Source: Capnocytophaga sputigena (GTDB taxonomy: Bacteria > Bacteroidota > Bacteroidia > Flavobacteriales > Flavobacteriaceae). Taken from it: a stretch of 64,000 nucleotides of DNA. Below, one piece after another: positions 1 through 64,000 of the stretch. The DNA lies in assembly GCF_900446695.1 (NCBI RefSeq), contig NZ_UAVP01000007.1:1-64000 (forward strand), read 5' to 3'. The number at the start of each line of letters is the position of its first letter. Positions within the stretch are counted from its first letter, which is position 1. The notes under the pieces were generated by a model. That model was given only the letters and a program-made list of their open reading frames with translations, was not told where the DNA came from and did no database searches. A program made the translations under genes and the position numbers.

Positions 1-50
1 TTTTTTATTGTGAATTATGATGAATTGAACAAATAGAAAAGATAATAAGT

Positions 51-89
51 AAAAACTCCCCAAGGCATTATGCTTGGGGAGTTTTTTTT
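51..89. terminator. Rho-independent terminator, usable on both strands
   Basis: A perfect 14-bp inverted repeat (51-64 with 73-86) around an 8-base loop has an A-run on one side and a T-run on the other, so it could stop transcripts from either direction. It sits just downstream of the minus-strand gene that ends at 108 and probably terminates that operon as well as a gene lying to the left of the window. Confidence 0.85.
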
Positions 90-107
90 GCTTTGTAGGA
101 AGTTTTA

Positions 108-735
108 TTATTTCCTTTCTAAGATAAAGAAGTGATAAGTGGTTTTGAAAGGTTTTTCTATGGTGATTTCAAAAAAATAAGCTTGAGAATCAGCAGTGTT
201 CTTAAACTTATCTTCAAGATTTTCTTTCCAGATGTTATCTTCCTTGGATAACTTTGGAAATATAGTGTCAACATCCCATCTTTCTTCAAACTTCTTTCTT
301 AAATCTTTGTCGCTGTCACAAACAATGAGTTATAAATCCATTACTATTTCTATTTTCAAAGTGTTTTTGAATAGATTCTTGGTACTCTGAAAAACCTCCT
401 TTATCTTTAGGGAAATGATATTTTAACTCTATTTTAAAAGGATTTTTAGGGAAATTTTCGTCAACTAAAGATAAATCAACGCGGGTGTAGGAGGTTCGTT
501 CTTCTCTTGTAGTTTTCTCTTTTTCTAAGCGAGGGTGTTCCGCTATGGCTCTGACTCCTTTTTGACTATGATACTTGTTGAAAAGAGCTAACAATAGATC
601 TCTGATGTGGAGTTCTTGTTTTAGGTTAAAAAAATTGTCGTTGAGTTTAGCTAATTTTCTTTTAAATCTTTTTGATTTGATAATGCTTATCAAACTATCA
701 AACATTTCTTCTTTTGTTCTGATACTATCACTCAT
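108..735 (-). pseudogene. frameshifted hypothetical protein, possible PD-(D/E)xK nuclease fold
   Basis: The first frame starts at 735 (MSDSIRTKEEM) and stops at 316 after 139 residues. A second frame picks up exactly there: dropping one base near 331 joins GFI to LIVCDSDKDLR and continues for about 60 residues to TAA at 108-110. The joined protein would be about 200 residues. Residues 80-110 carry RVDLSLVD and then KIELKY, the spacing of a D...E-x-K nuclease core, so a restriction-endonuclease-like fold is a guess from pattern only. It is the last gene of a minus-strand run and lies 25 bases after the uracil-glycosylase-like gene. The lesion could be real decay or a one-base sequence error; the conserved downstream frame suggests it is recent. 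Confidence 0.6.
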
Positions 736-760
736 TTTCTAATAGTTTTAAGATTAATTT

Positions 761-1543
761 TTACTTTAAAAACTTCTTAGCCTCATTCGCAATAGCAGTA
801 ATAAGTTCATTGCTAACTCCATTGCTTAATTGCCGAGTATGAATAAGAATACGTTTGTTGTCCTTACTAAAATGTAAGTTATACCAATTTTTATTACCTA
901 CTTCTGTTGTTTTTCCCTCCCATTTTACATTAAATGTTAGTTCTAAGTCTATTTGGTAATGTTTTGGATAATCATTGGCTGCAACAATTACAATAGGGAA
1001 TTCTTTGAAAAAAGGCATTGCAAAGAGAGGTTTACGCTCTTCTATAGACTGTTTTCTAAGGGCTTCTATTTCCTCACTCTTGTAACTTTCCTTAGTAGGG
1101 TAGTCGCTGAACTCGGTGATGAAAAACTCTTTTTGAAAATTGATTTTCTCAAGTTTTTCTCCTTGTAAAAATAGCTGTTCGTAAAGTTTTTCGTAGTTTA
1201 GATAGGTGCTACTTGTGCCACCATTGTAAGGTTTTTCTTCTTTCCTTATATCCCTTTTGTTAAACTGATTGCCATAAGCATATAAGGGATTTTCGTGAGA
1301 GATGGGGCGTTGACCATCGTAGTTAGGTACTTCATTGGTAGAGAGTATGTGTTCCCATTGAGATACATTACTTTGGAAGAGCTCTTCTTTCTTCTTTTCT
1401 AAATTTTCGGTAGTCTCTTCTTGGGGAATGTGTGCAGCTTCTTTGCCGATTACTAAAACTTTACCATTAGGGTTGCCATACCCTACAAATAGATTGTTGG
1501 CTTTGCAGTAGGCTACTGCCTCTTTGAATGCTTGTGTGTACAT
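761..1543 (-). CDS. uracil-DNA-glycosylase-like protein (intact copy)
   Basis: A 260-residue protein. Seen: an early strand and turn KVLVIGKEAAH (28-38), NKRDIR with GGTSSTYLNYEKLY (95-121), FFITEFSDYP (140-149), a second hydrophobic strand PIVIVAANDY (183-192), and a late ILIHTRQLS (232-240) followed by a C-terminal helix. This layout, with the late strand ending in His, resembles the uracil-DNA glycosylase superfamily. That assignment is inference: the exact catalytic motifs are not clear, and it may be an inactive or differently specialised relative. It follows the YD-repeat-like gene by 52 bases on the same strand. A nearly identical but broken copy lies at 2912-3672. Confidence 0.7.
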   Translation of the reverse strand: MYTQAFKEAVAYCKANNLFVGYGNPNGKVLVIGKEAAHIPQEETTENLEKKKEELFQSNVSQWEHILSTNEVPNYDGQRPISHENPLYAYGNQFNKRDIRKEEKPYNGGTSSTYLNYEKLYEQLFLQGEKLEKINFQKEFFITEFSDYPTKESYKSEEIEALRKQSIEERKPLFAMPFFKEFPIVIVAANDYPKHYQIDLELTFNVKWEGKTTEVGNKNWYNLHFSKDNKRILIHTRQLSNGVSNELITAIANEAKKFLK

Positions 1544-1595
1544 ATAATTTAAGTTTTTTATTGCCTTTGATTTTTTTTTAACGTTTGCAAATGTA

Positions 1596-2807
1596 CTAAT
1601 TTTCTACTATAGTACATTCTTTTCTTACGATATATTCAGGAGTGCCATTTCTATAGAAAACAGTTCCCATTTCTCCATTAGTAAGATAAGTACGCACAAA
1701 TCTCTCCATCTCATCACTATTTTTATCGTATAGGGCATAAGAAAATAACTTGTCGATGAACAAATTGTACCTATGTCTATCATACCTTCTCTTATTACAG
1801 AGAGGATCTTCTTCGTGGACAATGTCTTTACAGACAATGACCTCTTTAAAATCTTCGTTAATTTGAGTACGCTCTACTTTACCATCAAAGTACTTGTAGA
1901 AAACAGTGTATAGCAGCTCAAACCCTTGGTAAGGTTTGATTTCAAAGTATTGTTTTTCAATTATATTCCCTTGTTCGTCAAAGAATAAAAATTCCTTGTT
2001 TCCATTCTCGTAGTACAAAATTTCTTGTTTGGCAAGATGTCCATTTTTGTACGAATTGATGAAAACTTTTCGCCTATCTTCATCTTCGTCTTCTTCGTTT
2101 TCTTCACGGAAAGAACAAAATAGTGTTTTATTGCCCCTCTCATCATACAGAAGCAAATCTTCATTCTGAACTTTCTCATTTAGATAGTGTTTTAACCTTA
2201 CTAATTCACCTTTTGAATTGTAGCTGTATTGGTATTCATCAATATATCCATCCTCTACAACAGCTACCATATCCCCTTTTTCATCGTATAAATACTCTTT
2301 AAAAATACCTGTAGGGATCTTTTCTGTAATTTTATAGAGCAAACCTTTTTCGTTGTACAAAAAACTGTATATACAAGGTATTTGATCCGAAATAGTAGCA
2401 GTCCATTCGGTGAGTTGTTGCTGTTCGTTATATTTGAAAACAAATACAAAATCGTCTACTTCGTAACTCGTTACTAACCCCTGTTCGTTATAAGTAGTTA
2501 CAAAGCATTCACAACCACTGAAAAATAATATGTTATGCCACAATGTTTTGGTCGTTTCATCAAGGGATTTTTTCGTTCTAAAATCTCTTGCCATATCATC
2601 ATATTCCTTGATAAGGTTTATGATATCCTCAGGAATAACAGCCACATTTTTTTTAAATTTGCCTAAGCCAATGTTGTTGTCTATGAGTACCTCGTACTCT
2701 TTGTAGGATGTTTTTACTTTTTTGTTTGCAAAGAAAAGATTGGGTTCTACCTTAGGGATATAAGGACTTCTAGGATAATTTTCTAAACCATTGTTTTTAA
2801 TTTTCAT
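1596..2807 (-). CDS. YD/RHS-like repeat protein, copy 1
   Basis: A 403-residue soluble protein with no signal peptide or membrane segment. From about residue 105 it carries repeated Y-[ND]-E-x-G units (YNEQGLVTSYE, YNEKGLLYKI, YDEKGDMVAV, YNSKGELVRL, YDERGNKTLF, FDEQGNIIEK) spaced by roughly 20-30 residues, the pattern of YD/RHS-type beta repeats. An acidic stretch follows ENEEDEDEDRR. No enzyme motif was seen. It is paired with the uracil-glycosylase-like gene downstream; the pair is duplicated at 2912-4992. The function is unknown. In Bacteroidota such cytoplasmic repeat proteins often lie in toxin-immunity clusters, but nothing here proves that role. Confidence 0.75.
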   Translation of the reverse strand: MKIKNNGLENYPRSPYIPKVEPNLFFANKKVKTSYKEYEVLIDNNIGLGKFKKNVAVIPEDIINLIKEYDDMARDFRTKKSLDETTKTLWHNILFFSGCECFVTTYNEQGLVTSYEVDDFVFVFKYNEQQQLTEWTATISDQIPCIYSFLYNEKGLLYKITEKIPTGIFKEYLYDEKGDMVAVVEDGYIDEYQYSYNSKGELVRLKHYLNEKVQNEDLLLYDERGNKTLFCSFREENEEDEDEDRRKVFINSYKNGHLAKQEILYYENGNKEFLFFDEQGNIIEKQYFEIKPYQGFELLYTVFYKYFDGKVERTQINEDFKEVIVCKDIVHEEDPLCNKRRYDRHRYNLFIDKLFSYALYDKNSDEMERFVRTYLTNGEMGTVFYRNGTPEYIVRKECTIVEN

Positions 2808-2825
2808 CGTTATGAGTGTTTAAGT

Positions 2826-2855
2826 CATGCCTACTCTATATGGTTTTCAGCTTCC
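2826..2855 (-). repeat. shared 5' leader repeat, copy A
   Basis: Read on the minus strand, the leader of the YD-repeat gene contains AAAACCATATAGAGTAGGCA, identical over that core to the leader of the gene at 5067-5366 (copy B, 5386-5415). A TAACTTTG box (complement of 2880-2887) lies upstream and could be the -7 element, so the repeat would fall in the untranslated leader. Confidence 0.6.
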
Positions 2856-2911
2856 CCAGTATTTCTTTATTTTTGGGCAAAGTTATCAACAGAAAGAGAC
2901 ATAACTCGTTG

Positions 2912-3672
2912 TTATAAAAACTTTTTAGCCTCAGCAGCAATAGCAGGAATAAGCTCTTTAGAGAAGCTGTTGCTCAATTGGCGGGTGTGGATAAGAATAT
3001 GTTTGTTATCCTTACTAAAGTGTAAGAAATATCGGTCTCTTCCTACTTTTATTTCTTTTTGGAAAACGACATCAAAAGTTCGTTCTAAGTCAATTTGGTA
3101 ATGTTTTGGATAATCATTGGAATAGAAAACTCCTTGAAAAAAGGCATTGCAAAGAGAGGTTTACGCTCTTCTATAGACTGTTTTCTAAGGGCTTCTATAT
3201 CCTCATTTTTGTAGCTTTCTTTAGTAGGGTAGTCGCTGAACTCGGTGATGAAAAACTCTTTTTGAAAATTGATTTTCTCAAGTTTTTCTCCCTGTAAAAA
3301 TAGCTGTTCGTAGAGTTTTTCGTAGTTTAAATAGGTGCTACTTGTACCACCATTGTAAGGTTTTCCTTTTTTTCTTATATCCCTTTTGTTAAACTGATTG
3401 CCATAAGCATATAAGGGATTTTCGTGAGAGATGGGGCGCTCACCATCGTAGTTAGGCACTTCATTGGTAGAGAGTATGTGCTCCCATTGAGATACATTAC
3501 TATGGAAGAGCTCTTCTTTCTTCTTTTCTAAATTTTCGGTAGTCTCTTCTTTGCCAATGTGTGCGGCTTCTTTGCCAATTACTAAAACTTTACCGTTAGG
3601 GTTGCCATACCCTACAAATAGATTGTTGGCTTTGCAGTAGGCTACTGCCTCTTTAAAATGCTGTGTATACAT
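2912..3672 (-). pseudogene. uracil-DNA-glycosylase-like protein, copy 2, broken by a 13-bp deletion
   Basis: Residues 1-182 match the intact copy at 761-1543 with only scattered substitutions. At 3120/3121 this copy lacks 13 bases (ctgcaacaattac in the intact copy), so the frame shifts and a stop is met at 3085. The original frame resumes at once on the other side (NDYPKHYQIDLERTF...) and runs through ILIHTRQLS to TAA at 2912-2914. The loss removes the second hydrophobic strand (IVIVAA). The retained downstream frame indicates recent inactivation after duplication. It lies 45 bases after the second YD-repeat gene. Confidence 0.85.
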
Positions 3673-3717
3673 ATAATCTAAGTTTTTAATATTGTATTCT
3701 TTTTCTGTGTAAAAGCA

Positions 3718-4992
3718 TTAATTTTCCACTACACTACACTCTTTTCTAAGGATATAGTCAGGAGTACCGTTTTTATAGAAAATAGTTTCACTTTCTCCAT
3801 TGGTAAGATAAGTACGGACGAACTTTCTTATCTCATTGCCTTCTTTATCGTATATGACATAAGAAAAAATATTGTCACTGAACAAAATTGAATAGTATTT
3901 GCGTGCATTATATTCTCTATGTATTGTCTTATCGGAAAATCTCCTAAAAGACGTCCATCCTCCGCAGTAAGAGTCTTCTTTGTAGGTAATGTCTTTGCAA
4001 ACGATCACCTCTTTGTACAAATCTTTGTTAATATCAGTGCGCTCTGCCTTACCGTCAAAATATTTGTAGGAAACACAGTTTAGTAGCTCAAAACCTCGGT
4101 AATGTTTGATTTCAAAGTGCTGTTTTTTAATTAGGTTGCCTTGCTCGTCAAAGAATAAAAAATCCTTGTTCCCATTTTCGTAGTACAAAATTTCTTGTTT
4201 ATCAAGATATCCATTTTGGTACGAATTGATGAAAACTTTTCGCTCGTTTTCTCTTTCGTCTTTCTCGTTTTCTTCGCCGAAAGAACAAAATAGTGTTTTA
4301 TTGCCTCTCTCATCATATAGGAACAAATCTTCCTGCCTAAATTTCTCATTTCGATAGCATTTTAAGCTTACTAATTCACCTTTTGAGTTGTACTTATATT
4401 TATACTCTTCAGAATTTTCTCCATTTTCTATAACGACTACCATATCGCCTTTTTCGTCGTATAAATACTCTTTAAAAATACCTGTAGGGAGCTTATCTAT
4501 AATTTTACAAAGCAGACCTTTTTTGTTGTACAAGTAATTTCGTGTGCAAGGTATTTGCCCCGAAATAGTAGCAGTCCATTCGGTGAGTTGTTGCTGCTCG
4601 TTATATTTGAAAACAAACACAAAATCGTCTACTTCGTAACTTGTTACTAACCCCTGTTCGTTGTAAGTAGTTACAAAGCAAAAGCATTCACAATCTCTGG
4701 AGGATAATATGTTATCGTACAATGTTTCTGATTTTTCATCAAAAAAATTTTTATATTTCAACTCTCTTGCCATATCACGATATTCCTCGACAAGACTACT
4801 GATCTCCTTAGGGCTAACAGCGGCATTATTTTTAAATTTGCCTAAACGAACGCTGTTGTTGTTGCCTATGAGTGCCTCGTACTCTTTGTAGGACGTTTTT
4901 ACTTTTTTGCCTGCAAAGAAAAGATTGGGTTCTACCTTAGGAGCATAAGGGGTTTTAGGGTAATTTTCTAAACCGTTATTTTGTATTTTCAT
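3718..4992 (-). CDS. YD/RHS-like repeat protein, copy 2
   Basis: A 424-residue protein clearly paralogous to the one at 1596-2807; it starts MKIQNNGLENYP where the first starts MKIKNNGLENYP. A longer frame begins at 5049, but the ATG at 4992 matches the paralogue's start and is preferred. The same YNEQGLVTSYE, YDEKGDMV, YNSKGELV and YDERGNKTLF repeats are present. The two copies diverge mainly in the N-terminal 100 residues and near the C-terminus, where this one has an extra 25-residue stretch. It is followed by the broken uracil-glycosylase-like copy and preceded by the small repeat protein, probably in one transcript. Confidence 0.75.
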   Translation of the reverse strand: MKIQNNGLENYPKTPYAPKVEPNLFFAGKKVKTSYKEYEALIGNNNSVRLGKFKNNAAVSPKEISSLVEEYRDMARELKYKNFFDEKSETLYDNILSSRDCECFCFVTTYNEQGLVTSYEVDDFVFVFKYNEQQQLTEWTATISGQIPCTRNYLYNKKGLLCKIIDKLPTGIFKEYLYDEKGDMVVVIENGENSEEYKYKYNSKGELVSLKCYRNEKFRQEDLFLYDERGNKTLFCSFGEENEKDERENERKVFINSYQNGYLDKQEILYYENGNKDFLFFDEQGNLIKKQHFEIKHYRGFELLNCVSYKYFDGKAERTDINKDLYKEVIVCKDITYKEDSYCGGWTSFRRFSDKTIHREYNARKYYSILFSDNIFSYVIYDKEGNEIRKFVRTYLTNGESETIFYKNGTPDYILRKECSVVEN

Positions 4993-5066
4993 TGTTGTTA
5001 AATTTTTTTTAGAAGGAGTAACAAGCCTAAGTTTATTATAGGCTTGCACTCCTTGTGAAATGTAAA

Positions 5067-5366
5067 TTAAAAGCTTCTTATCTTTCCACCATTTTGGTTT
5101 CTCAGTTCCATATCTCCGTTTTTTAAGGTGATGAGTATGTCCGACTTGTGGAAAATAGCTTTTACAGCATTACTTTCTGCAACTGTAGATTTGCGTCCTC
5201 CAGAATCGTTGCAAAGATCTGTTCTACCATTGCTGTAGGTGATTAGAACAGATTTTTCATCATCGCTGAGAGCAGCGTCAATTACATTGCTTTGCGCAAT
5301 CGTTCTGATACGACCTCCTGAATCACTGAGAAGATCTAATCTTCCATTTACAATTTTTAAAATCAT
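5067..5366 (-). CDS. small three-repeat protein with NG-x-DL / SGG motifs
   Basis: A 99-residue protein made almost wholly of three repeats: NGRLDLLSDSGGRIRTIAQS, NGRTDLCNDSGGRKSTVAES and NGDMELRNQNGGKIRSF, separated by about 38 residues, with hydrophobic strands between (AALSDDEKSVLITY, AIFHKSDILITL). The pattern suggests beta-propeller-blade or similar beta repeats. The protein is too short for a full propeller, so it may oligomerise or be a fragment. It is the first gene of a minus-strand run with the second YD-repeat gene (74 bases on); its leader shares a 20-base core with the leader of the first YD-repeat gene. The function is unknown. Confidence 0.65.
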   Translation of the reverse strand: MILKIVNGRLDLLSDSGGRIRTIAQSNVIDAALSDDEKSVLITYSNGRTDLCNDSGGRKSTVAESNAVKAIFHKSDILITLKNGDMELRNQNGGKIRSF

Positions 5367-5385
5367 ATTATTATAGTTTTTAGTT

Positions 5386-5415
5386 CTTGCCTACTCTATA
5401 TGGTTTTCGGCTTTC
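5386..5415 (-). repeat. shared 5' leader repeat, copy B
   Basis: Second copy of the leader element described at 2826-2855, here 20-50 bases before the start of the small repeat protein. A TATTTTTG box lies upstream on the minus strand (complement near 5430-5437). Its presence at the head of both halves of the duplicated region suggests the duplicated unit included its own promoter and leader. Confidence 0.6.
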
Positions 5416-5455
5416 CCAATGTTTTACAAAAATAGTTTGCGGGCATCCCGTTTTA

Positions 5456-5573
5456 CTTAGCTCGTTGCCCGACCAAAGGCATAGTGTAAAGCAAAAGGAA
5501 CGCCCGCATACGCGAACGCTTCCGTCTTTACTTTCTGTACACTATTGAAAAATTGGTCGTATTTCGAGCTTAG
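5456..5573. repeat. 118-bp imperfect inverted repeat
   Basis: The outer arms are CTTAGCTCG (5456-5464) and CGAGCTTAG (5565-5573). Further matching pairs lie inward: GACCAA with TTGGTC, ATAGTGTA with TACACTAT, and a GC-rich centre CGCATACGCG. The 5367-5709 gap holds this element, the leader and promoter of the small repeat gene, and nothing else that I can recognise. It could fold as one long stem, as RNA or extruded DNA. It does not show the conserved ends of an integron attC site or of a known IS. Confidence 0.55.
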
Positions 5574-5709
5574 AAAATAAAAGCGAAACGCTACTAATAT
5601 GTTTATTTTGTGTTTATCTGGTTTTTACTATAAAATATGTTTTATGAGTTTCTGCCAGCAAATATACAAAATAAAATAATATGTGCGTCCTTTTGCCTTG
5701 TTTTTTTAG

Positions 5710-6081
5710 TTAAGAGGTAAAAATACTTTGTTTATACTTGATGATATGTAGCTCTTTTTCAAGCTTTTTGGCTTTTTTAATGCTGTCGTTAGTGCCTTTT
5801 GACTGTCCGTCCCAGAAGGCAAAAACCACTTCAGCATTTTCGATGATTTGAGTGTTGCGCACAAGGGTAGCCCCACGTCCATACTTTTGATAGTCGGGTT
5901 TGAAAACGAGGAGAGGAATACCCATCTCGGCAGCAAATTGTGCGGCGAGGGTGTCGGCTCCTTTAGCACCACCCGATACGATGTTTTCGGGTTTTTCGTG
6001 CGTATTGATATACGCTAAAATACTTTCTTTCAGTAGGGGGTAATCGCTAAAATCACGTCCCCCAACAATGGCTATATTCAT
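5710..6081 (-). CDS. SLOG/DUF2493 (YspA-like) nucleotide-binding protein
   Basis: A 123-residue single-domain Rossmann-like protein. It starts MNIAIVGGRDFSDY and has SGGAKGADTLAAQFA (37-51), then RGATLVRNTQII and AEVVFAFWDGQSKGTNDSI, the classic DUF2493 order: a GGxxGAD loop, an RN helix, and a WDGxSxGT loop. The SLOG superfamily binds nucleotides or nucleotide-derived signals; some members serve as sensors in conflict systems. It is divergent from the WYL regulator, sharing a 90-base intergenic region with a palindrome, so co-regulation is plausible. It has no partner gene beyond that which would define its role. Confidence 0.85.
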   Translation of the reverse strand: MNIAIVGGRDFSDYPLLKESILAYINTHEKPENIVSGGAKGADTLAAQFAAEMGIPLLVFKPDYQKYGRGATLVRNTQIIENAEVVFAFWDGQSKGTNDSIKKAKKLEKELHIIKYKQSIFTS

Positions 6082-6105
6082 ATAAATCGTTATTTATTGG
6101 GGCAA

Positions 6106-6161
6106 AAGTCGATAGTAAGAACGACAAAAATTGTCGCTCAAAGAAAAAGTTTGTATATTTG
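6106..6161. promoter_or_regulatory. divergent promoter region with palindromic operator candidate
   Basis: CGACAA-AAA-TTGTCG (6122-6136) is a perfect 6-bp inverted repeat. A further GTCG half-site lies at 6107-6110. On the plus strand TTG (6131-6133), 20 bases, then TATATTTG (6154-6161) form a typical Bacteroidota promoter for the WYL gene, so the palindrome covers its -33 box. On the minus strand GACTTTTG may be a degenerate -7 box for the DUF2493 gene. Autoregulation by the WYL protein is the inference. Confidence 0.55.
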
Positions 6162-6175
6162 CAAAAAATAATGAG

Positions 6176-7036
6176 ATGAAGAAGTTTTTAAGACACCGTT
6201 TTATTGTGGAACGCCTGCGTATGAAACCTCATTCGTATGAAGATTTGATAAGGGCTTTAGAAAAGAGTGAGGAATATAGCGATGTTGAGGCGTTTACTGA
6301 TCGTACTTTTCTCCGTGATAAACAAGATATTGAGAAAATCTATCATATAAAAATTGAGTATAACAACTCTCTTAAAGCCTACGAAATCACCGAAGATAAC
6401 GACCTCTATACTCAAAATCTATTAGAGGCGTTTGATGTGTTTAGAGCGTTGCAGAATTACGGTAATCTTTCAGAGGTGATTCAGTTTGAAAAGCGCTTAC
6501 CTGCGGGTACGGAATATTTGTCGCCGCTGCTTAGGGCTATCAAAGAAAAGCGGCAGGTAGCGTTGCATTACTATAAGTTTTGGGATAAAAACAAACAGCC
6601 GGTGGTGCGCACGATAGAGCCTTATTTGCTGAAAGAGGCGCAAAGACGCTGGTATGTGCTGGCGTGGGATGTGGAGAAAGAAGCGTTGCGGGTGTTTGGC
6701 TTGGATAGAATTAAGCACTTAGACGATGAGCGGGGAGTGAAGTTTCAGCATCCTGTACCAGAGGGCGTAGAGCACTTTTTTGACGATAGTTTTGGGGCGT
6801 GGGTAGACAACGAGCGTACGCAAGCTGAAGAGGTGGTGCTCGCCTTTAAAAAGTTACCTACCGACTCGCCTTTTGTGCCTAACCCTGCTGAATACCTCAA
6901 AGCGATGCCTTTGCACCCTTCGCAAGAGCTGATGGGTGAAACTGAAGATGAAATTGTGCTCAAACTGCACTTGAAAATTACTCCCGATTTTGTGAAAGAA
7001 ATACAATCGTACGGCAGTAGGGTAGAGTGGAGGTAA
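6176..7036 (+). CDS. WYL-domain transcriptional regulator
   Basis: A 286-residue protein starting at the ATG at 6176 (MKKFLRHRFIVERLR). An upstream TTG at 6131 is in frame but lies in the promoter, so it was rejected. Residues 1-75 form a helix-turn-helix-like N-terminus with YEDLIRALEKSEEY and FLRDKQDIEKIYHI. The WYL domain follows from about 125: LLRAIKEKRQVALHYYKF, RTIEPYLLKEAQRRWYVLAW, ALRVFGLDRI. A C-terminal WCX-like domain extends to the end. WYL regulators bind ligands, sometimes nucleic acids or nucleotides, and many repress defence or stress genes. Its palindromic upstream site and the divergent SLOG gene fit that picture; the real target is unknown. Confidence 0.88.
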   Translation: MKKFLRHRFIVERLRMKPHSYEDLIRALEKSEEYSDVEAFTDRTFLRDKQDIEKIYHIKIEYNNSLKAYEITEDNDLYTQNLLEAFDVFRALQNYGNLSEVIQFEKRLPAGTEYLSPLLRAIKEKRQVALHYYKFWDKNKQPVVRTIEPYLLKEAQRRWYVLAWDVEKEALRVFGLDRIKHLDDERGVKFQHPVPEGVEHFFDDSFGAWVDNERTQAEEVVLAFKKLPTDSPFVPNPAEYLKAMPLHPSQELMGETEDEIVLKLHLKITPDFVKEIQSYGSRVEWR

Positions 7037-7059
7037 GCAATTGTACGAGTGGCTCAAAC

Positions 7060-7082
7060 TGCCAAAATGGCACTGTTTTTGT
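7060..7082 (+). promoter_or_regulatory. grpE-dnaJ promoter: TGCCA-AAA-TGGCA palindrome overlapping a -24/-12-like element
   Basis: TGCCAAAATGGCA (7060-7072) is a perfect inverted repeat. Its right half is also the start of TGGCAC-N5-TTGT (7068-7082), which fits the sigma-54 pattern TGGCAC-N5-TTGC except for the last base. No TAnnTTTG box is evident before grpE. The same geometry (TGTCA-GTT-TGGTA-T-N5-TTGA) occurs before secA. Confidence 0.5.
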
Positions 7083-7135
7083 AAATGGCAAATTGTTTGC
7101 TATCAAAATACGAAATAAACCTAATAAGAATCATT

Positions 7136-7984
7136 ATGAGTACTGAAGATATTAACAAAGACGATTTTGAATTTGAACAAGACCCTGTGGATTACACTCC
7201 TGAAGAGGATATGTACGAAACAGTGGAAATTCCTGAAGATGAGGACTTCGATGACTTCAATGAGGACGAAATGCCTTTTGATTTAGATGACGACGACTCT
7301 TTTGAAGAAGAACCTGAAGCAGGAGAAGAATTGGAAGAACCTGAAACAGAAGAAGAAGACTCTGAAGAAGAGCAACCTGAAGAAGAAGAGGATCCTGAAG
7401 AATCTTTTGAGGATGAAGAGTTTGAAGAAGAACCTGAAACAGAGGAAGAACCAATGGAACAGCCTCCATTAGAAGATGAACCTGCTCATACTTCAGAACC
7501 TACTGAGGAAGAGCAGATTATGTATAAAGACCCCAACGAACCTGAAAAAACGGATGAGTATTTCAACAAGGAAAGAGACCGCTATTTGCGTTTGTTTGCC
7601 GAGTTTGATAACTACCGCCGTAGAACTATTAAAGAACGTGAAGAATTAATAGCTACTGCTGGAAAGGACATTTTGTCAGCTATGTTGCCTATAGTAGATG
7701 ATTTTGACCGTGCTTTGGTGGAACTCTCTAAAACAGCAGATGAGAATACACTTGAAGGGGTGAAACTCATCTATAACAAACTTATAAACACGCTAAAATC
7801 TAAAGGTTTAGAGCGTATGGACGTTGCTCCTAACGATGTGTTCGACAGTGAAATTCACGATGCAATTACGCTCATTCCTGCTCCATCGCCTGAATATAAA
7901 GGTAGAATAGTGGATGTAGTGCAAGCGGGCTACAAATTAGGTGATAAAGTGATACGTTTTCCTAAAGTAGTGGTAGCACAATAA
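7136..7984 (+). CDS. grpE: nucleotide exchange factor GrpE
   Basis: A 282-residue GrpE. The start at 7136 ([13 protein letters not shown]) is chosen because the in-frame ATG at 7085 lies in the promoter region. Residues 1-140 are an extremely acidic, low-complexity extension rich in Glu, Asp and Pro, much longer than the E. coli N-terminus (whole E. coli protein about 197 residues). The conserved GrpE part begins near 140: long coiled-coil helix ([20 protein letters not shown]), [13 protein letters not shown], then the beta domain ending [20 protein letters not shown]. It releases ADP from DnaK. Eleven bases before dnaJ, so co-transcribed. The acidic tract is in the same frame as the domain and is probably a disordered tail. 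Confidence 0.96.
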
Positions 7985-7994
7985 GAAGTTTAAA

Positions 7995-9113
7995 ATGAAA
8001 AGAGATTACTACGAAATATTAGAAATACAGAAAACAGCTACGGCTGCCGAAATAAAAAAAGCATACCGCAAACAAGCATTAAAATACCACCCCGACAAAA
8101 ATCCTGGGGATAAAGAAGCTGAAGAGAATTTTAAATTAGCTGCTGAAGCCTACGAGGTGCTCAGCGATGAGAACAAACGGGCTCAGTACGACCGCTTTGG
8201 TCACGCTGCCTTTGAAGGCGGTATGGGAGGCGGTGGTTTCTCAATGGACGATATATTCAGTCAGTTTGGTGATATATTTGGTGGTCATTTTTCGGGTGGC
8301 TTTAGTGGTTTTGGCGGTTTTGGTGGCGGCAGTCAGCAGGTATATGTGAAAGGTGAAAACTTGCGTATACGTGTGAAAGTTACCTTGGAAGATGTTGTAA
8401 AAGGTACTGAAAAGAAAATAAAAGTACGCCGCAAAGTAAAAGCTGAAGATACAACTTATAAAACTTGCCCAACGTGTAATGGTCGCGGACAAGTGGTACG
8501 ACAAGTGAACACAATGCTCGGTATGATGCAAACTGCCTCTACTTGTTCGGCTTGTGGTGGTGCTGGTGAAGTGATTGATAAACGCGGTGCCGATACCGAT
8601 GCTCAAGGATTGAAAACTATTGAAGAGACTATCTCTATCAATATTCCTGCGGGTGTAATGGATGGCATTCAGTTGAATATGAATGGAAAGGGTAATGAAG
8701 CTCCTGTGAAGAACAGTGTTGCTGGTGACCTTTTGATTCTTATTGAAGAACAAGAACACGAAACGCTCAAACGCGAAGGCGATAATTTGCATTACGATTT
8801 GTATATCAGTTTCCCTGAAGCTGTTCTAGGAGCTAGTAAGGAAATAGATACAGTAACGGGCAAAGTGCGCATCAAATTAGAAGAAGGCATACAATCGGGC
8901 AAGATATTGCGCTTGCGTGGCAAAGGTATTCCTAGCTTGCAAGGACGCGCAACGGGTGATTTGATTGTTCACGTGAATGTATGGACTCCTAAAAACTTGA
9001 ACGATGAGCAAAAGGCTTTCTTTAAAAAGATGCAGGAGGATGAGCATTTCAGTCCTAAACCCGATAAGCACGATAAGTCTTTCTTTGAGAAAGTAAAAGA
9101 AATGTTTTCATAG
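7995..9113 (+). CDS. dnaJ: chaperone protein DnaJ
   Basis: A 372-residue type-I J protein. The J domain (2-68) has the HPD motif in [11 protein letters not shown] Gly/Phe-rich linker ([12 protein letters not shown] ... [12 protein letters not shown]) spans about 75-115. The cysteine domain has only two CxxCxGxG-type motifs, CPTCNGRG and CSACGGAG, instead of four, so it can form only one zinc site; this is a usual flavobacterial form rather than damage. The C-terminal substrate-binding domains run to the end. It stimulates DnaK ATPase and delivers clients. It follows grpE directly; dnaK is not in the window. Confidence 0.96.
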
Positions 9114-9134
9114 GTTATAGATTTTGTTAAATCT

Positions 9135-9172
9135 AAAAAGGGACTACCTTACGCAGGTAGTCCCTTTTTATT
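9135..9172. terminator. bidirectional terminator between dnaJ and the deaminase gene
   Basis: A perfect 15-bp stem (AAAAAGGGACTACCT with its complement) around TACGC, with T-runs on both strands. It lies between convergent genes and can serve both. Confidence 0.9.
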
Positions 9173-9195
9173 TTGTATTTTAAGGCGTATCCTTC

Positions 9196-11139
9196 TTAGA
9201 AGAAGTAACGTTTGAAAGCCTCGATAGCGGCATAGTCGGCAAAGCCTAAATTGCGGTAACGACGAGCGGTTTCGCTGTTACGAGCTTCGGCGCGTTGCCA
9301 GAACTCACGCAAGTCGTCTCCTTGGAACATAGCACCATCTTTTTGAGATTGGTGGAAGAAGATGGCTTGACGTTTTTTGAGCACTTGTGCTGGACTCATA
9401 GGGACTGCCATTTCGATTTCGTGGATGTCCCATTCGTGCCAAGCTCCGCGGTATAACCATACCCAGCAGTCTTTCATATAATCTTTGTGTTTTAAATTCT
9501 TCAAAGCAGCAAAGATAGCATCGAGACATACTTTGTGAGTTCCGTGAGGGTCGGCGAGGTCACCTGCAGCATAGATTTGGTGAGGTTTTACTTCTTCAAT
9601 CAAATCCATAATGATTTTGATATCGGCTTCGCCTATAGGGTTCTTTTTCACGCCCCCTGTTTCATAGAAAGGCAAGTTGAGGAAGTGTACTTGGTTATCG
9701 GGCACTCCTTCATAACGTGTAGCAGCCAACGATTCGTGGCGACGGATGTTACCTTTGAGTTGGCGTACGAGAAGGCTATCGATTTCGTTGGATTTTTTAT
9801 TGGTGATGTTGCTAATAATCTCGTTGATTACAGCTACTTCAGTTTTGTTTTCTTTGGCTATATCTTTGAATACTTCGGCGAATTTAAGCGCTTCGTGGTC
9901 GGATACGGCAAAGTTACCAGAAGTTTGGTAAGCTACGTGTACTTCGTGACCTTGAGAAACTAATCGATCGAAAGTACCTCCCATAGAAATTACATCGTCA
10001 TCGGGGTGAGGGCTGAAGATAATTACGCGTTTTTTGTGAGGATGTTCGCGTTCAGGGCGGTTGGTATCATCGGCATTAGGTTTACCACCTGGCCATCCTG
10101 TGATGGTGTGTTGCAAGCGGTTGAACATAGCGATGTTCAAATCGTAAGCAGGACCTGATTCTGCCAAGAGTTTGGACATACCGTACTCGTTGTAATCGGA
10201 ATCTGTGAGTTTGAGGATTGTTTTACCCAAGTGTTCGCAAAGCCAAACAATAGCTTTTGCTTTGAGGTCTTCGTTCCATTGTACATCGGTAACGAGCCAA
10301 GGGGTTTTGATACGAGTAAGATCGGCGGCTGCTTCTTCGTCTAATACAAAAGTAGTGTTTTCGTGAAGTTGGAGGTAGCTTGAAGGTACTTCGGCAGTGA
10401 TATCACCTTCTACGGCTTTGGCTACGATAGAGGCTTTACTGCTACCCCAAGCGAGCAATACGATGCGGTGAGCTTTTAACACGGTGCGGATACCCATTGT
10501 AATGGCTTGGCGAGGCACATTGTCGATGCCGTGGAAGGTTTCGGCGGCATCGGAACGGGTGATGTGGTCGAGAGTGATGATGCGGGTACCAGAATTGCGG
10601 TTAGAACCAGGTTCGTTGAAGCCGATGTGACCGGTACGACCGATACCGAGGAGTTGGAAATCAAGTCCGCCGCAATCTTGGATTTTTTTGTCGTAATTAG
10701 CGCAGTAGGCTTCTAATTCGTCGTGAGATACGGTTCCATCAGGGATATTGATATTTTCTTTAGGGATATCAATATGGTTGAAGAGGTGCTCGTGCATAAA
10801 GTACCAATAACTTTGTATATCCTGTTTTTCCATTGGATAATACTCGTCTAAGTTGAAGGTAATTACGTTTTTGAAACTAAGACCTTCTTCTTTGTGCATA
10901 CGCACGAGTTCGTCGTAGACTTTTACAGGGGAGGAGCCAGTGGCTAAACCTAATACGCATTTTTTGCCTTCGGCTTGTTTCTTTTTGATAAGGTCGGCGA
11001 TTTCGTGTGCGACACTAATTGAAGCGGTTACGGAGTTCGAGAAAACGATGTTGTGGATTTTCTCGAAGCGAGTTTCCTCAACGGAGCCGGCGGGCTGATG
11101 AGCGATTGATGAAACTTCTTTTCTGATATGTGTTCTCAT
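9196..11139 (-). CDS. nagB: glucosamine-6-phosphate deaminase fused to PIG-L deacetylase-like domain
   Basis: A 647-residue two-domain protein. Residues 30-290 are NagB-like: GLATGSSPVKVYDEL (64-78), ITFNLDEYY with the catalytic Asp, LLGIGRTGHIGFNEPGS. Ordinary NagB is about 265 residues. The C-terminal half begins KRVIIFSPHPDDDVISMGG (near 370), the PIG-L/LmbE zinc-binding HPDDD motif, and continues to the end. NagB converts glucosamine-6-phosphate to fructose-6-phosphate plus ammonia; PIG-L enzymes remove N-acetyl groups from sugars, so the fusion could couple deacetylation and deamination of amino-sugar phosphates. That coupling is inference. This fusion is widespread in Bacteroidota. It is monocistronic, with its own promoter and terminator. 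Confidence 0.9.
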   Translation of the reverse strand: MRTHIRKEVSSIAHQPAGSVEETRFEKIHNIVFSNSVTASISVAHEIADLIKKKQAEGKKCVLGLATGSSPVKVYDELVRMHKEEGLSFKNVITFNLDEYYPMEKQDIQSYWYFMHEHLFNHIDIPKENINIPDGTVSHDELEAYCANYDKKIQDCGGLDFQLLGIGRTGHIGFNEPGSNRNSGTRIITLDHITRSDAAETFHGIDNVPRQAITMGIRTVLKAHRIVLLAWGSSKASIVAKAVEGDITAEVPSSYLQLHENTTFVLDEEAAADLTRIKTPWLVTDVQWNEDLKAKAIVWLCEHLGKTILKLTDSDYNEYGMSKLLAESGPAYDLNIAMFNRLQHTITGWPGGKPNADDTNRPEREHPHKKRVIIFSPHPDDDVISMGGTFDRLVSQGHEVHVAYQTSGNFAVSDHEALKFAEVFKDIAKENKTEVAVINEIISNITNKKSNEIDSLLVRQLKGNIRRHESLAATRYEGVPDNQVHFLNLPFYETGGVKKNPIGEADIKIIMDLIEEVKPHQIYAAGDLADPHGTHKVCLDAIFAALKNLKHKDYMKDCWVWLYRGAWHEWDIHEIEMAVPMSPAQVLKKRQAIFFHQSQKDGAMFQGDDLREFWQRAEARNSETARRYRNLGFADYAAIEAFKRYFF

Positions 11140-11186
11140 TTTTTATTGATAAATGATGTTATAATAAATTTCAGTTTTGAACCCTG

Positions 11187-11217
11187 CAAAGGTATATCTT
11201 TTTTATGATTTATACAA
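11187..11217 (-). promoter_or_regulatory. promoter of the deaminase/PIG-L gene
   Basis: On the minus strand TTG (complement of 11215-11217), a 20-base spacer, then TACCTTTG (complement of 11187-11194), matching the TTG-N18..20-TAnnTTTG pattern of Bacteroidota housekeeping promoters. Confidence 0.65.
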
Positions 11218-11306
11218 AAAAAATTAACATTTTATTTTAATTCTTTTTATGGTTAAAAGGCGGAAGTTTTTATATACGCTTTTTAAATAACTTGATAAAA
11301 ATAAAA

Positions 11307-11340
11307 AACTTTGCTAAAGCAAGTACGCTTTAGCAAAGTT
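11307..11340 (-). terminator. terminator of the LOG-family gene
   Basis: A perfect 14-bp stem AACTTTGCTAAAGC (11307-11320) with its complement at 11327-11340. On the minus strand it is followed by a T-rich run, directly after the LOG gene's stop at 11348. Confidence 0.8.
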
Positions 11341-11347
11341 AGTGTTT

Positions 11348-12034
11348 TTAGAAATTTGGTTTTAATTGATGTTTGTTGAAATAGAAGTCTTCAATGACTT
11401 TGATGACTTCATCTTCGGTGTCTACCAAATGGAATAAATCTAGGTCTTCGGGACTGATGTTGTTGAACTTTTCTGACAATATTGATTTTATCCACTCTAC
11501 AAGTCCGCCCCAATAATCGGTGCCTACTAAAATGATAGGGATTTTGTCGATTTTATGGGTTTGTACGAGGGTGAGGGTCTCGAAAAGCTCGTCGAGGGTG
11601 CCGAAACCGCCTGGCATCGCTACAAAGGCTTTGGAATACTTGACGAACATTACTTTGCGGGCAAAGAAATAGTTGAACTTGATGTTCTTGTCGTGGTCGA
11701 TATAAGGGTTGTTGGTTTGCTCGAAGGGGAGGTCGATGTTGAGTCCGGCAGATACGCCTTTGTTGAGGTGTGCGCCTTTGTTGCCGGCTTCCATAATGCC
11801 GGGTCCTCCACCGGTGATGATGCCAAAACCTTCGTCGACTATTTTTTGGGCGATGCGTACGGTGAGTTCGTAGTAGGGGGTGCCTGGCTTGATACGGGCT
11901 GACCCGAAAATGCATACGCAGGGTCCTATGGAGCTCATCTGCTCATAGCCTTGGACAAATTCGCCCATTATTTTAAAAATAGACCAAGAGTCGTGTGTTT
12001 TGGTTTCGTTCCAAACTTTAGAATGTTTTTTCAT
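11348..12034 (-). CDS. LOG family (TIGR00730) phosphoribohydrolase-like protein
   Basis: A 228-residue single-domain Rossmann-like protein. Motifs: CIFGSARIKPGTPYYE, IITGGGPGIMEAGNKGAH, and the family signature AMPGGFGTLDELFE (about 140-153), with the PGGxGTxxE active-site loop. Proteins with this signature were long called lysine decarboxylases. Characterised members cleave the glycosidic bond of nucleoside 5'-monophosphates, including cytokinin precursors in plants. The physiological substrate here is unknown. It is a single gene with a clear terminator; its N-terminus MKKHSKVWNETK carries no signal peptide. Confidence 0.88.
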   Translation of the reverse strand: MKKHSKVWNETKTHDSWSIFKIMGEFVQGYEQMSSIGPCVCIFGSARIKPGTPYYELTVRIAQKIVDEGFGIITGGGPGIMEAGNKGAHLNKGVSAGLNIDLPFEQTNNPYIDHDKNIKFNYFFARKVMFVKYSKAFVAMPGGFGTLDELFETLTLVQTHKIDKIPIILVGTDYWGGLVEWIKSILSEKFNNISPEDLDLFHLVDTEDEVIKVIEDFYFNKHQLKPNF

Positions 12035-12223
12035 TGAATTAAGTATTAAAAGTTAAAAGATAGCCCCCACATACTCTGCTCTCGCAGACTTCCCCGAAGG
12101 GGGAATAGCCGGAAAAAATATTGAATATCAGTGTAATCAATGGAGTTTTCAGAGGGACTCTGAAAATTTCTGAGTGACGAATGCCAAGTGATGTTAGGCA
12201 GCTGGGGCTGCGAGAGTTTTTTG

Positions 12224-12271
12224 CCCACGAATTTCACGAATTTGCACGAATTTTCGCCTGACGGCGAAGGG
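12224..12271. repeat. intergenic ACGAATTT/TTCGCC-TGAC-GGCGAA repeat, copy 1
   Basis: This part of the 325-base gap (12035-12359) holds three tandem ACGAATTT-type units followed by a hairpin TTCGCC-TGAC-GGCGAA. Related copies lie at 14558-14594 and 58767-58858, where the stem is TTCACC/GGTGAA, so both sides changed together. The rest of the gap is non-coding, with short CTC/GAG-rich direct repeats and two AGTGAAA units; no promoter was identified with confidence. Confidence 0.6.
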
Positions 12272-12359
12272 AGTGAAAAGTGAAAAATCTAAGGTCTCAG
12301 AGAGGCTCGGAGAGGAGCTGTGGAAAATTAACAAATTTGGACATTAGAGAATTAGCAAA

Positions 12360-13523
12360 TTAGTTTATAGATTCATTATTTTTACTTTCAAATTTTTTAA
12401 GGTCGTTGCCTTTGAGAGCATTTTCAACGAGCTCGGGGAGGCGATCGGGGGTGCAGGCGAAACAGGCGATGCCGAGTTTGCTGATTTCCTTGCCAAGTTT
12501 TTCGTCGTAATCGGGACGACCGCTATCGGAAAGGGCTAAGAGTACCAATACTTTTACGCCGTCCTGATGCATCTCGTTTAGACGACGTAGTAGTCCGGAG
12601 CGCACACCTCCCTCATAGAGGTCGGATATGAGGATGAACATCGTTTTGCGGGGGTTCTCGATGAGCGTTTGGCAATATGCCACAGACTTATTAATGTCGG
12701 TTCCTCCACCCAATTGCACGCCAAAGAGCATATCGACGGGGTCTTGACGGCAGGCTTCGGTGAGGTCGGTTATTTCGGTGTCGAACACTACTACGTGAGT
12801 GTCGAGGGCTGGCATACTGGCAAAGATAGAGCCCATTACTGATGAGTAGATAATGGAATCGCACATAGACCCACTTTGGTCGATGTCGAGGATTACCGTC
12901 CAGTTTTTTTGTTTTTGAGTGCGTTCAAAGAAATAGAATTTTTCGGGTATGATGCGCTTGGTGGCGGTGTCGTAGTTTTTGAGGTTGCGCTGAATGGTTC
13001 GTTTCCAGTCGGTTGATGAGAAATTGGCGATGGGGGTATGTGCTTTTTTGTTGAGAGCGCCCGTAACGGCGCGGCGGAGGTCTTGCTCCATACGTTTCAT
13101 TATCTCATTGACGACTTCTTTGACTAACTCGCGGGCGGTGTCTTTGGATTTGGCAGGAATCTGGTCTTTGAGTGCCATTAGGGTGCCCACCATAGAGATG
13201 TCGGGCTTTACGTTCTTGAGGGTTTCGGGTTCAAAGAGCAATTTGGTGAGTCCTTTGCGTTCGATAGCATCGGTTTGAATGACGCTCACTACATCGGGGG
13301 GGAAGAAGGAACGTACATCGGTGAGCCACTTGGCTAAGTTAGGAGCGGAGTTGCCCAAGCCAGCCGAGCGTTTGCCGCCGCCGTTGCCATTGTTCTCGGT
13401 GTCGTCGTAGAGGGCGGCGAGGGTAGCGTCCATCAGCGATTGTTGTTCGTTGAGCGATACTTCGCCCAAAGCATTTGCGTCTTGACCCAAGATGAGTCGC
13501 CAGCGTGTGATATTTTCGTCCAT
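12360..13523 (-). CDS. von Willebrand factor A (VWA) domain protein
   Basis: A 387-residue cytoplasmic protein. Residues 1-200 are a helical region (ELVKEVVNEIMKRMEQDLRR). The VWA domain begins WTVILDIDQSGSM (near 205-217), giving the metal-binding DxSxS, and continues with LGGGTDINKS (the T/D metal ligands) and FILISDLYEGG. In many bacteria this type of VWA protein is encoded with a MoxR-type AAA ATPase that acts as a chelatase-like remodeller; no such ATPase is adjacent here. Its start overlaps by one base the stop of the outer-membrane protein gene (TAATG), so the two are translationally coupled. The function is unknown. Confidence 0.82.
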   Translation of the reverse strand: MDENITRWRLILGQDANALGEVSLNEQQSLMDATLAALYDDTENNGNGGGKRSAGLGNSAPNLAKWLTDVRSFFPPDVVSVIQTDAIERKGLTKLLFEPETLKNVKPDISMVGTLMALKDQIPAKSKDTARELVKEVVNEIMKRMEQDLRRAVTGALNKKAHTPIANFSSTDWKRTIQRNLKNYDTATKRIIPEKFYFFERTQKQKNWTVILDIDQSGSMCDSIIYSSVMGSIFASMPALDTHVVVFDTEITDLTEACRQDPVDMLFGVQLGGGTDINKSVAYCQTLIENPRKTMFILISDLYEGGVRSGLLRRLNEMHQDGVKVLVLLALSDSGRPDYDEKLGKEISKLGIACFACTPDRLPELVENALKGNDLKKFESKNNESIN

Positions 13524-14257
13524 TAGAGTATATAAAAGATGAGACCTATTTGTAATACATTAGAGCTGAGGCTTGTGCCATCGGTGGTTTTTACGTCCTT
13601 TAGCAAAGGTGAGAGGTTGTACTGCACGAAGAAATTCAGTGCATTATAGCCAAAAGCAGCAAAGGCTTTTACCTGAAATTTTTTAGCAATATCGGGGTTT
13701 TGGAAAGAGGTGTCGATATCGTTCGCAGTGTATAGGCTTCTGCCTCCTAAAAGATAAGAGAATCGCATTCCGGCGTATACTCTCCAGAACTTGTGAGATG
13801 TAGGGTTGGAAGTGCGGAAGCGGAATTCTAAGGGCATTTCGATAGCGTGAGTTTTGAAGTAGTTTTTGCTGATGTTGAAATCGCGGAAGTGTTCAACGAT
13901 TTCGTAGCTCACAACTCCTGATGAGTTTCTATTGGCTACCATATTGTTATACACCACATCGTAAGCATAGCCTAACCCTATGCCGAACCCAAGATTACGT
14001 TTTTGGTTGATAGGGAGGTCGCGAATGAAACCTAAGTGGATGCCGTGGGAGAGGTTGTGTTGCACAACACTGCTGGCTTTGCCAGCGAGATAATCGTAGG
14101 TGAGACCAACGTAGAATTGATCTTCTAAATAACGGTTGTCGATGGTTGTTAGCGTGGAGGTTGCGCCTTGAGAAGTAGCAATCAATCCGTCGTCACTATC
14201 TTCTTGAGCGTAAGTGAAGAGGGGGAGGAGTAAAAGAATGATATTTAGTTTGTTCAT
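13523..14257 (-). CDS. outer-membrane beta-barrel protein, PorT-like
   Basis: A 244-residue protein starting with a signal peptide MNKLNIILLLLPLFTYAQ (cleavage after the Ala-Gln region). The mature part alternates amphipathic strands: FYVGLTYDYLAG, GIHLGFIRDLP, LGFGIGLGYAYDV, FWRVYAGMRFSYLLGG, NFFVQYNLSP. It ends in an aromatic/hydrophobic strand NVLQIGLIFYIL as outer-membrane barrels do. The size and layout fit the PorT-family outer membrane barrel, but it is not next to the gene partners expected for true PorT/SprT of the type IX secretion system, so that specific role is not claimed. Coupled to the VWA gene. Confidence 0.75.
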   Translation of the reverse strand: MNKLNIILLLLPLFTYAQEDSDDGLIATSQGATSTLTTIDNRYLEDQFYVGLTYDYLAGKASSVVQHNLSHGIHLGFIRDLPINQKRNLGFGIGLGYAYDVVYNNMVANRNSSGVVSYEIVEHFRDFNISKNYFKTHAIEMPLEFRFRTSNPTSHKFWRVYAGMRFSYLLGGRSLYTANDIDTSFQNPDIAKKFQVKAFAAFGYNALNFFVQYNLSPLLKDVKTTDGTSLSSNVLQIGLIFYIL

Positions 14258-14332
14258 TTTTTTCTTTGGATTATATTTTTTGGCAAAGATATGAAATAAT
14301 TACGAATTACGAAATACGAATGACGAAATATG

Positions 14333-14460
14333 AGGGGGAGATGGGAGCGGTGGGAACGGTGGGAGCGGTGGGAGCAGTGGGAGGGGATGGGAGGGAGTAT
14401 CTAGGAGGTACTCTGAAGGTCTCGGAGGGGGGTGGGAGTAATGGGAGTAATGGGAGGGAG
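14333..14460 (+). repeat. G-rich minisatellite (GGGAGCGGT units), G-quadruplex potential
   Basis: Five or more 9-base units of GGGAGCGGT and variants occur between 14341 and 14385, followed by GGGAGGGG and, at 14430-14460, GGGAGTAAT repeats. There are more than eight G-triplets on the plus strand within 130 bases. An open frame of 80 codons across it (14266-14508) is an artefact of the repeat and is not called a gene. The rest of the 14258-14622 gap is non-coding. Confidence 0.7.
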
Positions 14461-14557
14461 GAGACTCCCATGGATTGCACAGATAAAACGGATTTTGATG
14501 CTTTTTAGGATTTTGTTGCTACGCTTACGATTTTGCGAAGTTTGCCAAAGTGAAAAC

Positions 14558-14594
14558 TCCTACGAATTTTACGAATTTTCACCTGACGGTGAAT
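14558..14594. repeat. intergenic ACGAATTT/hairpin repeat, copy 2
   Basis: TACGAATTTTACGAATTTTC followed by ACCTGACGGTGAA. Together they form two ACGAATTT units and the hairpin TTCACC-TGAC-GGTGAA. Compared with copy 1 (12224-12271) the stem differs by a paired change, which keeps the base pairing. Confidence 0.6.
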
Positions 14595-14622
14595 TGTTTT
14601 GTGAGTATATAAATTCTTTGAC

Positions 14623-15969
14623 TTAATGATTTTTAGAAAGGTGTTCTTTTAGGGCTTGTTCATTATTACCTATTTTCTTTGTGAATTCTTGGAAGCTCTC
14701 AGTTTCTTGAGGAATATGCAATCCTATTTTTTCTAAAATTCTATTTTCTGCATTCCCGTCTATATAGAGTTCTTCAGAAAAAAATGGTTTGTCGCTATCT
14801 TCTTTGCTACAAGGATAAAGTAGAAAACCTCTATTTGTTTCAAAACGGTACATATATGTAATCGTTTTGTAGTAGATGCTAATAGCTCTTTCTGAATCTT
14901 CTCCATAACTTTTATGCTTATCTAAAGGTATATATTTAGCATCTCCTACAAGTTTGGGAGAACCACTTTTGCTGATAAAATCGGGGTAGATAGGTTGTTT
15001 TCCTTTTTTAAAAAGGTATTCTCTTCCATTGCCTTTGAGATTTTCAGGATGTTTAAAATCTTCATCTAAAAAAGTGTTTAGGTATTCTTCCCACAGCCAA
15101 GCACCATCAAAAAGAAGTCCATATATTTTATCTTTTTCTTCGCCGAATGTCAGTTTTTCGTGGTTTAGGATGTTTAAACATATTTTTTGCAGAGGAGCAT
15201 ACTCTGTAAAATAAGGATGTACAAAGGGCTTGGCGTTTGCCATTATCACTTTACGCCGAGCATTTTTGTTATAGGTGTTTTGAGTGTGAAAAACAAATTG
15301 GCTAACCATAGTGCGCATTTCGGCATCTGTATTCAGCAAGGCATTGCCTATAGGATGTGTTCTTAGGTACTCAATAGTATGGCGGATGAGTTGCGATAAA
15401 GGATTATCGTAGCTATGTTCTTTGGTTGTATAAGCTATTTTGCCTGCAAAAGGTAGGTTTTTAAGTAGATGACGTTTTACATCTATACTTCCTTTTACAT
15501 TTGCATCATTATATTGCTTGCGTTGGTAAGCTTTATAAAGCCCTTGTGCATAAGCTTTTTTTAAGCAATAAGGGAATAAGTAGAGCCAAAAATCCCAAAT
15601 AGTTTCTTCGTTGTTAGGGCTCTGTTCAAAATTAAAGATGTTAGTAGCTAATACTTTTTGCAACATACAGTGCAAAAAGAAATCATTCTTATCATCTTTA
15701 GCAAAACGGGAAGTGATAGTAACCTTACTTGTGTTACGCCCTACAAATCCCATTATGTTGTTAGTATACAACTTGTCTCCTTCAATATTGAAAATAGGTT
15801 TGTTGAGATATTTTTCTAAAGACTGCGGAAAAACTAACAAATTAGGATTTTCACACACTAAGTGTGTTATACTATGATTGGCAATAGGCGTTAGGTCTTC
15901 TATATACTGAGAATTAAGCTCTTTTCCCTTATAATTATTGTCCGTTATCCTCATTACCAAAGAAAGCAT
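14623..15969 (-). CDS. mcrC: McrC-like nuclease subunit of an McrBC restriction system
   Basis: A 448-residue protein. The C-terminal PD-(D/E)xK nuclease core is visible: LLFDGAWLWEEYL, then IYPDFISK (near 330) and VGDAKYIPLD (near 343), i.e. PD...DxK. The N-terminal part (1-200) is the usual McrC domain with ITSRFAKDDKNDFFLHCMLQ. McrC pairs with the GTPase McrB to cleave DNA, classically modified DNA. Its start overlaps the end of mcrB by up to 35 bases; ATG at 15969 or at 15954 are both possible. Adjacent genes are only mcrB and a small helical protein, so this is a compact type IV restriction locus. Confidence 0.9.
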   Translation of the reverse strand: MLSLVMRITDNNYKGKELNSQYIEDLTPIANHSITHLVCENPNLLVFPQSLEKYLNKPIFNIEGDKLYTNNIMGFVGRNTSKVTITSRFAKDDKNDFFLHCMLQKVLATNIFNFEQSPNNEETIWDFWLYLFPYCLKKAYAQGLYKAYQRKQYNDANVKGSIDVKRHLLKNLPFAGKIAYTTKEHSYDNPLSQLIRHTIEYLRTHPIGNALLNTDAEMRTMVSQFVFHTQNTYNKNARRKVIMANAKPFVHPYFTEYAPLQKICLNILNHEKLTFGEEKDKIYGLLFDGAWLWEEYLNTFLDEDFKHPENLKGNGREYLFKKGKQPIYPDFISKSGSPKLVGDAKYIPLDKHKSYGEDSERAISIYYKTITYMYRFETNRGFLLYPCSKEDSDKPFFSEELYIDGNAENRILEKIGLHIPQETESFQEFTKKIGNNEQALKEHLSKNH

Positions 15970-17551
15970 TTTTTAATTTTTCTAACTCGTCTTTTCCATT
16001 AGGCATACCACGTAAATATTCCTTTAGTAAAGGTTCTATGCGATAATCCCATACGTTTTCTAATTCTTCATCTTGAATACAATTGCCATCAGTATTAAGA
16101 AAATAAGCACCTCCTATATGATAAGCACTGCTGAAGCCTGCTATTTTCTCAATAGCTTCATTGAGTCCTGTCATAGCTTTTGTTATTGGTTCAGTTAGTC
16201 CCATATTTATAGCACTCTCTTCGGCAGTAACTTCTATCCAAGTGAAGCGGCGGCGCATAGCAAAATCAAAACTTTCGACACTGCGGTCGATATCATTCAT
16301 ACAGCCGATGATATAGACGTTTTCGGGCACGTAGAAAAACACATCATCACCTTGCATATTAGTGTATTGAGTTTTGACGGCTCCTTTTACACCTCTGTAA
16401 GTAGGGTCGATACTAAAAAAGAGCTCTCCGAAAATTTTAGAGATTTCGCCTCTGTTGATTTCGTCAATTACAAAAATGTAGTTTTTGTTGTTTTCAGTTT
16501 TTTCAGGGGTAAAGTTATATTCTTCTTGAAAATATTTAGCAATTGGAACTAAATAAGAAGGATAACGTCTTTCTATTTGATCATAGAGATACTCTTTTAT
16601 CATTTCTTTAGTGATGTAAATAGTTGTGTTAGCTCCTGTTTCAGGAATTGCTATACAGCTATTTTTTCCATTAGATTTTAGGATAAAATCCCTATTTTGT
16701 TTAGTTTTACGTGGTATGGGAGTTAACAAATCTTCCATAAATTTGGAGTATAACTCTTCAAAGGTTTTGCCATAAACAGCATTATTACAAAACTTTTTGA
16801 AAATACCGTCTTTTAATTCAAAACCGACATTTCCATTGTCGTCGTTAGTAGGGCGGAGACCTTCTACAAAATCGGTATAATCGTAAGAAGGATGAAATTG
16901 TACAAAGCCAAACTGAAGGCTTTTTGCTAAAGCTTCATCGTCTACCCCTATCATTTGTTTAGCTATTTCTTTAGCTAAAAAAGTTTTACCAGTACCAGGG
17001 GCACCTGTAAGAATGATGTTTTTAGAGCTTTTTAGTTTTTGAACATACTGAAAGACTTTTCCTTTTCCTTTTTCTTCCATAATCAACTCATTAAATTTAT
17101 CAAAAAAGTGTTTCAACTTGTCATTGGGTTCTTGATCATCAAAGAGTCCTAATTTTTGTACACTAACAGTCAAAACTTCTTCTGCATTTGTAATAGGATA
17201 TGAGTTTTTTACAATTCTTAGATATTCAATACTATTAGCATCCTTTTGCCAAACAGCAATTACATTTATTGAAGTGTGTATCCAATTTAGGTAACTACCT
17301 CTATTGGTATAAGAAGAAGCTAATATATTTATAGTAATTCTACCATTTTGATAGTTTTCCCAATTCTTGACTTGGTTTTGTATTTTTTCTTCTTTACGAC
17401 CAAAACCACTCCATTTAAAGCTACCACTTTCTTCAAAAGGTTTGATGTATTTATCATAACCTCTATTGTGTTTGTTATTTGTAACGCAATACTCTAAGTG
17501 CGCCACAAAATACTCTAATAATTGCTTGAAATTTTTGTAATCGTTATTCAT
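15935..17551 (-). CDS. mcrB: McrB-like AAA+ GTPase
   Basis: A 538-residue protein. Residues 1-165 are a non-AAA N-terminal domain that should carry target recognition; it contains WSGFGRKEEKIQNQV and WIHTSINVIAVWQ and I do not recognise its subfamily. The AAA+ module has Walker A GAPGTGKTFLAKEIA (near 180), Walker B FVIDEINRGEISKIFGEL, the McrB-type MNDIDRSVESFDFAMRRRF in place of the usual MNTADRS, and the arginine-rich sensor region. McrB hexamers hydrolyse GTP and activate McrC. The N-terminal domain decides what the system restricts, and differs between McrB proteins, so methylcytosine specificity cannot be assumed. Confidence 0.92.
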   Translation of the reverse strand: MNNDYKNFKQLLEYFVAHLEYCVTNNKHNRGYDKYIKPFEESGSFKWSGFGRKEEKIQNQVKNWENYQNGRITINILASSYTNRGSYLNWIHTSINVIAVWQKDANSIEYLRIVKNSYPITNAEEVLTVSVQKLGLFDDQEPNDKLKHFFDKFNELIMEEKGKGKVFQYVQKLKSSKNIILTGAPGTGKTFLAKEIAKQMIGVDDEALAKSLQFGFVQFHPSYDYTDFVEGLRPTNDDNGNVGFELKDGIFKKFCNNAVYGKTFEELYSKFMEDLLTPIPRKTKQNRDFILKSNGKNSCIAIPETGANTTIYITKEMIKEYLYDQIERRYPSYLVPIAKYFQEEYNFTPEKTENNKNYIFVIDEINRGEISKIFGELFFSIDPTYRGVKGAVKTQYTNMQGDDVFFYVPENVYIIGCMNDIDRSVESFDFAMRRRFTWIEVTAEESAINMGLTEPITKAMTGLNEAIEKIAGFSSAYHIGGAYFLNTDGNCIQDEELENVWDYRIEPLLKEYLRGMPNGKDELEKLKNAFFGNEDNGQ

Positions 17552-17906
17552 ATTTGAGTTGTTTAATTTTTTCTAAGTTGTTTTTTCTCCTAAATGAAAA
17601 GTCTTTGCTGACGGCATCTACATATTTGATGATGTGGGCGGTTTTCTGTAGGGTTGCGGGCTCGTTGGTGGATTGGAGGAGCAATTCGGAGATGATTTCT
17701 AACGCCTCGGCATCGTTTTCGTATTCTGAAAGGAGGGTTTCGGTGGGGGTGTTAAAGAAGTATGTGAGATGGTGCTGGGTGTATTTTTCAGCCAGCAGGT
17801 CTAAATGTTTGCGTTCTTCTTCTTTGCCTGCCTTGGGGTTTAGTAGGGCAGTGAGTTCCTCAAAGAAACGGTCGATTTGGCGTTTCAGATAGTCTTTTTC
17901 AATCAT
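17544..17906 (-). CDS. small helical protein of the mcrBC operon
   Basis: 120 residues from the ATG at 17906 (MIEKDYLKRQIDRFFEEL); a longer frame from 17951 adds a run without matching features. It is all-helical in appearance with a repeat-like AEKYTQHHLTYFFNTPTETLL and a basic C-terminus. Its last 8 bases overlap the start of mcrB, so it is translationally coupled to it. The opening MI-x-DY-x-x-R-x-I resembles small uncharacterised proteins found elsewhere in Firmicutes and Bacteroidota. It may be an accessory or regulatory part of the restriction system, but it could equally be an unrelated upstream gene; no catalytic motif was seen. Confidence 0.6.
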   Translation of the reverse strand: MIEKDYLKRQIDRFFEELTALLNPKAGKEEERKHLDLLAEKYTQHHLTYFFNTPTETLLSEYENDAEALEIISELLLQSTNEPATLQKTAHIIKYVDAVSKDFSFRRKNNLEKIKQLKYE

Positions 17907-17994
17907 ACATAACAAATGAATTACAAATGACGGTTCGAGCCACACAAGCAAGAAATGGAATTGATAATTTACTAATTATCTAATTTGCTAATTA

Positions 17995-18636
17995 TCACGG
18001 TGCTAAGCGTTCTAGTTTCCAGTCGTAGTCTTTGGTGAGGGTGTAGCGCAGACGGTCGTGGAGGCGGTTGGGGCGTCCTTGCCAAAACTCGATGCTCTGA
18101 GGGCGTACTAAAAAACCTCCCCAATAGGCTGGTCGGGGTACTTCTTTGCCTTCATACTCTTTTTCTAATTGATGTAAACGCTCTTCGAGGTATTCTCTTG
18201 AAGGGATGACTTCACTCTGCGGCGAAACTATGGCTCCTAACCTGCTGCCGAGAGGACGGGATTCGAAATAGCCATCGGAGGTGTTTTCGGGGACTTTTTC
18301 GGCTATTCCCTTGATGATAATTTGTCGTTCGAGAGAGGGCCAGAAAAAGGATAAACACAAATGAGGATTGGCAAGAATGGCTTTGCCTTTTTCGCTTTCG
18401 TAATTGGTGTAGAAAATAAAACCTTCGTAAGTGTATTGTTTGAGGAGTACCACGCGGGTTTTGGGGAATCCGTCGAGTCCTATGGTGCTGACGGACATTG
18501 CATTGGCTTCGTCTACGCTGTCGCTCTCATCGGCTTCGTAAAACCAAGTTTGGAAGAGTTGCATAGGGTTTTCCGGAGCATCGCTTTCTAAAAGCACGCG
18601 TTTGTCGTAAGTTTTTCGGTAGTTGCTTAAATCCAT
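17995..18636 (-). CDS. pdxH: pyridoxamine 5'-phosphate oxidase
   Basis: 213 residues, the normal length. Features: MSVSTIGLDGFPKTRVVLLK (FMN-binding strand pair), FYTNYESEKGKAI, LSFFWPSLERQIIIKG, the substrate and FMN region SDGYFESRP, and the C-terminal signature FWQGRPNRLHDRLRY. It oxidises pyridoxamine- or pyridoxine-5'-phosphate to pyridoxal-5'-phosphate with FMN. A 135-base tract of AGTGAAA heptamers ends four bases upstream of the start codon, so the whole leader is a simple repeat. It could be co-transcribed with the four-helix-bundle gene upstream. Confidence 0.95.
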   Translation of the reverse strand: MDLSNYRKTYDKRVLLESDAPENPMQLFQTWFYEADESDSVDEANAMSVSTIGLDGFPKTRVVLLKQYTYEGFIFYTNYESEKGKAILANPHLCLSFFWPSLERQIIIKGIAEKVPENTSDGYFESRPLGSRLGAIVSPQSEVIPSREYLEERLHQLEKEYEGKEVPRPAYWGGFLVRPQSIEFWQGRPNRLHDRLRYTLTKDYDWKLERLAP

Positions 18637-18640
18637 ATTA

Positions 18641-18775
18641 AGTGAAAAGTGAAAAGTGAAAAGTGAAAAGTGAAAAGTGAAAAGTGAAAAGTGAAAAGTG
18701 AAAAGTGAAAAGTGAAAAGTGAAAAGTGAAAAGTGAAAAGTGAAAAGTGAAAAGTGAAAAGTGAAAAGTGAAAAG
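18641..18775. repeat. tandem heptanucleotide tract, about 19 copies of AGTGAAA
   Basis: Perfect 7-base period through 135 bases (19.3 copies) with no interruption. It fills the space between the four-helix-bundle gene's stop (18776) and the pdxH start (18636). A related degenerate period (AGTGAATAGTTAAA) occurs at 19137-19180. The uniform copies imply recent slippage. Confidence 0.95.
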
Positions 18776-19132
18776 TTATTTTTTAGGGGGTTGGGATTTT
18801 TTCTTTGTTTTGATAGAGGCTATAAGCATTGCGATTAGTTCATTACAATCACTTTCAAGACTTACTTTTAATCGCTCTTCTATATAATCGGTGTCGTGCA
18901 AAAGGGATACCCAATAGTTTGTTTCATTGGCTTCTTTTAAGGCTATATATAACTTAGATATGAAATCGGGGGTGGTTTGTGCATATTCTGATTCTTTTAC
19001 TAAAGCACAAATAGCTGTGCCACTTCTCAATACTTGTTTGCTTAAATTGTATTCTTTTTCGTTTTGTAAAAATTTTGATAACTTTACAATTCTGATCGCA
19101 AAAAGATAACTTTTTTCAGATAAAACACCCAT
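18776..19132 (-). CDS. four-helix-bundle protein (23S rRNA intervening-sequence protein family)
   Basis: 118 residues with the four-helix pattern of the IVP/TIGR02436 family: SYLFAIRIVKLSKFL, the signature QVLRSGTAICALVKESEYAQT (the LRSGxSI turn with the conserved Glu), FISKLYIALKEANETNYWVSLL and the last helix. The family was first seen encoded in spacers within 23S rRNA genes but is also common as free-standing chromosomal genes, often inside repeats. Function unknown; they may bind nucleic acid. Its coding end abuts the heptamer tract, and its start is followed by a related degenerate repeat. Confidence 0.9.
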   Translation of the reverse strand: MGVLSEKSYLFAIRIVKLSKFLQNEKEYNLSKQVLRSGTAICALVKESEYAQTTPDFISKLYIALKEANETNYWVSLLHDTDYIEERLKVSLESDCNELIAMLIASIKTKKKSQPPKK

Positions 19133-19226
19133 AGTAAGTGAATAGTTAAAAGTGAATAGTTAAAAGTGAATAGTGAATGGTTATTTGCGGCAAAGGTAGG
19201 GATAAAATGTTAATTGGCAAAATAAA

Positions 19227-19265
19227 AGGAGTTAAAGAATGTTGGGATTCTTTAACTCCTATTTT
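19227..19265. terminator. terminator downstream of the PpiD-type foldase gene
   Basis: A perfect 14-bp stem AGGAGTTAAAGAAT (19227-19240) with 19247-19260 around GTTGGG, with T-rich runs on both strands. It lies 22 bases after the foldase stop and would also insulate the region to the left. Confidence 0.85.
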
Positions 19266-19286
19266 TCTGATTTTTTTTCCTATTTA

Positions 19287-21404
19287 TTAATAGAATGAAC
19301 TTAGGTTTTCTTTGATAGTAGCGCTGTTCTCTAATGATTTGAGAATGTTTTGAGCAGCGCGTTCAGTGCGAAGGTTTTCAACGGTTTCAGCTTGAGTTCT
19401 GTAATCGGTGATTGCAGGGGCTATAGTCTCTGAGATGAGTTGGATTACATATACAGCGTTTTCACCATCGATGGGTTTAGAGATTTGACCTTGTTTGAGT
19501 CCGAAGGCGGCTCCTACGACTTTGGGTTCGCGACCTTCACCTATAATAGTTGGGTTTTTCATCACGAGACCTGTAGCGCTTTTTACTTCAGTTTTGTTAG
19601 CTGAAGCGATGGCTTGGAGGCTGTTGCCTTTGGCTTTTTCTTTTAAAATAGCGGCTTTCTTTTCGCGGATGAGGATAGGTTTCACGATAGGAGCGGCATC
19701 TTGTACAGAGCTGAGTCCTTCTTCACCTTGTTTTACTAATTGAGCGACGATGTTGTTGCTTCCGGCGTTGAATCGCTTGATGTCACCTACTTTGGTGTCC
19801 TTATTGAACAACCATTGTACGATGGCGCGGTTGCTACCTAATCCGATGATTTGGTCGTCGTTTTTATGGAGGTTATCGGCGCGGAGTACTGAAAGGCCGA
19901 ATTTTTTGGCGATGCTTGCAAATTCTTTTGGATTTTGAGAAGCCTTCATTTCAAAGTTAGAAACTTTAGAGAAAATCTCGCTTACAGTGGCTTCAGAAGG
20001 TTCTACCGCACGGCTGATAGTGGCGATGTTTACGGCTTCGGCTTTGCCTGTAACTTTTACAACGTGGAACCCAAAGTCGGTTTCAACAAGCCCTATGTTG
20101 CCAACGGGGTTAGCGAAAGCGAATTCTTCGAAAGGTTTTACCATTGCGCCTTTTCCGAAGAATCCGAGGTCTCCACCGCTGTAGGCAGCGCCAGGTTCTT
20201 CAGAGTTTTCGCGAGCGAGTTCGGCGAAATCAGTTCCTGCTGTTTTGGCTTTTGCCAAAAGTTCTTCGGCTTTAGCCTTAGCTTCTTCCTTAGTACGAGT
20301 GGTATTAGGAGTAGCGGCTTGGCTTCCTTGGTAGGCGATGAGGATGTGGCTTGCTTTCACGGCTCCAGCAGGCTCTTTGGCAACCATACGGCTGAGTTTG
20401 ATGTTGCCGTCTTCTTCGTAAGGACCAAATACTTTACCTACGGGAAGAGCGTAAAGGGTATCGGCGTAAGCAGAGCGGATATTGTCTTTATTTACGAAAG
20501 TGCTATCGTAAGGGACATTAGAGTTGCGATCGACGAACTCTTTGATATTCTTAGTTTTAGCAAATCCAGGGAGGGTGTCGTTGCTATTGGTTTTGCTGTT
20601 GTACACGACTTCGGGTTGCAAGAGTTTGAGCAAGCTTTGTTTTTCAGCTTCCATATCTTTAGCTGAAGGTTTTTCGGCAGCGACGATGTACTGGATATTG
20701 CGGTAAGCCTCTTGTTTGAATTGTTTTTCGTGTTTTTTGATGTAGTCTTGGATTTCGCCGTCGGTAACGGTAATATTTTTATCGTCGATGCTGCTGTATT
20801 GGAGGGCAACATAGTTGATATCGGCGAGGTCTTTTTCTTGGTGGTATTCCATTTCGGCTTCGGCATTGGTAACGCCAAGTCCAGCGCGGATGAGGCTGAA
20901 ATACATTTGTTGTTTAGCGCCCTCTACGATAGCGTCTTCTTGTATTTTCCACTGAGCATAGGCTTCGGGGTTGGTGCTTTTGAGGGTAGCCAAGTAGGAA
21001 GTGAATTTATGGGGGTCGAACACGCCGAGTTCATTCACGAATTGAGGGTTTTGCGCTAGAGGGGTTTTAGCGAGGATCGCCAAGATTTGGTCTTTTTCGA
21101 CACTAAGGCCGAGTTTTTCGATTTGTTGGTTGAGAAGGATTTCTTGGACTTTTTGTTCCCACACGTATTTAGCGGCTTCGATGCTGCTTACTTGTCCGTT
21201 AGCTTGACGAGTAGCGTTTTCGACTTGAGCGCGGAAGGCATCAATAGAGACATCTTCACCGTTTACGGTACCTATTTCGTTAGGCATGTGGTTGCTAAAT
21301 CGCCCTTTACCGATGAAATCGGAGATGATGAAAGCGAAGAGGGCGAGCCCTATAATCGCGATAAGGAATACGGTTTTACTTCTAATCTTTTCGAGTACTG
21401 CCAT
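19287..21404 (-). CDS. PpiD/SurA-type peptidyl-prolyl isomerase
   Basis: A 705-residue membrane-anchored periplasmic foldase. One N-terminal helix (TVFLIAIIGLALFAFIISDF, 11-30) anchors it with the bulk outside. Residues 35-340 are the SurA/PpiD chaperone region. The parvulin domain starts VKASHILIAYQG (near 347) and continues TDFAELARENSEEPGAAYSG, GDLGFFGKGAMVKPFEEFAF, FGFHVVKVTGKA; a degenerate second PPIase-like segment follows. PpiD helps fold outer-membrane and secreted proteins emerging from Sec. It is monocistronic: promoter TTG, 18 bases, TACTTTTG upstream and hairpin downstream. Confidence 0.9.
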   Translation of the reverse strand: MAVLEKIRSKTVFLIAIIGLALFAFIISDFIGKGRFSNHMPNEIGTVNGEDVSIDAFRAQVENATRQANGQVSSIEAAKYVWEQKVQEILLNQQIEKLGLSVEKDQILAILAKTPLAQNPQFVNELGVFDPHKFTSYLATLKSTNPEAYAQWKIQEDAIVEGAKQQMYFSLIRAGLGVTNAEAEMEYHQEKDLADINYVALQYSSIDDKNITVTDGEIQDYIKKHEKQFKQEAYRNIQYIVAAEKPSAKDMEAEKQSLLKLLQPEVVYNSKTNSNDTLPGFAKTKNIKEFVDRNSNVPYDSTFVNKDNIRSAYADTLYALPVGKVFGPYEEDGNIKLSRMVAKEPAGAVKASHILIAYQGSQAATPNTTRTKEEAKAKAEELLAKAKTAGTDFAELARENSEEPGAAYSGGDLGFFGKGAMVKPFEEFAFANPVGNIGLVETDFGFHVVKVTGKAEAVNIATISRAVEPSEATVSEIFSKVSNFEMKASQNPKEFASIAKKFGLSVLRADNLHKNDDQIIGLGSNRAIVQWLFNKDTKVGDIKRFNAGSNNIVAQLVKQGEEGLSSVQDAAPIVKPILIREKKAAILKEKAKGNSLQAIASANKTEVKSATGLVMKNPTIIGEGREPKVVGAAFGLKQGQISKPIDGENAVYVIQLISETIAPAITDYRTQAETVENLRTERAAQNILKSLENSATIKENLSSFY

Positions 21405-21458
21405 TGTTTATATTCGTTTATAAAAGTATAAAATTGTTTGGTGTTATTAATCAAACGG

Positions 21459-21488
21459 CAAAAGTAATACTTTTTGTGGAAATGCAAA
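21459..21488 (-). promoter_or_regulatory. promoter of the PpiD-type foldase gene
   Basis: On the minus strand, TTTTG (complement of 21485-21489), an 18-base spacer and TACTTTTG (complement of 21459-21466). The rest of 21405-21713 holds degenerate 7- to 10-base repeats (AGAAGTAAGAGATAAGA; TTCGTTGTG/TCTTCGTTAC/GTGTTCATTG) and the divergent promoter at 21664-21694. Confidence 0.6.
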
Positions 21489-21663
21489 AATATTTTTAAG
21501 ATTTTTTATAAGATAGGAGGTAAGAAGTAAGAGATAAGAAATTGTTGTTGAGTGGGGTAGGGGGGGATTTTATAATTTTTTTAGTGTAGTTTTTTGCAAG
21601 TAGGGAGGAGGTTCGTTGTGTCTTCGTTACGTGTTCATTGAGTGTTCGAATGAGGTGCTTTTT

Positions 21664-21694
21664 TTTGCTATTTGGTAATTATTTTGTACTTTTG
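21664..21694 (+). promoter_or_regulatory. promoter of the leucine-rich-repeat gene
   Basis: TTTG (21664-21667), a 19-base spacer and TACTTTTG (21687-21694), 20 bases before the ATG at 21714. Confidence 0.6.
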
Positions 21695-21713
21695 CCCTTT
21701 GATATATAAAGAT

Positions 21714-23102
21714 ATGAAGACTACGGCTCTTTATAAATACTTGTTTATAGTATTGTTTTTCGGCGTACGATTAGTGTTGGCTCAGCAAGGTGTTGAAGCG
21801 CTTTTCATCAAAGAAGGGGTTTTACTCAAGTGTGAGGATGCTAAGATACCTTCAGATGGCTATATAGCATTGCCTCATACGGTGAAAGCAATTGCAGCTG
21901 AGGCATTTAAAGGTTGTACGCGCTTGCAAAGGATTAGTATCTCGGGTGGGGTAACCACTATTGGGGATCGCGCTTTTGCGGGGTGTAATCATCTTACTAA
22001 AGTGGAGATGCTGCCTAACTCGGTGACGGCTATTGGGGTGCAAGCATTTGCTTTTTGCGTTAAGCTGAAGGATATTAACTTACCTAATACGGTAGCGACG
22101 ATAGGGGAGGAGGCTTTTAGAGGTTGTTTCGCTTTAGAGCGTGTAGAAATACCCGAAGCGACTACTCTTATTGGTAATAGTGCTTTTATAGACTGCTCAG
22201 GGCTTAAGCAAGTAGTTTTTTTGAGTAATGAACTTAATACTCTCCCATCGCAGTTGTTCTATCAGTGTAAAGCGCTTGCACAAGTAACTTTGCCGCCGAG
22301 TTTGCGTCATATCAAGAGTAGTGTTTTTGCATATTGTGAATCGTTGCCAGAATTAATATTGCCAGAAAAATTAGAAAGCATAGGCGACGATGCTTTCGAG
22401 TATTGCAAATCACTCAAAAAAATAGACATTCCTGATAGTGTGTTTTTTATTGGAGCAAGTGCCTTTCATAGTTGTAGTGCTCTAGCAACGCTCAAATTGC
22501 CTTATGGTCTACGCCATATTTTGAATGATACCTTTTTAAATTGTATGAGTTTGAGTTCAGTAGTGATTCCAGATACAGTAGAGAAAATCAATATGCAGGC
22601 ATTCAGGAATTGTACTTCATTACTCACAGTTCAAATGCCTTTGGCGCTTACCGATATTTTCTATGGTGCTTTCTATGGTTGTAGAAATTTGCAATATATT
22701 GATTTGCCTGAGAATGTTAAATATATAGGTGTGTTTGCTTTTGCCGAATGTGCAAGTCTGCAAACTGTAGAGCTACCTCGTGCCGTGGTAGATGTCGCAG
22801 CTAAGGTGTTCTACAACTGCACAAACCTTGCCGAAGTGAACTTTTCTAAATTTACTACTTCTATAGGGGTACAATCGTTTTACGGATGCATTAACTTAAA
22901 AGAATTGAAATTGCCTAATACAGTAGAAAAAATAGATTTAGCAGCTTTTGAAAATAGCGGACTTTCTGAGTTGCATTGTCGTGCAATTACTCCACCAGTG
23001 GTGAATCGCAGTTTTGGATATAGAGGAAAAGTGTTAGTGCCCTATCGCTCATTAGAGCTTTACAAACAAGCTGAAGGATGGAAAGATTGTGCTTTGGAAT
23101 AA
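21714..23102 (+). CDS. BspA-like leucine-rich-repeat (LRR_5) surface protein
   Basis: 462 residues from the ATG at 21714, which gives a clear signal peptide (MKTTALYKYLFIVLFFGVRLVLA). The mature protein is about 17 tandem 23-residue LRR_5 repeats of the form I-G-x-x-A-F-x-x-C-x-x-L-x-x-[IV]-x-[IL]-P, e.g. AIGVQAFAFCVKLKDINLP and SIGDDAFEYCKSLKKIDIP. No C-terminal sorting domain or lipobox was seen; it ends in VLVPYRSLELYKQAEGWK, a typical BspA C-cap. BspA proteins bind host matrix proteins and other bacteria in oral Bacteroidota, so adhesion is a reasonable inference. An alternative in-frame start at 21672 falls in the promoter. Confidence 0.9.
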   Translation: MKTTALYKYLFIVLFFGVRLVLAQQGVEALFIKEGVLLKCEDAKIPSDGYIALPHTVKAIAAEAFKGCTRLQRISISGGVTTIGDRAFAGCNHLTKVEMLPNSVTAIGVQAFAFCVKLKDINLPNTVATIGEEAFRGCFALERVEIPEATTLIGNSAFIDCSGLKQVVFLSNELNTLPSQLFYQCKALAQVTLPPSLRHIKSSVFAYCESLPELILPEKLESIGDDAFEYCKSLKKIDIPDSVFFIGASAFHSCSALATLKLPYGLRHILNDTFLNCMSLSSVVIPDTVEKINMQAFRNCTSLLTVQMPLALTDIFYGAFYGCRNLQYIDLPENVKYIGVFAFAECASLQTVELPRAVVDVAAKVFYNCTNLAEVNFSKFTTSIGVQSFYGCINLKELKLPNTVEKIDLAAFENSGLSELHCRAITPPVVNRSFGYRGKVLVPYRSLELYKQAEGWKDCALE

Positions 23103-23119
23103 AAAAAATATTCTAAAAA

Positions 23120-23151
23120 GTTTGGCGGATTAAAATTTTCGCCGTACTTTT
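23120..23151 (+). promoter_or_regulatory. promoter of the secE-nusG-rplKAJL operon
   Basis: TTTG (23120-23123), a 20-base spacer and TACTTTTG (23144-23151), the best-formed example in the window. No tRNA-Trp or tuf gene lies upstream of secE, where they are often found. Confidence 0.75.
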
Positions 23152-23210
23152 GCCACCCAAAAGCGCACATAAATAGGCGTAATATTATTCATTAATAATA
23201 CTAATAAGTT

Positions 23211-23402
23211 ATGATTCAATACGTTAAAGAGTCTTATGAAGAGCTAACTAACCACGTTACGTGGCCTAATATTTCAGATGCACAGAAGGAAATGGTGGTA
23301 GTAGTGGTATTTTCTATTCTATTTTCTTTAGTAATTTGGGGAATGGATTCTTCATTTGAATACCTTATAGGTAAGTATTTTGAATTTATGAAATTGAAAT
23401 AA
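23211..23402 (+). CDS. secE: preprotein translocase subunit SecE
   Basis: 63 residues, the short single-span form. The amphipathic N-terminus MIQYVKESYEELTNHVTWPN carries the conserved L-x-x-V-x-W-P, followed by one membrane helix MVVVVVFSILFSLVIWGM. It stabilises SecY in the translocon. First gene of the operon, 11 bases before nusG. Confidence 0.95.
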   Translation: MIQYVKESYEELTNHVTWPNISDAQKEMVVVVVFSILFSLVIWGMDSSFEYLIGKYFEFMKLK

Positions 23403-23413
23403 AAACAGCAACA

Positions 23414-23965
23414 ATGTCTGGATTAATAGAAAAAAAATGGTATGTAATTAAAACCGTTACTGGTCAGGAGAACAAAATAAAGAACTACATAGAGAACGAG
23501 ACTTCTCGTTTAGGTTATGCCGACTATGTAGAGGAAGTTTTAGTGCCTACTGAAAAGGTGGTTCAAGTGCGTAACGGCAAGAAAATCACCAAAGATAGAG
23601 TGCATATGCCTGGCTATGTAATGGTGAAAGTTCACTTAGCAGGTGAGGTAGTGCATATCATTAAGTCTATCCCAGGGGTAGTAGGCTTCTTGAGTGAAAC
23701 CAAAGGAGGTGATCCACTGCCATTGCGTAAAGCTGATGTAAACCGTATGCTTGGTCAGGTAGATGAATTAGCTGAAACAGTAGAAACAGTAGCTATTCCG
23801 TTTGAAGTAGGCGAGATGGTAAAACTTATCGATGGTCCTTTCAATGGTTTTAATGGTACTATAGAACGTGTGAACGAAGAAAAACGCAAACTTGAAGTGA
23901 TGGTGAAAATCTTCGGACGTAAAACGCCTTTAGAACTCAGCTACACTCAAGTAGAAAAATTGTAA
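23414..23965 (+). CDS. nusG: transcription termination/antitermination factor NusG
   Basis: 183 residues. The NGN domain starts KKWYVIKTVTGQENKIKNYI and contains MPGYVMVKVHL and KSIPGVVGFLSE. The KOW domain follows: FEVGEMVKLIDGPFNGFNGTI. It binds RNA polymerase and couples transcription with translation and Rho. Lies in the conserved secE-nusG-rplK order. Confidence 0.97.
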   Translation: MSGLIEKKWYVIKTVTGQENKIKNYIENETSRLGYADYVEEVLVPTEKVVQVRNGKKITKDRVHMPGYVMVKVHLAGEVVHIIKSIPGVVGFLSETKGGDPLPLRKADVNRMLGQVDELAETVETVAIPFEVGEMVKLIDGPFNGFNGTIERVNEEKRKLEVMVKIFGRKTPLELSYTQVEKL

Positions 23966-24012
23966 CAAAGTCCTCATAAGAGGCATTTTAAATAAATTAT
24001 TAATTATAAACA

Positions 24013-24450
24013 ATGGCAAAAGAAATTAGTAAAGTAGTTAAACTACAAGCTCGGGGAGGTCAAGCGAATCCTTCGCCACCAATTGGACCCGCATTAGGTG
24101 CTGCCGGTGTTAATATTATGGAGTTCTGCAAGCAGTTCAACGCTCGTACGCAGGACAAACAAGGAAAAGTAATTCCTGTAGTTATCACCGTTTATAAAGA
24201 CAAGTCTTTCGACTTTGTTATCAAAACTGCACCTGCTGCTGTTCAGCTGTTGGAAGCCGCTAAGGTTAAAGGAGGTTCCGGAGAACCAAACCGTAAGAAA
24301 GTAGCAAGTATCACTTGGGAACAAGTGAAAGCAATTGCAGAAGACAAAATGCCTGATTTGAACGCATTTACAATTGAGTCTGCAATGAGTATGGTTGCTG
24401 GTACGGCACGTTCAATGGGTATATCAGTAACTGGAGAAAAACCTTTTTAA
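24013..24450 (+). CDS. rplK: 50S ribosomal protein L11
   Basis: 145 residues. The N-terminal domain has the proline-rich [20 protein letters not shown], and the C-terminal rRNA-binding domain ends [18 protein letters not shown]. It forms the GTPase-associated centre with L10 and L12, whose genes follow. Thirteen bases before rplA. Confidence 0.97.
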
Positions 24451-24462
24451 TCGCAAAGCAAT

Positions 24463-25152
24463 ATGGCAAAATTAACAAAGAAACACAAAGAAGCTCTTGC
24501 AAAAGTTGATAGCAACAAGCTATATTCACTCAAAGAGGCTTCAGCATTATTGAAAGAAATCACTTACACTAAATTTGATGCTTCTGTAGATATTGCAGTG
24601 CGTTTAGGGGTAGACCCACGTAAAGCAAACCAAATGGTACGCGGTGTAGTTACGCTTCCTCACGGAACTGGTAAAGATGTTCGTGTACTCGCATTAGTAA
24701 CTCCAGATAAAGAAGCTGAAGCTAAAGCTGCTGGAGCAGACTATGTAGGGCTTGATGAATATCTACAAAAAATCAAAGACGGCTGGACTGATGTAGACGT
24801 AATCGTTACTATGCCTGCTGTAATGGGTAAATTAGGTCCTTTAGGACGTGTGCTCGGCCCTCGCGGATTGATGCCAAACCCTAAAACCGGTACTGTTACT
24901 ATGGAAATTGGTAAAGCTGTACAAGAAGTGAAATCTGGTAAAATTGATTTCCGTGTAGATAAAACAGGTATCGTACACGCTTCTATCGGTAAAGTATCAT
25001 TCACAGCCGATAAAATTGTAGACAACGCTAACGAGTTGATCCAAACATTAATAAAGATGAAACCTACCGCTGCTAAAGGTACATATATGAAATCTATTTA
25101 TCTTTCATCTACTATGAGCCCAAGTGTAGCTGTAGATCCTAAAACAGTTTAA
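24463..25152 (+). CDS. rplA: 50S ribosomal protein L1
   Basis: 229 residues with the L1 signatures: [34 protein letters not shown], and [15 protein letters not shown]. It forms the mobile L1 stalk; in many bacteria L1 represses its own operon by binding the leader mRNA, but I did not identify a mimic site here. Confidence 0.97.
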
Positions 25153-25174
25153 TTTGTAGTTAAAAACCGAAATT

Positions 25175-25690
25175 ATGACAAGAGAAGAAAAATCATTAGT
25201 AATAGATAATTTAACTGCACAGTTAGCTGAAAATAACGTTATTTATGTAGCAGATTTAACTGGTTTGAACGCTCAGGAAACAACGGCTTTACGTCGTGCT
25301 TGTTTCAAAGCGAATATCAAATTAGCAGTTGTGAAAAATACCTTGCTTTCTAAAGCAATGGAGGCTTCAGAGAAAGAATTTGGCGAATTGCCAAGCATTC
25401 TCAAAGGCAACACTTCTTTGATGTATGCTGAAGTAGGTAATGTACCTGCAAAACTCATCAAAGAATTCCGTAAAAAATCAGATAAACCTATTTTGAAAGG
25501 AGCTTATGTAGATGCAGCTGTATTTATTGGTGATAGCCAATTAGATGCATTAGCAGCTCTCAAATCTAAAAACGAAGTTATTGGCGATATCATCGGATTG
25601 CTCCAATCTCCTGCCAAAAACGTTGTTTCAGCTCTCAAATCGGGTGGCGGCAAATTGGCTGGTATCATCAAAACTTTATCTGAAAAGTAA
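25175..25690 (+). CDS. rplJ: 50S ribosomal protein L10
   Basis: 171 residues. MTREEKSLVIDNLTAQL and VIYVADLTGLNAQETTALRR are typical of the N-terminal rRNA-binding domain; the C-terminal helix that binds L12 dimers is GKLAGIIKTLSEK at the end. Base of the ribosomal stalk. Precedes rplL by 53 bases. Confidence 0.97.
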   Translation: MTREEKSLVIDNLTAQLAENNVIYVADLTGLNAQETTALRRACFKANIKLAVVKNTLLSKAMEASEKEFGELPSILKGNTSLMYAEVGNVPAKLIKEFRKKSDKPILKGAYVDAAVFIGDSQLDALAALKSKNEVIGDIIGLLQSPAKNVVSALKSGGGKLAGIIKTLSEK

Positions 25691-25743
25691 AACAGAACAC
25701 ACAGAATTTATTTTTAAACAATTAAACAAAAACGATAGAAAAA

Positions 25744-26124
25744 ATGGCAGATTTAAAAAATTTCGCAGAACAATTAGTAAACTTAACCGTTAAAGAAGTA
25801 AACGAGCTTGCTCAAATCTTGAAAGAAGAGTATGGCATCGAGCCAGCTGCAGCAGCAGTAGCAGTAGCAGCAGGTCCAGCAGCAGGTGGTGCTGGTGAAG
25901 CAGCCGCTGAAAAAACAGAATTTGATGTATTCTTGAAATCAGCAGGTGCTAACAAATTAGCGGTTGTTAAATTAGTAAAAGATCTTACAGGTCTTGGACT
26001 TAAAGAAGCTAAAGAAGTAGTAGACGGCGCTCCTTCAAAAGTGAAAGAAGGTGTTTCTAAAGAAGAAGCTGAAGGGCTTAAAAAATCTTTAGAAGAAGCT
26101 GGTGCTGAAGTAGAATTGAAATAA
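25744..26124 (+). CDS. rplL: 50S ribosomal protein L7/L12
   Basis: 126 residues. An N-terminal dimerisation helix ([20 protein letters not shown]), an Ala-rich hinge [20 protein letters not shown], and a C-terminal domain with [20 protein letters not shown] and [18 protein letters not shown]. It recruits translation GTPases. Confidence 0.97.
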
Positions 26125-26145
26125 TTTTACTTATAAACCCTATAA

Positions 26146-26182
26146 GGTTTAGGTCTTTTTCAATGGCAAAAAGACCTAAACC
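26146..26182 (+). terminator. rplL-rpoB intergenic hairpin (attenuator candidate)
   Basis: A perfect 15-bp stem GGTTTAGGTCTTTTT with its complement around CAATGGC. It is followed only by ATTTTG, a weak T-run, so it would reduce rather than abolish read-through into rpoB. The remaining bases of the 273-base rplL-rpoB gap show no convincing TAnnTTTG box. Confidence 0.65.
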
Positions 26183-26397
26183 ATTTTGTAATTTAAAGCA
26201 ACAATACAACAACAATATAATGGTAAGACTTATCTTGCCAACCCTCAAACAAACAACTCATCAACTTTAAGCAAAGTCTGCAATAGTCTTTCCCACTACA
26301 AACTTTGTTTGAGCTTCAAAATAATAATTGCTGTTAAAAGCTAACTGACTAACAACTTACTACTAACACACTAAACAATAATATTAAAGTAAAGAAA

Positions 26398-29300
26398 ATG
26401 CTTACGAATCAAACCGCAAGAGTCAATTTTGCTTCTGTGAAACACGTTCCTGAATATCCTGACTTTTTGGATATTCAAATCAAATCGTTTCAAGAGTTCT
26501 TTCAGATGGAAACCAAGTCGGAAGACCGAGTTCACGAGGGATTATACCAAACCTTTAAGGAAAACTTCCCTATATCCGATACTCGTAACCAATTCGTATT
26601 GGAGTTTCTCGACTATTTCGTAGACCCTCCTCGCTACTCTATACAAGAGTGTATTGAGCGTGGTCTTACCTATAGCGTGCCTCTGAAAGCCCGATTGAAG
26701 CTCTATTGCACCGACCCTGAGCACGAAGATTTTGAAACTATCGTACAAGATGTATACTTGGGAACTGTGCCTTATATGACTTCCAGCGGAACTTTCGTTA
26801 TCAACGGTGCTGAACGCGTGGTGGTTTCTCAATTACACCGTTCTCCTGGGGTATTCTTCGGTCAGTCATTTCACGCTAATGGTACTAAACTCTACTCTGC
26901 ACGTATCATCCCTTTCAAAGGTTCGTGGATTGAGTTCGCTACCGACATCAACAATGTGATGTACGCTTATATCGACCGTAAAAAGAAATTGCCAGTAACT
27001 ACACTCTTCCGTGCAATTGGATTTGAACGCGATAAAGATATATTAGAAATATTCGACCTTGCCGAAGAAATCAAAGTTTCTAAAACAGGGCTTAAAAAAT
27101 ACATTGGTCGCCGTTTGGCTGCTCGTGTACTTAACACTTGGCACGAGGACTTCGTAGACGAAGATACAGGTGAAGTAGTATCTATTGAGCGTAATGAAAT
27201 TATCCTCGACCGCGATACAGTACTCGACGAAGATAACACTCAAGAAATCTTAGAAGCCGATGTAAAAACTATTCTTCTCCACAAAGAAGATAGTCAAGCT
27301 ACTGATTATACGATTATTCACAATACTTTACAAAAAGACCCTACAAACTCTGAAAAAGAAGCGGTAGAACATATTTACCGACAATTGCGTAACGCCGAAC
27401 CACCCGATGAAGAAACAGCTCGCGGTATTATCGACAAGCTCTTCTTCTCAGACCAACGTTATAACTTAGGGGATGTAGGTCGTTACCGTATCAATAAAAA
27501 ATTAGGGTTAGATACCCCTATGGAAAAGCAAGTGCTTACCAAAGAGGATATCATCACCATCGTAAAATATTTGATTGAGCTCATCAACTCTAAAGCAGAG
27601 GTAGATGATATCGACCACTTGTCTAACCGCCGTGTGCGCACGGTAGGAGAGCAGTTGGCAGCTCAGTTTGGTGTAGGTCTTTCTCGTATGTCACGCACTA
27701 TCCGCGAACGTATGAACGTACGTGATAACGAGGTATTTACACCTATTGATTTGATTAATGCTAAGACTCTTTCGTCTGTAATCAACTCGTTCTTTGGTAC
27801 AAACCAATTATCTCAGTTTATGGATCAAACAAACCCATTAGCCGAGATTACTCACAAACGCCGTTTATCAGCTTTAGGACCTGGAGGTTTATCACGTGAA
27901 CGTGCAGGTTTTGAGGTGCGCGACGTACACTATACTCACTACGGACGCTTGTGTCCAATTGAAACTCCTGAGGGACCAAACATAGGTTTGATTTCATCAT
28001 TAGCGGTATTTTCTAAAGTAAATGGTATGGGCTTTATTGAGACCCCTTACCACAAAGTTACTAACGGAAAGGTAGATCTTAAAGATATGACTTACCTTAC
28101 TGCTGAAGATGAAGAAGGACTTAAAATTGGTATGGCAAATATCGCATTAGACGATAAAGCTAATATCATTGAGGAAAAAGTGGTTGTAAAAGAAGATGGT
28201 GACTTCCCTGTAATCGAACCTAACGAAGTACAATATATAGACGTGGCGCCTAACCAAATCGCTTCTATTTCAGCTTCTCTTATTCCGTTCTTGGAACACG
28301 ACGACGCGAACCGTGCGTTGATGGGTTCAAATATGATGCGCCAAGCAGTGCCTTTGTTGAAACCAGAAGCTCCTATTGTAGGTACAGGTTTGGAACGCCG
28401 TATAGCATCGGATGCTCGTGTGCTGATGAATGCTGAACGCGATGGGGTAGTAGATTATGTAGATGCTGAAAAAATCATCATTACTTACGACCGTACTGAT
28501 GAAGAAAAACTCGTGAGTTTCGACCCTGATGAAACAGTATACAACCTTATCAAATTCCAAAAAACTAACCAAGGTACTTGTATCAACCTTAAGCCAATTG
28601 TAGAAAAAGGCGAACGTGTGAAAAAAGGACAAGTGCTTTGTGAAGGTTATGCTACCGAAAATGGAGAGTTAGCACTTGGTCGCAATATGAAAGTAGCGTT
28701 TATGCCTTGGAAAGGGTATAACTTCGAGGATGCGATTGTAATCTCAGAACGCGCTGTACGCGACGATATTTTCACCTCTATCCATATTGATGAGTATGCA
28801 CTTGAAGTGCGCGACACTAAGTTAGGAGCTGAAGAACTTACCAATGATATCCCTAACGTATCAGAAGATGCTACTAAGGATTTGGATGAAAATGGTATGA
28901 TTCGCATTGGTGCCGAAGTACGCCCTGGAGATATTCTTATAGGTAAAATTACTCCTAAAGGAGAATCTGATCCTACTCCTGAAGAAAAACTCCTCCGCGC
29001 TATCTTTGGTGATAAAGCAGGTGATGTAAAAGATGCTTCTCTAAAAGCCTCTCCTTCACTCTACGGGGTAGTAATCGACAAGAAATTGTTCTCTCGCGCA
29101 GTAAAAGATAAACGCAAACGTAGTAAAGATAAAGAAGATGTAGCGCAATTAGAAGCCGACTATAATGCTAAATTCGAGGCACTTCGTACTAAATTGTTAG
29201 AAAAACTATTTAGCTTAGTAGCCGAAAAAACCTCAGAAGGCGTAGTGAACGACCTTGGTGAAGAGATTGTACCTAAAGGTAAGAAATACAGCAAAAAAGT

Positions 29301-30207
29301 ACTTGAAGGCATTGAAGATTACGCTCACCTTACTTCTGCAGGTTGGACTGATGATAAACATATCAACGGACTTATAGACGACCTCTTGCACAACTACCGC
29401 ATTCGCGAAAACGACTTGCAAGGTATGTTGCGCCGTGATAAATTCACTATCGCTGTGGGTGACGAATTGCCTGCAGGTATCCTCAAATTAGCTAAGATTT
29501 ACGTGGCTAAGAAACGTAAGTTAAAAGTAGGGGATAAGATGGCAGGTCGCCACGGTAACAAGGGTATCGTAGCGCGTATCGTTCGCGATGAGGATATGCC
29601 ATTCCTTGAAGACGGAACTCCGGTAGATATCGTGTTGAACCCACTTGGGGTACCTTCACGTATGAACATCGGTCAGATATACGAAACTGTATTGGGTTGG
29701 GCAGGACAAAAACTCGGTAAGAAGTTTGCAACTCCTATCTTCGATGGAGCATCGCTTGAGCAAATCAATGAGCTTACCGATGAAGCAGGCGTACCGCGTT
29801 TCGGTCATACTTACCTATACGATGGTGGTACAGGCGAACGTTTCGACCAAAAAGCCACTGTAGGGGTTATTTATATGATCAAACTCGGACATATGATTGA
29901 CGATAAGATGCACGCGCGTTCTATCGGTCCGTACTCACTCATCACACAACAACCATTGGGAGGTAAAGCCCAATTTGGTGGTCAGCGTTTTGGAGAGATG
30001 GAGGTATGGGCATTAGAGGCTTATGGAGCATCTAGTACCTTACGCGAAATCTTAACAGTAAAATCCGATGATGTAGTAGGTCGTGCCAAAACTTACGAAG
30101 CGATTGTAAAAGGTGAGACAATGCCAGAACCAGGCTTGCCAGAATCTTTCAACGTATTGATGCACGAGCTTAAAGGTCTTGGATTAGATATTCGACTTGA
30201 AGAATAA
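26398..30207 (+). CDS. rpoB: DNA-directed RNA polymerase subunit beta
   Basis: 1269 residues, full-length for Bacteroidota. Conserved segments include the rifampicin region [20 protein letters not shown] (near 468-487) followed by [13 protein letters not shown]. The residues whose mutation gives rifampicin resistance elsewhere (Asp, His and Ser) are wild type, so a susceptible allele is predicted. [28 protein letters not shown] and the C-terminal [20 protein letters not shown] are also present. Oddity: rpoC does not follow. A long hairpin terminates transcription 60 bases after the stop and unrelated accessory genes begin. Confidence 0.98.
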
Positions 30208-30265
30208 TGATTAATTACAACTGACGAATTACAAATAATAAGTGATTCGTCAGTCATTAGAAATA

Positions 30266-30306
30266 AAATTCCAAACTATTGAATATTCAGTAGTTTGGAA
30301 TTTTTG
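30266..30306 (+). terminator. terminator of the rpoB operon
   Basis: A 19-bp stem (AAATTCCAAACTATTGAAT with ATTCAGTAGTTTGGAATTT, one G-T-type mismatch) followed by TTTTTG. Just before it a second hairpin, CTGACGAAT...ATTCGTCAG (30220-30253), is present. It shows that the rpoB transcript is meant to end here. Confidence 0.85.
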
Positions 30307-30337
30307 TTTCTTGCAAAGGGAAAGTTTTTTTAATATA

Positions 30338-30368
30338 TTGGTTAATTCGCTAATTATGTTTACCTTTG
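30338..30368 (+). promoter_or_regulatory. promoter of the immunity-type gene cluster
   Basis: TTG (30338-30340), a 20-base spacer and TACCTTTG (30361-30368), 27 bases before the first gene's ATG. The tightly spaced genes from 30396 to 34856 could form one transcript. Confidence 0.7.
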
Positions 30369-30395
30369 CTCTCATTATCAGTTTATTTATTGAAT

Positions 30396-30827
30396 ATGAA
30401 TTTTATTACTGAAAACCAAACCGAGTATCAAGCCCTCTTTACCTTTTGGGGTGACGAAGAGGCTGAAGTTGTGGTCTGTTTTGATGCCAAACGCCACTTT
30501 ACAGAAGAAGAAAAGCAAGAAGTATTTCGGCAAGTAGCAACCAAAGTACAATGGTTGGAGGGCAACAAGGAAGCTGTTCTGCAGTTTCTGCTCAAAAATG
30601 AAGAGGTAAGAGAACTTTTTGAAGTAGCCCAAGAAGACCTTGAAGAAGAAATTACTGAAGAGCAATTTTGCGAAGCTGTGTATTTCTATGATTTGTATTG
30701 TGAAGTAGGTGAAGACCTCGTCTGCACTTTTGATGTGGATACTGACCCTGATTACTTTTTGGGGCATCTGGTGAATATCAGGCTCGATGATAACTATCAA
30801 CTTCATTTAGAAACGATTAGTGGATAA
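30396..30827 (+). CDS. DUF2262-like immunity-type protein
   Basis: 143 residues from the ATG at 30396 (MNFITENQTEYQALFTFWGD). It is acidic, with an aromatic-rich alpha/beta pattern: FDAKRHFTEEEKQEVF, EAVYFYDLYCEVGEDLVCTF, and the C-terminal YFLGHLVNIRLDDNYQLHLE. The final F-x-GH-x-[IV]-x-[IV]-x-x-D pattern is what I associate with DUF2262. Such proteins are often found in arrays of polymorphic-toxin immunity genes. First gene after its own promoter, and immediately before the SUKH gene. Confidence 0.65.
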   Translation: MNFITENQTEYQALFTFWGDEEAEVVVCFDAKRHFTEEEKQEVFRQVATKVQWLEGNKEAVLQFLLKNEEVRELFEVAQEDLEEEITEEQFCEAVYFYDLYCEVGEDLVCTFDVDTDPDYFLGHLVNIRLDDNYQLHLETISG

Positions 30828-30834
30828 TAAATCT

Positions 30835-31317
30835 ATGAAAAACCTTACTTTTGAGAAATATGGCTTGAGTCCAGAGAAAGTGGAACAGCTCAGAGCTTAT
30901 AAGATTTTGCCCGATAAACAAACCCTAAAAAACCTCATCAAAGCCTACGAAACGGACAAGGCGGAAGAAACAGAAATTGCTGATTTTCAGAGAGAGCTGA
31001 GCCAGCCTATCGATGAGGAATATATTCGTTTTCTGTTGGAGCACAATGGAGGCATTCCTTCTAAAAACAGGGTGAAAGGCAGTAAGGTGGTAATAGACCG
31101 CTTTTTGGCTTTTCGGTCGGCTTATAAGTTTCATTCGCTGATAGACTTGTATCCTGACTTTCAGAAACAAGGAATACCGATTGCGCGCACTCCTGCGGGC
31201 GATACACTTCTATTAGCAGAAGACCAGCAAATCTATCTCTTCAATCACAATATTCAGGACGTAGAGCCAAACCCTATTGCTACTTCTTTTGCCAATTTAC
31301 TAATGAAACTTTATTAA
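30835..31317 (+). CDS. SMI1/KNR4 (SUKH) family protein
   Basis: 160 residues from the ATG at 30835; a GTG at 30820 overlaps the previous gene. The SUKH pattern is clear: EEYIRFLLEHNGGIPSKN (the LxxxNGG turn), a middle strand FLAFRSAYKFHSLIDLY, then IPIARTPAGDTLLLAEDQQI with the GD turn, YLFNHN and the C-terminal helix SFANLLMKLY. SUKH proteins are a major immunity-protein superfamily against polymorphic toxins, though many are free-standing. No toxin gene is adjacent. Confidence 0.85.
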   Translation: MKNLTFEKYGLSPEKVEQLRAYKILPDKQTLKNLIKAYETDKAEETEIADFQRELSQPIDEEYIRFLLEHNGGIPSKNRVKGSKVVIDRFLAFRSAYKFHSLIDLYPDFQKQGIPIARTPAGDTLLLAEDQQIYLFNHNIQDVEPNPIATSFANLLMKLY

Positions 31318-31323
31318 TTTGCA

Positions 31324-31653
31324 ATGATTGATTACACTCCCAAAGAACACGGCTGGGCAACGGTAACTATTAGCAATGGCACTGCCGAAATAGCTTTTGT
31401 AGCCTCTTACTTGCACGATAGTAGGCAGGATTTGATACGCTCGGTAGCAACCTTAGAAAAGTACAAAGAAGCAACCGTTGTTTTTCAAGATGAACCCGAT
31501 GGTTATGTACTTCACTTAGAGCGCGATGACAAGCATTGCCATTATACCCTTCATTCTTTTAAAGATTATGACCCAACAGCCCTTTGCGAATTGGTTTTAG
31601 AAGGAAACATCAGTTTAGCGAGTTATAAAAACGACATAGCAAAGATTAAATAA
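31324..31653 (+). CDS. hypothetical immunity-type protein
   Basis: 109 residues, alpha/beta: WATVTISNGTAEIAFVASYL, LIRSVATLEKYKEATVVFQD, GYVLHLERDDKHCHYTLHSF, then a short C-terminal helix. I do not recognise the family. Six bases after the SUKH gene, six before the next. Its last ten codons (YKNDIAKIK region) are repeated at 32090-32121 ahead of the second copy of the following gene, so the duplication breakpoint lies in its 3' end. Confidence 0.65.
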   Translation: MIDYTPKEHGWATVTISNGTAEIAFVASYLHDSRQDLIRSVATLEKYKEATVVFQDEPDGYVLHLERDDKHCHYTLHSFKDYDPTALCELVLEGNISLASYKNDIAKIK

Positions 31654-31659
31654 CACTAT

Positions 31660-32031
31660 ATGGAAATTACACAATCCCTTAAAACAGAAATATATCACAC
31701 TCTTGCGGACTTTTTAGAAGCCTATAAAGCCGAAGATACTCAAGTATTAGCTGAAAAATTTGATATTTCAGGAGAATTTTTAGAAGAAATCTATGAAATG
31801 CTTGACTTTGTAGAAGACAAAAGCGTATTACACCTCTTTCCTATAGAAGAAATGGATAAAGAAGAAGGCGGAGGGGTGAATTTAGAGGTGTATAACTTCA
31901 ACAATGATGATACCGCTGTAGGAGTAGAAGCCCACTTATGGGATGATCAAGAATATTTTGCCATCATCAAAGGATATTACAACCTTAGTGACCAATTTCC
32001 TAAGTTTGTATTTCACTACTTTAGTTGTTAA
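31660..32031 (+). CDS. paralogous small protein, copy 1
   Basis: 123 residues. The first 65 are nearly identical to the gene at 32132 (MEITQSLKTEIYHTLADFLEAY, then VLAEKFDISGEFLEEIYEML and FVEDKSVLHLFPIEEMD). The C-terminal half diverges (VYNFNNDDTAVGVEAHLWDD) except for the end FPKFVFHYF. The fold looks like an N-terminal helical pair followed by four strands. Family not recognised; the context suggests an immunity-type protein, with the variable C-terminal half a candidate partner-binding face. Confidence 0.65.
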   Translation: MEITQSLKTEIYHTLADFLEAYKAEDTQVLAEKFDISGEFLEEIYEMLDFVEDKSVLHLFPIEEMDKEEGGGVNLEVYNFNNDDTAVGVEAHLWDDQEYFAIIKGYYNLSDQFPKFVFHYFSC

Positions 32032-32131
32032 TACACCCGTTGAGGCTATCTGAAAAGTCTCAAAATTGCTTTTGCGTCGCTATACTTTTGCAAGTTATAA
32101 AAACGATATAGCAAAGATTAAATAACACTAT

Positions 32132-32503
32132 ATGGAAATTACACAAGCCCTTAAAACAGAAATTTACTACGCCCTTACCGATTTTTTAAATGCTTATAAA
32201 TCGCAAAATACCCAAGTATTAGCTGAAAAGTTTGGTGTTTCGGGAGCGTTTTTAGAAGAAATCAATGAGACTCTTGATTTTGTAGAAGACAAAAGCGTGT
32301 TACACCTCTTTCCTATAGAAGATATAGATAAGGAAGTGAATAAACTACGCGAACTGACCTTGTATAAAGATAAAAAGATGAATAAACTTGTGGTAGAGGC
32401 TTGTGTATATAATGATAAAAATGAATGTATAGGGCTTATGGTAGGTGATTATCCTTTATTTGAACATTTGCCTAAGTTTGTGTTTACTTATTTTGATGTA
32501 TAA
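32132..32503 (+). CDS. paralogous small protein, copy 2
   Basis: 123 residues; paralogue of 31660-32031 (MEITQALKTEIYYALTDFLNAY). The 40 bases upstream are also copied from upstream of copy 1. The 32032-32131 gap contains TACTTTTG (32083-32090), a possible -7 box, without a well-placed -33 box. The C-terminal half (LYKDKKMNKLVVEACVYND) differs strongly from copy 1. Confidence 0.65.
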   Translation: MEITQALKTEIYYALTDFLNAYKSQNTQVLAEKFGVSGAFLEEINETLDFVEDKSVLHLFPIEDIDKEVNKLRELTLYKDKKMNKLVVEACVYNDKNECIGLMVGDYPLFEHLPKFVFTYFDV

Positions 32504-32571
32504 ATAAAAGAACAATTTCCTCAGCTTGCAAAAGCTCTTTCTAAACAAGGTAAAAGATAAAATTAATTAAA

Positions 32572-33633
32572 ATGATACGTAATATAGCACTTATTTTCTT
32601 TTTGCTTATATTATCTGCTTGTAGCAAACAATCAGGAGAAGACGAACAGCAGAAAGGGTATTATTATACGGGAAGTCTCTTTGAACCTTATATAGCTCAG
32701 GGGTCTATTTTCACAAGAGAAGTTAAAAATATGCCTTTAGCAACGAACTCGGCTGCCATAGCAGCTTATATGCCTAAAATGCCCGCTGAATATCTGCCTG
32801 AAAGATTTAAAAAAACGGTACTAACAACACTGAGTACAACATCTTATAACATCCCTATTTATGTGGTAGATTCTAATAACCCTCATCAGGAATATGCTTA
32901 TTTTGAATCTAAAGATAATAGAGTTATTTACAAACAAGATCTTATTAAGTATACTACGGGGCGTATACCCTTGCCTAAATATGCACAACCAGCAGGCGGA
33001 GGAGATAGAGCTTTTGCTGTTTATGACAGAGCAACAGGAATAATGCGAGAATATTTTTACGCTGTTAAAGATGAGAAAGGGACTTGGCATTTTGCTGCTT
33101 CGGGATATTTTAAAGCAAAACCAAACTTTAAAGATTTGGGTAAAGACAACTTTGCAATGCAACACACCACAGGAGGGTCGGCAGTAGTGTGTATGCTCAA
33201 TCCACTCTCTCAAATAGGCATTGCAGAGGCGCGAAAAGGTGAGATATGCCACGCGCTATCCTTTACTATTGCCAATGCAGGGAAAGGTTTTTCTTATCCA
33301 GCAAAACAAGGAGATGGCACTTCAACAAACCCTAATGCCCCGTTGGAAGGGCAATGGTTTCGGATAGACCCTAACATAGACCTTAACAAGTTAAAACTTC
33401 GTCCTTTTACCCTTTTGGTAGCCAAAGCAGTACAGAAATATGGAGGTTATGCAGCCGATAAGAATCTTTTTTGCCACGCCTTTACTGCTGAACACCCTAT
33501 AAACGAAATGGTACAAGGCAAACCTAATCCTTGGGAAAAAGGAGGGGATATTTATGAGAAATACAACGGAATAGACCTTAATGATTTCCCTTGGCATCTT
33601 ACCCAATGGGCGCCCGTTGATTGGGGGAAATAG
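32572..33633 (+). CDS. secreted lipoprotein of unknown function
   Basis: 353 residues. Lipoprotein signal peptide MIRNIALIFFLLILSACSKQ, with the lipobox L-S-A-C (Cys17). The mature protein contains IPIYVVDSNNPHQEYAYF, an AGGGDRAFAVYDRATGIMRE segment, HTTGGSAVVCMLNPLSQIGI, then EARKGEICHALSFTI, GQWFRIDPNIDL and AKAVQKYGGYAADKN. This last series is similar in order to secreted actinobacterial proteins I recall with a 'G.I.HAL' and 'A.A.QkYG.yv.D' pattern. Activity unknown. It sits in the middle of the immunity-type array, 68 bases after copy 2 of the paralogous pair. Confidence 0.75.
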   Translation: MIRNIALIFFLLILSACSKQSGEDEQQKGYYYTGSLFEPYIAQGSIFTREVKNMPLATNSAAIAAYMPKMPAEYLPERFKKTVLTTLSTTSYNIPIYVVDSNNPHQEYAYFESKDNRVIYKQDLIKYTTGRIPLPKYAQPAGGGDRAFAVYDRATGIMREYFYAVKDEKGTWHFAASGYFKAKPNFKDLGKDNFAMQHTTGGSAVVCMLNPLSQIGIAEARKGEICHALSFTIANAGKGFSYPAKQGDGTSTNPNAPLEGQWFRIDPNIDLNKLKLRPFTLLVAKAVQKYGGYAADKNLFCHAFTAEHPINEMVQGKPNPWEKGGDIYEKYNGIDLNDFPWHLTQWAPVDWGK

Positions 33634-33665
33634 AACATCAAAAAGTTCTCTAAACAACATAAAGT

Positions 33666-34163
33666 ATGGTAGATATAACGCCTTTCTTAAGTGAAAATGT
33701 AAAAAAGCACTTCATTACCTTGCCTGCTTCTCATCAAAAAGAGTGGGTAAGCTATATTAATGAGGCTAAAAAGGAAGAAACACGCCTTAAAAGAGTGCTG
33801 AAAATGCAAATGTCGTTCTGTGAGAAGTATACATTGGAGGGAGAACCCCAAGTTATTAATCTGTTAGAGGAAATTATTAATATTAATTCGCAAGAAGGGA
33901 ATGCGCTTGCAGAGGCTTTTATAAGTGCTATAGGTAATAACCATAGTGGTGTGTATTGTGTGGCATATAAGTGGGCAATTGCTTTTTTGGTGCAATGGTA
34001 CCAAAACTCTGAACCTAGCAGTATGCGTGCTATAGCTATATATGGGATTCTAAACGACCTTTACTACTTTGATCCTATAGAAGAACAAGCTGCTAATGCA
34101 GATAATACAACCATAAAGGAAGAGATAAAACAACTGTTAGCGCTTTTTGCGGATAAGAATTAA
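33666..34163 (+). CDS. YdeI/OmpD-associated-type N-terminus joined to a helical C-terminal domain
   Basis: 165 residues. Residues 1-55 (FITLPASHQKEWVSYINEAK, KEETRLKRVLKMQ) match the YdeI/OmdA pattern L-[SP]-x-SH-[RQ]-x-E-[YW]-[IV]-x-[WY]-I-x-EAKK-x-ETR. From about 60 the sequence changes to helical pairs, ALAEAFISAIGNN and YKWAIAFLVQWYQ, typical of HEAT-like immunity domains. It is either a fusion or a family I do not know whole. Spaced 32 bases after the lipoprotein gene and 9 before the next. Confidence 0.6.
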   Translation: MVDITPFLSENVKKHFITLPASHQKEWVSYINEAKKEETRLKRVLKMQMSFCEKYTLEGEPQVINLLEEIININSQEGNALAEAFISAIGNNHSGVYCVAYKWAIAFLVQWYQNSEPSSMRAIAIYGILNDLYYFDPIEEQAANADNTTIKEEIKQLLALFADKN

Positions 34164-34172
34164 ATATTAAAA

Positions 34173-34856
34173 ATGACAACTATAGAAATACCTAAGTTTA
34201 TAGAAAAGTATAAAGCCTACGAACGAGAAGGCGGTATGATAGACTTTCGTATCTTTCAGTTGGATACAGAGCAGGAGGATACGCCTTATCAGAAGCATTT
34301 GGCAGTAGCCCAGCAGACTCTTATTTCGGTAGCGGAAGAAGTAAATACGCGTCTTGACCGTATAGCGGCTAAATCTAAAATAAATCGTAAGAAACTTTTT
34401 ACGATGGACTACGATTTTGGAGTCCTTAAAGATTCGGGTAAGGAGATTTCTGTACAAGACTTTATGGGCTGGCAATATGAAGAGGTGAGCGGAAGGATAA
34501 TTCTTAGTGGAGAGAAACTGTACAATCAGTATTTTTACTATGATGATAAAGAAGTGCCTGAAAAAGCAGTGACTATGACAGAGGAAGACCTCAAAAAGGA
34601 AGCCTTTACTTACGCTTTCTTTCAGCCCCTGTACTCTTTTATGATTACAAAAAGCAATTTTGAAAAAGGCAATTTCTTTTTAGACTTTTGTAGGTTGCTT
34701 TTTACCGATATTTCTCAAATAGAAGTCTATAAGTGGAGTACGGATAGCTCTAATTACTTTGATGAGGGTAAAAAGGGGAGAGGGAGTTTCTTTTGGACGG
34801 TCTATAATCCGTGTAGGTATTGGTATATAGGGATTATAGCCTCGACAACTGATTAA
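34173..34856 (+). CDS. hypothetical protein, last gene of the immunity-type array
   Basis: 227 residues, mixed alpha/beta, no signal peptide. A long N-terminal helix region (PYQKHLAVAQQTLISVAEEVNTR), then INRKKLFTMDYDFGVLKDSG, and an aromatic C-terminus (GSFFWTVYNPCRYWYIGIIA). No catalytic motif or known family recognised. Ten bases from the previous gene, so part of the same transcript. Confidence 0.65.
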   Translation: MTTIEIPKFIEKYKAYEREGGMIDFRIFQLDTEQEDTPYQKHLAVAQQTLISVAEEVNTRLDRIAAKSKINRKKLFTMDYDFGVLKDSGKEISVQDFMGWQYEEVSGRIILSGEKLYNQYFYYDDKEVPEKAVTMTEEDLKKEAFTYAFFQPLYSFMITKSNFEKGNFFLDFCRLLFTDISQIEVYKWSTDSSNYFDEGKKGRGSFFWTVYNPCRYWYIGIIASTTD

Positions 34857-34885
34857 TGATTTAATTATCAAAGTAAATCAAAAAT

Positions 34886-34930
34886 AAAAAAAATCACTCT
34901 TGCGGGTTGCCCCTCTCCTTGGGAGAAGTC
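34886..34930. repeat. dispersed intergenic repeat (CCCTCTCCTTGGGAG hairpin), copy 1
   Basis: AAAAAAATCACTCTTGCGGG followed by TTGCCCCTCTCCTTGGGAGA. Copies 2 and 3 lie at 41770-41828 and 41870-41929. The core CCCTCTCC-TTGG-GAGAGGG is palindromic. The methyltransferase remnant begins directly at its right edge. Confidence 0.7.
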
Positions 34931-35123
34931 CACGAGAGAGGAATTGCCTTTTGCCGATAATACTTTTGATATTGTGTTTCACAACGGAGGTATCAATTTC
35001 TTTAACGATAAAGCACTTGCTATAAGCGAAATGCTTCGGGTTGCCAAAGCAGGGAACAAACTCCTTATCGCCGATGAGACTGCCGACTTTATGGAATCAC
35101 TTTTAGAAAAAGCAACTAAATGA
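34926..35123 (+). pseudogene. 3' remnant of a class I SAM-dependent methyltransferase
   Basis: An open frame ending in TGA at 35121-35123 reads ELPFADNTFDIVFHNGGINF and then SEMLRVAKAGNKLLIADET, the post-motif-II and III part of a Methyltransf_11 domain (D-N-x-F-D-x-V, then LRV-x-K-x-G-x-x-LLIAD). No SAM-binding GxGxG part, nor any start codon, precedes it: the sequence runs straight into the dispersed intergenic repeat. It is a truncated relic, perhaps left by recombination at the repeat. Confidence 0.75.
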
Positions 35124-35296
35124 ATGTCTTACAGAAACGATTAGCACAAATAGAAACCGTTCCTCACGAAAATAGCTTGTGTGATGGAAAAGAACACGAT
35201 ACTTGGTACAATGAAACCAAAGTGAAATATCACCTAAATGAAGAATACAAAATACTTAGTTTTAAAGAAGGAAAAAAGCAATCACACTTAGGATAA
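35120..35296 (+). CDS. small hypothetical protein overlapping the methyltransferase remnant
   Basis: 58 codons from an ATG that overlaps the remnant's stop as ATGA. It reads MNVLQKRLAQIETVPHENSL, then a KEHDTWYNETKVKYHLNEEY section, ending in GKKQSHLG. It is not similar to anything I can name. The ATGA coupling is the kind seen in real operons, so it may have followed the intact methyltransferase; it could also be chance or a relic. Confidence 0.35.
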   Translation: MNVLQKRLAQIETVPHENSLCDGKEHDTWYNETKVKYHLNEEYKILSFKEGKKQSHLG

Positions 35297-35337
35297 GTGC
35301 TATTATAAAAGCATAAATTATTTTCATATATTCTCAC

Positions 35338-37065
35338 CTAATATTTCTTTACTTGTCCTAAACTAACAGTAAAGATTCCAAAATCATCAATCAGCATACT
35401 TTTTTTCTTGACTCCTTGGAGGGAGAAAAGTCCGTCCAATTCACGCTGGCTACGGCGGCGCATCACCCAGTCTTTTTCCTGATGGCTCTTCAGGACAAAG
35501 GCAATGGTTTTGAGCTGGGGGTGCCATGGCTGTCCTGTATAGATGATATACCCATTGTCCGAGATAGAAACCACCCCCTTGATTGCCTCAGAGGCCAAGA
35601 TATTATCGCCAAAAAGCTCAAAAATACCTGAGATGATGGTGATATTGGGCGAATAACTTAGTTTGCGGTAAGTATCAGCCTCAAAACAATTGTAATTGGT
35701 AAAGCGAATATTCTGGTAGCCACGCTCTTTGATAATTTGCTCTCCCTTCTGTATGTTGGCTGGTAGGAACTCATTGATAACGATCTCCACTTCAGGGTGG
35801 CGCTCTTTGATATCAAAAAGGTAGTTGCCCACTCCACCTGCGATGTCCAATATTTTTACCTCCTGTTCTTGGGCTTGTAGGGCTTGTATAGCCTTTTCTA
35901 CCTGTTGTAGGAGGTGTCTCTTGCGGATACGTACCCCGCGCCAGCCTATGGCATTGAGATAGCTTTTGTCCATCCAACGACCTATACCCCACTTGCCTTG
36001 TGGCGTGTTTTTATATACATAATCCATGGAGGCGCCAGAATCGAAGCCATAGGTAAGCCCTACAGTCATACCACCACTGAGGTGACCAAGCTTGCTCAAC
36101 GCCCATTTCTGAAGATGGTAACCCCAACGCTCTCTGGTGGGAATCAGTTCATATTGCATGGTCTCAAATTCTTTCTGAGTAAAGAGATCAGAATCAAGAG
36201 TAGGAGTAGGCAAGGGTGCAGAGAAAGCCTTTTGGATAAAGTGTTGTAGGAGCTTATATACTTCCTCACGGCCTTGCTCGAAGAGAATTCCATGATGGAA
36301 GCCCTCCAAGGTAACAAACTCTTTTATAGAGGAGGATAGGTTTACATAAAACTGCTTTTGCTGTTGGTTAATCACCACAAAGTCTTTTTTAGCGGAGAGC
36401 AGTAGGGTAGGGGTGGTGATTGCAGCGGCATCTTCCACCAATCGCTTACCAGCATTGGCAAGGTCAATGAGGAGTTTGCCATTGATAGAGCGGGTGATGA
36501 GAGGGTCATTATCGTAAGCCTGTTGCTGCTTAGTGTCGCGAGTGAGCATCTTGGATTTTACATAGCTCTTAACAATCAGTTTAGGATTGATTTTTAGAGC
36601 CAACTCGATGGCTTGCTTGGCCATAGGAACGATCAGGTTGATCTCAAAGGCAGGAGCCAATAGCGCCATGCCAGCGATGCGGGGTGCAAAATCATGCACC
36701 CAAGCCGATGTGATTACCCCGCCAATACTATTGGCCACTACAAAGATATCTTCCTCGCGTACCTCATAGTGCTGCCCAAGGAACTTGGCAAAGGTATCCA
36801 AGTCCCGTACCGAATCCATGAAAACAGGAGATACAGCGGCTTTGGTGTGCCCATGTCCACGCATGTCAAAAGCAAAGATGTTGTAGGCAGCAAAGAGCGG
36901 ATGGGTAGCAAATTCCTGTAGACGCTCCCCATACTCATGCCCTCTATGGATTACGATAAGGGTCTTTTGTCCGGGCTTGTAATTCCATTCGTAGAAGAAT
37001 AGTTCTTCCCCTTCATGACTTTTGAAAAAACCTGTGTTCATGGTATAATGATTTTGATACGACAA
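35338..37065 (-). CDS. YnbC-like alpha/beta hydrolase fused to a SAM methyltransferase
   Basis: 575 residues, close to E. coli YnbC (about 585). The N-terminal half is an alpha/beta hydrolase: TLIVIHRGHEYGERLQEF, IFAFDMRGHGHT, the nucleophile elbow VVANSIGGVI (Ser near 112), LLSAKKDFVVINQQQ (Asp) and LEGFHHGILFEQGR (His). The C-terminal half has the SAM motif ILDIAGGVGNYLFD (near 400), then IVINEFLPANI and ITIISGIFELFG. Substrate unknown; the operon points to a lipid. Last gene of five on the minus strand. Starts at 37065 or 37041 are both possible. GC-richer than its surroundings. Confidence 0.85.
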   Translation of the reverse strand: MSYQNHYTMNTGFFKSHEGEELFFYEWNYKPGQKTLIVIHRGHEYGERLQEFATHPLFAAYNIFAFDMRGHGHTKAAVSPVFMDSVRDLDTFAKFLGQHYEVREEDIFVVANSIGGVITSAWVHDFAPRIAGMALLAPAFEINLIVPMAKQAIELALKINPKLIVKSYVKSKMLTRDTKQQQAYDNDPLITRSINGKLLIDLANAGKRLVEDAAAITTPTLLLSAKKDFVVINQQQKQFYVNLSSSIKEFVTLEGFHHGILFEQGREEVYKLLQHFIQKAFSAPLPTPTLDSDLFTQKEFETMQYELIPTRERWGYHLQKWALSKLGHLSGGMTVGLTYGFDSGASMDYVYKNTPQGKWGIGRWMDKSYLNAIGWRGVRIRKRHLLQQVEKAIQALQAQEQEVKILDIAGGVGNYLFDIKERHPEVEIVINEFLPANIQKGEQIIKERGYQNIRFTNYNCFEADTYRKLSYSPNITIISGIFELFGDNILASEAIKGVVSISDNGYIIYTGQPWHPQLKTIAFVLKSHQEKDWVMRRRSQRELDGLFSLQGVKKKSMLIDDFGIFTVSLGQVKKY

Positions 37066-37107
37066 AAATAGAAAATTATTTTTTGATTACCTAATTTTTT
37101 GTTAGAA

Positions 37108-37854
37108 TTAGTTGTGATTTTGCATCCATTTGGCCTTTCTGTACATTAGTAAGGACAGCAAAGGCTTAGGCAGTAGCGAGAGTAATTGCATGAGCCACTT
37201 CATACGAGTAGGGAAGAGGTGTAGGCTTTTCTTTTGAGTGATAGCCCTGCTGATTTCGGCTACTGCTCTATCTTCACTCACCAGAAAAGGTTTCTTAGAG
37301 AGATTGTTTTGGTTGAGCTTGTAGAGCTTTTGGGTGGCTACATACCCAGGCGCAATAGAGGTGATATAGATGCCAAAGGGGCGTAAGGCACGCCTATAGG
37401 CATCAGCTATCTGTAAAACACTGCGCTTGGTCTTGGTATATAGGCTGGAGGAGGGATAGTCCAAAATCCCTGAGATAGATGCTAGCAGGACGATTTGGCC
37501 TCCATGATGAGCCATAAGTTCTCGGCCAACCTCCAAGGTATTGACGGCTCCTATGATATTGGTTTGTAGTATACTGACCGCCTCCTCGTAAGAAATTTCT
37601 CCTACCACATCCTCGGCATAGCTACCCGCACAGTTGATAAGTAAGGAGAGGGTGTCTGAGCCTACAAACTGTCGTATCACCTGGGTTAATAGTGCTTTGT
37701 CTATAACATCGGCCTTATAACTCTCAAAAGGAACTGCCTTGGGGAGCTTGCTAAGATCTCTGCCGCATACCCCAACCCGATGGCCGCTTTGCTGGTAGAA
37801 GTGAGCCAAGGCAAACCCTATGCCAGTGGTGCCTCCTATGATAAATACATTCAT
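37108..37854 (-). CDS. short-chain dehydrogenase/reductase of the ynb-like operon
   Basis: 248 residues, classical SDR length. N-terminal NAD(P) site MNVFIIGGTTGIGFALAHFY (TGxxxGIG with I-G-G-T-T-G-I-G), NCAGSYAEDV for NAG, catalytic Ser in LASISGILDY and YTKTKRS for YxxxK. The C-terminal KSLHLFPTRMKWLMQLLSLL looks membrane-associated. It reduces or oxidises a carbonyl/hydroxyl; by context a lipid intermediate. The start overlaps the stop of the patatin-like gene by 4 bases. Confidence 0.9.
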   Translation of the reverse strand: MNVFIIGGTTGIGFALAHFYQQSGHRVGVCGRDLSKLPKAVPFESYKADVIDKALLTQVIRQFVGSDTLSLLINCAGSYAEDVVGEISYEEAVSILQTNIIGAVNTLEVGRELMAHHGGQIVLLASISGILDYPSSSLYTKTKRSVLQIADAYRRALRPFGIYITSIAPGYVATQKLYKLNQNNLSKKPFLVSEDRAVAEISRAITQKKSLHLFPTRMKWLMQLLSLLPKPLLSLLMYRKAKWMQNHN

Positions 37855-38903
37855 AAGCTAAAGGTGTTAAGAATAGTTTGGTAACCATAGTCCCATTGCC
37901 GCTCTATCTGCTCTCGGTAAGAGGGATAGTCCTTGGGAAAGTGAATTCCTATCTCCAGATGCTTCCAATTGATATATTTCTCAGAGTAAAAGCCCTTTAG
38001 AACGGTAGTTGCTCTTCGAGTATCTATCCATTGGGCAGGATAGGAAGCCACCGACGCCAACCGCTCGTTGCCACTAAAGCCCAAGACGGCACGTACCAAA
38101 GACTCTTCGGTAGGAGAGTAGGCCTGCTTGTGCTCAGCAATTACAGTAGTTGAAAGCGCATAAGCCAGCTCCATAGGAACAAGGTCAATAGCCCCGCCTG
38201 CATAGTATGTCCCCTGATAGCTTACAGGAGCTACATAGAACATATCCGAGACAGAAATACGGGCAGCCCAGAGCAAGGGAATAGCCGTTTCCACACTTAT
38301 ATCAGTTGCTACGGCCGAAAGCGTATAGTTGGATTCGGTATGTTGCAGTGTCTCAAGAGGGATCCTATGGGCAGTCTCAGGGTCGGTTATGAGCACCTCT
38401 TGGTAGAGTTTTCGCTTACCCCTACGCTTGCCACACTCATGGGGGGCAAAGCACATCTTTGCTCCTATGATGATAGTGGGCAAGGCAGCAGAAAAAGCTA
38501 ACTTGGTCAAGGAGGGGAGTAGCCCCGATAGGTCTTGGGACATTTCTACCAAATAGCGTGTATATACATCCTCTACCAAGGGAGCACGACGCCGGTCATA
38601 GCGCTTCTGTAGGACTAAAAGCCCCAAGCGATATAGCTTGCTATAAGGGGTAAGGGACAGGCTTTGGATAAAGTGGTAAAACTCCTGTGATTGCAGATAG
38701 GCTTTTCTCTCTGTATTATTAGCAAAAGCATTGATTACCAAGGCAGCAAAAGCCCCACCACAGCTGGCAATAAGTAGCTCAGGAGCTTTGCCTATATCAC
38801 ACAACGCTGCATACATACCATTGTATAAGGCAAAGCGGGTGCCTCCTCCGGAGAGAAGCAAACTACGGGAAAAGGGCTTTATCGTATCCATAGGTAAAAC
38901 CAA
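37851..38903 (-). CDS. patatin-like phospholipase-family protein with altered active site
   Basis: 350 residues. The oxyanion loop LLLSGGGTRFALYNGMY is intact. The nucleophile elbow, normally G-x-S-x-G followed by A-[LF], reads IASCGGAF: aligned on GAF the Ser becomes Cys, and aligned on the Ser the first Gly becomes Ile. The usual D-G-G of the catalytic dyad reads YYAGGAIDLVP, with Ala at the Asp position. So it may be inactive, use another mechanism, or have a shifted active site. The start overlaps the end of the CdsA-like gene by 25 bases. Not part of E. coli ynbABCD; an added member of this operon. Confidence 0.75.
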   Translation of the reverse strand: MVLPMDTIKPFSRSLLLSGGGTRFALYNGMYAALCDIGKAPELLIASCGGAFAALVINAFANNTERKAYLQSQEFYHFIQSLSLTPYSKLYRLGLLVLQKRYDRRRAPLVEDVYTRYLVEMSQDLSGLLPSLTKLAFSAALPTIIIGAKMCFAPHECGKRRGKRKLYQEVLITDPETAHRIPLETLQHTESNYTLSAVATDISVETAIPLLWAARISVSDMFYVAPVSYQGTYYAGGAIDLVPMELAYALSTTVIAEHKQAYSPTEESLVRAVLGFSGNERLASVASYPAQWIDTRRATTVLKGFYSEKYINWKHLEIGIHFPKDYPSYREQIERQWDYGYQTILNTFSL

Positions 38904-39655
38904 ATACAGTTGAACAAGAGACTATCTATGCGATCCAAGAGACCACCATGACCAGGAATCAGTTGGCTGGTGTCCTTCACCCCCGCCCGCCGCTTGAGGT
39001 AAGAGAAAGTCACATCGCCCCAGAAACCAAAAAAGCTAATGAATAAGCCTACAAAAACTAATGTATGTAGTGCAATAGGAAGCCTCAGCAAGTAGCCTAA
39101 GCCTACACTCAAAAAAGGGGTGAGCAGTAAGCCGCCTACAAACCCTTCCACGGTCTTATTGGGGCTTATCTTGGGTAAGATCTTGTGCTTGCCAAAGCGC
39201 TTTCCAGTGAGGTATTGGAAGATGTCGTTGAGTTCGGTCGTTACCACCAAGAAGATGAACCACTCCACCCCTTGTGGCTTCATACGTAAGAAAGTCAGGT
39301 GAGGGTAGGCTGCCAAAACAATCAGTAGGGAAAGGGGCAATCCTAAGGGGATTTGCCTAAGGCATAGATATAGGATAAGGCCTATCCCCACAACCATACA
39401 AGCTTCTACCATATAAGTGGAGTAGTTGGGACAGCTCCATAGTAAAACCCCTTGTAACAAGGGAATAGCCATACGCCAATAGCTCGGATTAAAACCAAAG
39501 AGCCCGCCCAATTCCGTAAGGGCTTGAAAGCTTACCCATAGGGAAAAAAGACACATGGCGTAGGGGTGGGAGACAGCCGCAGCAAAAACACAGATAATCA
39601 CTCCCCAGCTCCTGATACGAAGTGGTACATCGGCATATTTGTTGTCAAGCGGCAT
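38879..39655 (-). CDS. YnbB-like CDP-diacylglycerol synthase (CdsA family)
   Basis: 258 residues, with seven or eight membrane helices (e.g. GLILYLCLRQIPLGLPLSLL). It ends with the CdsA signature: FWGDVTFSYLKRRAGVKD followed by PGHGGLLDRIDS. Makes CDP-diacylglycerol from CTP and phosphatidate, or acts on a similar lipid phosphate. The chromosome should also carry a housekeeping cdsA, so this is a dedicated second copy. Overlaps the next gene upstream (CDP-alcohol phosphatidyltransferase) by 11 bases. Confidence 0.9.
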   Translation of the reverse strand: MPLDNKYADVPLRIRSWGVIICVFAAAVSHPYAMCLFSLWVSFQALTELGGLFGFNPSYWRMAIPLLQGVLLWSCPNYSTYMVEACMVVGIGLILYLCLRQIPLGLPLSLLIVLAAYPHLTFLRMKPQGVEWFIFLVVTTELNDIFQYLTGKRFGKHKILPKISPNKTVEGFVGGLLLTPFLSVGLGYLLRLPIALHTLVFVGLFISFFGFWGDVTFSYLKRRAGVKDTSQLIPGHGGLLDRIDSLLFNCIWFYLWIR

Positions 39656-40247
39656 AAAGTCCTTTTTTTAAGCGGGTGAAAGTACTTAAAAGTAGCAAGG
39701 CAATAACTATGGCAAAAACCACTTGAGAGTAGGCTTGTATTCCCACACCAAAGTAGGCAAGCAGCCCATAGATACCCATCAGCAGTGCTCGGTCACTCTT
39801 GCCCATAGGCCCCTCATAGCGCCTTTGCCCTCCTAAGACCTTGCCCATGACGCCAGCAAACTCATTGAGTACGCTCAGTACAATAAAAGCTACCACCCAG
39901 TAAAGGCTTTCGGGGTGGTACTTTAGCAAGGGGAAGAAGATAAACACATCCGAGACCACATCGCCCACCTCATTGAGTACCTCTCCTAAGCGGGAGGTTT
40001 GTCCGAACTCTCGTGCCATCATACCGTCAAGAGCATTGAGGATCATACGCACCAACAGCCCTATGGGCAGTGCCAAAAAGAAAAGTGGTTCCGCCGAAGC
40101 CTCCCAAAAGAGCACGCCAATCCCAAAGGAGAACACAATGGTCACTACAGTAATCTCATTGGCAGTAACACCTCTCCTGTGTAGCCATACCAGTAGCGGG
40201 TGCAATAGCTGCTGGAATTTAGGTTTTAGTTTGTATACAGAAATCAT
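39645..40247 (-). CDS. YnbA-like CDP-alcohol phosphatidyltransferase
   Basis: 200 residues, the length of E. coli YnbA. The CDP-alcohol signature D-x2-DG-x2-AR-x8-G-x3-D-x3-D is present as NALDGMMAREFGQTSRL followed by GEVLNEVGD: the first and third Asp are Asn. As far as I recall E. coli YnbA has the same substitutions, so this is a subfamily trait and not damage. About six membrane helices. It would transfer a phosphatidyl group from CDP-diacylglycerol to an unknown alcohol. First gene of the five-gene minus-strand operon. Confidence 0.88.
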   Translation of the reverse strand: MISVYKLKPKFQQLLHPLLVWLHRRGVTANEITVVTIVFSFGIGVLFWEASAEPLFFLALPIGLLVRMILNALDGMMAREFGQTSRLGEVLNEVGDVVSDVFIFFPLLKYHPESLYWVVAFIVLSVLNEFAGVMGKVLGGQRRYEGPMGKSDRALLMGIYGLLAYFGVGIQAYSQVVFAIVIALLLLSTFTRLKKGLYAA

Positions 40248-40265
40248 AATAGGTTAATGAGTATA

Positions 40266-40454
40266 TTAGTTAAAAAACTTATCAAAATCCGAGTAGCCAC
40301 TTGCGGAACGACACCAACCTTTCCGAGTTAACCTTATACCTACCACTATAATTGCAGATAGATTATAGTGCTTGGTGTTATAGGTTTTTCCATCATCAGT
40401 AAGGTACTCCGCTACCAAAGCACGGATGATGTCTTTCAGAGTGTGTTTTTTCAT
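40266..40454 (-). pseudogene. RhuM-like fragment
   Basis: A 62-codon frame whose middle reads DDGKTYNTKHYNLSAIIVVG, close to the conserved G-[KR]-x-Y-x-x-x-x-YNLDAIISVGYRV core of RhuM-family (virulence protein) genes, normally over 300 residues. Both the N-terminal part and everything after VGIRLTRKGW are missing or unrelated. It lies 18 bases upstream of the YnbA-like gene on the same strand, and the two share the leader AACCTATTATG. Interpreted as a relic at the operon's edge. Confidence 0.5.
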
Positions 40455-40475
40455 AATAGGTTCATTTGTTAATTA

Positions 40476-40823
40476 TCAGAGAGTTTCCCTCTCATATTTG
40501 TCTTCGTGAAAGTACTCATAAGCACTGGCTTCCAATTCTCCACAATCGGAAATAAGATTATTGTCTTGGTCATATATCTTATAATTCTGTTGGATCTCAC
40601 CTATGGGGCATTCACCATCTAGGCCTAATAGGATAGTGTAAAATACATCTTCTAACAGAATATCAATAACTTCCTTAAGTTTCTCAGTTTGACTCTCTGT
40701 CAGAGCCATTTCTTTTATTTTTACATTTACAGCCGAAGCTTGTTCGGGTTGTGCTTGAAAGCATGACTTTAAAAACGCTAGTTTTTCAAGGTAAAAGTTC
40801 TTTGCAAATTCGTCTGAGGTCAT
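40476..40823 (-). CDS. hypothetical immunity-type protein, promoter side interrupted by an IS
   Basis: 115 residues: an N-terminal helical half (MTSDEFAKNFYLEKLAFLKS, LKEVIDILLEDVFYTILLGL) and a C-terminal YKIYDQDNNLISDCGELEASAY strand-helix ending. The arrangement resembles small cytoplasmic immunity proteins, but I do not recognise a named family. The left end of the IS lies only about 26 bases upstream of its ATG, so its original promoter has probably been displaced. Confidence 0.6.
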   Translation of the reverse strand: MTSDEFAKNFYLEKLAFLKSCFQAQPEQASAVNVKIKEMALTESQTEKLKEVIDILLEDVFYTILLGLDGECPIGEIQQNYKIYDQDNNLISDCGELEASAYEYFHEDKYERETL

Positions 40824-40849
40824 AATGTTGATATATTATTTATAGAAGC

Positions 40850-41737
40850 TGTTTAAACTTTTTCCTATAATAAAGTAAAAGTTCCCGAAAATTAGTAATT
40901 TTGCGTTTGAAAAAAAAGAACACCAAAATTCAGGAACTTTGGGCAAAGATACAATAAATAATTGGATTATTCCCTTTTTAAGTGTAGGAAAAGGAGGATT
41001 TAAAAGTAATTTTGATTTAGCTTCAATAATTTTATTGATTCTCAAGAGATTAAAAACAGAAGTGCAATGGAGAGAACTTCCAATTGAGAGTTATTTTGAA
41101 AAAGGAGAAATCTCTTGGCAAAATGTCTATTACTACTTCAATAAATGGAGTAAAGATGGTAGTTTTCAGCGAGTATGGTTGAATCTATTAAGCAAGAAGA
41201 AAAGAAAATTAGATATGTCTTGCGTTCAATTGGATGATAGTCATACACGTTATCGCCAAAAAGGAGAATCTGCAGGTTATCAAGCAAGAAAAAAAGCCGT
41301 AACCACAAATAGTATTTTTTTTGTGTGATAATAAAGGGTAAATGATAGCAATGGGAAGCCCTAAAGCAGGAAATCACAATGACTTATACGAAATAGAAGA
41401 AGTACTAAAAGAAATCTTAGCTTTATTAGAAGAAGCAGGAATAGAACATAAAGGTCTGTTTCTCAATGCTGATGCAGGATTTGATAGTAAGTCTCTTAGA
41501 GATTTTTTAGAAAGCAAAGAAATTATAGCAAATATTAAATCTAATCCCCGAAATGGAGAGCAACCAGATGTTTATTTTGATGAAGAATTGTACAAAAATA
41601 GGTTTAAGATCGAACAAGCAAATGGTTGGCTTGATGGATATAAAGGTTTGATAATGAGATATGAGTATCTTGATGTAACTTGGATTGGAATGCTCCTATT
41701 AGGGTTTATATCCAAGTTCCTCAAAAAAGTTTAAACA
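40850..41737 (+). mobile_element. IS5-family-like insertion sequence, inactive
   Basis: Terminal inverted repeats TGTTTAAACTTTTT (40850-40863) and its complement (41724-41737) bound 888 bp. The tips contain the palindrome GTTTAAAC. A promoter-like TAATTTTG (40896-40903) precedes the transposase. No clear target duplication could be defined at the ends. The transposase gene carries a frameshift and a nonsense change. Confidence 0.8.
40939..41734 (+). pseudogene. IS5-type transposase, broken twice
   Basis: Frame 1 (40939-41328): WRELPIESYFEKGEISWQNV, YYYFNKWSKDGSF and the first catalytic Asp in VQLDDSHTRY. It ends after an eight-T run. A one-base shift continues FFLCDNKG and then meets TAA where relatives have Gln (CAA to TAA) before MIAMGSPKAGNHND. 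Frame 2 (41342-41734) has the second Asp, FLNADAGFDSKSLRD, and the Glu in RFKIEQANGWLDGYKG. A T-run shift alone could be programmed; the added stop codon makes the gene dead. Confidence 0.85.
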
Positions 41738-41769
41738 CGTTTTATATTTAAAAACAACCTATATATCTT

Positions 41770-41828
41770 GAAAAAATCACTTTTGCGGATTGTCCCCTTC
41801 CCTTCGGGAGGGGGAACGGGGGTAGGCT
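41770..41828. repeat. dispersed intergenic repeat, copy 2
   Basis: AAAAAATCACTTTTGCGGAT followed by a CCCCTTCCC-TTCG-GGAGGGGG hairpin and ACGGGGGTAGG. See 34886-34930. Together with copy 3 this fills most of the gap between the IS and the DUF6794 gene. Confidence 0.7.
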
Positions 41829-41869
41829 TTCAAACACAATATTTACATTAAAAAACAGATTTATAACAA

Positions 41870-41929
41870 AAAATCCCTCTTACGGATTGCCTCCTCTCCT
41901 TGGGAGAGGGGGAACGGGGGTGAGGACTC
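41870..41929. repeat. dispersed intergenic repeat, copy 3
   Basis: AAAAATCCCTCTTACGGATT followed by CCTCTCC-TTGG-GAGAGG and GGAACGGGGGTGAGG. It lies about 20 bases before the DUF6794 gene. Confidence 0.7.
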
Positions 41930-41947
41930 CAAATAAAAAACGTCAAT

Positions 41948-42226
41948 ATGAAAAAACAAAAACCTAAAAACCTAACAGAATGTATCCAAATGCTGGATAA
42001 GAACCTCAAAAAGCAGGATAAAGAGTATATAAAAACGCTTACCGAAGATGAATTCTTTATGGAAAGTCATTTTACTTTAGGAATGGGCATTCGCAATGAG
42101 TGGCTTCGCAGTGGAAATCCTGAACTTGTAAAGTTCTTTTTAGACCAAGGCGTTAAACACCTCGATGATATGTCGGCTATGATACTCACAAGCTACTATA
42201 GATATCTAATAAATTCTAATAATTAA
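41948..42226 (+). CDS. DUF6794-like protein
   Basis: 92 residues. PKNLTECIQMLDKNLKKQDK, then HFTLGMGIRNEWLR (the H-F-x-LG-x-x-IRN motif) and FFLDQGVKHLDDMSAMIL (the DDMS-x-x-IL motif). These are the conserved features I associate with DUF6794, a small family common in Bacteroidota toxin-immunity arrays. It is followed 7 bases later by the macro-domain gene. Confidence 0.75.
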   Translation: MKKQKPKNLTECIQMLDKNLKKQDKEYIKTLTEDEFFMESHFTLGMGIRNEWLRSGNPELVKFFLDQGVKHLDDMSAMILTSYYRYLINSNN

Positions 42227-42233
42227 TTGAGTG

Positions 42234-42758
42234 ATGATACATAGTAACATTGAAATCGTATTAGGAGATATCACCAAAATTTCTGTAGATGCTATTGTGA
42301 ATGCTGCCAACACTTCTCTACTTGGTGGAGGAGGTGTGGATGGAGCTATTCATAAAGCAGGGGGCAAAGCTCTCACTGAAGAATGTGAAAAGATAAGAAA
42401 TAAACAAGGAGGTTGCAAGGTGGGTAGCGCTGTTATTACTACTGCGGGCAATTTGCCTGCTAAATATGTTATTCACACAGTAGGTCCGGTGTGGAATGGG
42501 GGAACACATAATGAAGAAAACCTACTGGCACAAGTTTACATTAGTTGTTTGGAGTTGGCTTTAGAGCATCAAGTAGCTACTATTTCATTTCCTAATATCA
42601 GTACTGGAAGGTATAGATTTCCGAAGGAAAAAGCAGCACAAATAGCACTTCATACCATAGCTGATTTCTTGCAAAGAACGGATAAAATTAAGCAGGTGAA
42701 GATGGTTTGTTTTGATCAAGAAAACTACGATATTTATACAAACATACATAAGATTTAA
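42234..42758 (+). CDS. macro-domain protein, O-acetyl-ADP-ribose deacetylase type
   Basis: 174 residues, a single macro domain. The ADP-ribose-binding motifs are complete: VDAIVNAANTSLLGGGGVDG, AIHKAGGKALTEEC, KYVIHTVGPVW and TISFPNISTGRYRFPKEKAA. It resembles MacroD-type hydrolases that remove ADP-ribose from proteins or deacetylate O-acetyl-ADP-ribose. Placed among immunity-type genes it might reverse an ADP-ribosylating toxin, which is inference. The start is ATG at 42234; a GTG three bases earlier is less likely. Confidence 0.93.
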   Translation: MIHSNIEIVLGDITKISVDAIVNAANTSLLGGGGVDGAIHKAGGKALTEECEKIRNKQGGCKVGSAVITTAGNLPAKYVIHTVGPVWNGGTHNEENLLAQVYISCLELALEHQVATISFPNISTGRYRFPKEKAAQIALHTIADFLQRTDKIKQVKMVCFDQENYDIYTNIHKI

Positions 42759-42788
42759 CAACTCACAATATAATTAAAAGTTAAAACA

Positions 42789-43427
42789 ATGAACACAAAC
42801 AAGCAAGAGAAATATGATGAAATAACCGATTTTCACAAGGGCTTTGCTTGTGTAAGGCAAGGCGACAAATGGGGCTACATCAATGAGAAGAGAATCCTTA
42901 TTACCCCTATAAAATACGATTTTGTCTATGACTTTTTTCAAGGAGTGGCAATGGTGAGAATAGGTGCGCAATACGGATTGATAGATACCTCTGGCAAGGA
43001 GATTACTCCCGTAAAATACGACCTTATAGATGACAACGACTTCTATAACCATCACCCTGCAGCTGCTCTGTTGAATGGCAAATGGGGCTTTATCAATGAG
43101 AAAGGAGAAGAGGTGATTCCGTTTATCTATGAAGATACTACCTACTTTCATAAAGATTATGTAGCTGTAAAGAAAGACGGAAAATGGGGTTTTATCAACC
43201 AAAAAGGCGAACAAATTATTCCTTTTCTGTACGATGATGCTTCTTATTTCACCGAGGAACTTGCCTTGGTAAAGAAAGGTGATAAATATGGTTATATCAA
43301 TAACAAAAACGAAACCGTCTTCCCTTTTATTTATGACGATGGCGCTCTCTTTGAGAATGGTAAAGCGTGGGTACAGATTGGGGATAAACAATTTGAGATT
43401 AATAAATTAGGTATAGAAATAAAATAA
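42789..43427 (+). CDS. WG-repeat protein
   Basis: 212 residues made of about six WG repeats: DKWGYINEKRILITPIKYD, AQYGLIDTSGKEITPVKYD, GKWGFINEKGEEVIPFIYE, GKWGFINQKGEQIIPFLYD, DKYGYINNKNETVFPFIYD. No signal peptide is present, so it is cytoplasmic. WG repeats form beta structures, often in proteins attached to toxins or immunity genes. Eight bases before the DKNYY gene. Confidence 0.92.
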   Translation: MNTNKQEKYDEITDFHKGFACVRQGDKWGYINEKRILITPIKYDFVYDFFQGVAMVRIGAQYGLIDTSGKEITPVKYDLIDDNDFYNHHPAAALLNGKWGFINEKGEEVIPFIYEDTTYFHKDYVAVKKDGKWGFINQKGEQIIPFLYDDASYFTEELALVKKGDKYGYINNKNETVFPFIYDDGALFENGKAWVQIGDKQFEINKLGIEIK

Positions 43428-43435
43428 GAAACAGA

Positions 43436-44302
43436 ATGAAAATCAATAAACCTTTGGCTAAAAAACCTCCTTTTTTTGATATCGATATCCGCACTGTAGC
43501 AGATATTGATAAAGACCCGCGTTTTTATATGGCGGACACACAAGAAACGCCCTGCTATTGGACAGACGGCAAGCGGATATACTACCGCTATTCAGCTATA
43601 GAGAAAGCAAATCTTGATACTTTTGTTTATTTTAATGGCTTTTTTGCTAAAGACGATAAGCATTGTTATATCGTGGGGCGCCCTCTCAAAGGGGCGAATC
43701 CTAAAACTTTTGAAATGCTCAACGAGTGTTATGTTACCGATTACCAAAGTGTTTGGACATCGGGTGGGCGCTTTGAACCTGAGGATATTAGTACTTTTGA
43801 GGTATGTGATGAGGGGATACACAGAACGGATAGAGATAGAGAGACTTCGTGGGAGTTTAGCGATGGCATCAGGCGTGTGGTGCGTGTAGAGATTCCGTAT
43901 GGCTATGCTAAAGATAACAAGCAGGTGTATTACGAGGATTATCACGGCAAGATAAAGATACTCGCTAAAGCCAATCCAGCGACTTTCATCTCAATGAACG
44001 ACGGTGATTTTGCGAAAGATGATAGGTGTGTTTACTATGGGAAAACACCTTTACCTAAAGCTAATCCTGCTACGTGGCAAAAGATTTCACATTTTTATTC
44101 CAAAGATGATAAGCGTATTTATTACCAAAACAAACTCATCAAAGAAGCAGATTACGATACTTTTGAGGTAGTAGTGCTCACTTCTCCAGAAGGATATAAA
44201 CTGCCCTATGGCAAGGATAAAAACCAATATTATAACTGCGGGAACCCTCTTAGCGAAGAGGAAGCCTTACACGAAGTGAACAAGCCGATCTGGGATGATT
44301 AG
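43436..44302 (+). CDS. DKNYY-domain protein
   Basis: 288 residues with several DKNYY repeats of the type AKD[DN]K-x-V/I-Y-Y-x-G/N-x-x-[IL]-x-x-A-N-P-x-T-[FW]: FAKDDKHCYIVGRPLKGANP, YAKDNKQVYYEDYHGKIKIL, FAKDDRCVYYGKTPLPKANP, YSKDDKRIYYQNKLIKEADY. The family is common in Bacteroidota and Fusobacteria; the function is unknown. Last gene of the accessory island, just before the promoter of the MMPL fusion gene. Confidence 0.9.
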   Translation: MKINKPLAKKPPFFDIDIRTVADIDKDPRFYMADTQETPCYWTDGKRIYYRYSAIEKANLDTFVYFNGFFAKDDKHCYIVGRPLKGANPKTFEMLNECYVTDYQSVWTSGGRFEPEDISTFEVCDEGIHRTDRDRETSWEFSDGIRRVVRVEIPYGYAKDNKQVYYEDYHGKIKILAKANPATFISMNDGDFAKDDRCVYYGKTPLPKANPATWQKISHFYSKDDKRIYYQNKLIKEADYDTFEVVVLTSPEGYKLPYGKDKNQYYNCGNPLSEEEALHEVNKPIWDD

Positions 44303-44309
44303 AAAAGTT

Positions 44310-44340
44310 TTTGTACTTCTGAAATTATTCTCTACTTTTG
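44310..44340 (+). promoter_or_regulatory. promoter of the MMPL-acyltransferase gene
   Basis: TTTG (44310-44313), a 19-base spacer and TACTTTTG (44333-44340), 34 bases before the start codon. Confidence 0.7.
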
Positions 44341-44374
44341 TGCCGCTAAAAGAAGTATCGCAAACTTTGCCAAT

Positions 44375-47300
44375 ATGCTAAACAGAATTTACCAATATAT
44401 CACCACTCATAAACTCGCAACCTTCTCATTCTTCACCGCTTGGGCGCTCATTGCTATTTATGGTTTGAGTCAGTTGCGGTTTGAAGAGGATATCACCAAA
44501 GTACTCCCTCAAAACGATAAGACGAACCTCACTTCCAAGGTACTCAAGCAACTCAATTTCGCCGATAAAATCTCGGTAATGGTAACAGCCGAAAAAGGCG
44601 GAACGCTCACCGATATGCAGGCAGTTGCCGAAACTTTGCGCGATACGCTCAATGCTTCTATGACGAAGTATATCACCAGTATTCAGGGGGTTATAAACGA
44701 AGAAGAAATCGATGAGACTTGGCAGTTTGTAAACGATCACCTACCTCTTTTTCTAAATGATGAAGATTACACCTATTTAGAACGCCGTTTAGCCCCCGAT
44801 AGTCTCAAATCAATGGTGGAGAGTCAGTACAAAACGATGCTCACACCTGCGGGTATGGTGGCACAACAGTTTATTCGCAAAGACCCCTTTGGTCTCACTT
44901 TTCGCGGTTTGCGCAAACTTCAAGAACTGAATACAGGTAACGATTTTAAGATTGCCAATGGTTTCCTCACTACTAACGACGAGCAACATATCCTCTTCTT
45001 CATCAACCCTAAGTACGATGGCAACGACAGCGAGCACAATTCCGCTTTTGTCGCAGGATTAGATGAGTTGCAAGACCATCTCAATGTTCAGTATAAAGGA
45101 AAAGCGCGCGTAGATTTCTTTGGAGCTCCTTTTATTTCGGTGAGCAATGCCTCTCAAATCAAAACCGATATCCTCACTACGGTACTCATTTCACTATCAG
45201 TACTTTATTTATTACTTGTCTTTTTTTATCGAAGTGTCTATATCCCATTTATTGCGTTTATCCCTTCAGCTTTTGGGGTGCTCTCTGCTTTGGCAACACT
45301 CTATGTGCTCAAAGGCAGTATTTCAGCAATTTCTATCAGTTTAGGAGCGGTACTCTTGGGAGTTACAATCGATTATTCACTGCATATTCTTACCCATTAT
45401 AAGGTAGCTAAAAACACCGCCGAGTTGTACCGTGCTGTAACCGTGCCTATCTTGCTCAGCAGTATCACTACCGCTATTTCATTCCTCTGCTTGCTCTTTG
45501 TGCATTCTGAGGTGATGCAAGATTTAGGGATATTTGCTTTCGTGGGCATAATGGTATCAGCCATATTGTCGTTGGTGCTCGTGCCTCATTTCTACCGTGG
45601 CAATCGCACTATCGAGGTGCGCAAAACCTTTTTAGACCGCATAGGGGCTTATCCATTTCATCACAACAAGTGGGTAGTTGGGGCTTGCTTACTGCTCATA
45701 GTAGTGAGTTGTTTTACTTTCCAAAATGTCCGTTTCAATAGCGATATTGCCAATATCAACTATATCAACGAACGTTATAAAGCAGCTGAACATCAATTAG
45801 AAAACATCACCGATAGTGAATACAAATCACTTTACGCTGCTGCTTATGGCAACTCGTTAGAGGAAGCCTTAGAACGCAATTACACACTATATCAGCAGTT
45901 GCAAAGTTATAAAGCGCACGATAGTATCAAGCAATTCAGTTCTATTGGGGGGATTGTGTTGCCTAAAAAGGAACAAGAAGCGCGTTTGCAACGATGGAAA
46001 GATTTTTGGAATGCCGAAAGACAGCAATTTCTAAAACAACAACTGATAGGAAAAGGAAATGAGGTCGGTTTTAAAGAAGAAACTTATGCGCCTTTCTATC
46101 AAAGTATAGCAGGTGATTTTGAAGTGATAAACAATCTTGATGCTTATAAAGCCCTTTCAGCCATTCCGTTAGAAGATTTTATTACCGAAAAAGAAGGTTT
46201 TTATACCATTGCCAATCTCGTAAAGCTCACTCCCGCCGAGCGTGACTCTTTTATTCATTCAGTAGAAAAACATACACCTACTGTTGTTATCGACCGTAAG
46301 AATTTGAGCGAAACGTTCTTAGGCAAACTCAAAGACGATATATTGCTGTTAGTAAACTATTCGTCTATCGCTATTTTCCTCATACTGCTCTTGTTCTTTA
46401 GGCGTGTAGAATTGGTGTTACTTACCCTTATTCCTATTGGGGTTACAGGGGTAGTTACTTCCGCTCTGATGAACTTTTTTGGCATAGAGTTCAATGTGTT
46501 TAGTATGATTGTCTGCACTTTGGTATTAGGACATTCGGTAGATTTTAGTATTTTTATGACCTGCGCATTGCAAAAAGACTATACCGATGGTAAAAACGAA
46601 CTTCCTGTGTACAAAGTGTCGGTGCTTTTAGCGTCTATTACTACCTTTTTAGCTATCGGTACGCTTATTTTCGCCAAACACCCCGCCTTAAAATCAATTG
46701 CATCGGTATCGGTGATAGGTATTTTCACTGCTTTGGCAATAACTTTTGTATTTTACCCTACTATATTTAAGTTTTGTATCTTCCGTCGTCCAGATAGAGG
46801 GCGTTCTCCAGTGAGTTTGCGTCTTTTGCTGCAATCCATACTGCTAACTACCTATTATGCACTATCGTCTATTATTCTCTCCAATATAGGTTGGCTACTT
46901 GCCAAAATAACTCCTAAACGCACTATGTGGCTCAGACGTTTAGCAGCTTCGCTCACCACTTCGGTGCTTTATGCCAATCCTTTTGTGCGCAAAAAAGTAG
47001 AGAATCCACACCATATACAGCTTACAACTCCTTCGGTAGTGATTTCTAATCATACCTCGTGGCTCGATACTTTGGCAATAGGGCTCTTCACACATCGCAT
47101 CAGCTATATGGTAAACGATTGGGTGTATAACTCGGTAGTATTTGGACGTTATGTGCAAGCAATGGGCTTCTTTCCAGCTTCTGAAGGTATAGAAAAAGGA
47201 ATGCCCTTATTCGAAAAGAATTTGAAAAATGGTATTTCAGTAATGATTTTCCCAGAGGGAAAACGCTCCGATACCAACCAAATACACCGTTTTCACAAAG

Positions 47301-47890
47301 GTGCTTTTCTAATAGCCGAACATTTCCAAACGCCTCTTGTGCCCGTGTATATTCACGGTTGTTCGGAAGTGCAACCCAAAGGTGATGTGATTATCTACGA
47401 TGGTGCCATTACGGTAGTAGTAGGCGAACCCATAGCTCCTAACGATGAGTGTTTTGGCAATACTCCGCGCGAGCGAGCCAAACAGATAGGCGCTTTCTAC
47501 CGCCAGCAATTCCTCGCCTTGCGCAAGCGATTGGAAGGAGTGGATTACCTAAAAAAGAAACTGTTTTTAAACTATTTATACAAAGAAAATTATGTGGTGC
47601 GAGCTGTTAAAGAAGATTACCAGCAGCATCGCGAACACTATCACGAGCTCGTACATTCACTACCCGAAAAAGCGCGTATTTTGCATATTGCCGATGATTA
47701 TGGTCAGTTAGATTTCTTGTTATTGCTCACTTATCCTGAGCGTGAAATCGTATCTGTCATTGCCGATGAAGAGAAGCGTGCCATCGCACAGCATAGTTAT
47801 CTCACTAAAATCCGCAAAATACAATATGTGAAAGAGCGTCCAGAAGGAAAAGATTTTGATGTAGTAATTAAAGGTAGAGAAACAGCTTAG
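44375..47890 (+). CDS. MMPL/RND transporter fused to a PlsC-type acyltransferase
   Basis: 1171 residues. Residues 1-770 are an MMPL-type RND permease with about 12 membrane helices in two halves, each with a large periplasmic loop (SVLYLLLVFFYRSVYIPFIA; LGAVLLGVTIDYSLHILTHY; MIVCTLVLGHSVDFSIFMT). Residues 880-1050 are a glycerolipid acyltransferase: NHTSWLDTLAIG (NHx4D, near 891), FPEGKRSDTNQIHRFHKG (near 960), PLVPVYIHG. The last 100 residues look like a degenerate methyltransferase or Rossmann domain (ARILHIADDYGQLDFLLLL). MMPL proteins export lipids; the fusion suggests acylation coupled to export. Similar proteins occur in Bacteroidota aryl-polyene or flexirubin clusters, but no such cluster is adjacent. 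Confidence 0.88.
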   Translation: MLNRIYQYITTHKLATFSFFTAWALIAIYGLSQLRFEEDITKVLPQNDKTNLTSKVLKQLNFADKISVMVTAEKGGTLTDMQAVAETLRDTLNASMTKYITSIQGVINEEEIDETWQFVNDHLPLFLNDEDYTYLERRLAPDSLKSMVESQYKTMLTPAGMVAQQFIRKDPFGLTFRGLRKLQELNTGNDFKIANGFLTTNDEQHILFFINPKYDGNDSEHNSAFVAGLDELQDHLNVQYKGKARVDFFGAPFISVSNASQIKTDILTTVLISLSVLYLLLVFFYRSVYIPFIAFIPSAFGVLSALATLYVLKGSISAISISLGAVLLGVTIDYSLHILTHYKVAKNTAELYRAVTVPILLSSITTAISFLCLLFVHSEVMQDLGIFAFVGIMVSAILSLVLVPHFYRGNRTIEVRKTFLDRIGAYPFHHNKWVVGACLLLIVVSCFTFQNVRFNSDIANINYINERYKAAEHQLENITDSEYKSLYAAAYGNSLEEALERNYTLYQQLQSYKAHDSIKQFSSIGGIVLPKKEQEARLQRWKDFWNAERQQFLKQQLIGKGNEVGFKEETYAPFYQSIAGDFEVINNLDAYKALSAIPLEDFITEKEGFYTIANLVKLTPAERDSFIHSVEKHTPTVVIDRKNLSETFLGKLKDDILLLVNYSSIAIFLILLLFFRRVELVLLTLIPIGVTGVVTSALMNFFGIEFNVFSMIVCTLVLGHSVDFSIFMTCALQKDYTDGKNELPVYKVSVLLASITTFLAIGTLIFAKHPALKSIASVSVIGIFTALAITFVFYPTIFKFCIFRRPDRGRSPVSLRLLLQSILLTTYYALSSIILSNIGWLLAKITPKRTMWLRRLAASLTTSVLYANPFVRKKVENPHHIQLTTPSVVISNHTSWLDTLAIGLFTHRISYMVNDWVYNSVVFGRYVQAMGFFPASEGIEKGMPLFEKNLKNGISVMIFPEGKRSDTNQIHRFHKGAFLIAEHFQTPLVPVYIHGCSEVQPKGDVIIYDGAITVVVGEPIAPNDECFGNTPRERAKQIGAFYRQQFLALRKRLEGVDYLKKKLFLNYLYKENYVVRAVKEDYQQHREHYHELVHSLPEKARILHIADDYGQLDFLLLLTYPEREIVSVIADEEKRAIAQHSYLTKIRKIQYVKERPEGKDFDVVIKGRETA

Positions 47891-47920
47891 TTTGGGTGTT
47901 TTACATTATTTTTTTACCTC

Positions 47921-48586
47921 TTACCTCATATCTCTTACCTGAGCCAGCACATTTTCAATTGTTGGTTTTTCAGCTATCACCACATCTTTCCAATAGCGTT
48001 GGGCAGCTTTGGCAGTAGTATCGCCTATGCAAAACGCTTTTTCTTCACCTGCAGGATTACACGAGTGATAACTCTCCACCCCTGACGGACTGAAAAATAG
48101 TATGCCGTCTACTTTTTTGTGAATAGGAATAGGTGTTAGTTCTGTTTGATAAGCTGTGATTTCTTCTACATTAGGCAAGTACTTCGCAAAGAACTGTGGA
48201 AGCGTTTCCAATCGCTGTGTACCTGCAAAAAAAGCAATGCGATGCATCTTTTTAAATTCTTTTAAATTATCTGAAAGATATTTCGTTAAATCGGTAGCGT
48301 AATCAAAAGAGCAACGCACTGTAAAACCGCTTTTCTCAAGTAGTTGTGCAGTGCGTTCGCCTACACATAACACCAGATTATTTTTTAAGGCAGTAGCCAA
48401 AGGGTGCTGCAATACACTCTTCACCGCATTTTGGCTTGTGAAGATTAACAGATTATAAGGAAGAGTGAGTTTTATAGGCAGCAAATTCACACTTATAAAA
48501 TTGTGTTCAATGAGCTGCATATTGATTCCTGAAAGCACAGATTGCTGTGTTTCGGTTAATATTTTTGTAGAGACAATGGTTTCCAT
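47921..48586 (-). CDS. hemD: uroporphyrinogen-III synthase
   Basis: 221 residues, the two-lobed HemD fold with low sequence conservation. Supporting segments: LLIFTSQNAVKSVLQ (YxxFTSxNAV), LVLCVGERTAQLLEKSGF (VGxxTAxxL), AFFAGTQRLETLPQFF, and ILFFSPSGVESYHS plus AFCIGDTTAKAAQRYWKDVV (the repeated FTSPSxV / CIGxTTA in the second lobe). It closes the hydroxymethylbilane ring in haem synthesis. A CTCTTACCT-type repeat abuts its 3' end. No other hem genes nearby. Confidence 0.87.
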   Translation of the reverse strand: METIVSTKILTETQQSVLSGINMQLIEHNFISVNLLPIKLTLPYNLLIFTSQNAVKSVLQHPLATALKNNLVLCVGERTAQLLEKSGFTVRCSFDYATDLTKYLSDNLKEFKKMHRIAFFAGTQRLETLPQFFAKYLPNVEEITAYQTELTPIPIHKKVDGILFFSPSGVESYHSCNPAGEEKAFCIGDTTAKAAQRYWKDVVIAEKPTIENVLAQVRDMR

Positions 48587-48610
48587 TTTGTTCTAAGGTT
48601 TTAAAATAAA

Positions 48611-48637
48611 AAAACTCGGCGCACAAGCGCCGAGTTT
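48611..48637 (-). terminator. terminator of the rng gene
   Basis: A perfect stem AAACTCGGCGC (48612-48622) and GCGCCGAGTTT (48627-48637) around ACAA, followed on the minus strand by a T-run. Lies directly after the rng stop at 48645. Confidence 0.88.
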
Positions 48638-48644
48638 GGTAATG

Positions 48645-50189
48645 TTAAAGAGGGGTACCTTCGCTGGTTTTGAATCGATACTCTAAGTAACTATAGGCAT
48701 CGCGAGGTAGGATTTTTATCCATCGTTTGTATTTCAAAAACCATTTAAAACGGATAGAGCTAAAGAGCCCTTTGGTTAAATAAGCCGCTATAAAAGGGTG
48801 AGCGTTCAGCACAATGCGTCCTTTATAGGCGTCCTCCTTAATAATGCTTTCAAGTTCTATGTTGATTTTATCAACCAGAACGATAGGCGCTTCTATTTCG
48901 CCTTCTTTGCTTGGGTTCTCTTCTTTTGTTTTGATGTTGAGTTCTTGGCGCACGCGTTGGCGAGTGATTTGTATCAAGCCAAACTTGCTCGGGGGCAATA
49001 TTTTGTGTTTGGCGCGGTCTTCAGCCATTTCGTTGCGCAAGTGGTCAAATAGGATACGGCGGTTTTCACTATTGCCCATATCGATGAAATCTACAACGAT
49101 AATACCTCCCATATCGCGCAATCGCAATTGTCGTGCGATTTCGGTAGCGGCGATGAGATTTACGGATAGTGCAGTGGTTTCTTGGTCGTTGTTCTTGTTA
49201 GAATGGTTACCACTGTTCACATCTATCACGTGTAGAGCTTCGGTGTGTTCTATCACTAGATAAGCTCCTTTAGGCATCGATACAGTACGACCAAAAGCCG
49301 TTTTTATTTGTCGTTCGATATGGAACTTCTCAAATATCGGCACTGATGAATGGTAGAGTTTTACGATGTTTTCTTTTTCAGGAGCAATCTCTCGTACATA
49401 TTTCTTTATTTGTTCGTAGAGATGCTCGTTATCCACGTGTATACCCGTAAACGTATCGTTGAACATATCGCGAAGTATAGCACCTGTTTTGCTCACTTCA
49501 CTCATTACCTTAGAGGGGTAAACCGCTTTTTGTATTTTTCTACACATCAAAACCCAACGATTGAAGAGACCTTGCAGATCTTTGTCTAGTTCCGCTACTT
49601 TTTTACCTTCAGCTACAGTGCGTACAATTACGCCAAAACCTTTAGGTTTAATGCCTTGCAAGAGTTTTCTCAACCGTTCTTTCTCGGCTTTACCTTCTAT
49701 TTTTTGCGAGATAGAAATGCGGTCGGAGAAAGGCACCAGCACGAGGTAGCGCCCCGCGATAGAAAGTTCAGAGCTGATGCGTGGTCCTTTGGTAGAGATA
49801 GGTTCTTTCACTATCTGCACTAATATAGGCTGGTTAGGTTTGAGGGTATCGGCTATTGAACCATTTTTGTTGATATCTGGTTCTAAGGGGAAATCTTTTA
49901 GTGAAAAGTCTTTTAGTTTTCCCGAGAGTACCCATTTGAGAAACTTCTGTAAGGAAGCCAATTGAGGTCCCAAGTCGTGATAATGCAAAAAAGCGTCCTT
50001 TTCGTGCCCTACATTCACAAAAGCTGCATTCAGCCCTTGTATAGGTTTGCGCACTTTGGCTAGCATTATATCACCTACTCCCAATCCATTGGCATCTTCT
50101 TCTTTGTGAAGTTCTATGAGCCTACCATCTCTGAGCAAAGCAAAATCTACGTAAGAGGAACCAGAACGAATAATTAATTCTTTGTCCAC
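48645..50189 (-). CDS. rng: Rne/Rng family ribonuclease (RNase G-like)
   Basis: 514 residues, near E. coli RNase G in length and lacking the long C-terminal scaffold of RNase E. N-terminal S1 domain: GVGDIMLAKVRKPIQGLNAA, FVNVGHEKDAFLHYHDLGP. Catalytic core: VIDVNSGNHSNKNN and GGIIVVDFIDMGNSENRR supply the Mg-binding acidic residues. Then PPSKFGLIQITRQRVRQEL. It processes 5'-monophosphorylated RNAs, including rRNA precursors. Downstream of HU and the COX24-like gene, a gene order typical of Flavobacteriia. Confidence 0.93.
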   Translation of the reverse strand: MDKELIIRSGSSYVDFALLRDGRLIELHKEEDANGLGVGDIMLAKVRKPIQGLNAAFVNVGHEKDAFLHYHDLGPQLASLQKFLKWVLSGKLKDFSLKDFPLEPDINKNGSIADTLKPNQPILVQIVKEPISTKGPRISSELSIAGRYLVLVPFSDRISISQKIEGKAEKERLRKLLQGIKPKGFGVIVRTVAEGKKVAELDKDLQGLFNRWVLMCRKIQKAVYPSKVMSEVSKTGAILRDMFNDTFTGIHVDNEHLYEQIKKYVREIAPEKENIVKLYHSSVPIFEKFHIERQIKTAFGRTVSMPKGAYLVIEHTEALHVIDVNSGNHSNKNNDQETTALSVNLIAATEIARQLRLRDMGGIIVVDFIDMGNSENRRILFDHLRNEMAEDRAKHKILPPSKFGLIQITRQRVRQELNIKTKEENPSKEGEIEAPIVLVDKINIELESIIKEDAYKGRIVLNAHPFIAAYLTKGLFSSIRFKWFLKYKRWIKILPRDAYSYLEYRFKTSEGTPL

Positions 50190-50243
50190 TTTGTTGGATT
50201 TTTTTAGTTAAAAATTAATAAATCAAGGTACGTTTTGTCTGTT

Positions 50244-50281
50244 AAAAAGAAAAAGTAGTATTACACTACTTTTTCTTTTTG
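50244..50281 (-). terminator. AT-rich hairpin at the end of the COX24-like gene
   Basis: A perfect 16-bp stem AAAAAGAAAAAGTAGT (50244-50259) with 50265-50280. It overlaps the stop codon of the small gene and is followed on the minus strand by few T residues, so it may attenuate rather than end transcription into rng. Confidence 0.45.
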
Positions 50282-50358
50282 TGACGATTAGCTCTCGCTC
50301 TTTTTTTGCGTTTGTGGTTAGCCACTTTATGTCTTTTTCTTTTTTTTCCGCTTGGCAT
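50266..50358 (-). CDS. AURKAIP1/COX24-domain small basic protein (probable ribosomal protein)
   Basis: 30 codons: MPSGKKRKRHKVANHKRKKR followed by ARANRHKKKK. The sequence is almost entirely Lys, Arg and His, and it matches the conserved Bacteroidota micro-protein with the AURKAIP1/COX24 domain, related to mitochondrial mS38. It very probably binds rRNA in the small ribosomal subunit; that is family knowledge, not visible here. It lies 54 bases after the HU gene and 76 before rng on the same strand. It is short enough to be missed by most gene callers. Confidence 0.85.
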   Translation of the reverse strand: MPSGKKRKRHKVANHKRKKRARANRHKKKK

Positions 50359-50412
50359 AACTTTATTATTTTATGTGTTAATTATTCAGTTACTTAAACT
50401 AATACGGGGGTA

Positions 50413-50706
50413 TTACTTTTTAACTTTCACTTTTGCTTTCACCCCTTCTACAAATACTTTTGCTGGCTTAAAGGCAGGAATGTTGTGTGCAGGGATTTTG
50501 ATAGTAGTATTTTTTGAGATGTTGCGACCTGTTTTTTCAGCTCTTGTTTTGATAATGAAGCTACCAAAACCTCTCAAATATACGTTTTGTCCACTTTCTA
50601 ATGAGTTAATCACCTCATCCATAAAGTTCTCAACGGTAAGTTGTACGTCGTTTCTGTCAAGACCCAATTTGTCGGAAATCTTTGATACAATTTCTGCTTT
50701 TGTCAT
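50413..50706 (-). CDS. HU/IHF-family DNA-binding protein
   Basis: 97 residues from the ATG at 50706 (MTKAEIVSKISDKLGLDRND), the normal HU length; a longer frame from 50763 lies in the promoter. Contains FMDEVINSLESGQNVYLRGF, GSFIIKTRAEKTGRNISKN and IPAHNIPAFKPAK, the DNA-binding arm with its tip Pro (NIPAF in place of the commoner xIPA) and final strand, then a Lys-rich tail. Bends and packages DNA. A TATCTTTG box (complement of 50753-50760) lies upstream. Confidence 0.93.
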   Translation of the reverse strand: MTKAEIVSKISDKLGLDRNDVQLTVENFMDEVINSLESGQNVYLRGFGSFIIKTRAEKTGRNISKNTTIKIPAHNIPAFKPAKVFVEGVKAKVKVKK

Positions 50707-50894
50707 CTTTAATATGTTTTTGTATGAATATTCTTTTTTTCTTTTCAGGCGGCAAAGATACAAATTAAATCTTTAATAAACACTATGTTACATTAAAAAA
50801 ATTAGTATTTATTTTTCTATTCTCTTTTAAAAACAAACTAATGTACTGACTATCAATTATTTATATTTTTCTAACGCCTCTTAACTCTTAACTC

Positions 50895-52145
50895 TTACCT
50901 CTTATCTCTTCCCTGAAACCTGATACCTGACACCTGTTCCACCTGTTCCCAAAATGCTGGATACGATTTGCTTACCACCTCTTTGTTCTCTATCACTATA
51001 GGAGTTTTGAGCATCAACGGAGCAAAAGCCATTGCCATACGATGGTCGTTATAAGTGGCAATAGGCACTCCCTCACGCAGGTGGTTGCAAGAGGCTAAAT
51101 GCAAACTCTCATCAGTGATATTCACTTCTGCACCGAGTTTTATCATTTCGGTTTGTAATGCTTGCAGTCGGTCAGTTTCTTTAATTTTGAGTGTGTGCAA
51201 TCCGCTGAGGTTTGCCTCTAATCCCAATCCTAAAGCTGTAACAGCTATAGTTTGTGCGATGTCGGGGGTATCGTTTAGCTGAAGTTCTAAACGGATAGGG
51301 TGGGGGAGGGCGGTTTTCTCTATCTTCATTGTACTACCTTTAAAAGTAGTGCTTACGCCAAAATGTTTATAGAGCTCCGGTAATGCGCTATCACCCTGCA
51401 AACTATCTTCTTTGAAGTGTGTGAGCGTGAGCTGTGTGCCTATAGGTGAGAGCGCTACAAACGAGAACCAATACGAAGCCGACGACCAGTCCGATTCTAC
51501 TTCCCATATATTGTTTTTTAAAGGTTTATTTATGTGTGAAGCTACTTTCAGCACATTGCCTTCCCATTGTACAACTTCTTTACCCAGACAGTATTGCAAG
51601 AAACTCACCGTCATTTTCAGATAAGGCATAGAGGTGAGTTCACCTTCTAAAATCAGCGTAAGCCCATTTGGTAATGAAGATGCGATGAGCAATAAGGCAG
51701 AAAGAAACTGACTGCTCACATCGCCGCGAATACGCACTTCTTTTTTGCTAAGTGCTACACCTTTAATATATAAGGGCGGAAATCCATCGCGTTCTCCATA
51801 GCGAATATCAGCCCCTAAACGCTGTAATGCTTCCACTAATAAGTGGATGGGGCGCTCTTTCATCCTTGCCGAGCCAGTGAGTAACACCTCGCGCCCTACT
51901 TGGGTAGCAAAGTAAGCGGTGAGAAAGCGCATTGCTGTACCTGCGTGGTGAATATCAATAGTTGCCTCTTTGGATTGTAACGCACGCTGTAAGAGAAGGG
52001 TGTCATCGGCGGTAGAGAGGTTTTTTATCTGTAATTCAGGGAAGAATGCTTGTAGCAAAAGCGCTCTATTGCTCTCCGATTTTGAGCCCGAGAGCTGTAA
52101 TGTTTTTCCTGAAACAAGTTGCGATAAAGGCAGAGTGATGTTCAT
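50895..52145 (-). CDS. aroA: 3-phosphoshikimate 1-carboxyvinyltransferase (EPSP synthase)
   Basis: 416 residues from the ATG at 52145 (MNITLPLSQLVSGKTLQLSG). Motifs: GSKSESNRALLLQAFF, HAGTAMRFLTAYFA (from LxxxNAGTAxR), GDVSSQFLSALLL, and the C-terminal KETDRLQALQTEMIKLGAEV and YNDHRMAMAFAPL. Catalyses the sixth shikimate step. The conserved N of LxNAG is H here and the Gly-rich loop is GSARMKERPIH. An ATG at 52169 gives eight extra residues of low likelihood. A CTCTTAAC repeat runs up to its stop. Confidence 0.94.
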   Translation of the reverse strand: MNITLPLSQLVSGKTLQLSGSKSESNRALLLQAFFPELQIKNLSTADDTLLLQRALQSKEATIDIHHAGTAMRFLTAYFATQVGREVLLTGSARMKERPIHLLVEALQRLGADIRYGERDGFPPLYIKGVALSKKEVRIRGDVSSQFLSALLLIASSLPNGLTLILEGELTSMPYLKMTVSFLQYCLGKEVVQWEGNVLKVASHINKPLKNNIWEVESDWSSASYWFSFVALSPIGTQLTLTHFKEDSLQGDSALPELYKHFGVSTTFKGSTMKIEKTALPHPIRLELQLNDTPDIAQTIAVTALGLGLEANLSGLHTLKIKETDRLQALQTEMIKLGAEVNITDESLHLASCNHLREGVPIATYNDHRMAMAFAPLMLKTPIVIENKEVVSKSYPAFWEQVEQVSGIRFQGRDKR

Positions 52146-52274
52146 TGCATAACTGTTTAACAACCGCAAAGATACGCGATAATTGGCAAATTAGCAAATT
52201 AACAAATATGTAGGGGCATTTTGCAAGCGCCCACTGCAAACACCGCGTACAAAAAGTTTATTTCCTGCTAATTG

Positions 52275-52355
52275 ATGAGATATTTGTATCTTTTAGTAGC
52301 TCTATTCATTACACTCACCCTTATGATAATAACTCTCTATTTAAAAATAAAATAG
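52275..52355 (+). CDS. possible 26-residue membrane micro-protein
   Basis: The frame reads MRYLYLLVALFITLTLMIIT followed by LYLKIK and TAG: a single hydrophobic helix with positively charged ends. No promoter with a good TAnnTTTG box precedes it. The rest of the 52146-52421 gap contains AT-rich AATTAGCAAATTAAC repeats and the DUF2795 promoter. Could be chance. Confidence 0.3.
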   Translation: MRYLYLLVALFITLTLMIITLYLKIK

Positions 52356-52362
52356 ACAAAAA

Positions 52363-52393
52363 TTTGCACATTCAATAAAATATATTACTTTTG
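52363..52393 (+). promoter_or_regulatory. promoter of the DUF2795 gene
   Basis: TTTG (52363-52366), a 19-base spacer and TACTTTTG (52386-52393), 28 bases before the ATG at 52422. Confidence 0.65.
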
Positions 52394-52421
52394 CGCGAAA
52401 TTTATAAAATTCTATTAGTTT

Positions 52422-52643
52422 ATGTATTGGACGTTAGAACTCGCATCTTATTTAAGTGATGCTCCTTGGCCTGCTACCAAAGACGATCTTATTGATTATG
52501 CTATCCGTACAGGCGCTCCTATGGAAGTGGTGGAAAATCTTCAAGAAATAGAAGATGAAGGTGATATGTATGAATCTATCGACGAAATCTGGCCTGATTA
52601 TCCGTCGGAAGAAGACTACCTATGGAATGAAGATGAATACTAA
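52422..52643 (+). CDS. DUF2795-family small acidic protein
   Basis: 73 residues: MYWTLELASYLSDAPWPATK, DDLIDYAIRTGAPMEVVENL, then an acidic tail. The WP-ATK-x-[ED]L-I-x-[YF]-A-x-x-x-GA-x-x-x-V-x-N-L-x-x-[IL] pattern is DUF2795. Function unknown. A hairpin AAGTCTCT-CCAA-AGAGACTT with a T-run follows (52651-52675). Confidence 0.9.
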   Translation: MYWTLELASYLSDAPWPATKDDLIDYAIRTGAPMEVVENLQEIEDEGDMYESIDEIWPDYPSEEDYLWNEDEY

Positions 52644-52650
52644 AAAATAA

Positions 52651-52675
52651 AAGTCTCTCCAAAGAGACTTTTTTT
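52651..52675 (+). terminator. terminator of the DUF2795 gene
   Basis: An 8-bp stem AAGTCTCT/AGAGACTT around CCAA, followed by TTTTT. Confidence 0.85.
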
Positions 52676-52709
52676 AATTTGCAAATTTGTTAATCAATCA
52701 ATTATGTGG

Positions 52710-52750
52710 TGACAATTTGTCAGTTGTTGTCAGTTTGGTATGTTTATTGA
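52710..52750 (+). promoter_or_regulatory. secA promoter region with TGNCA half-sites and a -24/-12-like element
   Basis: TGACA-ATT-TGTCA (52710-52722) is a perfect inverted repeat. A second pair TGTCA-GTT-TGGTA (52728-52740) ends in TGGTAT-N5-TTGA (52736-52750). The second pair and the TTG are spaced exactly as TGCCA-AAA-TGGCA-N6-TTG before grpE. No TAnnTTTG box is obvious. Confidence 0.45.
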
Positions 52751-52804
52751 CAAAAATGTGGTATGAATTTTAGAATAATTATATTATAAAAAAATCCTCA
52801 CTAT

Positions 52805-55800
52805 ATGAGTATTATAAACTCCCTTATTAAAATTTTTGTTGGCGATAAAGCCAAAAACGACCTAAAAGCTATCCAACCTATCGTTGAGAAAATAAAAACT
52901 TACGCCTCTCAGTTAGAAAATATCTCTAATGACGAGTTGCGTGCAAAAACTATTGAGTTCAAACAAAGAATAAAAGACGCTCGCGCCCAGTTCGATACTA
53001 AAATAGCTGAGCTCGAAGCTCAAGCAAATGCTACCGACGATATCGATGCTAAAGAAGACCTCTATGCTGAAGTAGACAAACTCAACGGCGAAGCCTATCA
53101 AGCCTCAGAAAAGGCATTGAACGAGATTCTTCCTGAAGCCTTCGCTACGATGAAGGAAACTACCCGCCGCTTTGCTAATAATGAAACGATTACCGTAACA
53201 GCTACCGAGCACGACCGCGAACTATCGGCTATCCACGATTATGTAACTATCGAGGGTGATAAAGCCGTATGGAAAAACCACTGGGACGCTGCTGGTAAAG
53301 ATGTTACTTGGGATATGGTATACTACGATGTACAGCTCATTGGAGGTATCGCTCTTCACCAAGGTAAAATTGCCGAAATGCAAACAGGGGAAGGTAAAAC
53401 CCTTGTGGCTACTTTGCCAGTCTACCTCAATGCCCTAACGGGGAATGGAGTGCATCTGGTAACCGTGAACGACTATTTGGCACGCCGAGATAGTGCGTGG
53501 ATGGGACCTTTATTTGAGTTCCACGGTTTGCGTGTGGATTGTATCGACAACCACCAACCAAACTCCGAAGCCCGCCGCCGTGCTTACAACGCCGATATTA
53601 CCTACGGAACTAACAACGAATTTGGTTTCGATTACCTCCGCGACAATATGGCGCACACCCCCGAAGATTTGGTGCAACGCGCTCATAATTATGCTATTGT
53701 CGATGAGGTCGATTCAGTATTGATAGACGATGCTCGTACGCCGCTCATCATCTCAGGTCCTACCCCTAAAGGCGAATTGCACGAGTTCAACGAACTGAAA
53801 CCTTTGGTAGAAGATTTGGTAAACAAACAGCGTACTTACCTTACCAAAGTATTAGCCGATGCCCGCAAACTCATCGCCGAAGGTGATACCAAAGAAGGTG
53901 GATTCCAACTCTTGCGCGTGTATCGTGGGTTACCTAAAAACAAAGCACTCATCAAGTTCCTCAGTGAAGAAGGGGTAAAACAACTCCTCCAAAAAACTGA
54001 AAATTACTATATGCAGGATAACAATCGCGAAATGCCAAAGGTAGATGCCGAATTGTACTTCGTGATTGATGAAAAAAACAACCAAATCGAGCTTACCGAT
54101 AAAGGTTTTGCCAATATTGCCTACGATGGTGATAAAGATTTCTTTGTTTTACCTGATATTGGAGTAGAAATTGCCAATATCGAGAGCCAAGGACTTCCTA
54201 TTGAAGAAGAAGCTAAACTAAAAGATAAATTATTCCAAGATTTTAGCGTAAAAAGCGAACGCATTCACACCCTTAACCAATTGCTCAAAGCCTATACTCT
54301 TTTTGAAAAAGATGTAGAATATGTAGTAATTGATAACAAAGTGCTCATCGTTGATGAACAAACAGGTCGTATTATGGACGGTCGTCGTTATTCCGATGGT
54401 TTGCACCAAGCGATTGAAGCCAAAGAGAATGTAAAAATTGAGGCAGCTACCCAAACCTATGCGACTATTACCTTGCAAAACTACTTCCGTATGTACAGCA
54501 AGTTATCGGGTATGACGGGTACAGCTATTACCGAAGCGGGTGAGTTCTGGGAAATTTACAAACTCGATGTAATGGAAATCCCTACCAACCGTCCTATCGC
54601 TCGTAAAGACCACAACGACCTTATCTACAAAACCAAACGCGAGAAATACAACGCTGTGATCGATGAGGTTGTAAAACTTTCTGAAGCGGGTCGTCCAGTA
54701 TTGATTGGTACTACTTCTGTGGAAGTTTCCGAACTCCTTAGCCGTATGCTTACAATGCGCAAGGTAAAACACAATGTATTGAACGCTAAATTACATAAAA
54801 AAGAAGCTGAAATCGTAGCTGAAGCTGGACATAGTGGTGTGGTAACCATCGCAACCAATATGGCGGGACGTGGTACCGACATCAAGCTAACCCCTGAAGT
54901 AAAAGCTGCAGGAGGTTTGGCAATTATAGGTACCGAACGCCACGATTCACGCCGTGTCGATCGTCAGTTGCGCGGTCGTTCTGGTCGTCAAGGTGACCCC
55001 GGTAGCTCACTCTTCTTCGTTTCTCTCGAAGATAACCTAATGCGCCTCTTCGGTTCTGAACGTATCGCCCGACTAATGGACAGCTTAGGTCATAAAGAAG
55101 GTGATGTAATTCAGCACTCTATGATGACCAAACGCATCGAGGCGGCTCAGAAAAAGGTAGAAGAAAACAACTTCGGTATGCGTAAACGTCTGTTAGAGTA
55201 CGACGACGTGATGAACGCACAACGCAAGCAAATTTATAAACGCCGTCGCCACGCTCTTGAAGGTGAACGCCTAAAAGTGGATTTGGCAAATATGATATTC
55301 GATACTTGCGAGAATATAGTAGAGAACAACAAAGGTGGTAATAACTACAAGAATTTCACTTTCGAGCTCATCAAATATTTCTCACTGAAAACAAAGATTT
55401 CAGAAGCCGAATTTGCTAAACAGTCAGTAAACGACCTTACTTTCACCTTGTATCACGAAGTGCTCAAACACTATCAGGAAAAAGCTGAACGCAGTGCCGC
55501 TCAAGCCTTCCCAGTGATTAAAGACGTATACGAAAATCCTAATAATACTTATGAGCGTATTGTTGTGCCTTTCACCGATGGCGAAAAGATGCTCAACATC
55601 GTAACCGACCTTAAAGAGGCGTACGAAACCCAAGGTAAAAAACTCGTAAGTGATTTTGAAAAGAACATCACTTTGGGCATCATCGATGAGGAGTGGAAAA
55701 CGCATCTCCGCCGTATGGACGAGCTTAAACAATCTGTACAATTAGCGGTACACGAACAAAAAGACCCGCTACTCATCTATAAGTTTGAAGCTTATCAGTT

Positions 55801-56167
55801 GTTCAAATCAATGCTCGATAAGGTAAACAAAGAGATTATCTCTTTCTTATTCAAAGCCGAATTGCCTACTCAAAATCCACCAGTGCAGGAAGCCCACGCG
55901 CCACAACGCACCCGTGAGAACTACCAAACCAATAAGGAAGAAACTCTTAATAGCGATGAGATGGCACAGCGCGCCCGTGAAGTAGGACAACAAGCCTCAC
56001 AGCGCCGTTCGGTAGTAGAAACCATCGTACGCCAACAACCTAAAATTGGTCGTAACGACAAGGTAGTAATCCAAAACATCCGCACCGGTGAACGCAAAGA
56101 ACTCAAGTTCAAACAAGCAGAACCACTAGTAGAAAGCGGAGAGTGGATATTAGTACCTAATAAATAA
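52805..56167 (+). CDS. secA: protein translocase ATPase SecA
   Basis: 1120 residues, longer than E. coli SecA (901), as is usual in Bacteroidota. NBD1: [20 protein letters not shown] with Walker [20 protein letters not shown] (near 300-318) with Walker B. A long insertion rich in charged residues follows. NBD2: [11 protein letters not shown] and [14 protein letters not shown]. The C-terminal end ([15 protein letters not shown]) lacks the CxCx8CH zinc motif used for SecB binding, normal for this group. Drives secretion through SecYEG. Monocistronic, with a terminator after it. Confidence 0.98.
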
Positions 56168-56189
56168 TTAAAATAAACATCAACATTAC

Positions 56190-56247
56190 ACTTTGCCAAA
56201 GTTCTTAAAAGCCTCTTGTGCTAAGACCTTTGGCAAAGTTTTTTTCT
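56190..56247 (+). terminator. terminator of secA
   Basis: Long stem ACTTTGCCAAAG (56190-56201) with CTTTGGCAAAGT (56228-56239), with part of the loop also paired, followed by seven T residues. Confidence 0.85.
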
Positions 56248-56264
56248 TAATTGCCAATTATCAA

Positions 56265-56294
56265 TTGTCAATTGAAAATATTGTTGTACCTTTG
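56265..56294 (+). promoter_or_regulatory. promoter of the DEAD-box helicase gene
   Basis: TTG (56265-56267), a 19-base spacer and TACCTTTG (56287-56294). The leader to 56348 contains an AT-rich imperfect palindrome (AGCAAATTGGCAAATTTGCT). Confidence 0.65.
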
Positions 56295-56348
56295 CGCCTT
56301 GAAATACATTAGCAAATTGGCAAATTTGCTAATTTACAAATTGTATTA

Positions 56349-58103
56349 ATGAATTTATTTGAACAATTAGGTCTTGATGAACCTATCCTCAAAGCCATCA
56401 GCGATATGGGCTTTGAAATCCCTTCTGAAATTCAGCAAAAAGCCATCCCTACTCTTTTGGCGAATGGTGCTGATATGGTAGCTTTAGCCCAAACGGGTAC
56501 TGGTAAAACAGCCGCTTTCGGCTTTCCTCTCCTCCAACTTATCGATACTGATAGCCGTGTAACTCAAGGTCTTATCCTTTCACCTACACGCGAACTCTGC
56601 TTGCAAATCGCTTCCGAGCTCCGCAATTATGCTAAGTACCTCCCTAAGGTGAACGTAGTGGCGGTATATGGCGGCGCAAGTATTGAGGAACAAGCGCGTA
56701 GCCTCAAAAAAGGCGCACAAATTATCGTGGCTACTCCTGGACGTATGCAAGATATGATACGCCGTAACTTCGTAGATATCAGTCATATCAACTATTGTGT
56801 ACTGGACGAAGCCGACGAAATGCTCAATATGGGCTTCTATGAAGATATTACCGCTATTCTGTCGCATACTCCTCAAGAAAAAAGCACTTGGCTCTTTTCG
56901 GCTACTATGCCTAACGAGGTGGCTAAGATAGCCCGTAAGTTTATGCGCAAGCCTATTGAAATAACAGTAGGAACTCGCAATCAGGCTACTAACACCGTGC
57001 AACACGAGTACTATATAGTGAGCGGTCGCCATAGATACCAAGCCCTAAAACGCCTCGCTGATGCTAACCCCGATATCTTCTCGGTAGTGTTTTGCCGCAC
57101 CAAACGCGATACACAGGCAGTAGCCGAAAAACTTATCGAAGACGGTTATAATGCCGCTGCTCTTCACGGCGATTTAAGTCAGAATCAGCGCGATTTGGTG
57201 ATGAAATCTTTCCGCGCACGCCAAATACAAATGCTCGTTGCTACCGATGTAGCTGCCCGCGGTATCGATGTAGACGATATCACCCACGTAATTCACTACC
57301 AATTGCCCGACGAAATAGAAACCTACAATCACCGCAGTGGGCGTACAGGTCGTGCTGGTAAATCGGGAATTTCGATGGTAATTTTGCCAAAAAGCGAGGT
57401 AAAGAAAATCAAAACTATCGAAAAGATGATAGGGCAACCTTTTGAGCAGAAACAATTGCCATCGGGTATGGAAATCTGTGAAATACAGCTCTATCACTTG
57501 GCTAACAACCTCAAAAATACAGAAGTAAACCCTGCTATCGACGATTATTTACCAGCTATCTATAAAGAACTGAAAGAAGTAAATCGTGAAGAGCTCATCA
57601 AAAAAATATTCTCAGTAGAGTTTACGCGTTTCTTCAATTATTATAAAAATGCTGAAAACTTATCGGTAGAGAACGAGCGCGAAAGCCGCAGTGGGGGTAA
57701 TAGCGATGAAGTGCGCTATTTCATCAACATAGGTGAACGCGATGGTTACGACTGGAAATCGCTCAAAGATTTCCTCAAAGCAACCCTTAATTTAGGTCGT
57801 GATGATGTTTTCAAAGTAGATGTAAAGAACAGTTTCTCTTTCTTCAATACCGATGCCGACCTTTCCGATTTGGTGATGGATACTTTCAACGACTTCCAAT
57901 TAGACGGTCGCTTTATCAATGTAGAACTCTCAACCAAAGGTGCTGGCAGAGACCGTGGCGGACGCAAACGCGGAAATGATGACGGTAGAAAACATGGTAA
58001 CGACGAGGGGAGAAGTCGCAAAAAAGGACAAAGAGAAAGTCGTAAACAAAAGACCACCGAAGCCCTTCAACAGGCGTTTAAAAAGAAGAAAAAACGTAAA
58101 TAA
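56349..58103 (+). CDS. DEAD-box ATP-dependent RNA helicase (DeaD/CsdA type)
   Basis: 584 residues. Q motif region, then AQTGTGKTAAFGFPLLQL, PTRELCLQ, DEADEMLNMGF, SATMP, LHGDLSQNQRD, ATDVAARGIDV and HRSGRTGRAGKSG, so all helicase motifs are intact. A C-terminal DbpA-type RNA-binding domain (VRYFINIGERDGYDWKSLKD, near 455-535) and a basic Arg/Lys/Gly tail follow. Probably ribosome assembly or cold adaptation. Its stop overlaps the PAP2 start by one base (TAATG). Confidence 0.95.
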   Translation: MNLFEQLGLDEPILKAISDMGFEIPSEIQQKAIPTLLANGADMVALAQTGTGKTAAFGFPLLQLIDTDSRVTQGLILSPTRELCLQIASELRNYAKYLPKVNVVAVYGGASIEEQARSLKKGAQIIVATPGRMQDMIRRNFVDISHINYCVLDEADEMLNMGFYEDITAILSHTPQEKSTWLFSATMPNEVAKIARKFMRKPIEITVGTRNQATNTVQHEYYIVSGRHRYQALKRLADANPDIFSVVFCRTKRDTQAVAEKLIEDGYNAAALHGDLSQNQRDLVMKSFRARQIQMLVATDVAARGIDVDDITHVIHYQLPDEIETYNHRSGRTGRAGKSGISMVILPKSEVKKIKTIEKMIGQPFEQKQLPSGMEICEIQLYHLANNLKNTEVNPAIDDYLPAIYKELKEVNREELIKKIFSVEFTRFFNYYKNAENLSVENERESRSGGNSDEVRYFINIGERDGYDWKSLKDFLKATLNLGRDDVFKVDVKNSFSFFNTDADLSDLVMDTFNDFQLDGRFINVELSTKGAGRDRGGRKRGNDDGRKHGNDEGRSRKKGQRESRKQKTTEALQQAFKKKKKRK

Positions 58104-58678
58104 TGTTAGAATACCTTATAGAAACGGATAAGCAACTGCTCTGTTTTCTCAATAGTGGGGGAACACCCGAAGCTGACAGCCTTTGGTTAGTAATCACCAA
58201 TGAACTCTCGTCTATCCCCCTCTACGCTTTTTTGTTATACTTGTGTTTCAAGTATTTCCATTGGAAACGAGTGTTGCTCATCTTGGTATTTACTACTATA
58301 ATCATCACCACTACCGACCAGCTGGCGAACGTTTTCAAATACGGATTCCAGCGCCTGCGCCCTTGTCACGATGAGAGTCTTATAGGGCAAATGCGAATGG
58401 TGATTTGTGGCGGTAAGTATGGGTTCTTTTCAGCTCATGCCGCCAATACAATGGCAATAGCCGTATTTTTTAGTTACTTGCTTAGAAAAAATGCCCCATA
58501 TATCCTCACTCTACTGCTATGCTGGTCAATTATTGTGAGTTATAGCCGTATTTATTTAGGCGTGCATTTCCCAGGTGATGTGCTTGTAGGTTGGATTTTC
58601 GGTATACTCTTAGCTACCCTTTATTATTTTCTATTTCTATATACCGAAAAAAGATTAAAAATCCCAACTAAACAATAA
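58103..58678 (+). CDS. PAP2-family membrane phosphatase
   Basis: 191 residues with about five membrane helices. The three PAP2 motifs are present: KYGFQRLRPC (KxxxxxxRP), FFSAHAANTMA (PSGH in the form SAHA) and YSRIYLGVHFPGDVLVGW (SRx5Hx3D). Substrate likely undecaprenyl pyrophosphate or phosphatidylglycerophosphate; not resolvable from sequence. Translationally coupled to the helicase gene. Confidence 0.9.
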   Translation: MLEYLIETDKQLLCFLNSGGTPEADSLWLVITNELSSIPLYAFLLYLCFKYFHWKRVLLILVFTTIIITTTDQLANVFKYGFQRLRPCHDESLIGQMRMVICGGKYGFFSAHAANTMAIAVFFSYLLRKNAPYILTLLLCWSIIVSYSRIYLGVHFPGDVLVGWIFGILLATLYYFLFLYTEKRLKIPTKQ

Positions 58679-58766
58679 ACCTCCTAAACCTGTTACCTAA
58701 ATTAACGTCAGTTCGATATAACAGAATATTGATTTACAGATTTGTAACATGATATATTCACAAAAT

Positions 58767-58858
58767 AATTCACCGTCAGGTGAAAATTCGTGAGATAATA
58801 AAAAATAAAGACTTTTATGCTCTCCCAATTTCGTGAAAATTCGTGTAATTCGTGGGAG
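58767..58858. repeat. intergenic ACGAATTT/hairpin repeat, copy 3 (inverted)
   Basis: TTCACC-GTCA-GGTGAA followed by AATTCGTGAG, then further on TTTCGTGAAAATTCGTGTAA, the reverse orientation of copies 1 and 2. It fills most of the 237-base gap before the DUF2851 gene. Confidence 0.6.
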
Positions 58859-58915
58859 ATTAAAAGTATTTTACTGATTGTTAAATAATTACTTACGCCG
58901 AACTCACATTAAATT

Positions 58916-60184
58916 ATGAAGGAAGATTTCTTACACTACCTATGGAAATACAAAAAAGTACCTCTCAACACTGTACTTACTACAGGAGAGCGCTTGCAAA
59001 TTCTCTCATTTGGCGACTACAATACCCTTTCTGGTCCCGATTTCCAAAGTGCCCAACTGCTTATAGATGAACAGCAATGGGCAGGTAATGTAGAAATGCA
59101 TCTCAAATCATCACATTGGTATGTGCACGGTCACGAGAGCGATCCTGCCTATCGCAATGTGATTCTGCACGTAGTTTGGGAACACGATATAGAAGTATTC
59201 GATGCTAACAACCAGCCAATTCCTACTTTAGAACTCCGAGGTCTTATCTCCCCCGAACTCTTAGAGCGATACAATACGACTGTAGCCTCACACTACCAGT
59301 TTATTCCTTGTGAAAAGGAATATACCACTATACCTGCCATTACTTTGCTTTCGTGGAATGAGCGTTTGTTAGTAGAACGTTTAGAAGAAAAAGCCACTGC
59401 GGTAAATGAGTTGTGGAAAGCTGCCAATTTTGATTGGGAGAAAGTACTTTTTTGTATGCTTCTCAAGTCTTTTGGTGGCATTGTAAATGGCGAAGCATTC
59501 CTGCAAATGGGCAAACATCTCGATTTTAGTATTATTCGCAAAGAGCGTTCACATCCCTTACATTTAGAAGCACTACTACTAGGGCAAGCAGGCTTACTCC
59601 CTGAAGCAACTGAACTCTCCTACCCACGTGAACTCTTGCAAAATTATCACTACCTACAACAGAAATACAAGCTCTCTGCTCCCGTAGTAAAAATACATTT
59701 CACAGGTTTGCGTCCGCAAGGTTTTCCTACTATCCGACTCTCGCAACTCGCACAGCTATACGAACTAAATGAAGGTCTGTTTTCACAAATCCTCGAAGTG
59801 AATGATTTCAAAAGTATCCAAAAACTCTTTGCCGTAGGAGTCTCCGACTTTTGGGAAACCCACTATACCTTTACCAAAATTTCTAAAAAAGTAAAAAAGC
59901 CTATTAGTGCGAGTCTTATTACACTTATTTGGATAAATGTATTCATTCCACTCAAATATGCCTATTACCAAAGTTTAGGCAAGGACGTGAGTGAATCTCT
60001 CATTGAAGAACTCAAAACAATGACAGCCGAGAGCAACAGCATAATCACCCAATACCAACAATTAGGAGTCTCTGTTACCACTGCTTTTGACACCCAAGTA
60101 CTTCTACAACAATACAAACATTATTGCCAATCCAAACGCTGTTTAGATTGTGCTATAGGGATTTCGATTTTAGGGAGGAAATAA
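58916..60184 (+). CDS. DUF2851 family protein
   Basis: 422 residues. Typical segments of this Bacteroidota family: MKEDFLHYLWKYKKVPLNTV, SGPDFQSAQLLIDEQQWAGN, VEMHLKSSHWYVHGHESDPA (nuclease-like, with Glu and two His-rich runs), YRNVILHVVWEHD, and the C-terminal CLDCAIGISILGRK with Cys-x-x-Cys. The family is near-universal in Bacteroidota; its function is unproven, though the core resembles an endonuclease fold. Confidence 0.93.
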   Translation: MKEDFLHYLWKYKKVPLNTVLTTGERLQILSFGDYNTLSGPDFQSAQLLIDEQQWAGNVEMHLKSSHWYVHGHESDPAYRNVILHVVWEHDIEVFDANNQPIPTLELRGLISPELLERYNTTVASHYQFIPCEKEYTTIPAITLLSWNERLLVERLEEKATAVNELWKAANFDWEKVLFCMLLKSFGGIVNGEAFLQMGKHLDFSIIRKERSHPLHLEALLLGQAGLLPEATELSYPRELLQNYHYLQQKYKLSAPVVKIHFTGLRPQGFPTIRLSQLAQLYELNEGLFSQILEVNDFKSIQKLFAVGVSDFWETHYTFTKISKKVKKPISASLITLIWINVFIPLKYAYYQSLGKDVSESLIEELKTMTAESNSIITQYQQLGVSVTTAFDTQVLLQQYKHYCQSKRCLDCAIGISILGRK

Positions 60185-60279
60185 GAAAAACTTTGATAAA
60201 GTGAAATGTAATTGATTATCAATTATATTTGTATCGTACCTATAAGGGGCATTTTGCAACTATTTGTAAAAATAGTTTT

Positions 60280-60864
60280 TTAGAATAGATTTATGACCCA
60301 ATGATAAACGCCCATTACTATAGACCATAAAAATACAGTCAAATAATAAATTGCCACTCCTATAATAGCTATCCATATAGTAGTTGAAAACGCTTTCTGA
60401 TTAACTTCTCGTATTATATTTTTGTCATTATTAACAAAACCTACAATTAAATTGAAATTCTTTTGATAGGATTTATGAAAAACATCAAGTATAATACCTA
60501 AATATGGAATAATTCCTACTAAAATATCTATCAAGATATTACGCAGAATAGTCACTGTTAAGGCATACGATTTAATTTTAAAAGTGGAAACGTAGAAAAA
60601 AGAAAAATTGAATATCTGTGGTAAGATATCTCCTACAACAGGTATTAGTCCTAATAAAGGATCTAAATAATAGTCATCCATTAGTGTTTTTACAGACTTT
60701 ATTGTTTGGTAGCTATTACTTTGCTCAATACTCCTTTTCCATTCTTCTCTTTTTTTTCTTCTTTTCTCCTCTCGTTGAATAGCTCTTGTTACATCAGCAA
60801 ATTCCTGAGAAATGCTTTCTTGTGTTTGTTGTATTCTCCTTGAGCTTCGATTGTGGGTGTTCAT
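60280..60864 (-). CDS. DUF4112-domain membrane protein
   Basis: 194 residues. A charged N-terminal segment (RAIQREEKRRKKREEWKRSI) precedes DUF4112: MDDYYLDPLLGLIPVVGDIL, LRNILIDILVGIIPYLGIIL and DVFHKSYQKNFNLI. A fourth membrane helix closes the C-terminus. Function unknown. Single gene. Confidence 0.9.
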   Translation of the reverse strand: MNTHNRSSRRIQQTQESISQEFADVTRAIQREEKRRKKREEWKRSIEQSNSYQTIKSVKTLMDDYYLDPLLGLIPVVGDILPQIFNFSFFYVSTFKIKSYALTVTILRNILIDILVGIIPYLGIILDVFHKSYQKNFNLIVGFVNNDKNIIREVNQKAFSTTIWIAIIGVAIYYLTVFLWSIVMGVYHWVINLF

Positions 60865-60954
60865 ATTTATATGGTAATATGTTTATTTTCTTTTAAAAAT
60901 ATTGTTAATTCTGTTTCGCGAGGCAAAGATAGGGAGTGAAACTGCCAAATAGCG

Positions 60955-61353
60955 TCAGAGAGAAGAAAATATTTGTAGCGTTTCGTTATAAGCACTCTCA
61001 AAAGCAAGCAGGTTGATGCCCATAGGGAGGTGTTGGGCTTGGAAGAAGGTGAGGAGTTTTTCAGTAGGAAGATAGCCCCCATAACCTTTGATAGCACTGT
61101 AAAAACGCGTAGTGCCAGCTTGGTAGGCAGTAGCCAAACTGCTAATAGTAATACCTTGTTTTTCAATGGCAGGCAGTTCGTCGTCTAGAAGCAAGATTTT
61201 AGTTTGGGTATTTGAAAAATCTAAATGACTAACTAAAGAGTGTAGTTCGGCTTTAAGCGCAAGACCATAAAAACCAACAGCCAATAAAGATTGCAAATAA
61301 TCCTCATTGGCTATCGTTACACATTCTATGAGTTGTAAGTTGTTATTTGTCAT
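60955..61353 (-). CDS. conserved-looking hypothetical protein coupled to the HAD gene
   Basis: 132 residues, alpha/beta. TKILLLDDELPAIEKQGITI and GINLLAFESAYNETLQIFSS bracket the middle. It resembles a degenerate Rossmann-like or ketosynthase-type fragment, but I do not recognise the family. Its ATG overlaps the HAD gene's stop as ATGA (61350-61353), so they are translated together. Confidence 0.65.
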   Translation of the reverse strand: MTNNNLQLIECVTIANEDYLQSLLAVGFYGLALKAELHSLVSHLDFSNTQTKILLLDDELPAIEKQGITISSLATAYQAGTTRFYSAIKGYGGYLPTEKLLTFFQAQHLPMGINLLAFESAYNETLQIFSSL

Positions 61354-61976
61354 AAAAGTTCTTGCATTGAATGGATAAGTAGGTCAGCTTGACTTAAATC
61401 TTGTCCGCCTGAAAGGGGATTTTGGAAGCCTACACACTGCATATTAGCACTTTTGGCAGCTTTCACGCCATTGGTACTGTCCTCTATCACAGTAAATTGT
61501 GTTGCTGGTAATCCATACCATTGGGCTACCTTTAGGAATATTTCAGGATTGGGTTTACTATATTGCACATCATCGCCACTCATTATCACTTCAAAATAGT
61601 GTGCTATATTTGTTTGCTGAGTAAAAATATCGATGAGTTTGCGTCCAGATGAAGAAGCTAATGATAAGTGTTTTCCTTCATTTTTGAATTTCTCTAATAC
61701 ATCCTTTACGTGTGGTACTAAAGGTACTTTTACTTCGGGTAATCGTTTGAAAAAGTAATCACGATGAAATTTTATGAGTTCTTCTACACTTTCTGAACGT
61801 TGAGCATCGCGTTTTACCTTTTCCCACATTGGGAAAGCCGACATCCCTGTGAGGGTTTGTATATACGCCTTATCAAACGGAATGCCTTCCAGCTGAAAAG
61901 TCTCATAAATAATCTCTTGGTGCATTGGTTCACTATCTAGTAGTACCCCGTCCATATCAAAGATAATGTAATTCAT
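61350..61976 (-). CDS. HAD-family phosphatase (beta-phosphoglucomutase-like)
   Basis: 208 residues. Motif I FDMDGVLLDSEPMHQEII (D-x-D, 6-8), the cap domain, motif II LSLASSSGRKLIDIF, Lys region GDDVQYSKPNPEIFLKVAQW, and motif III FTVIEDSTNGVKAAKSANMQ. This is the subfamily IA pattern, between beta-phosphoglucomutases and phosphoglycolate-type phosphatases; substrate not assigned. Follows the Wzz-like gene by 20 bases in which an AATTAGGAATTAGAA repeat lies. Confidence 0.9.
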   Translation of the reverse strand: MNYIIFDMDGVLLDSEPMHQEIIYETFQLEGIPFDKAYIQTLTGMSAFPMWEKVKRDAQRSESVEELIKFHRDYFFKRLPEVKVPLVPHVKDVLEKFKNEGKHLSLASSSGRKLIDIFTQQTNIAHYFEVIMSGDDVQYSKPNPEIFLKVAQWYGLPATQFTVIEDSTNGVKAAKSANMQCVGFQNPLSGGQDLSQADLLIHSMQELL

Positions 61977-61996
61977 TAGGAATTAGAAATTAGAAA

Positions 61997-63139
61997 TTAG
62001 GAATTAGATTTGAGTTGTCGTCTAAAGTCTTTCAAGAAGACATTTCCAATACCTATGACCATTCCTAAGAATGTCCAGATAGCGATAATCATCATTCGTT
62101 TAGGTTTAGAACGTTCGTTAGGTACAGTCACAGGTTCGATAACAGCAAAGATAGGCTGGTCTTCTTTCATCTTGATGCGTTTGGCTTCCAGCTGTTTAGC
62201 GAGTTCTGTATATACGTTGAAAGCTAAATTGTACTCTGCTTGTAGTTGTTGCAAACGAGTTTGAGGAAGGTTGCTAAAGAGGTCGCGGTTGCGGTCTTGG
62301 AAACCTGCCACAGCGTATTGTTTGTTTTTAAAATCTTTTTCGGCTTCTACAAAGCGTTTTTGTACAAAGTCGAATTCTTCTTTAGCTTTTTGCAATTTGA
62401 AATCGGTAACGGTTTCTTGTAGTACTTTTTGGGCACTTTCGAGCATTTGAGCAGCGGGAAGTGCTTCCCCCATCACAAATGAGAGTGTAAAGTAGCCGTC
62501 TTTTTCACTCATATTCAGTTTAATACGGCTGTCTAAGCTGTTGAGTATTCCCCTCTCTTGATCGGAGAGTCGGGTAATATCAGTACTATCTTGGGTTACA
62601 GGAGCTGCAGTGGGAGTACCTTTAGAAAAACTAAAAATACCCATCACACGTCCCATTAAGCTGGGTTTAGTATAGTTCTTGCAATATTCTTCGTAAGTTA
62701 CCGGTTTGGGGATGTCAGAGAATGTGAGTTTTGTTTGTGCTAATTTCTGTTTAAAAGGTACGCTTTCAATGATTTTAGAGTAAGTAGTGAGCGGGAGTGT
62801 TTCGGAGCCTCCTCCTAAACTGATACCTGCCATTGCTGCCAATCCACCTAATCCACTTGTTGATTTGTTATCAGTAGTTTGTGGCACCATAATAGTGGTA
62901 GCGGTGTATTCTTTAGCCGAGAATAAGGCAATGAGTACCCCTATGACAAAGAAAAGCAAAGTAAATAACAAAATCGATTTGCGAGCACCCCATACTTTGC
63001 GGATAAGCTGCATCAAATCTATTTCGTCCTCTGCCGTTTCTTCTTCTACAGAGTCGACCACAGGGATCAATTTATTTTCTCCTAAATGATTGATAACATC
63101 TTCTGAAACTCTTATGTCTTGGTCTTCGTTAAATGCCAT
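61997..63139 (-). CDS. Wzz-type polysaccharide chain-length/export protein
   Basis: 380 residues. N-terminal cytoplasmic segment ending DLMQLIRKVWGARKSILLFT, then a first membrane helix (FTLLFFVIGVLIALFSAKEY), a periplasmic domain with long coiled coil (KLQKAKEEFDFVQKRFVEAE, DFKNKQYAVAGFQD), the Pro-rich PVTVPNERSKPKRMM and a second helix WTFLGMVIGIGNVFL. This is the Wzz/PCP arrangement without a fused tyrosine kinase. Four bases after the Wza-like gene. Confidence 0.92.
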   Translation of the reverse strand: MAFNEDQDIRVSEDVINHLGENKLIPVVDSVEEETAEDEIDLMQLIRKVWGARKSILLFTLLFFVIGVLIALFSAKEYTATTIMVPQTTDNKSTSGLGGLAAMAGISLGGGSETLPLTTYSKIIESVPFKQKLAQTKLTFSDIPKPVTYEEYCKNYTKPSLMGRVMGIFSFSKGTPTAAPVTQDSTDITRLSDQERGILNSLDSRIKLNMSEKDGYFTLSFVMGEALPAAQMLESAQKVLQETVTDFKLQKAKEEFDFVQKRFVEAEKDFKNKQYAVAGFQDRNRDLFSNLPQTRLQQLQAEYNLAFNVYTELAKQLEAKRIKMKEDQPIFAVIEPVTVPNERSKPKRMMIIAIWTFLGMVIGIGNVFLKDFRRQLKSNS

Positions 63140-63143
63140 AGTT

Positions 63144-64000
63144 CTAATTTTTTAGTACATTGTAAATAAGCACTCCCATAGTGCTAATAGCTGAGATAAT
63201 ACCTATACTTTCTCCAGTGCTAAGACGTTGGCGTTCAGGTTTAGAGGGTACAATAATGATAGCTCCAGGTTCTAATTTAGGATAGTTTCTAAAGAAAAGA
63301 GAATTGCGAGTAGCACGAACATCGCCATTGGCGTAAAGCACGTAGATAGCCCGCTTTTTAGCTTGATTGCCAAAACCTCCCGCTCTATCAATGTATTCTC
63401 TCAGTGAAAATCCTTTTTGATAACGCACTAATGAAGGGGCTAACACCTCACCACGCACTTCAACGGTTTGTTTTTCAGAAGGAATGAGCAATACATCACC
63501 TTCACTGAGGATTAGGTCGTGCTTGCTGTGTTTCTTTTTCAAAATTTTATTGATATCTATCCCTATACGATATTCCGAAGTTTTTTTGCTGGCTTTTTTC
63601 AGTGATTTAGCAGTTTCATTACTATTGCTTTCTAACTCAACTAATTCTTTTAGAAAATCTTCTTGCTGAATTTCGCCCTCATCAGTTTTTTTGCGTACCA
63701 AAGTTGCCCCTTCTTTATAGGCAAAAGGCGTAAAACCTCCCACACGCTCCAATAGGTCGGAAATGCGATCGTTCTTGCTTTGGATACTATAAACTCCAGG
63801 GTAAACAACCTCTCCCATTACCGAGACAGTTTGTAGAGGGGTGAAACCTTTGATATAGCGCACCGAAACAATGTCGTTAGGTTGCAGGGTGAGTGTATTG
63901 GTACCTTCTTCAGGTAAAAGTTCATTGTTAGACGATACTTTGAAAGCTGTGCTGAGTCTCTGGAAGCTACCGTCGTTTATTTCTCTAAATACTTCAATTG
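63144..64000 (-). CDS. Wza-like polysaccharide export protein (5' end outside the window)
   Basis: The frame stays open to 64000 on the minus strand, so only the C-terminal 285 or so residues are seen. SLBB-type beta-grasp domains: TLQPNDIVSVRYIKGFTPLQ, VSVMGEVVYPGVYSIQSKND, RISDLLERVGGFTPFAYKEG; then VEVRGEVLAPSLVRYQKGFS and YIDRAGGFGNQAKKRAIYVL. The C-terminus ends with one helix (SIGIISAISTMGVLIYNVL). It forms the outer-membrane exit of a capsule or exopolysaccharide system together with the Wzz-like protein. A GTG at 63863 is not the start. Confidence 0.93.
   Translation of the reverse strand, partial: IEVFREINDGSFQRLSTAFKVSSNNELLPEEGTNTLTLQPNDIVSVRYIKGFTPLQTVSVMGEVVYPGVYSIQSKNDRISDLLERVGGFTPFAYKEGATLVRKKTDEGEIQQEDFLKELVELESNSNETAKSLKKASKKTSEYRIGIDINKILKKKHSKHDLILSEGDVLLIPSEKQTVEVRGEVLAPSLVRYQKGFSLREYIDRAGGFGNQAKKRAIYVLYANGDVRATRNSLFFRNYPKLEPGAIIIVPSKPERQRLSTGESIGIISAISTMGVLIYNVLKN

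What the first reader, a model, noticed from the sequence alone, without database searches (positions are those of the whole stretch)
35338..40247. Five-gene ynbABC-like lipid operon with added patatin and SDR genes, apparently transferred
Seen: five overlapping or near-touching minus-strand genes for CDP-alcohol phosphatidyltransferase, CdsA-like synthase, patatin-like protein, SDR and an alpha/beta-hydrolase-methyltransferase fusion of 575 residues. Known: E. coli ynbA, ynbB and ynbC encode proteins of the same three kinds and nearly the same lengths. Inference: an accessory pathway that makes CDP-diacylglycerol, builds an unusual phospholipid, then remodels and perhaps methylates it. Base composition differs: I counted 35/60 and 36/60 G+C in two lines inside (36661-36720, 39781-39840) against 24/60 outside (34321-34380), and codon use follows.
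Basis: partly seen in the sequence, partly recalled or inferred. Interest (0 to 1): 0.78.

Follow-up and report, generated by a model that had tools for sequence, protein, structure and literature searches.

The report
Second kind of ynb lipid-gene cluster
A block of five membrane-lipid genes in a mouth bacterium turns out to be one copy of a recurring, mobile gene set, related to an unexplained E. coli operon but carrying an odd patatin-type enzyme with cysteine in place of its catalytic serine, which gives new ways to find out what these lipids are.

Summary
The five genes are real, at the stated coordinates, and three encode clear homologues of E. coli YnbA, YnbB and YnbC (42, 37 and 38% identity). 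The patatin and SDR genes are not chance additions. They are neighbours, in the same order, in 17 of 17 clusters read: six Capnocytophaga, five Fusobacteriota, a Tannerellaceae MAG, Rhodoferax, three Undibacterium and a Moraxella plasmid. With the YnbC domain alone as bait, 4 of 4 new Fusobacteriota carriers had the patatin and 0 of 26 Pseudomonadota carriers did. An unrooted YnbC tree splits the two types on one branch, 100/100. E. coli-type loci carry instead a PlsC-like acyltransferase in 29 of 36. The patatin has Cys at the nucleophile position in 19 of 19 sequences and never the catalytic Asp. YnbA has Asn at two metal-site Asp positions in 49 of 49. Composition, patchy presence and the plasmid copy support horizontal transfer. 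Best reading: a CDP-diacylglycerol pathway in which a Cys-patatin plus reductase fills the acyl-transfer slot that PlsC holds elsewhere. The anatomy is well supported. The chemistry is inferred and the product is unknown.

The parts
39645..40247 (-). ynbA-like CDP-alcohol phosphatidyltransferase, 200 aa
   Evidence: 42% identity to E. coli YnbA over 197 aa; PF01066 9.6e-10
39960..40037 (-). Altered CDP-alcohol motif N71xxD74GxxAR x8 G xxx N92 xxx D96: Asn at the first and third Asp positions
   Evidence: Same Asn pair in 49 of 49 YnbA proteins; canonical Asp in the genome's two other CDP-alcohol enzymes and in the aligned solved PIP synthase
38879..39655 (-). ynbB-like CdsA paralogue (CTP-dependent CDP-diacylglycerol synthase family), 258 aa
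   Evidence: 37% to E. coli YnbB; PF01148 1.2e-52; a second CdsA-family gene lies elsewhere in the genome
37851..38903 (-). Cys-patatin, 350 aa, patatin fold
   Evidence: PF01734 8.9e-7; AlphaFold model pTM 0.80 matches PlpD at Z 17.7, rmsd 3.6, 232 residues
38760..38762 (-). Cys48 codon, in place of the nucleophile Ser of GxSxG
   Evidence: Cys in 19 of 19 homologues; HMMER aligns it with the Ser of the VipD GASAG, in a hit that is itself not significant (E 1.2)
38193..38201 (-). AGG where patatins have catalytic DGG (A235)
   Evidence: A, I, S, F, T, L or M, never D, in 19 of 19
37108..37854 (-). SDR oxidoreductase, 248 aa
   Evidence: PF00106 1.6e-25; next gene after the patatin in 17 of 17 clusters
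35338..37065 (-). ynbC-like alpha/beta-hydrolase fused to methyltransferase, 575 aa from TTG
   Evidence: 38% to E. coli YnbC, nearly full length; PF12146 and PF12147; hydrolase Ser113, Asp228, His258 kept in 52 of 52
37066..37107 (-). 42-bp gap between SDR and ynbC; ynbD sits there in the Tannerellaceae cluster, and in genome G004 a PAP2-only half of ynbD follows the SDR

Best explanation
This is a horizontally acquired copy of a second, patatin-type kind of ynb cluster. Shown: the gene content, the recurrent pat-SDR pair, the split from the E. coli type, and the conserved active-site changes. Inferred: it encodes a membrane pathway for a minor lipid. A Cys-patatin carries an acyl group as a thioester and transfers it to a glycerophosphate-type acceptor, and the SDR reduces a keto or acyl-keto intermediate; together they fill the step that a PlsC-like acyltransferase holds in E. 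coli-type clusters, giving phosphatidate. YnbB activates it to CDP-diacylglycerol. YnbA, with its altered metal site, transfers the phosphatidyl group to a polar acceptor. YnbD, where present, removes a phosphate. YnbC's lipase-like domain cleaves or transfers an acyl chain and its methyltransferase domain methylates the product. No substrate or product is shown.
For: Patatin then SDR, neighbours in the same order, in 17 of 17 patatin-type clusters in Bacteroidota, Fusobacteriota and Pseudomonadota. Patatin and ynbC occur in the same 6 of 20 Capnocytophaga genomes, also in the two where ynbC lies elsewhere on the contig. With the YnbC domain as the only bait, 4 of 4 new Fusobacteriota genomes have the patatin and 0 of 26 Pseudomonadota genomes do. 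One branch, 100/100, separates 16 patatin-type from 36 other YnbC rows. A PlsC-like gene lies in or beside 29 of 36 E. coli-type loci and inside 0 of 17 patatin-type clusters; one was confirmed as PF01553. Cys48 in 19 of 19, catalytic Asp in 0 of 19. YnbC Ser-Asp-His in 52 of 52. E. coli YnbB is reported to make CDP-DAG in vitro (review PMC7018664, passages).
Against: Two patatins of the family are orphans: the Duganella genome and G365 gave no PF12147 match, and the stretches held show no SDR of this kind, so the patatin can exist without the pathway. Loss of the Asp could mean a dead or non-catalytic protein. Five burkholderial loci, one other pseudomonadal locus and E. coli show neither patatin nor PlsC, so the acyl step may come from elsewhere; three of those five stretches hold ynbC without ynbA or ynbB. 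The window also has a PlsC domain in an MMPL fusion 4.1 kb away, so a PlsC domain is not lacking. The PlsC profile was built from ORFs picked by motif in the same loci. The YnbA tree needs two changes, not one. The patatin model is only moderate in confidence (pLDDT 72, under 50 at residues 236-240).
Confidence: 0.42

Rival explanations
1. Inositol-lipid pathway: YnbA is a phosphatidylinositol-phosphate synthase and YnbD (PAP2 plus dual-specificity phosphatase) the phosphatase, as in the Bacteroides inositol pathway; patatin, SDR and YnbC then tailor the product.
For: Best NCBIfam matches of YnbA are archaetidylinositol-phosphate and PIP synthases, best PDB match a CDP-DAG-inositol enzyme at E 2.7e-4. 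The window genome has only three PF01066 proteins, YnbA and two that I call PssA-like and PgsA-like by eye. C. ochracea ATCC 27872 is reported to contain some PI (PMC8176214, passages); its published genome length equals that of G017, which holds the cluster.
Against: All NCBIfam scores are far below cut-off (best 73.6 against 180). PI in that strain is trace, 284 against 78,800 ng PE in the inner membrane, beside PC, so carry-over from the medium is possible. The motif DX2DGX2AR...GX3DX3D used for the Bacteroides enzyme is not met. No inositol-phosphate synthase gene was sought.
Confidence: 0.2
2. Glycolipid route: YnbB supplies CDP-DAG for MPIase-like GlcNAc-pyrophosphate-diacylglycerol, and the other genes modify that glycolipid.
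For: YnbB overproduction in E. coli raised MPIase and YnbB could not replace CdsA for phospholipids (PMC6362211, passages; review PMC7018664, passages).
Against: The E. coli ynbB knockout did not significantly change MPIase. It gives no role to YnbA, the patatin or the SDR. Nothing here tests it in a patatin-type organism.
Confidence: 0.12
3. Lipid remodelling by hydrolysis: the patatin is an ordinary phospholipase that trims the new lipid.
For: Patatin fold; GGG and R of the oxyanion segment kept in 18 of 18 sequences that cover it.
Against: Ser to Cys in 19 of 19 and no catalytic Asp in 19 of 19; YnbC already has an intact lipase triad.
Confidence: 0.13
4. Pseudo-enzyme: the patatin is a catalytically dead lipid- or acyl-binding partner, for example a scaffold or carrier for YnbB or YnbA.
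For: The Asp of the dyad is lost, and the residue after GGGxR is F, I or Y where active patatins have Gly (the Gly is recalled).
Against: An invariant Cys at the nucleophile position with invariant GGG, R215, S217 and D220 is more than a scaffold needs.
Confidence: 0.13

Closest known systems
E. coli K-12 ynbABCD (b1408-b1411)
   Same: Homologues of YnbA, YnbB and YnbC over nearly full length; YnbD homologues, some halved or interrupted, in 11 of 17 patatin-type clusters
   Different: E. coli has no patatin, SDR or PlsC in the operon; full-length ynbD was not found in the Capnocytophaga carriers; the YnbCs fall in separate groups
ynb clusters with a PlsC-like gene in Burkholderiales and other Pseudomonadota
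   Same: ynbA, B, C and D together in 14 of 19 and 14 of 16 stretches
   Different: PlsC-like acyltransferase instead of patatin plus SDR
Patatin family (PlpD, CapV, CapE, plant patatin)
   Same: Fold, PlpD Z 17.7; GGG and xGG motifs
   Different: Cys for Ser and no catalytic Asp
Bacteroides thetaiotaomicron inositol-lipid cluster BT_1522-1526
   Same: CDP-alcohol enzyme plus phosphatase logic (PMC9246714, passages)
   Different: That motif is DX2DGX2AR...GX3DX3D; YnbA has Asn at two of those positions; different partner genes

Membership tests
ynbABC(D) cluster | YnbA, YnbB and YnbC homologues encoded together | tested here: met
ynbABC(D) cluster | ynbD present | tested here: not met
   No match in the window genome; half gene in G004 only, 1 of 20 genus genomes
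ynbABC(D) cluster | YnbC inside the E. coli-type group | tested here: not met
   Other side of a 100/100 branch
CDP-alcohol phosphatidyltransferase (PF01066) | Profile match over cut-off | tested here: met
   39.5 bits, cut-off 22
CDP-alcohol phosphatidyltransferase (PF01066) | Four metal-site Asp (DxxDGxxAR..GxxxDxxxD) | tested here: not met
   N-D-N-D in 49 of 49 YnbA
Housekeeping PssA or PgsA | Better match to these than to YnbA | tested here: not met
   149 bits to E. coli YnbA, 25.8 and 22.3 to the genome's two other PF01066 proteins; TIGR00560 25.8 and TIGR00473 21.1 bits, below cut-offs 109.1 and 107
Phosphatidylinositol-phosphate synthase | NCBIfam score over cut-off | tested here: not met
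   46.1 of 170 (PIP synthase) and 73.6 of 180 bits (archaetidylinositol-phosphate synthase)
Phosphatidylinositol-phosphate synthase | Inositol-1-phosphate synthase in the genome | not tested
Patatin phospholipase (PF01734) | Profile match and fold | tested here: met
   29.7 bits, cut-off 27.7; PlpD Z 17.7
Patatin phospholipase (PF01734) | Ser nucleophile and Asp of DGG | tested here: not met
   Cys in 19 of 19; no Asp in 19 of 19
SDR | adh_short profile | tested here: met
   1.6e-25
Anti-phage defence (CBASS patatins) | PADLOC model match | tested here: not met
   0 families for 5 proteins at E 0.01
MPIase biosynthesis | Makes GlcNAc-PP-DAG | not testable with these tools
   Needs biochemistry

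The most novel reading that the evidence does not exclude
The Cys-patatin founds a thioester-forming acyltransferase branch of the patatin superfamily. With its paired SDR it runs an acyl-dihydroxyacetone-phosphate-like route to a dedicated phosphatidate pool (acylate a keto-glycerophosphate, then reduce it), which YnbB and the altered-metal-site YnbA convert into a lipid class not yet described. The whole six-gene set moves between phyla, also on plasmids.
Probability: 0.2. Interest if true: 0.85.

Novelty: new variant of a known kind. Interest (0 to 1): 0.6.

Why it matters
In the searches made here I saw no paper that assigns a pathway to ynbABCD: one paper holds all three of ynbA, ynbB and ynbC, as a gene list; 15 hold 'ynbC', many plainly unrelated by title, of which I read passages of three; five hold YnbB and MPIase, of which I read passages of two; two hold ynbA with 'CDP-alcohol phosphatidyltransferase', seen as a listing; none holds 'ynbABCD' or 'Methyltransf_20'. 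Most subscription papers are not held. Two cluster types that swap a PlsC-like enzyme for patatin plus SDR give a concrete hypothesis for the first step. The invariant Cys, the Asn pair in YnbA and the intact YnbC triad name residues to mutate. C. ochracea ATCC 27872, whose common lipids have been measured, appears to carry a split copy, so lipid mass spectrometry can start there.

Tried and rejected
Rejected: housekeeping PssA or PgsA; defence system; vertical flavobacterial inheritance (PF12147 in 1 of 296 Bacteroidota genomes, the window's own); the G049 hit as a relative, since it reads as an ordinary patatin with GASAG and DGG. Rejected: Ser47 as nucleophile, since it is Thr in 2 of 19 while Cys48 never varies.

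Led nowhere: sigma-70 and terminator scans found no more than shuffles. A Bacteroidetes promoter pattern (recalled) gave 10 matches against 3.8 expected, none within 1 kb upstream of ynbA. phmmer of the patatin against the PDB gave nothing significant. A paper search on Cys-patatins found 0 papers with two of four phrases; the phrases were narrow. Six papers from an acyl-DHAP-reductase search were seen as a listing only; their titles show no bacterial precedent. A review on oral Capnocytophaga held none of four terms tried. Dropped before counts: the third, weaker PF12147 match in G363 (199 bits) and 9 of 25 further Pseudomonadota carriers were not read for neighbours; the Moraxella YnbC was left out of the 52-row tree and the 52-row residue count.
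Full report
WHAT IS THERE. Five overlapping or near-touching minus-strand genes lie at 35338-40247 as stated. Pfam confirms each domain; the patatin match is only just over cut-off. By blastp the first, second and fifth gene products are homologues of E. coli YnbA (42% over 197 columns), YnbB (37% over 274) and YnbC (38% over 582); patatin and SDR have no counterpart in the E. coli operon. E. coli has a fourth gene, ynbD, annotated as a phosphatase; its relative in the Fusobacteriaceae MAG has PAP2 and dual-specificity phosphatase domains. The window genome also has a second CdsA-family protein and two other CDP-alcohol enzymes with canonical motifs, which I call CdsA, PssA-like and PgsA-like by eye; so this is an accessory set.

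THE GENUS. Among 20 genomes of the genus, 6 hold the patatin and the same 6 hold the YnbC domain. ynbA-ynbB-patatin-SDR is contiguous in all 6. ynbC is next to it in 4 and far away on the same contig in 2 (G004, G017), yet never missing. A ynbD relative is found in 1 of the 20, as a PAP2-only half gene directly after the SDR in G004.

OTHER ORGANISMS. One scan of a collection of 84,980 species genomes with the patatin alignment gave 11 loci, four of them Capnocytophaga. Of the seven others, six carry matches to ynbA, B, C, D, patatin and SDR within one stretch (in the Tannerellaceae MAG patatin and ynbB are broken in frame); Duganella has the patatin alone. A plasmid search gave one record, Moraxella osloensis pNP7-2, typed as mobilizable, with all six genes, ynbC broken in frame and ynbD split by a transposase. 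In the Tannerellaceae MAG the order is A-B-pat-SDR-D-C, which is the window's order plus ynbD.

A TEST WITH ANOTHER BAIT. The clusters above were found through the patatin, so I then searched with the YnbC methyltransferase family alone. Bacteroidota: 1 of 296, the window's own genome. The order of Undibacterium (Burkholderiales): 19 of 220, where the patatin profile gave 2 of 220, one of them with ynbC. Pseudomonadota: 27 of 398. Fusobacteriota: 5 of 98, one of them the earlier locus. Of the 14 named control genomes only E. coli rang at these thresholds; at the looser one Deinobacterium chartae rang too, below the cut-off. I then sought the patatin in the 4 new Fusobacteriota and 26 Pseudomonadota carriers: 4 of 4 and 0 of 26. 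In ynbC-negative genomes I sought the patatin only.

TWO TYPES. I read stretches around 19 E. coli-type loci from 18 burkholderial genomes and around 16 of the 25 further Pseudomonadota carriers, plus E. coli. ynbA, B, C and D are all found in 14 of 19, 14 of 16 and 1 of 1 stretches; the rest lack one or more, and one holds ynbC alone. A PlsC-like acyltransferase ORF lies in or beside the cluster in 14 of 19, 15 of 16 and 0 of 1, 29 of 36 in all, and inside 0 of 17 patatin-type clusters. The PlsC profile was built from motif-selected ORFs in the same loci; one ORF was confirmed independently as PF01553. The window has one PlsC domain 4.1 kb outside the cluster, in an MMPL fusion. A weak SDR match in one E. 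coli-type stretch (L079, 56 bits) I take as unrelated. The patatin and SDR genes are neighbours in the same order and strand in 17 of 17 patatin-type clusters. The YnbC tree of 52 rows (midpoint-rooted for drawing, LG+G4) separates 16 patatin-type from 36 other rows on one branch, 100/100. An earlier 33-row tree with a Moraxella fragment, under a mixture model, gave the same split, 100/99. The YnbA tree (48 rows, quick method) needs two changes, so it does not add to this.

ACTIVE SITES. Nineteen patatins were aligned, one of them a fragment. Position 48, where patatins have the nucleophile Ser, is Cys in 19; the Asp of DGG is replaced by A, I, S, F, T, L or M in all 19; GGG and R23 are kept in the 18 that cover them. 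The AlphaFold model (pLDDT 71.7, pTM 0.80) puts residue 48 between a strand (43-47) and a helix (50-59), as in a nucleophile elbow, and matches PlpD best (Foldseek 3.7e-5; Z 17.7, rmsd 3.6, 232 aligned). FabD-type acyltransferases also appear, but at Z about 7.5, which may be only a common arrangement. The YnbC triad (S113, D228, H258) and the SAM-site residues checked (D407, A409, G411, G413) are intact in 52 of 52. YnbA has N-xx-DG-xx-A...G-xxx-N-xxx-D in 49 of 49, against the DX2DGX2AR...GX3DX3D quoted for BT_1523 (PMC9246714, passages).

TRANSFER. The operon is 46.7% G+C against 38.3% (SD 2.5) in 253 overlapping background windows, none as high, and four of five genes fall below all 207 background ORFs in codon likelihood. 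In G017 (both pieces) and for ynbC in G004 the G+C contrast is absent, which fits later adjustment or a different history. Sites differ: G004 and G017 have other neighbours. Patchy presence in the genus, near absence in the phylum sample and a plasmid copy point to transfer. The donor is not identified; Tannerellaceae and Fusobacteriota are the nearest relatives outside the genus in the tree.

MECHANISM. From family knowledge (recalled): patatin hydrolases use a Ser-Asp dyad; PlsC makes phosphatidate; CdsA makes CDP-diacylglycerol; CDP-alcohol enzymes move phosphatidyl groups. E. coli YnbB is reported to make CDP-DAG in vitro and to support MPIase but not bulk phospholipid synthesis (PMC7018664 and PMC6362211, passages). 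ynbC disruption is reported among five E. coli disruptions that made the group II intron protein LtrA more diffuse, linked in that paper to polyphosphate (PMC2435150, passages). Because patatin plus SDR and PlsC exclude each other in the clusters read, I infer that the Cys-patatin is an acyltransferase and the SDR its reductase partner. This is an argument from gene content, not biochemistry. The published lipids of C. ochracea ATCC 27872 are PA, PE, PC, PG and trace PI (PMC8176214, passages); from the passages seen these are common classes, so an unknown lipid could have been missed.

VERDICT. Observation confirmed; kinship and transfer supported; the 'added' genes reinterpreted as part of a second cluster type with a Cys-patatin; product unknown.

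Noticed in passing
23414-30207: rpoB (26398-30207, Pfam) follows a run of ORFs whose sizes fit nusG and rplKAJL (recalled order, not searched), but no rpoC-sized ORF follows in the window; small accessory genes and the ynb cluster come next.
   Followed up: no
44375-47890: 1171-aa MMPL exporter fused to a PlsC acyltransferase domain, 4.1 kb from ynbA; the DNA from 34853 to 45837 is 97% identical in G014.
   Followed up: partly
40939-41734: Two adjacent ORFs that read like halves of an IS transposase (by eye, no profile search) upstream of ynbA; within the stretch that is 97% identical in G014.
   Followed up: no
21672-23102: BspA-type leucine-rich repeat protein (LRR_5 3.6e-119).
   Followed up: no
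L082 6503-14446: Moraxella osloensis plasmid copy of the cluster looks decayed: ynbA runs into a ynbC fragment and a transposase splits ynbD.
   Followed up: partly
L080 8091-9230 and L030 7001-8107: Orphan Cys-patatins in G365 and Duganella; no PF12147 match in either genome.
   Followed up: partly
L061 5110-5622, L062 5135-5659, L063 8797-9393: A roughly 170-200 aa membrane-protein-like ORF beside plsC and ynbD in E. coli-type clusters; no Pfam match for the one tested (L061).
   Followed up: no
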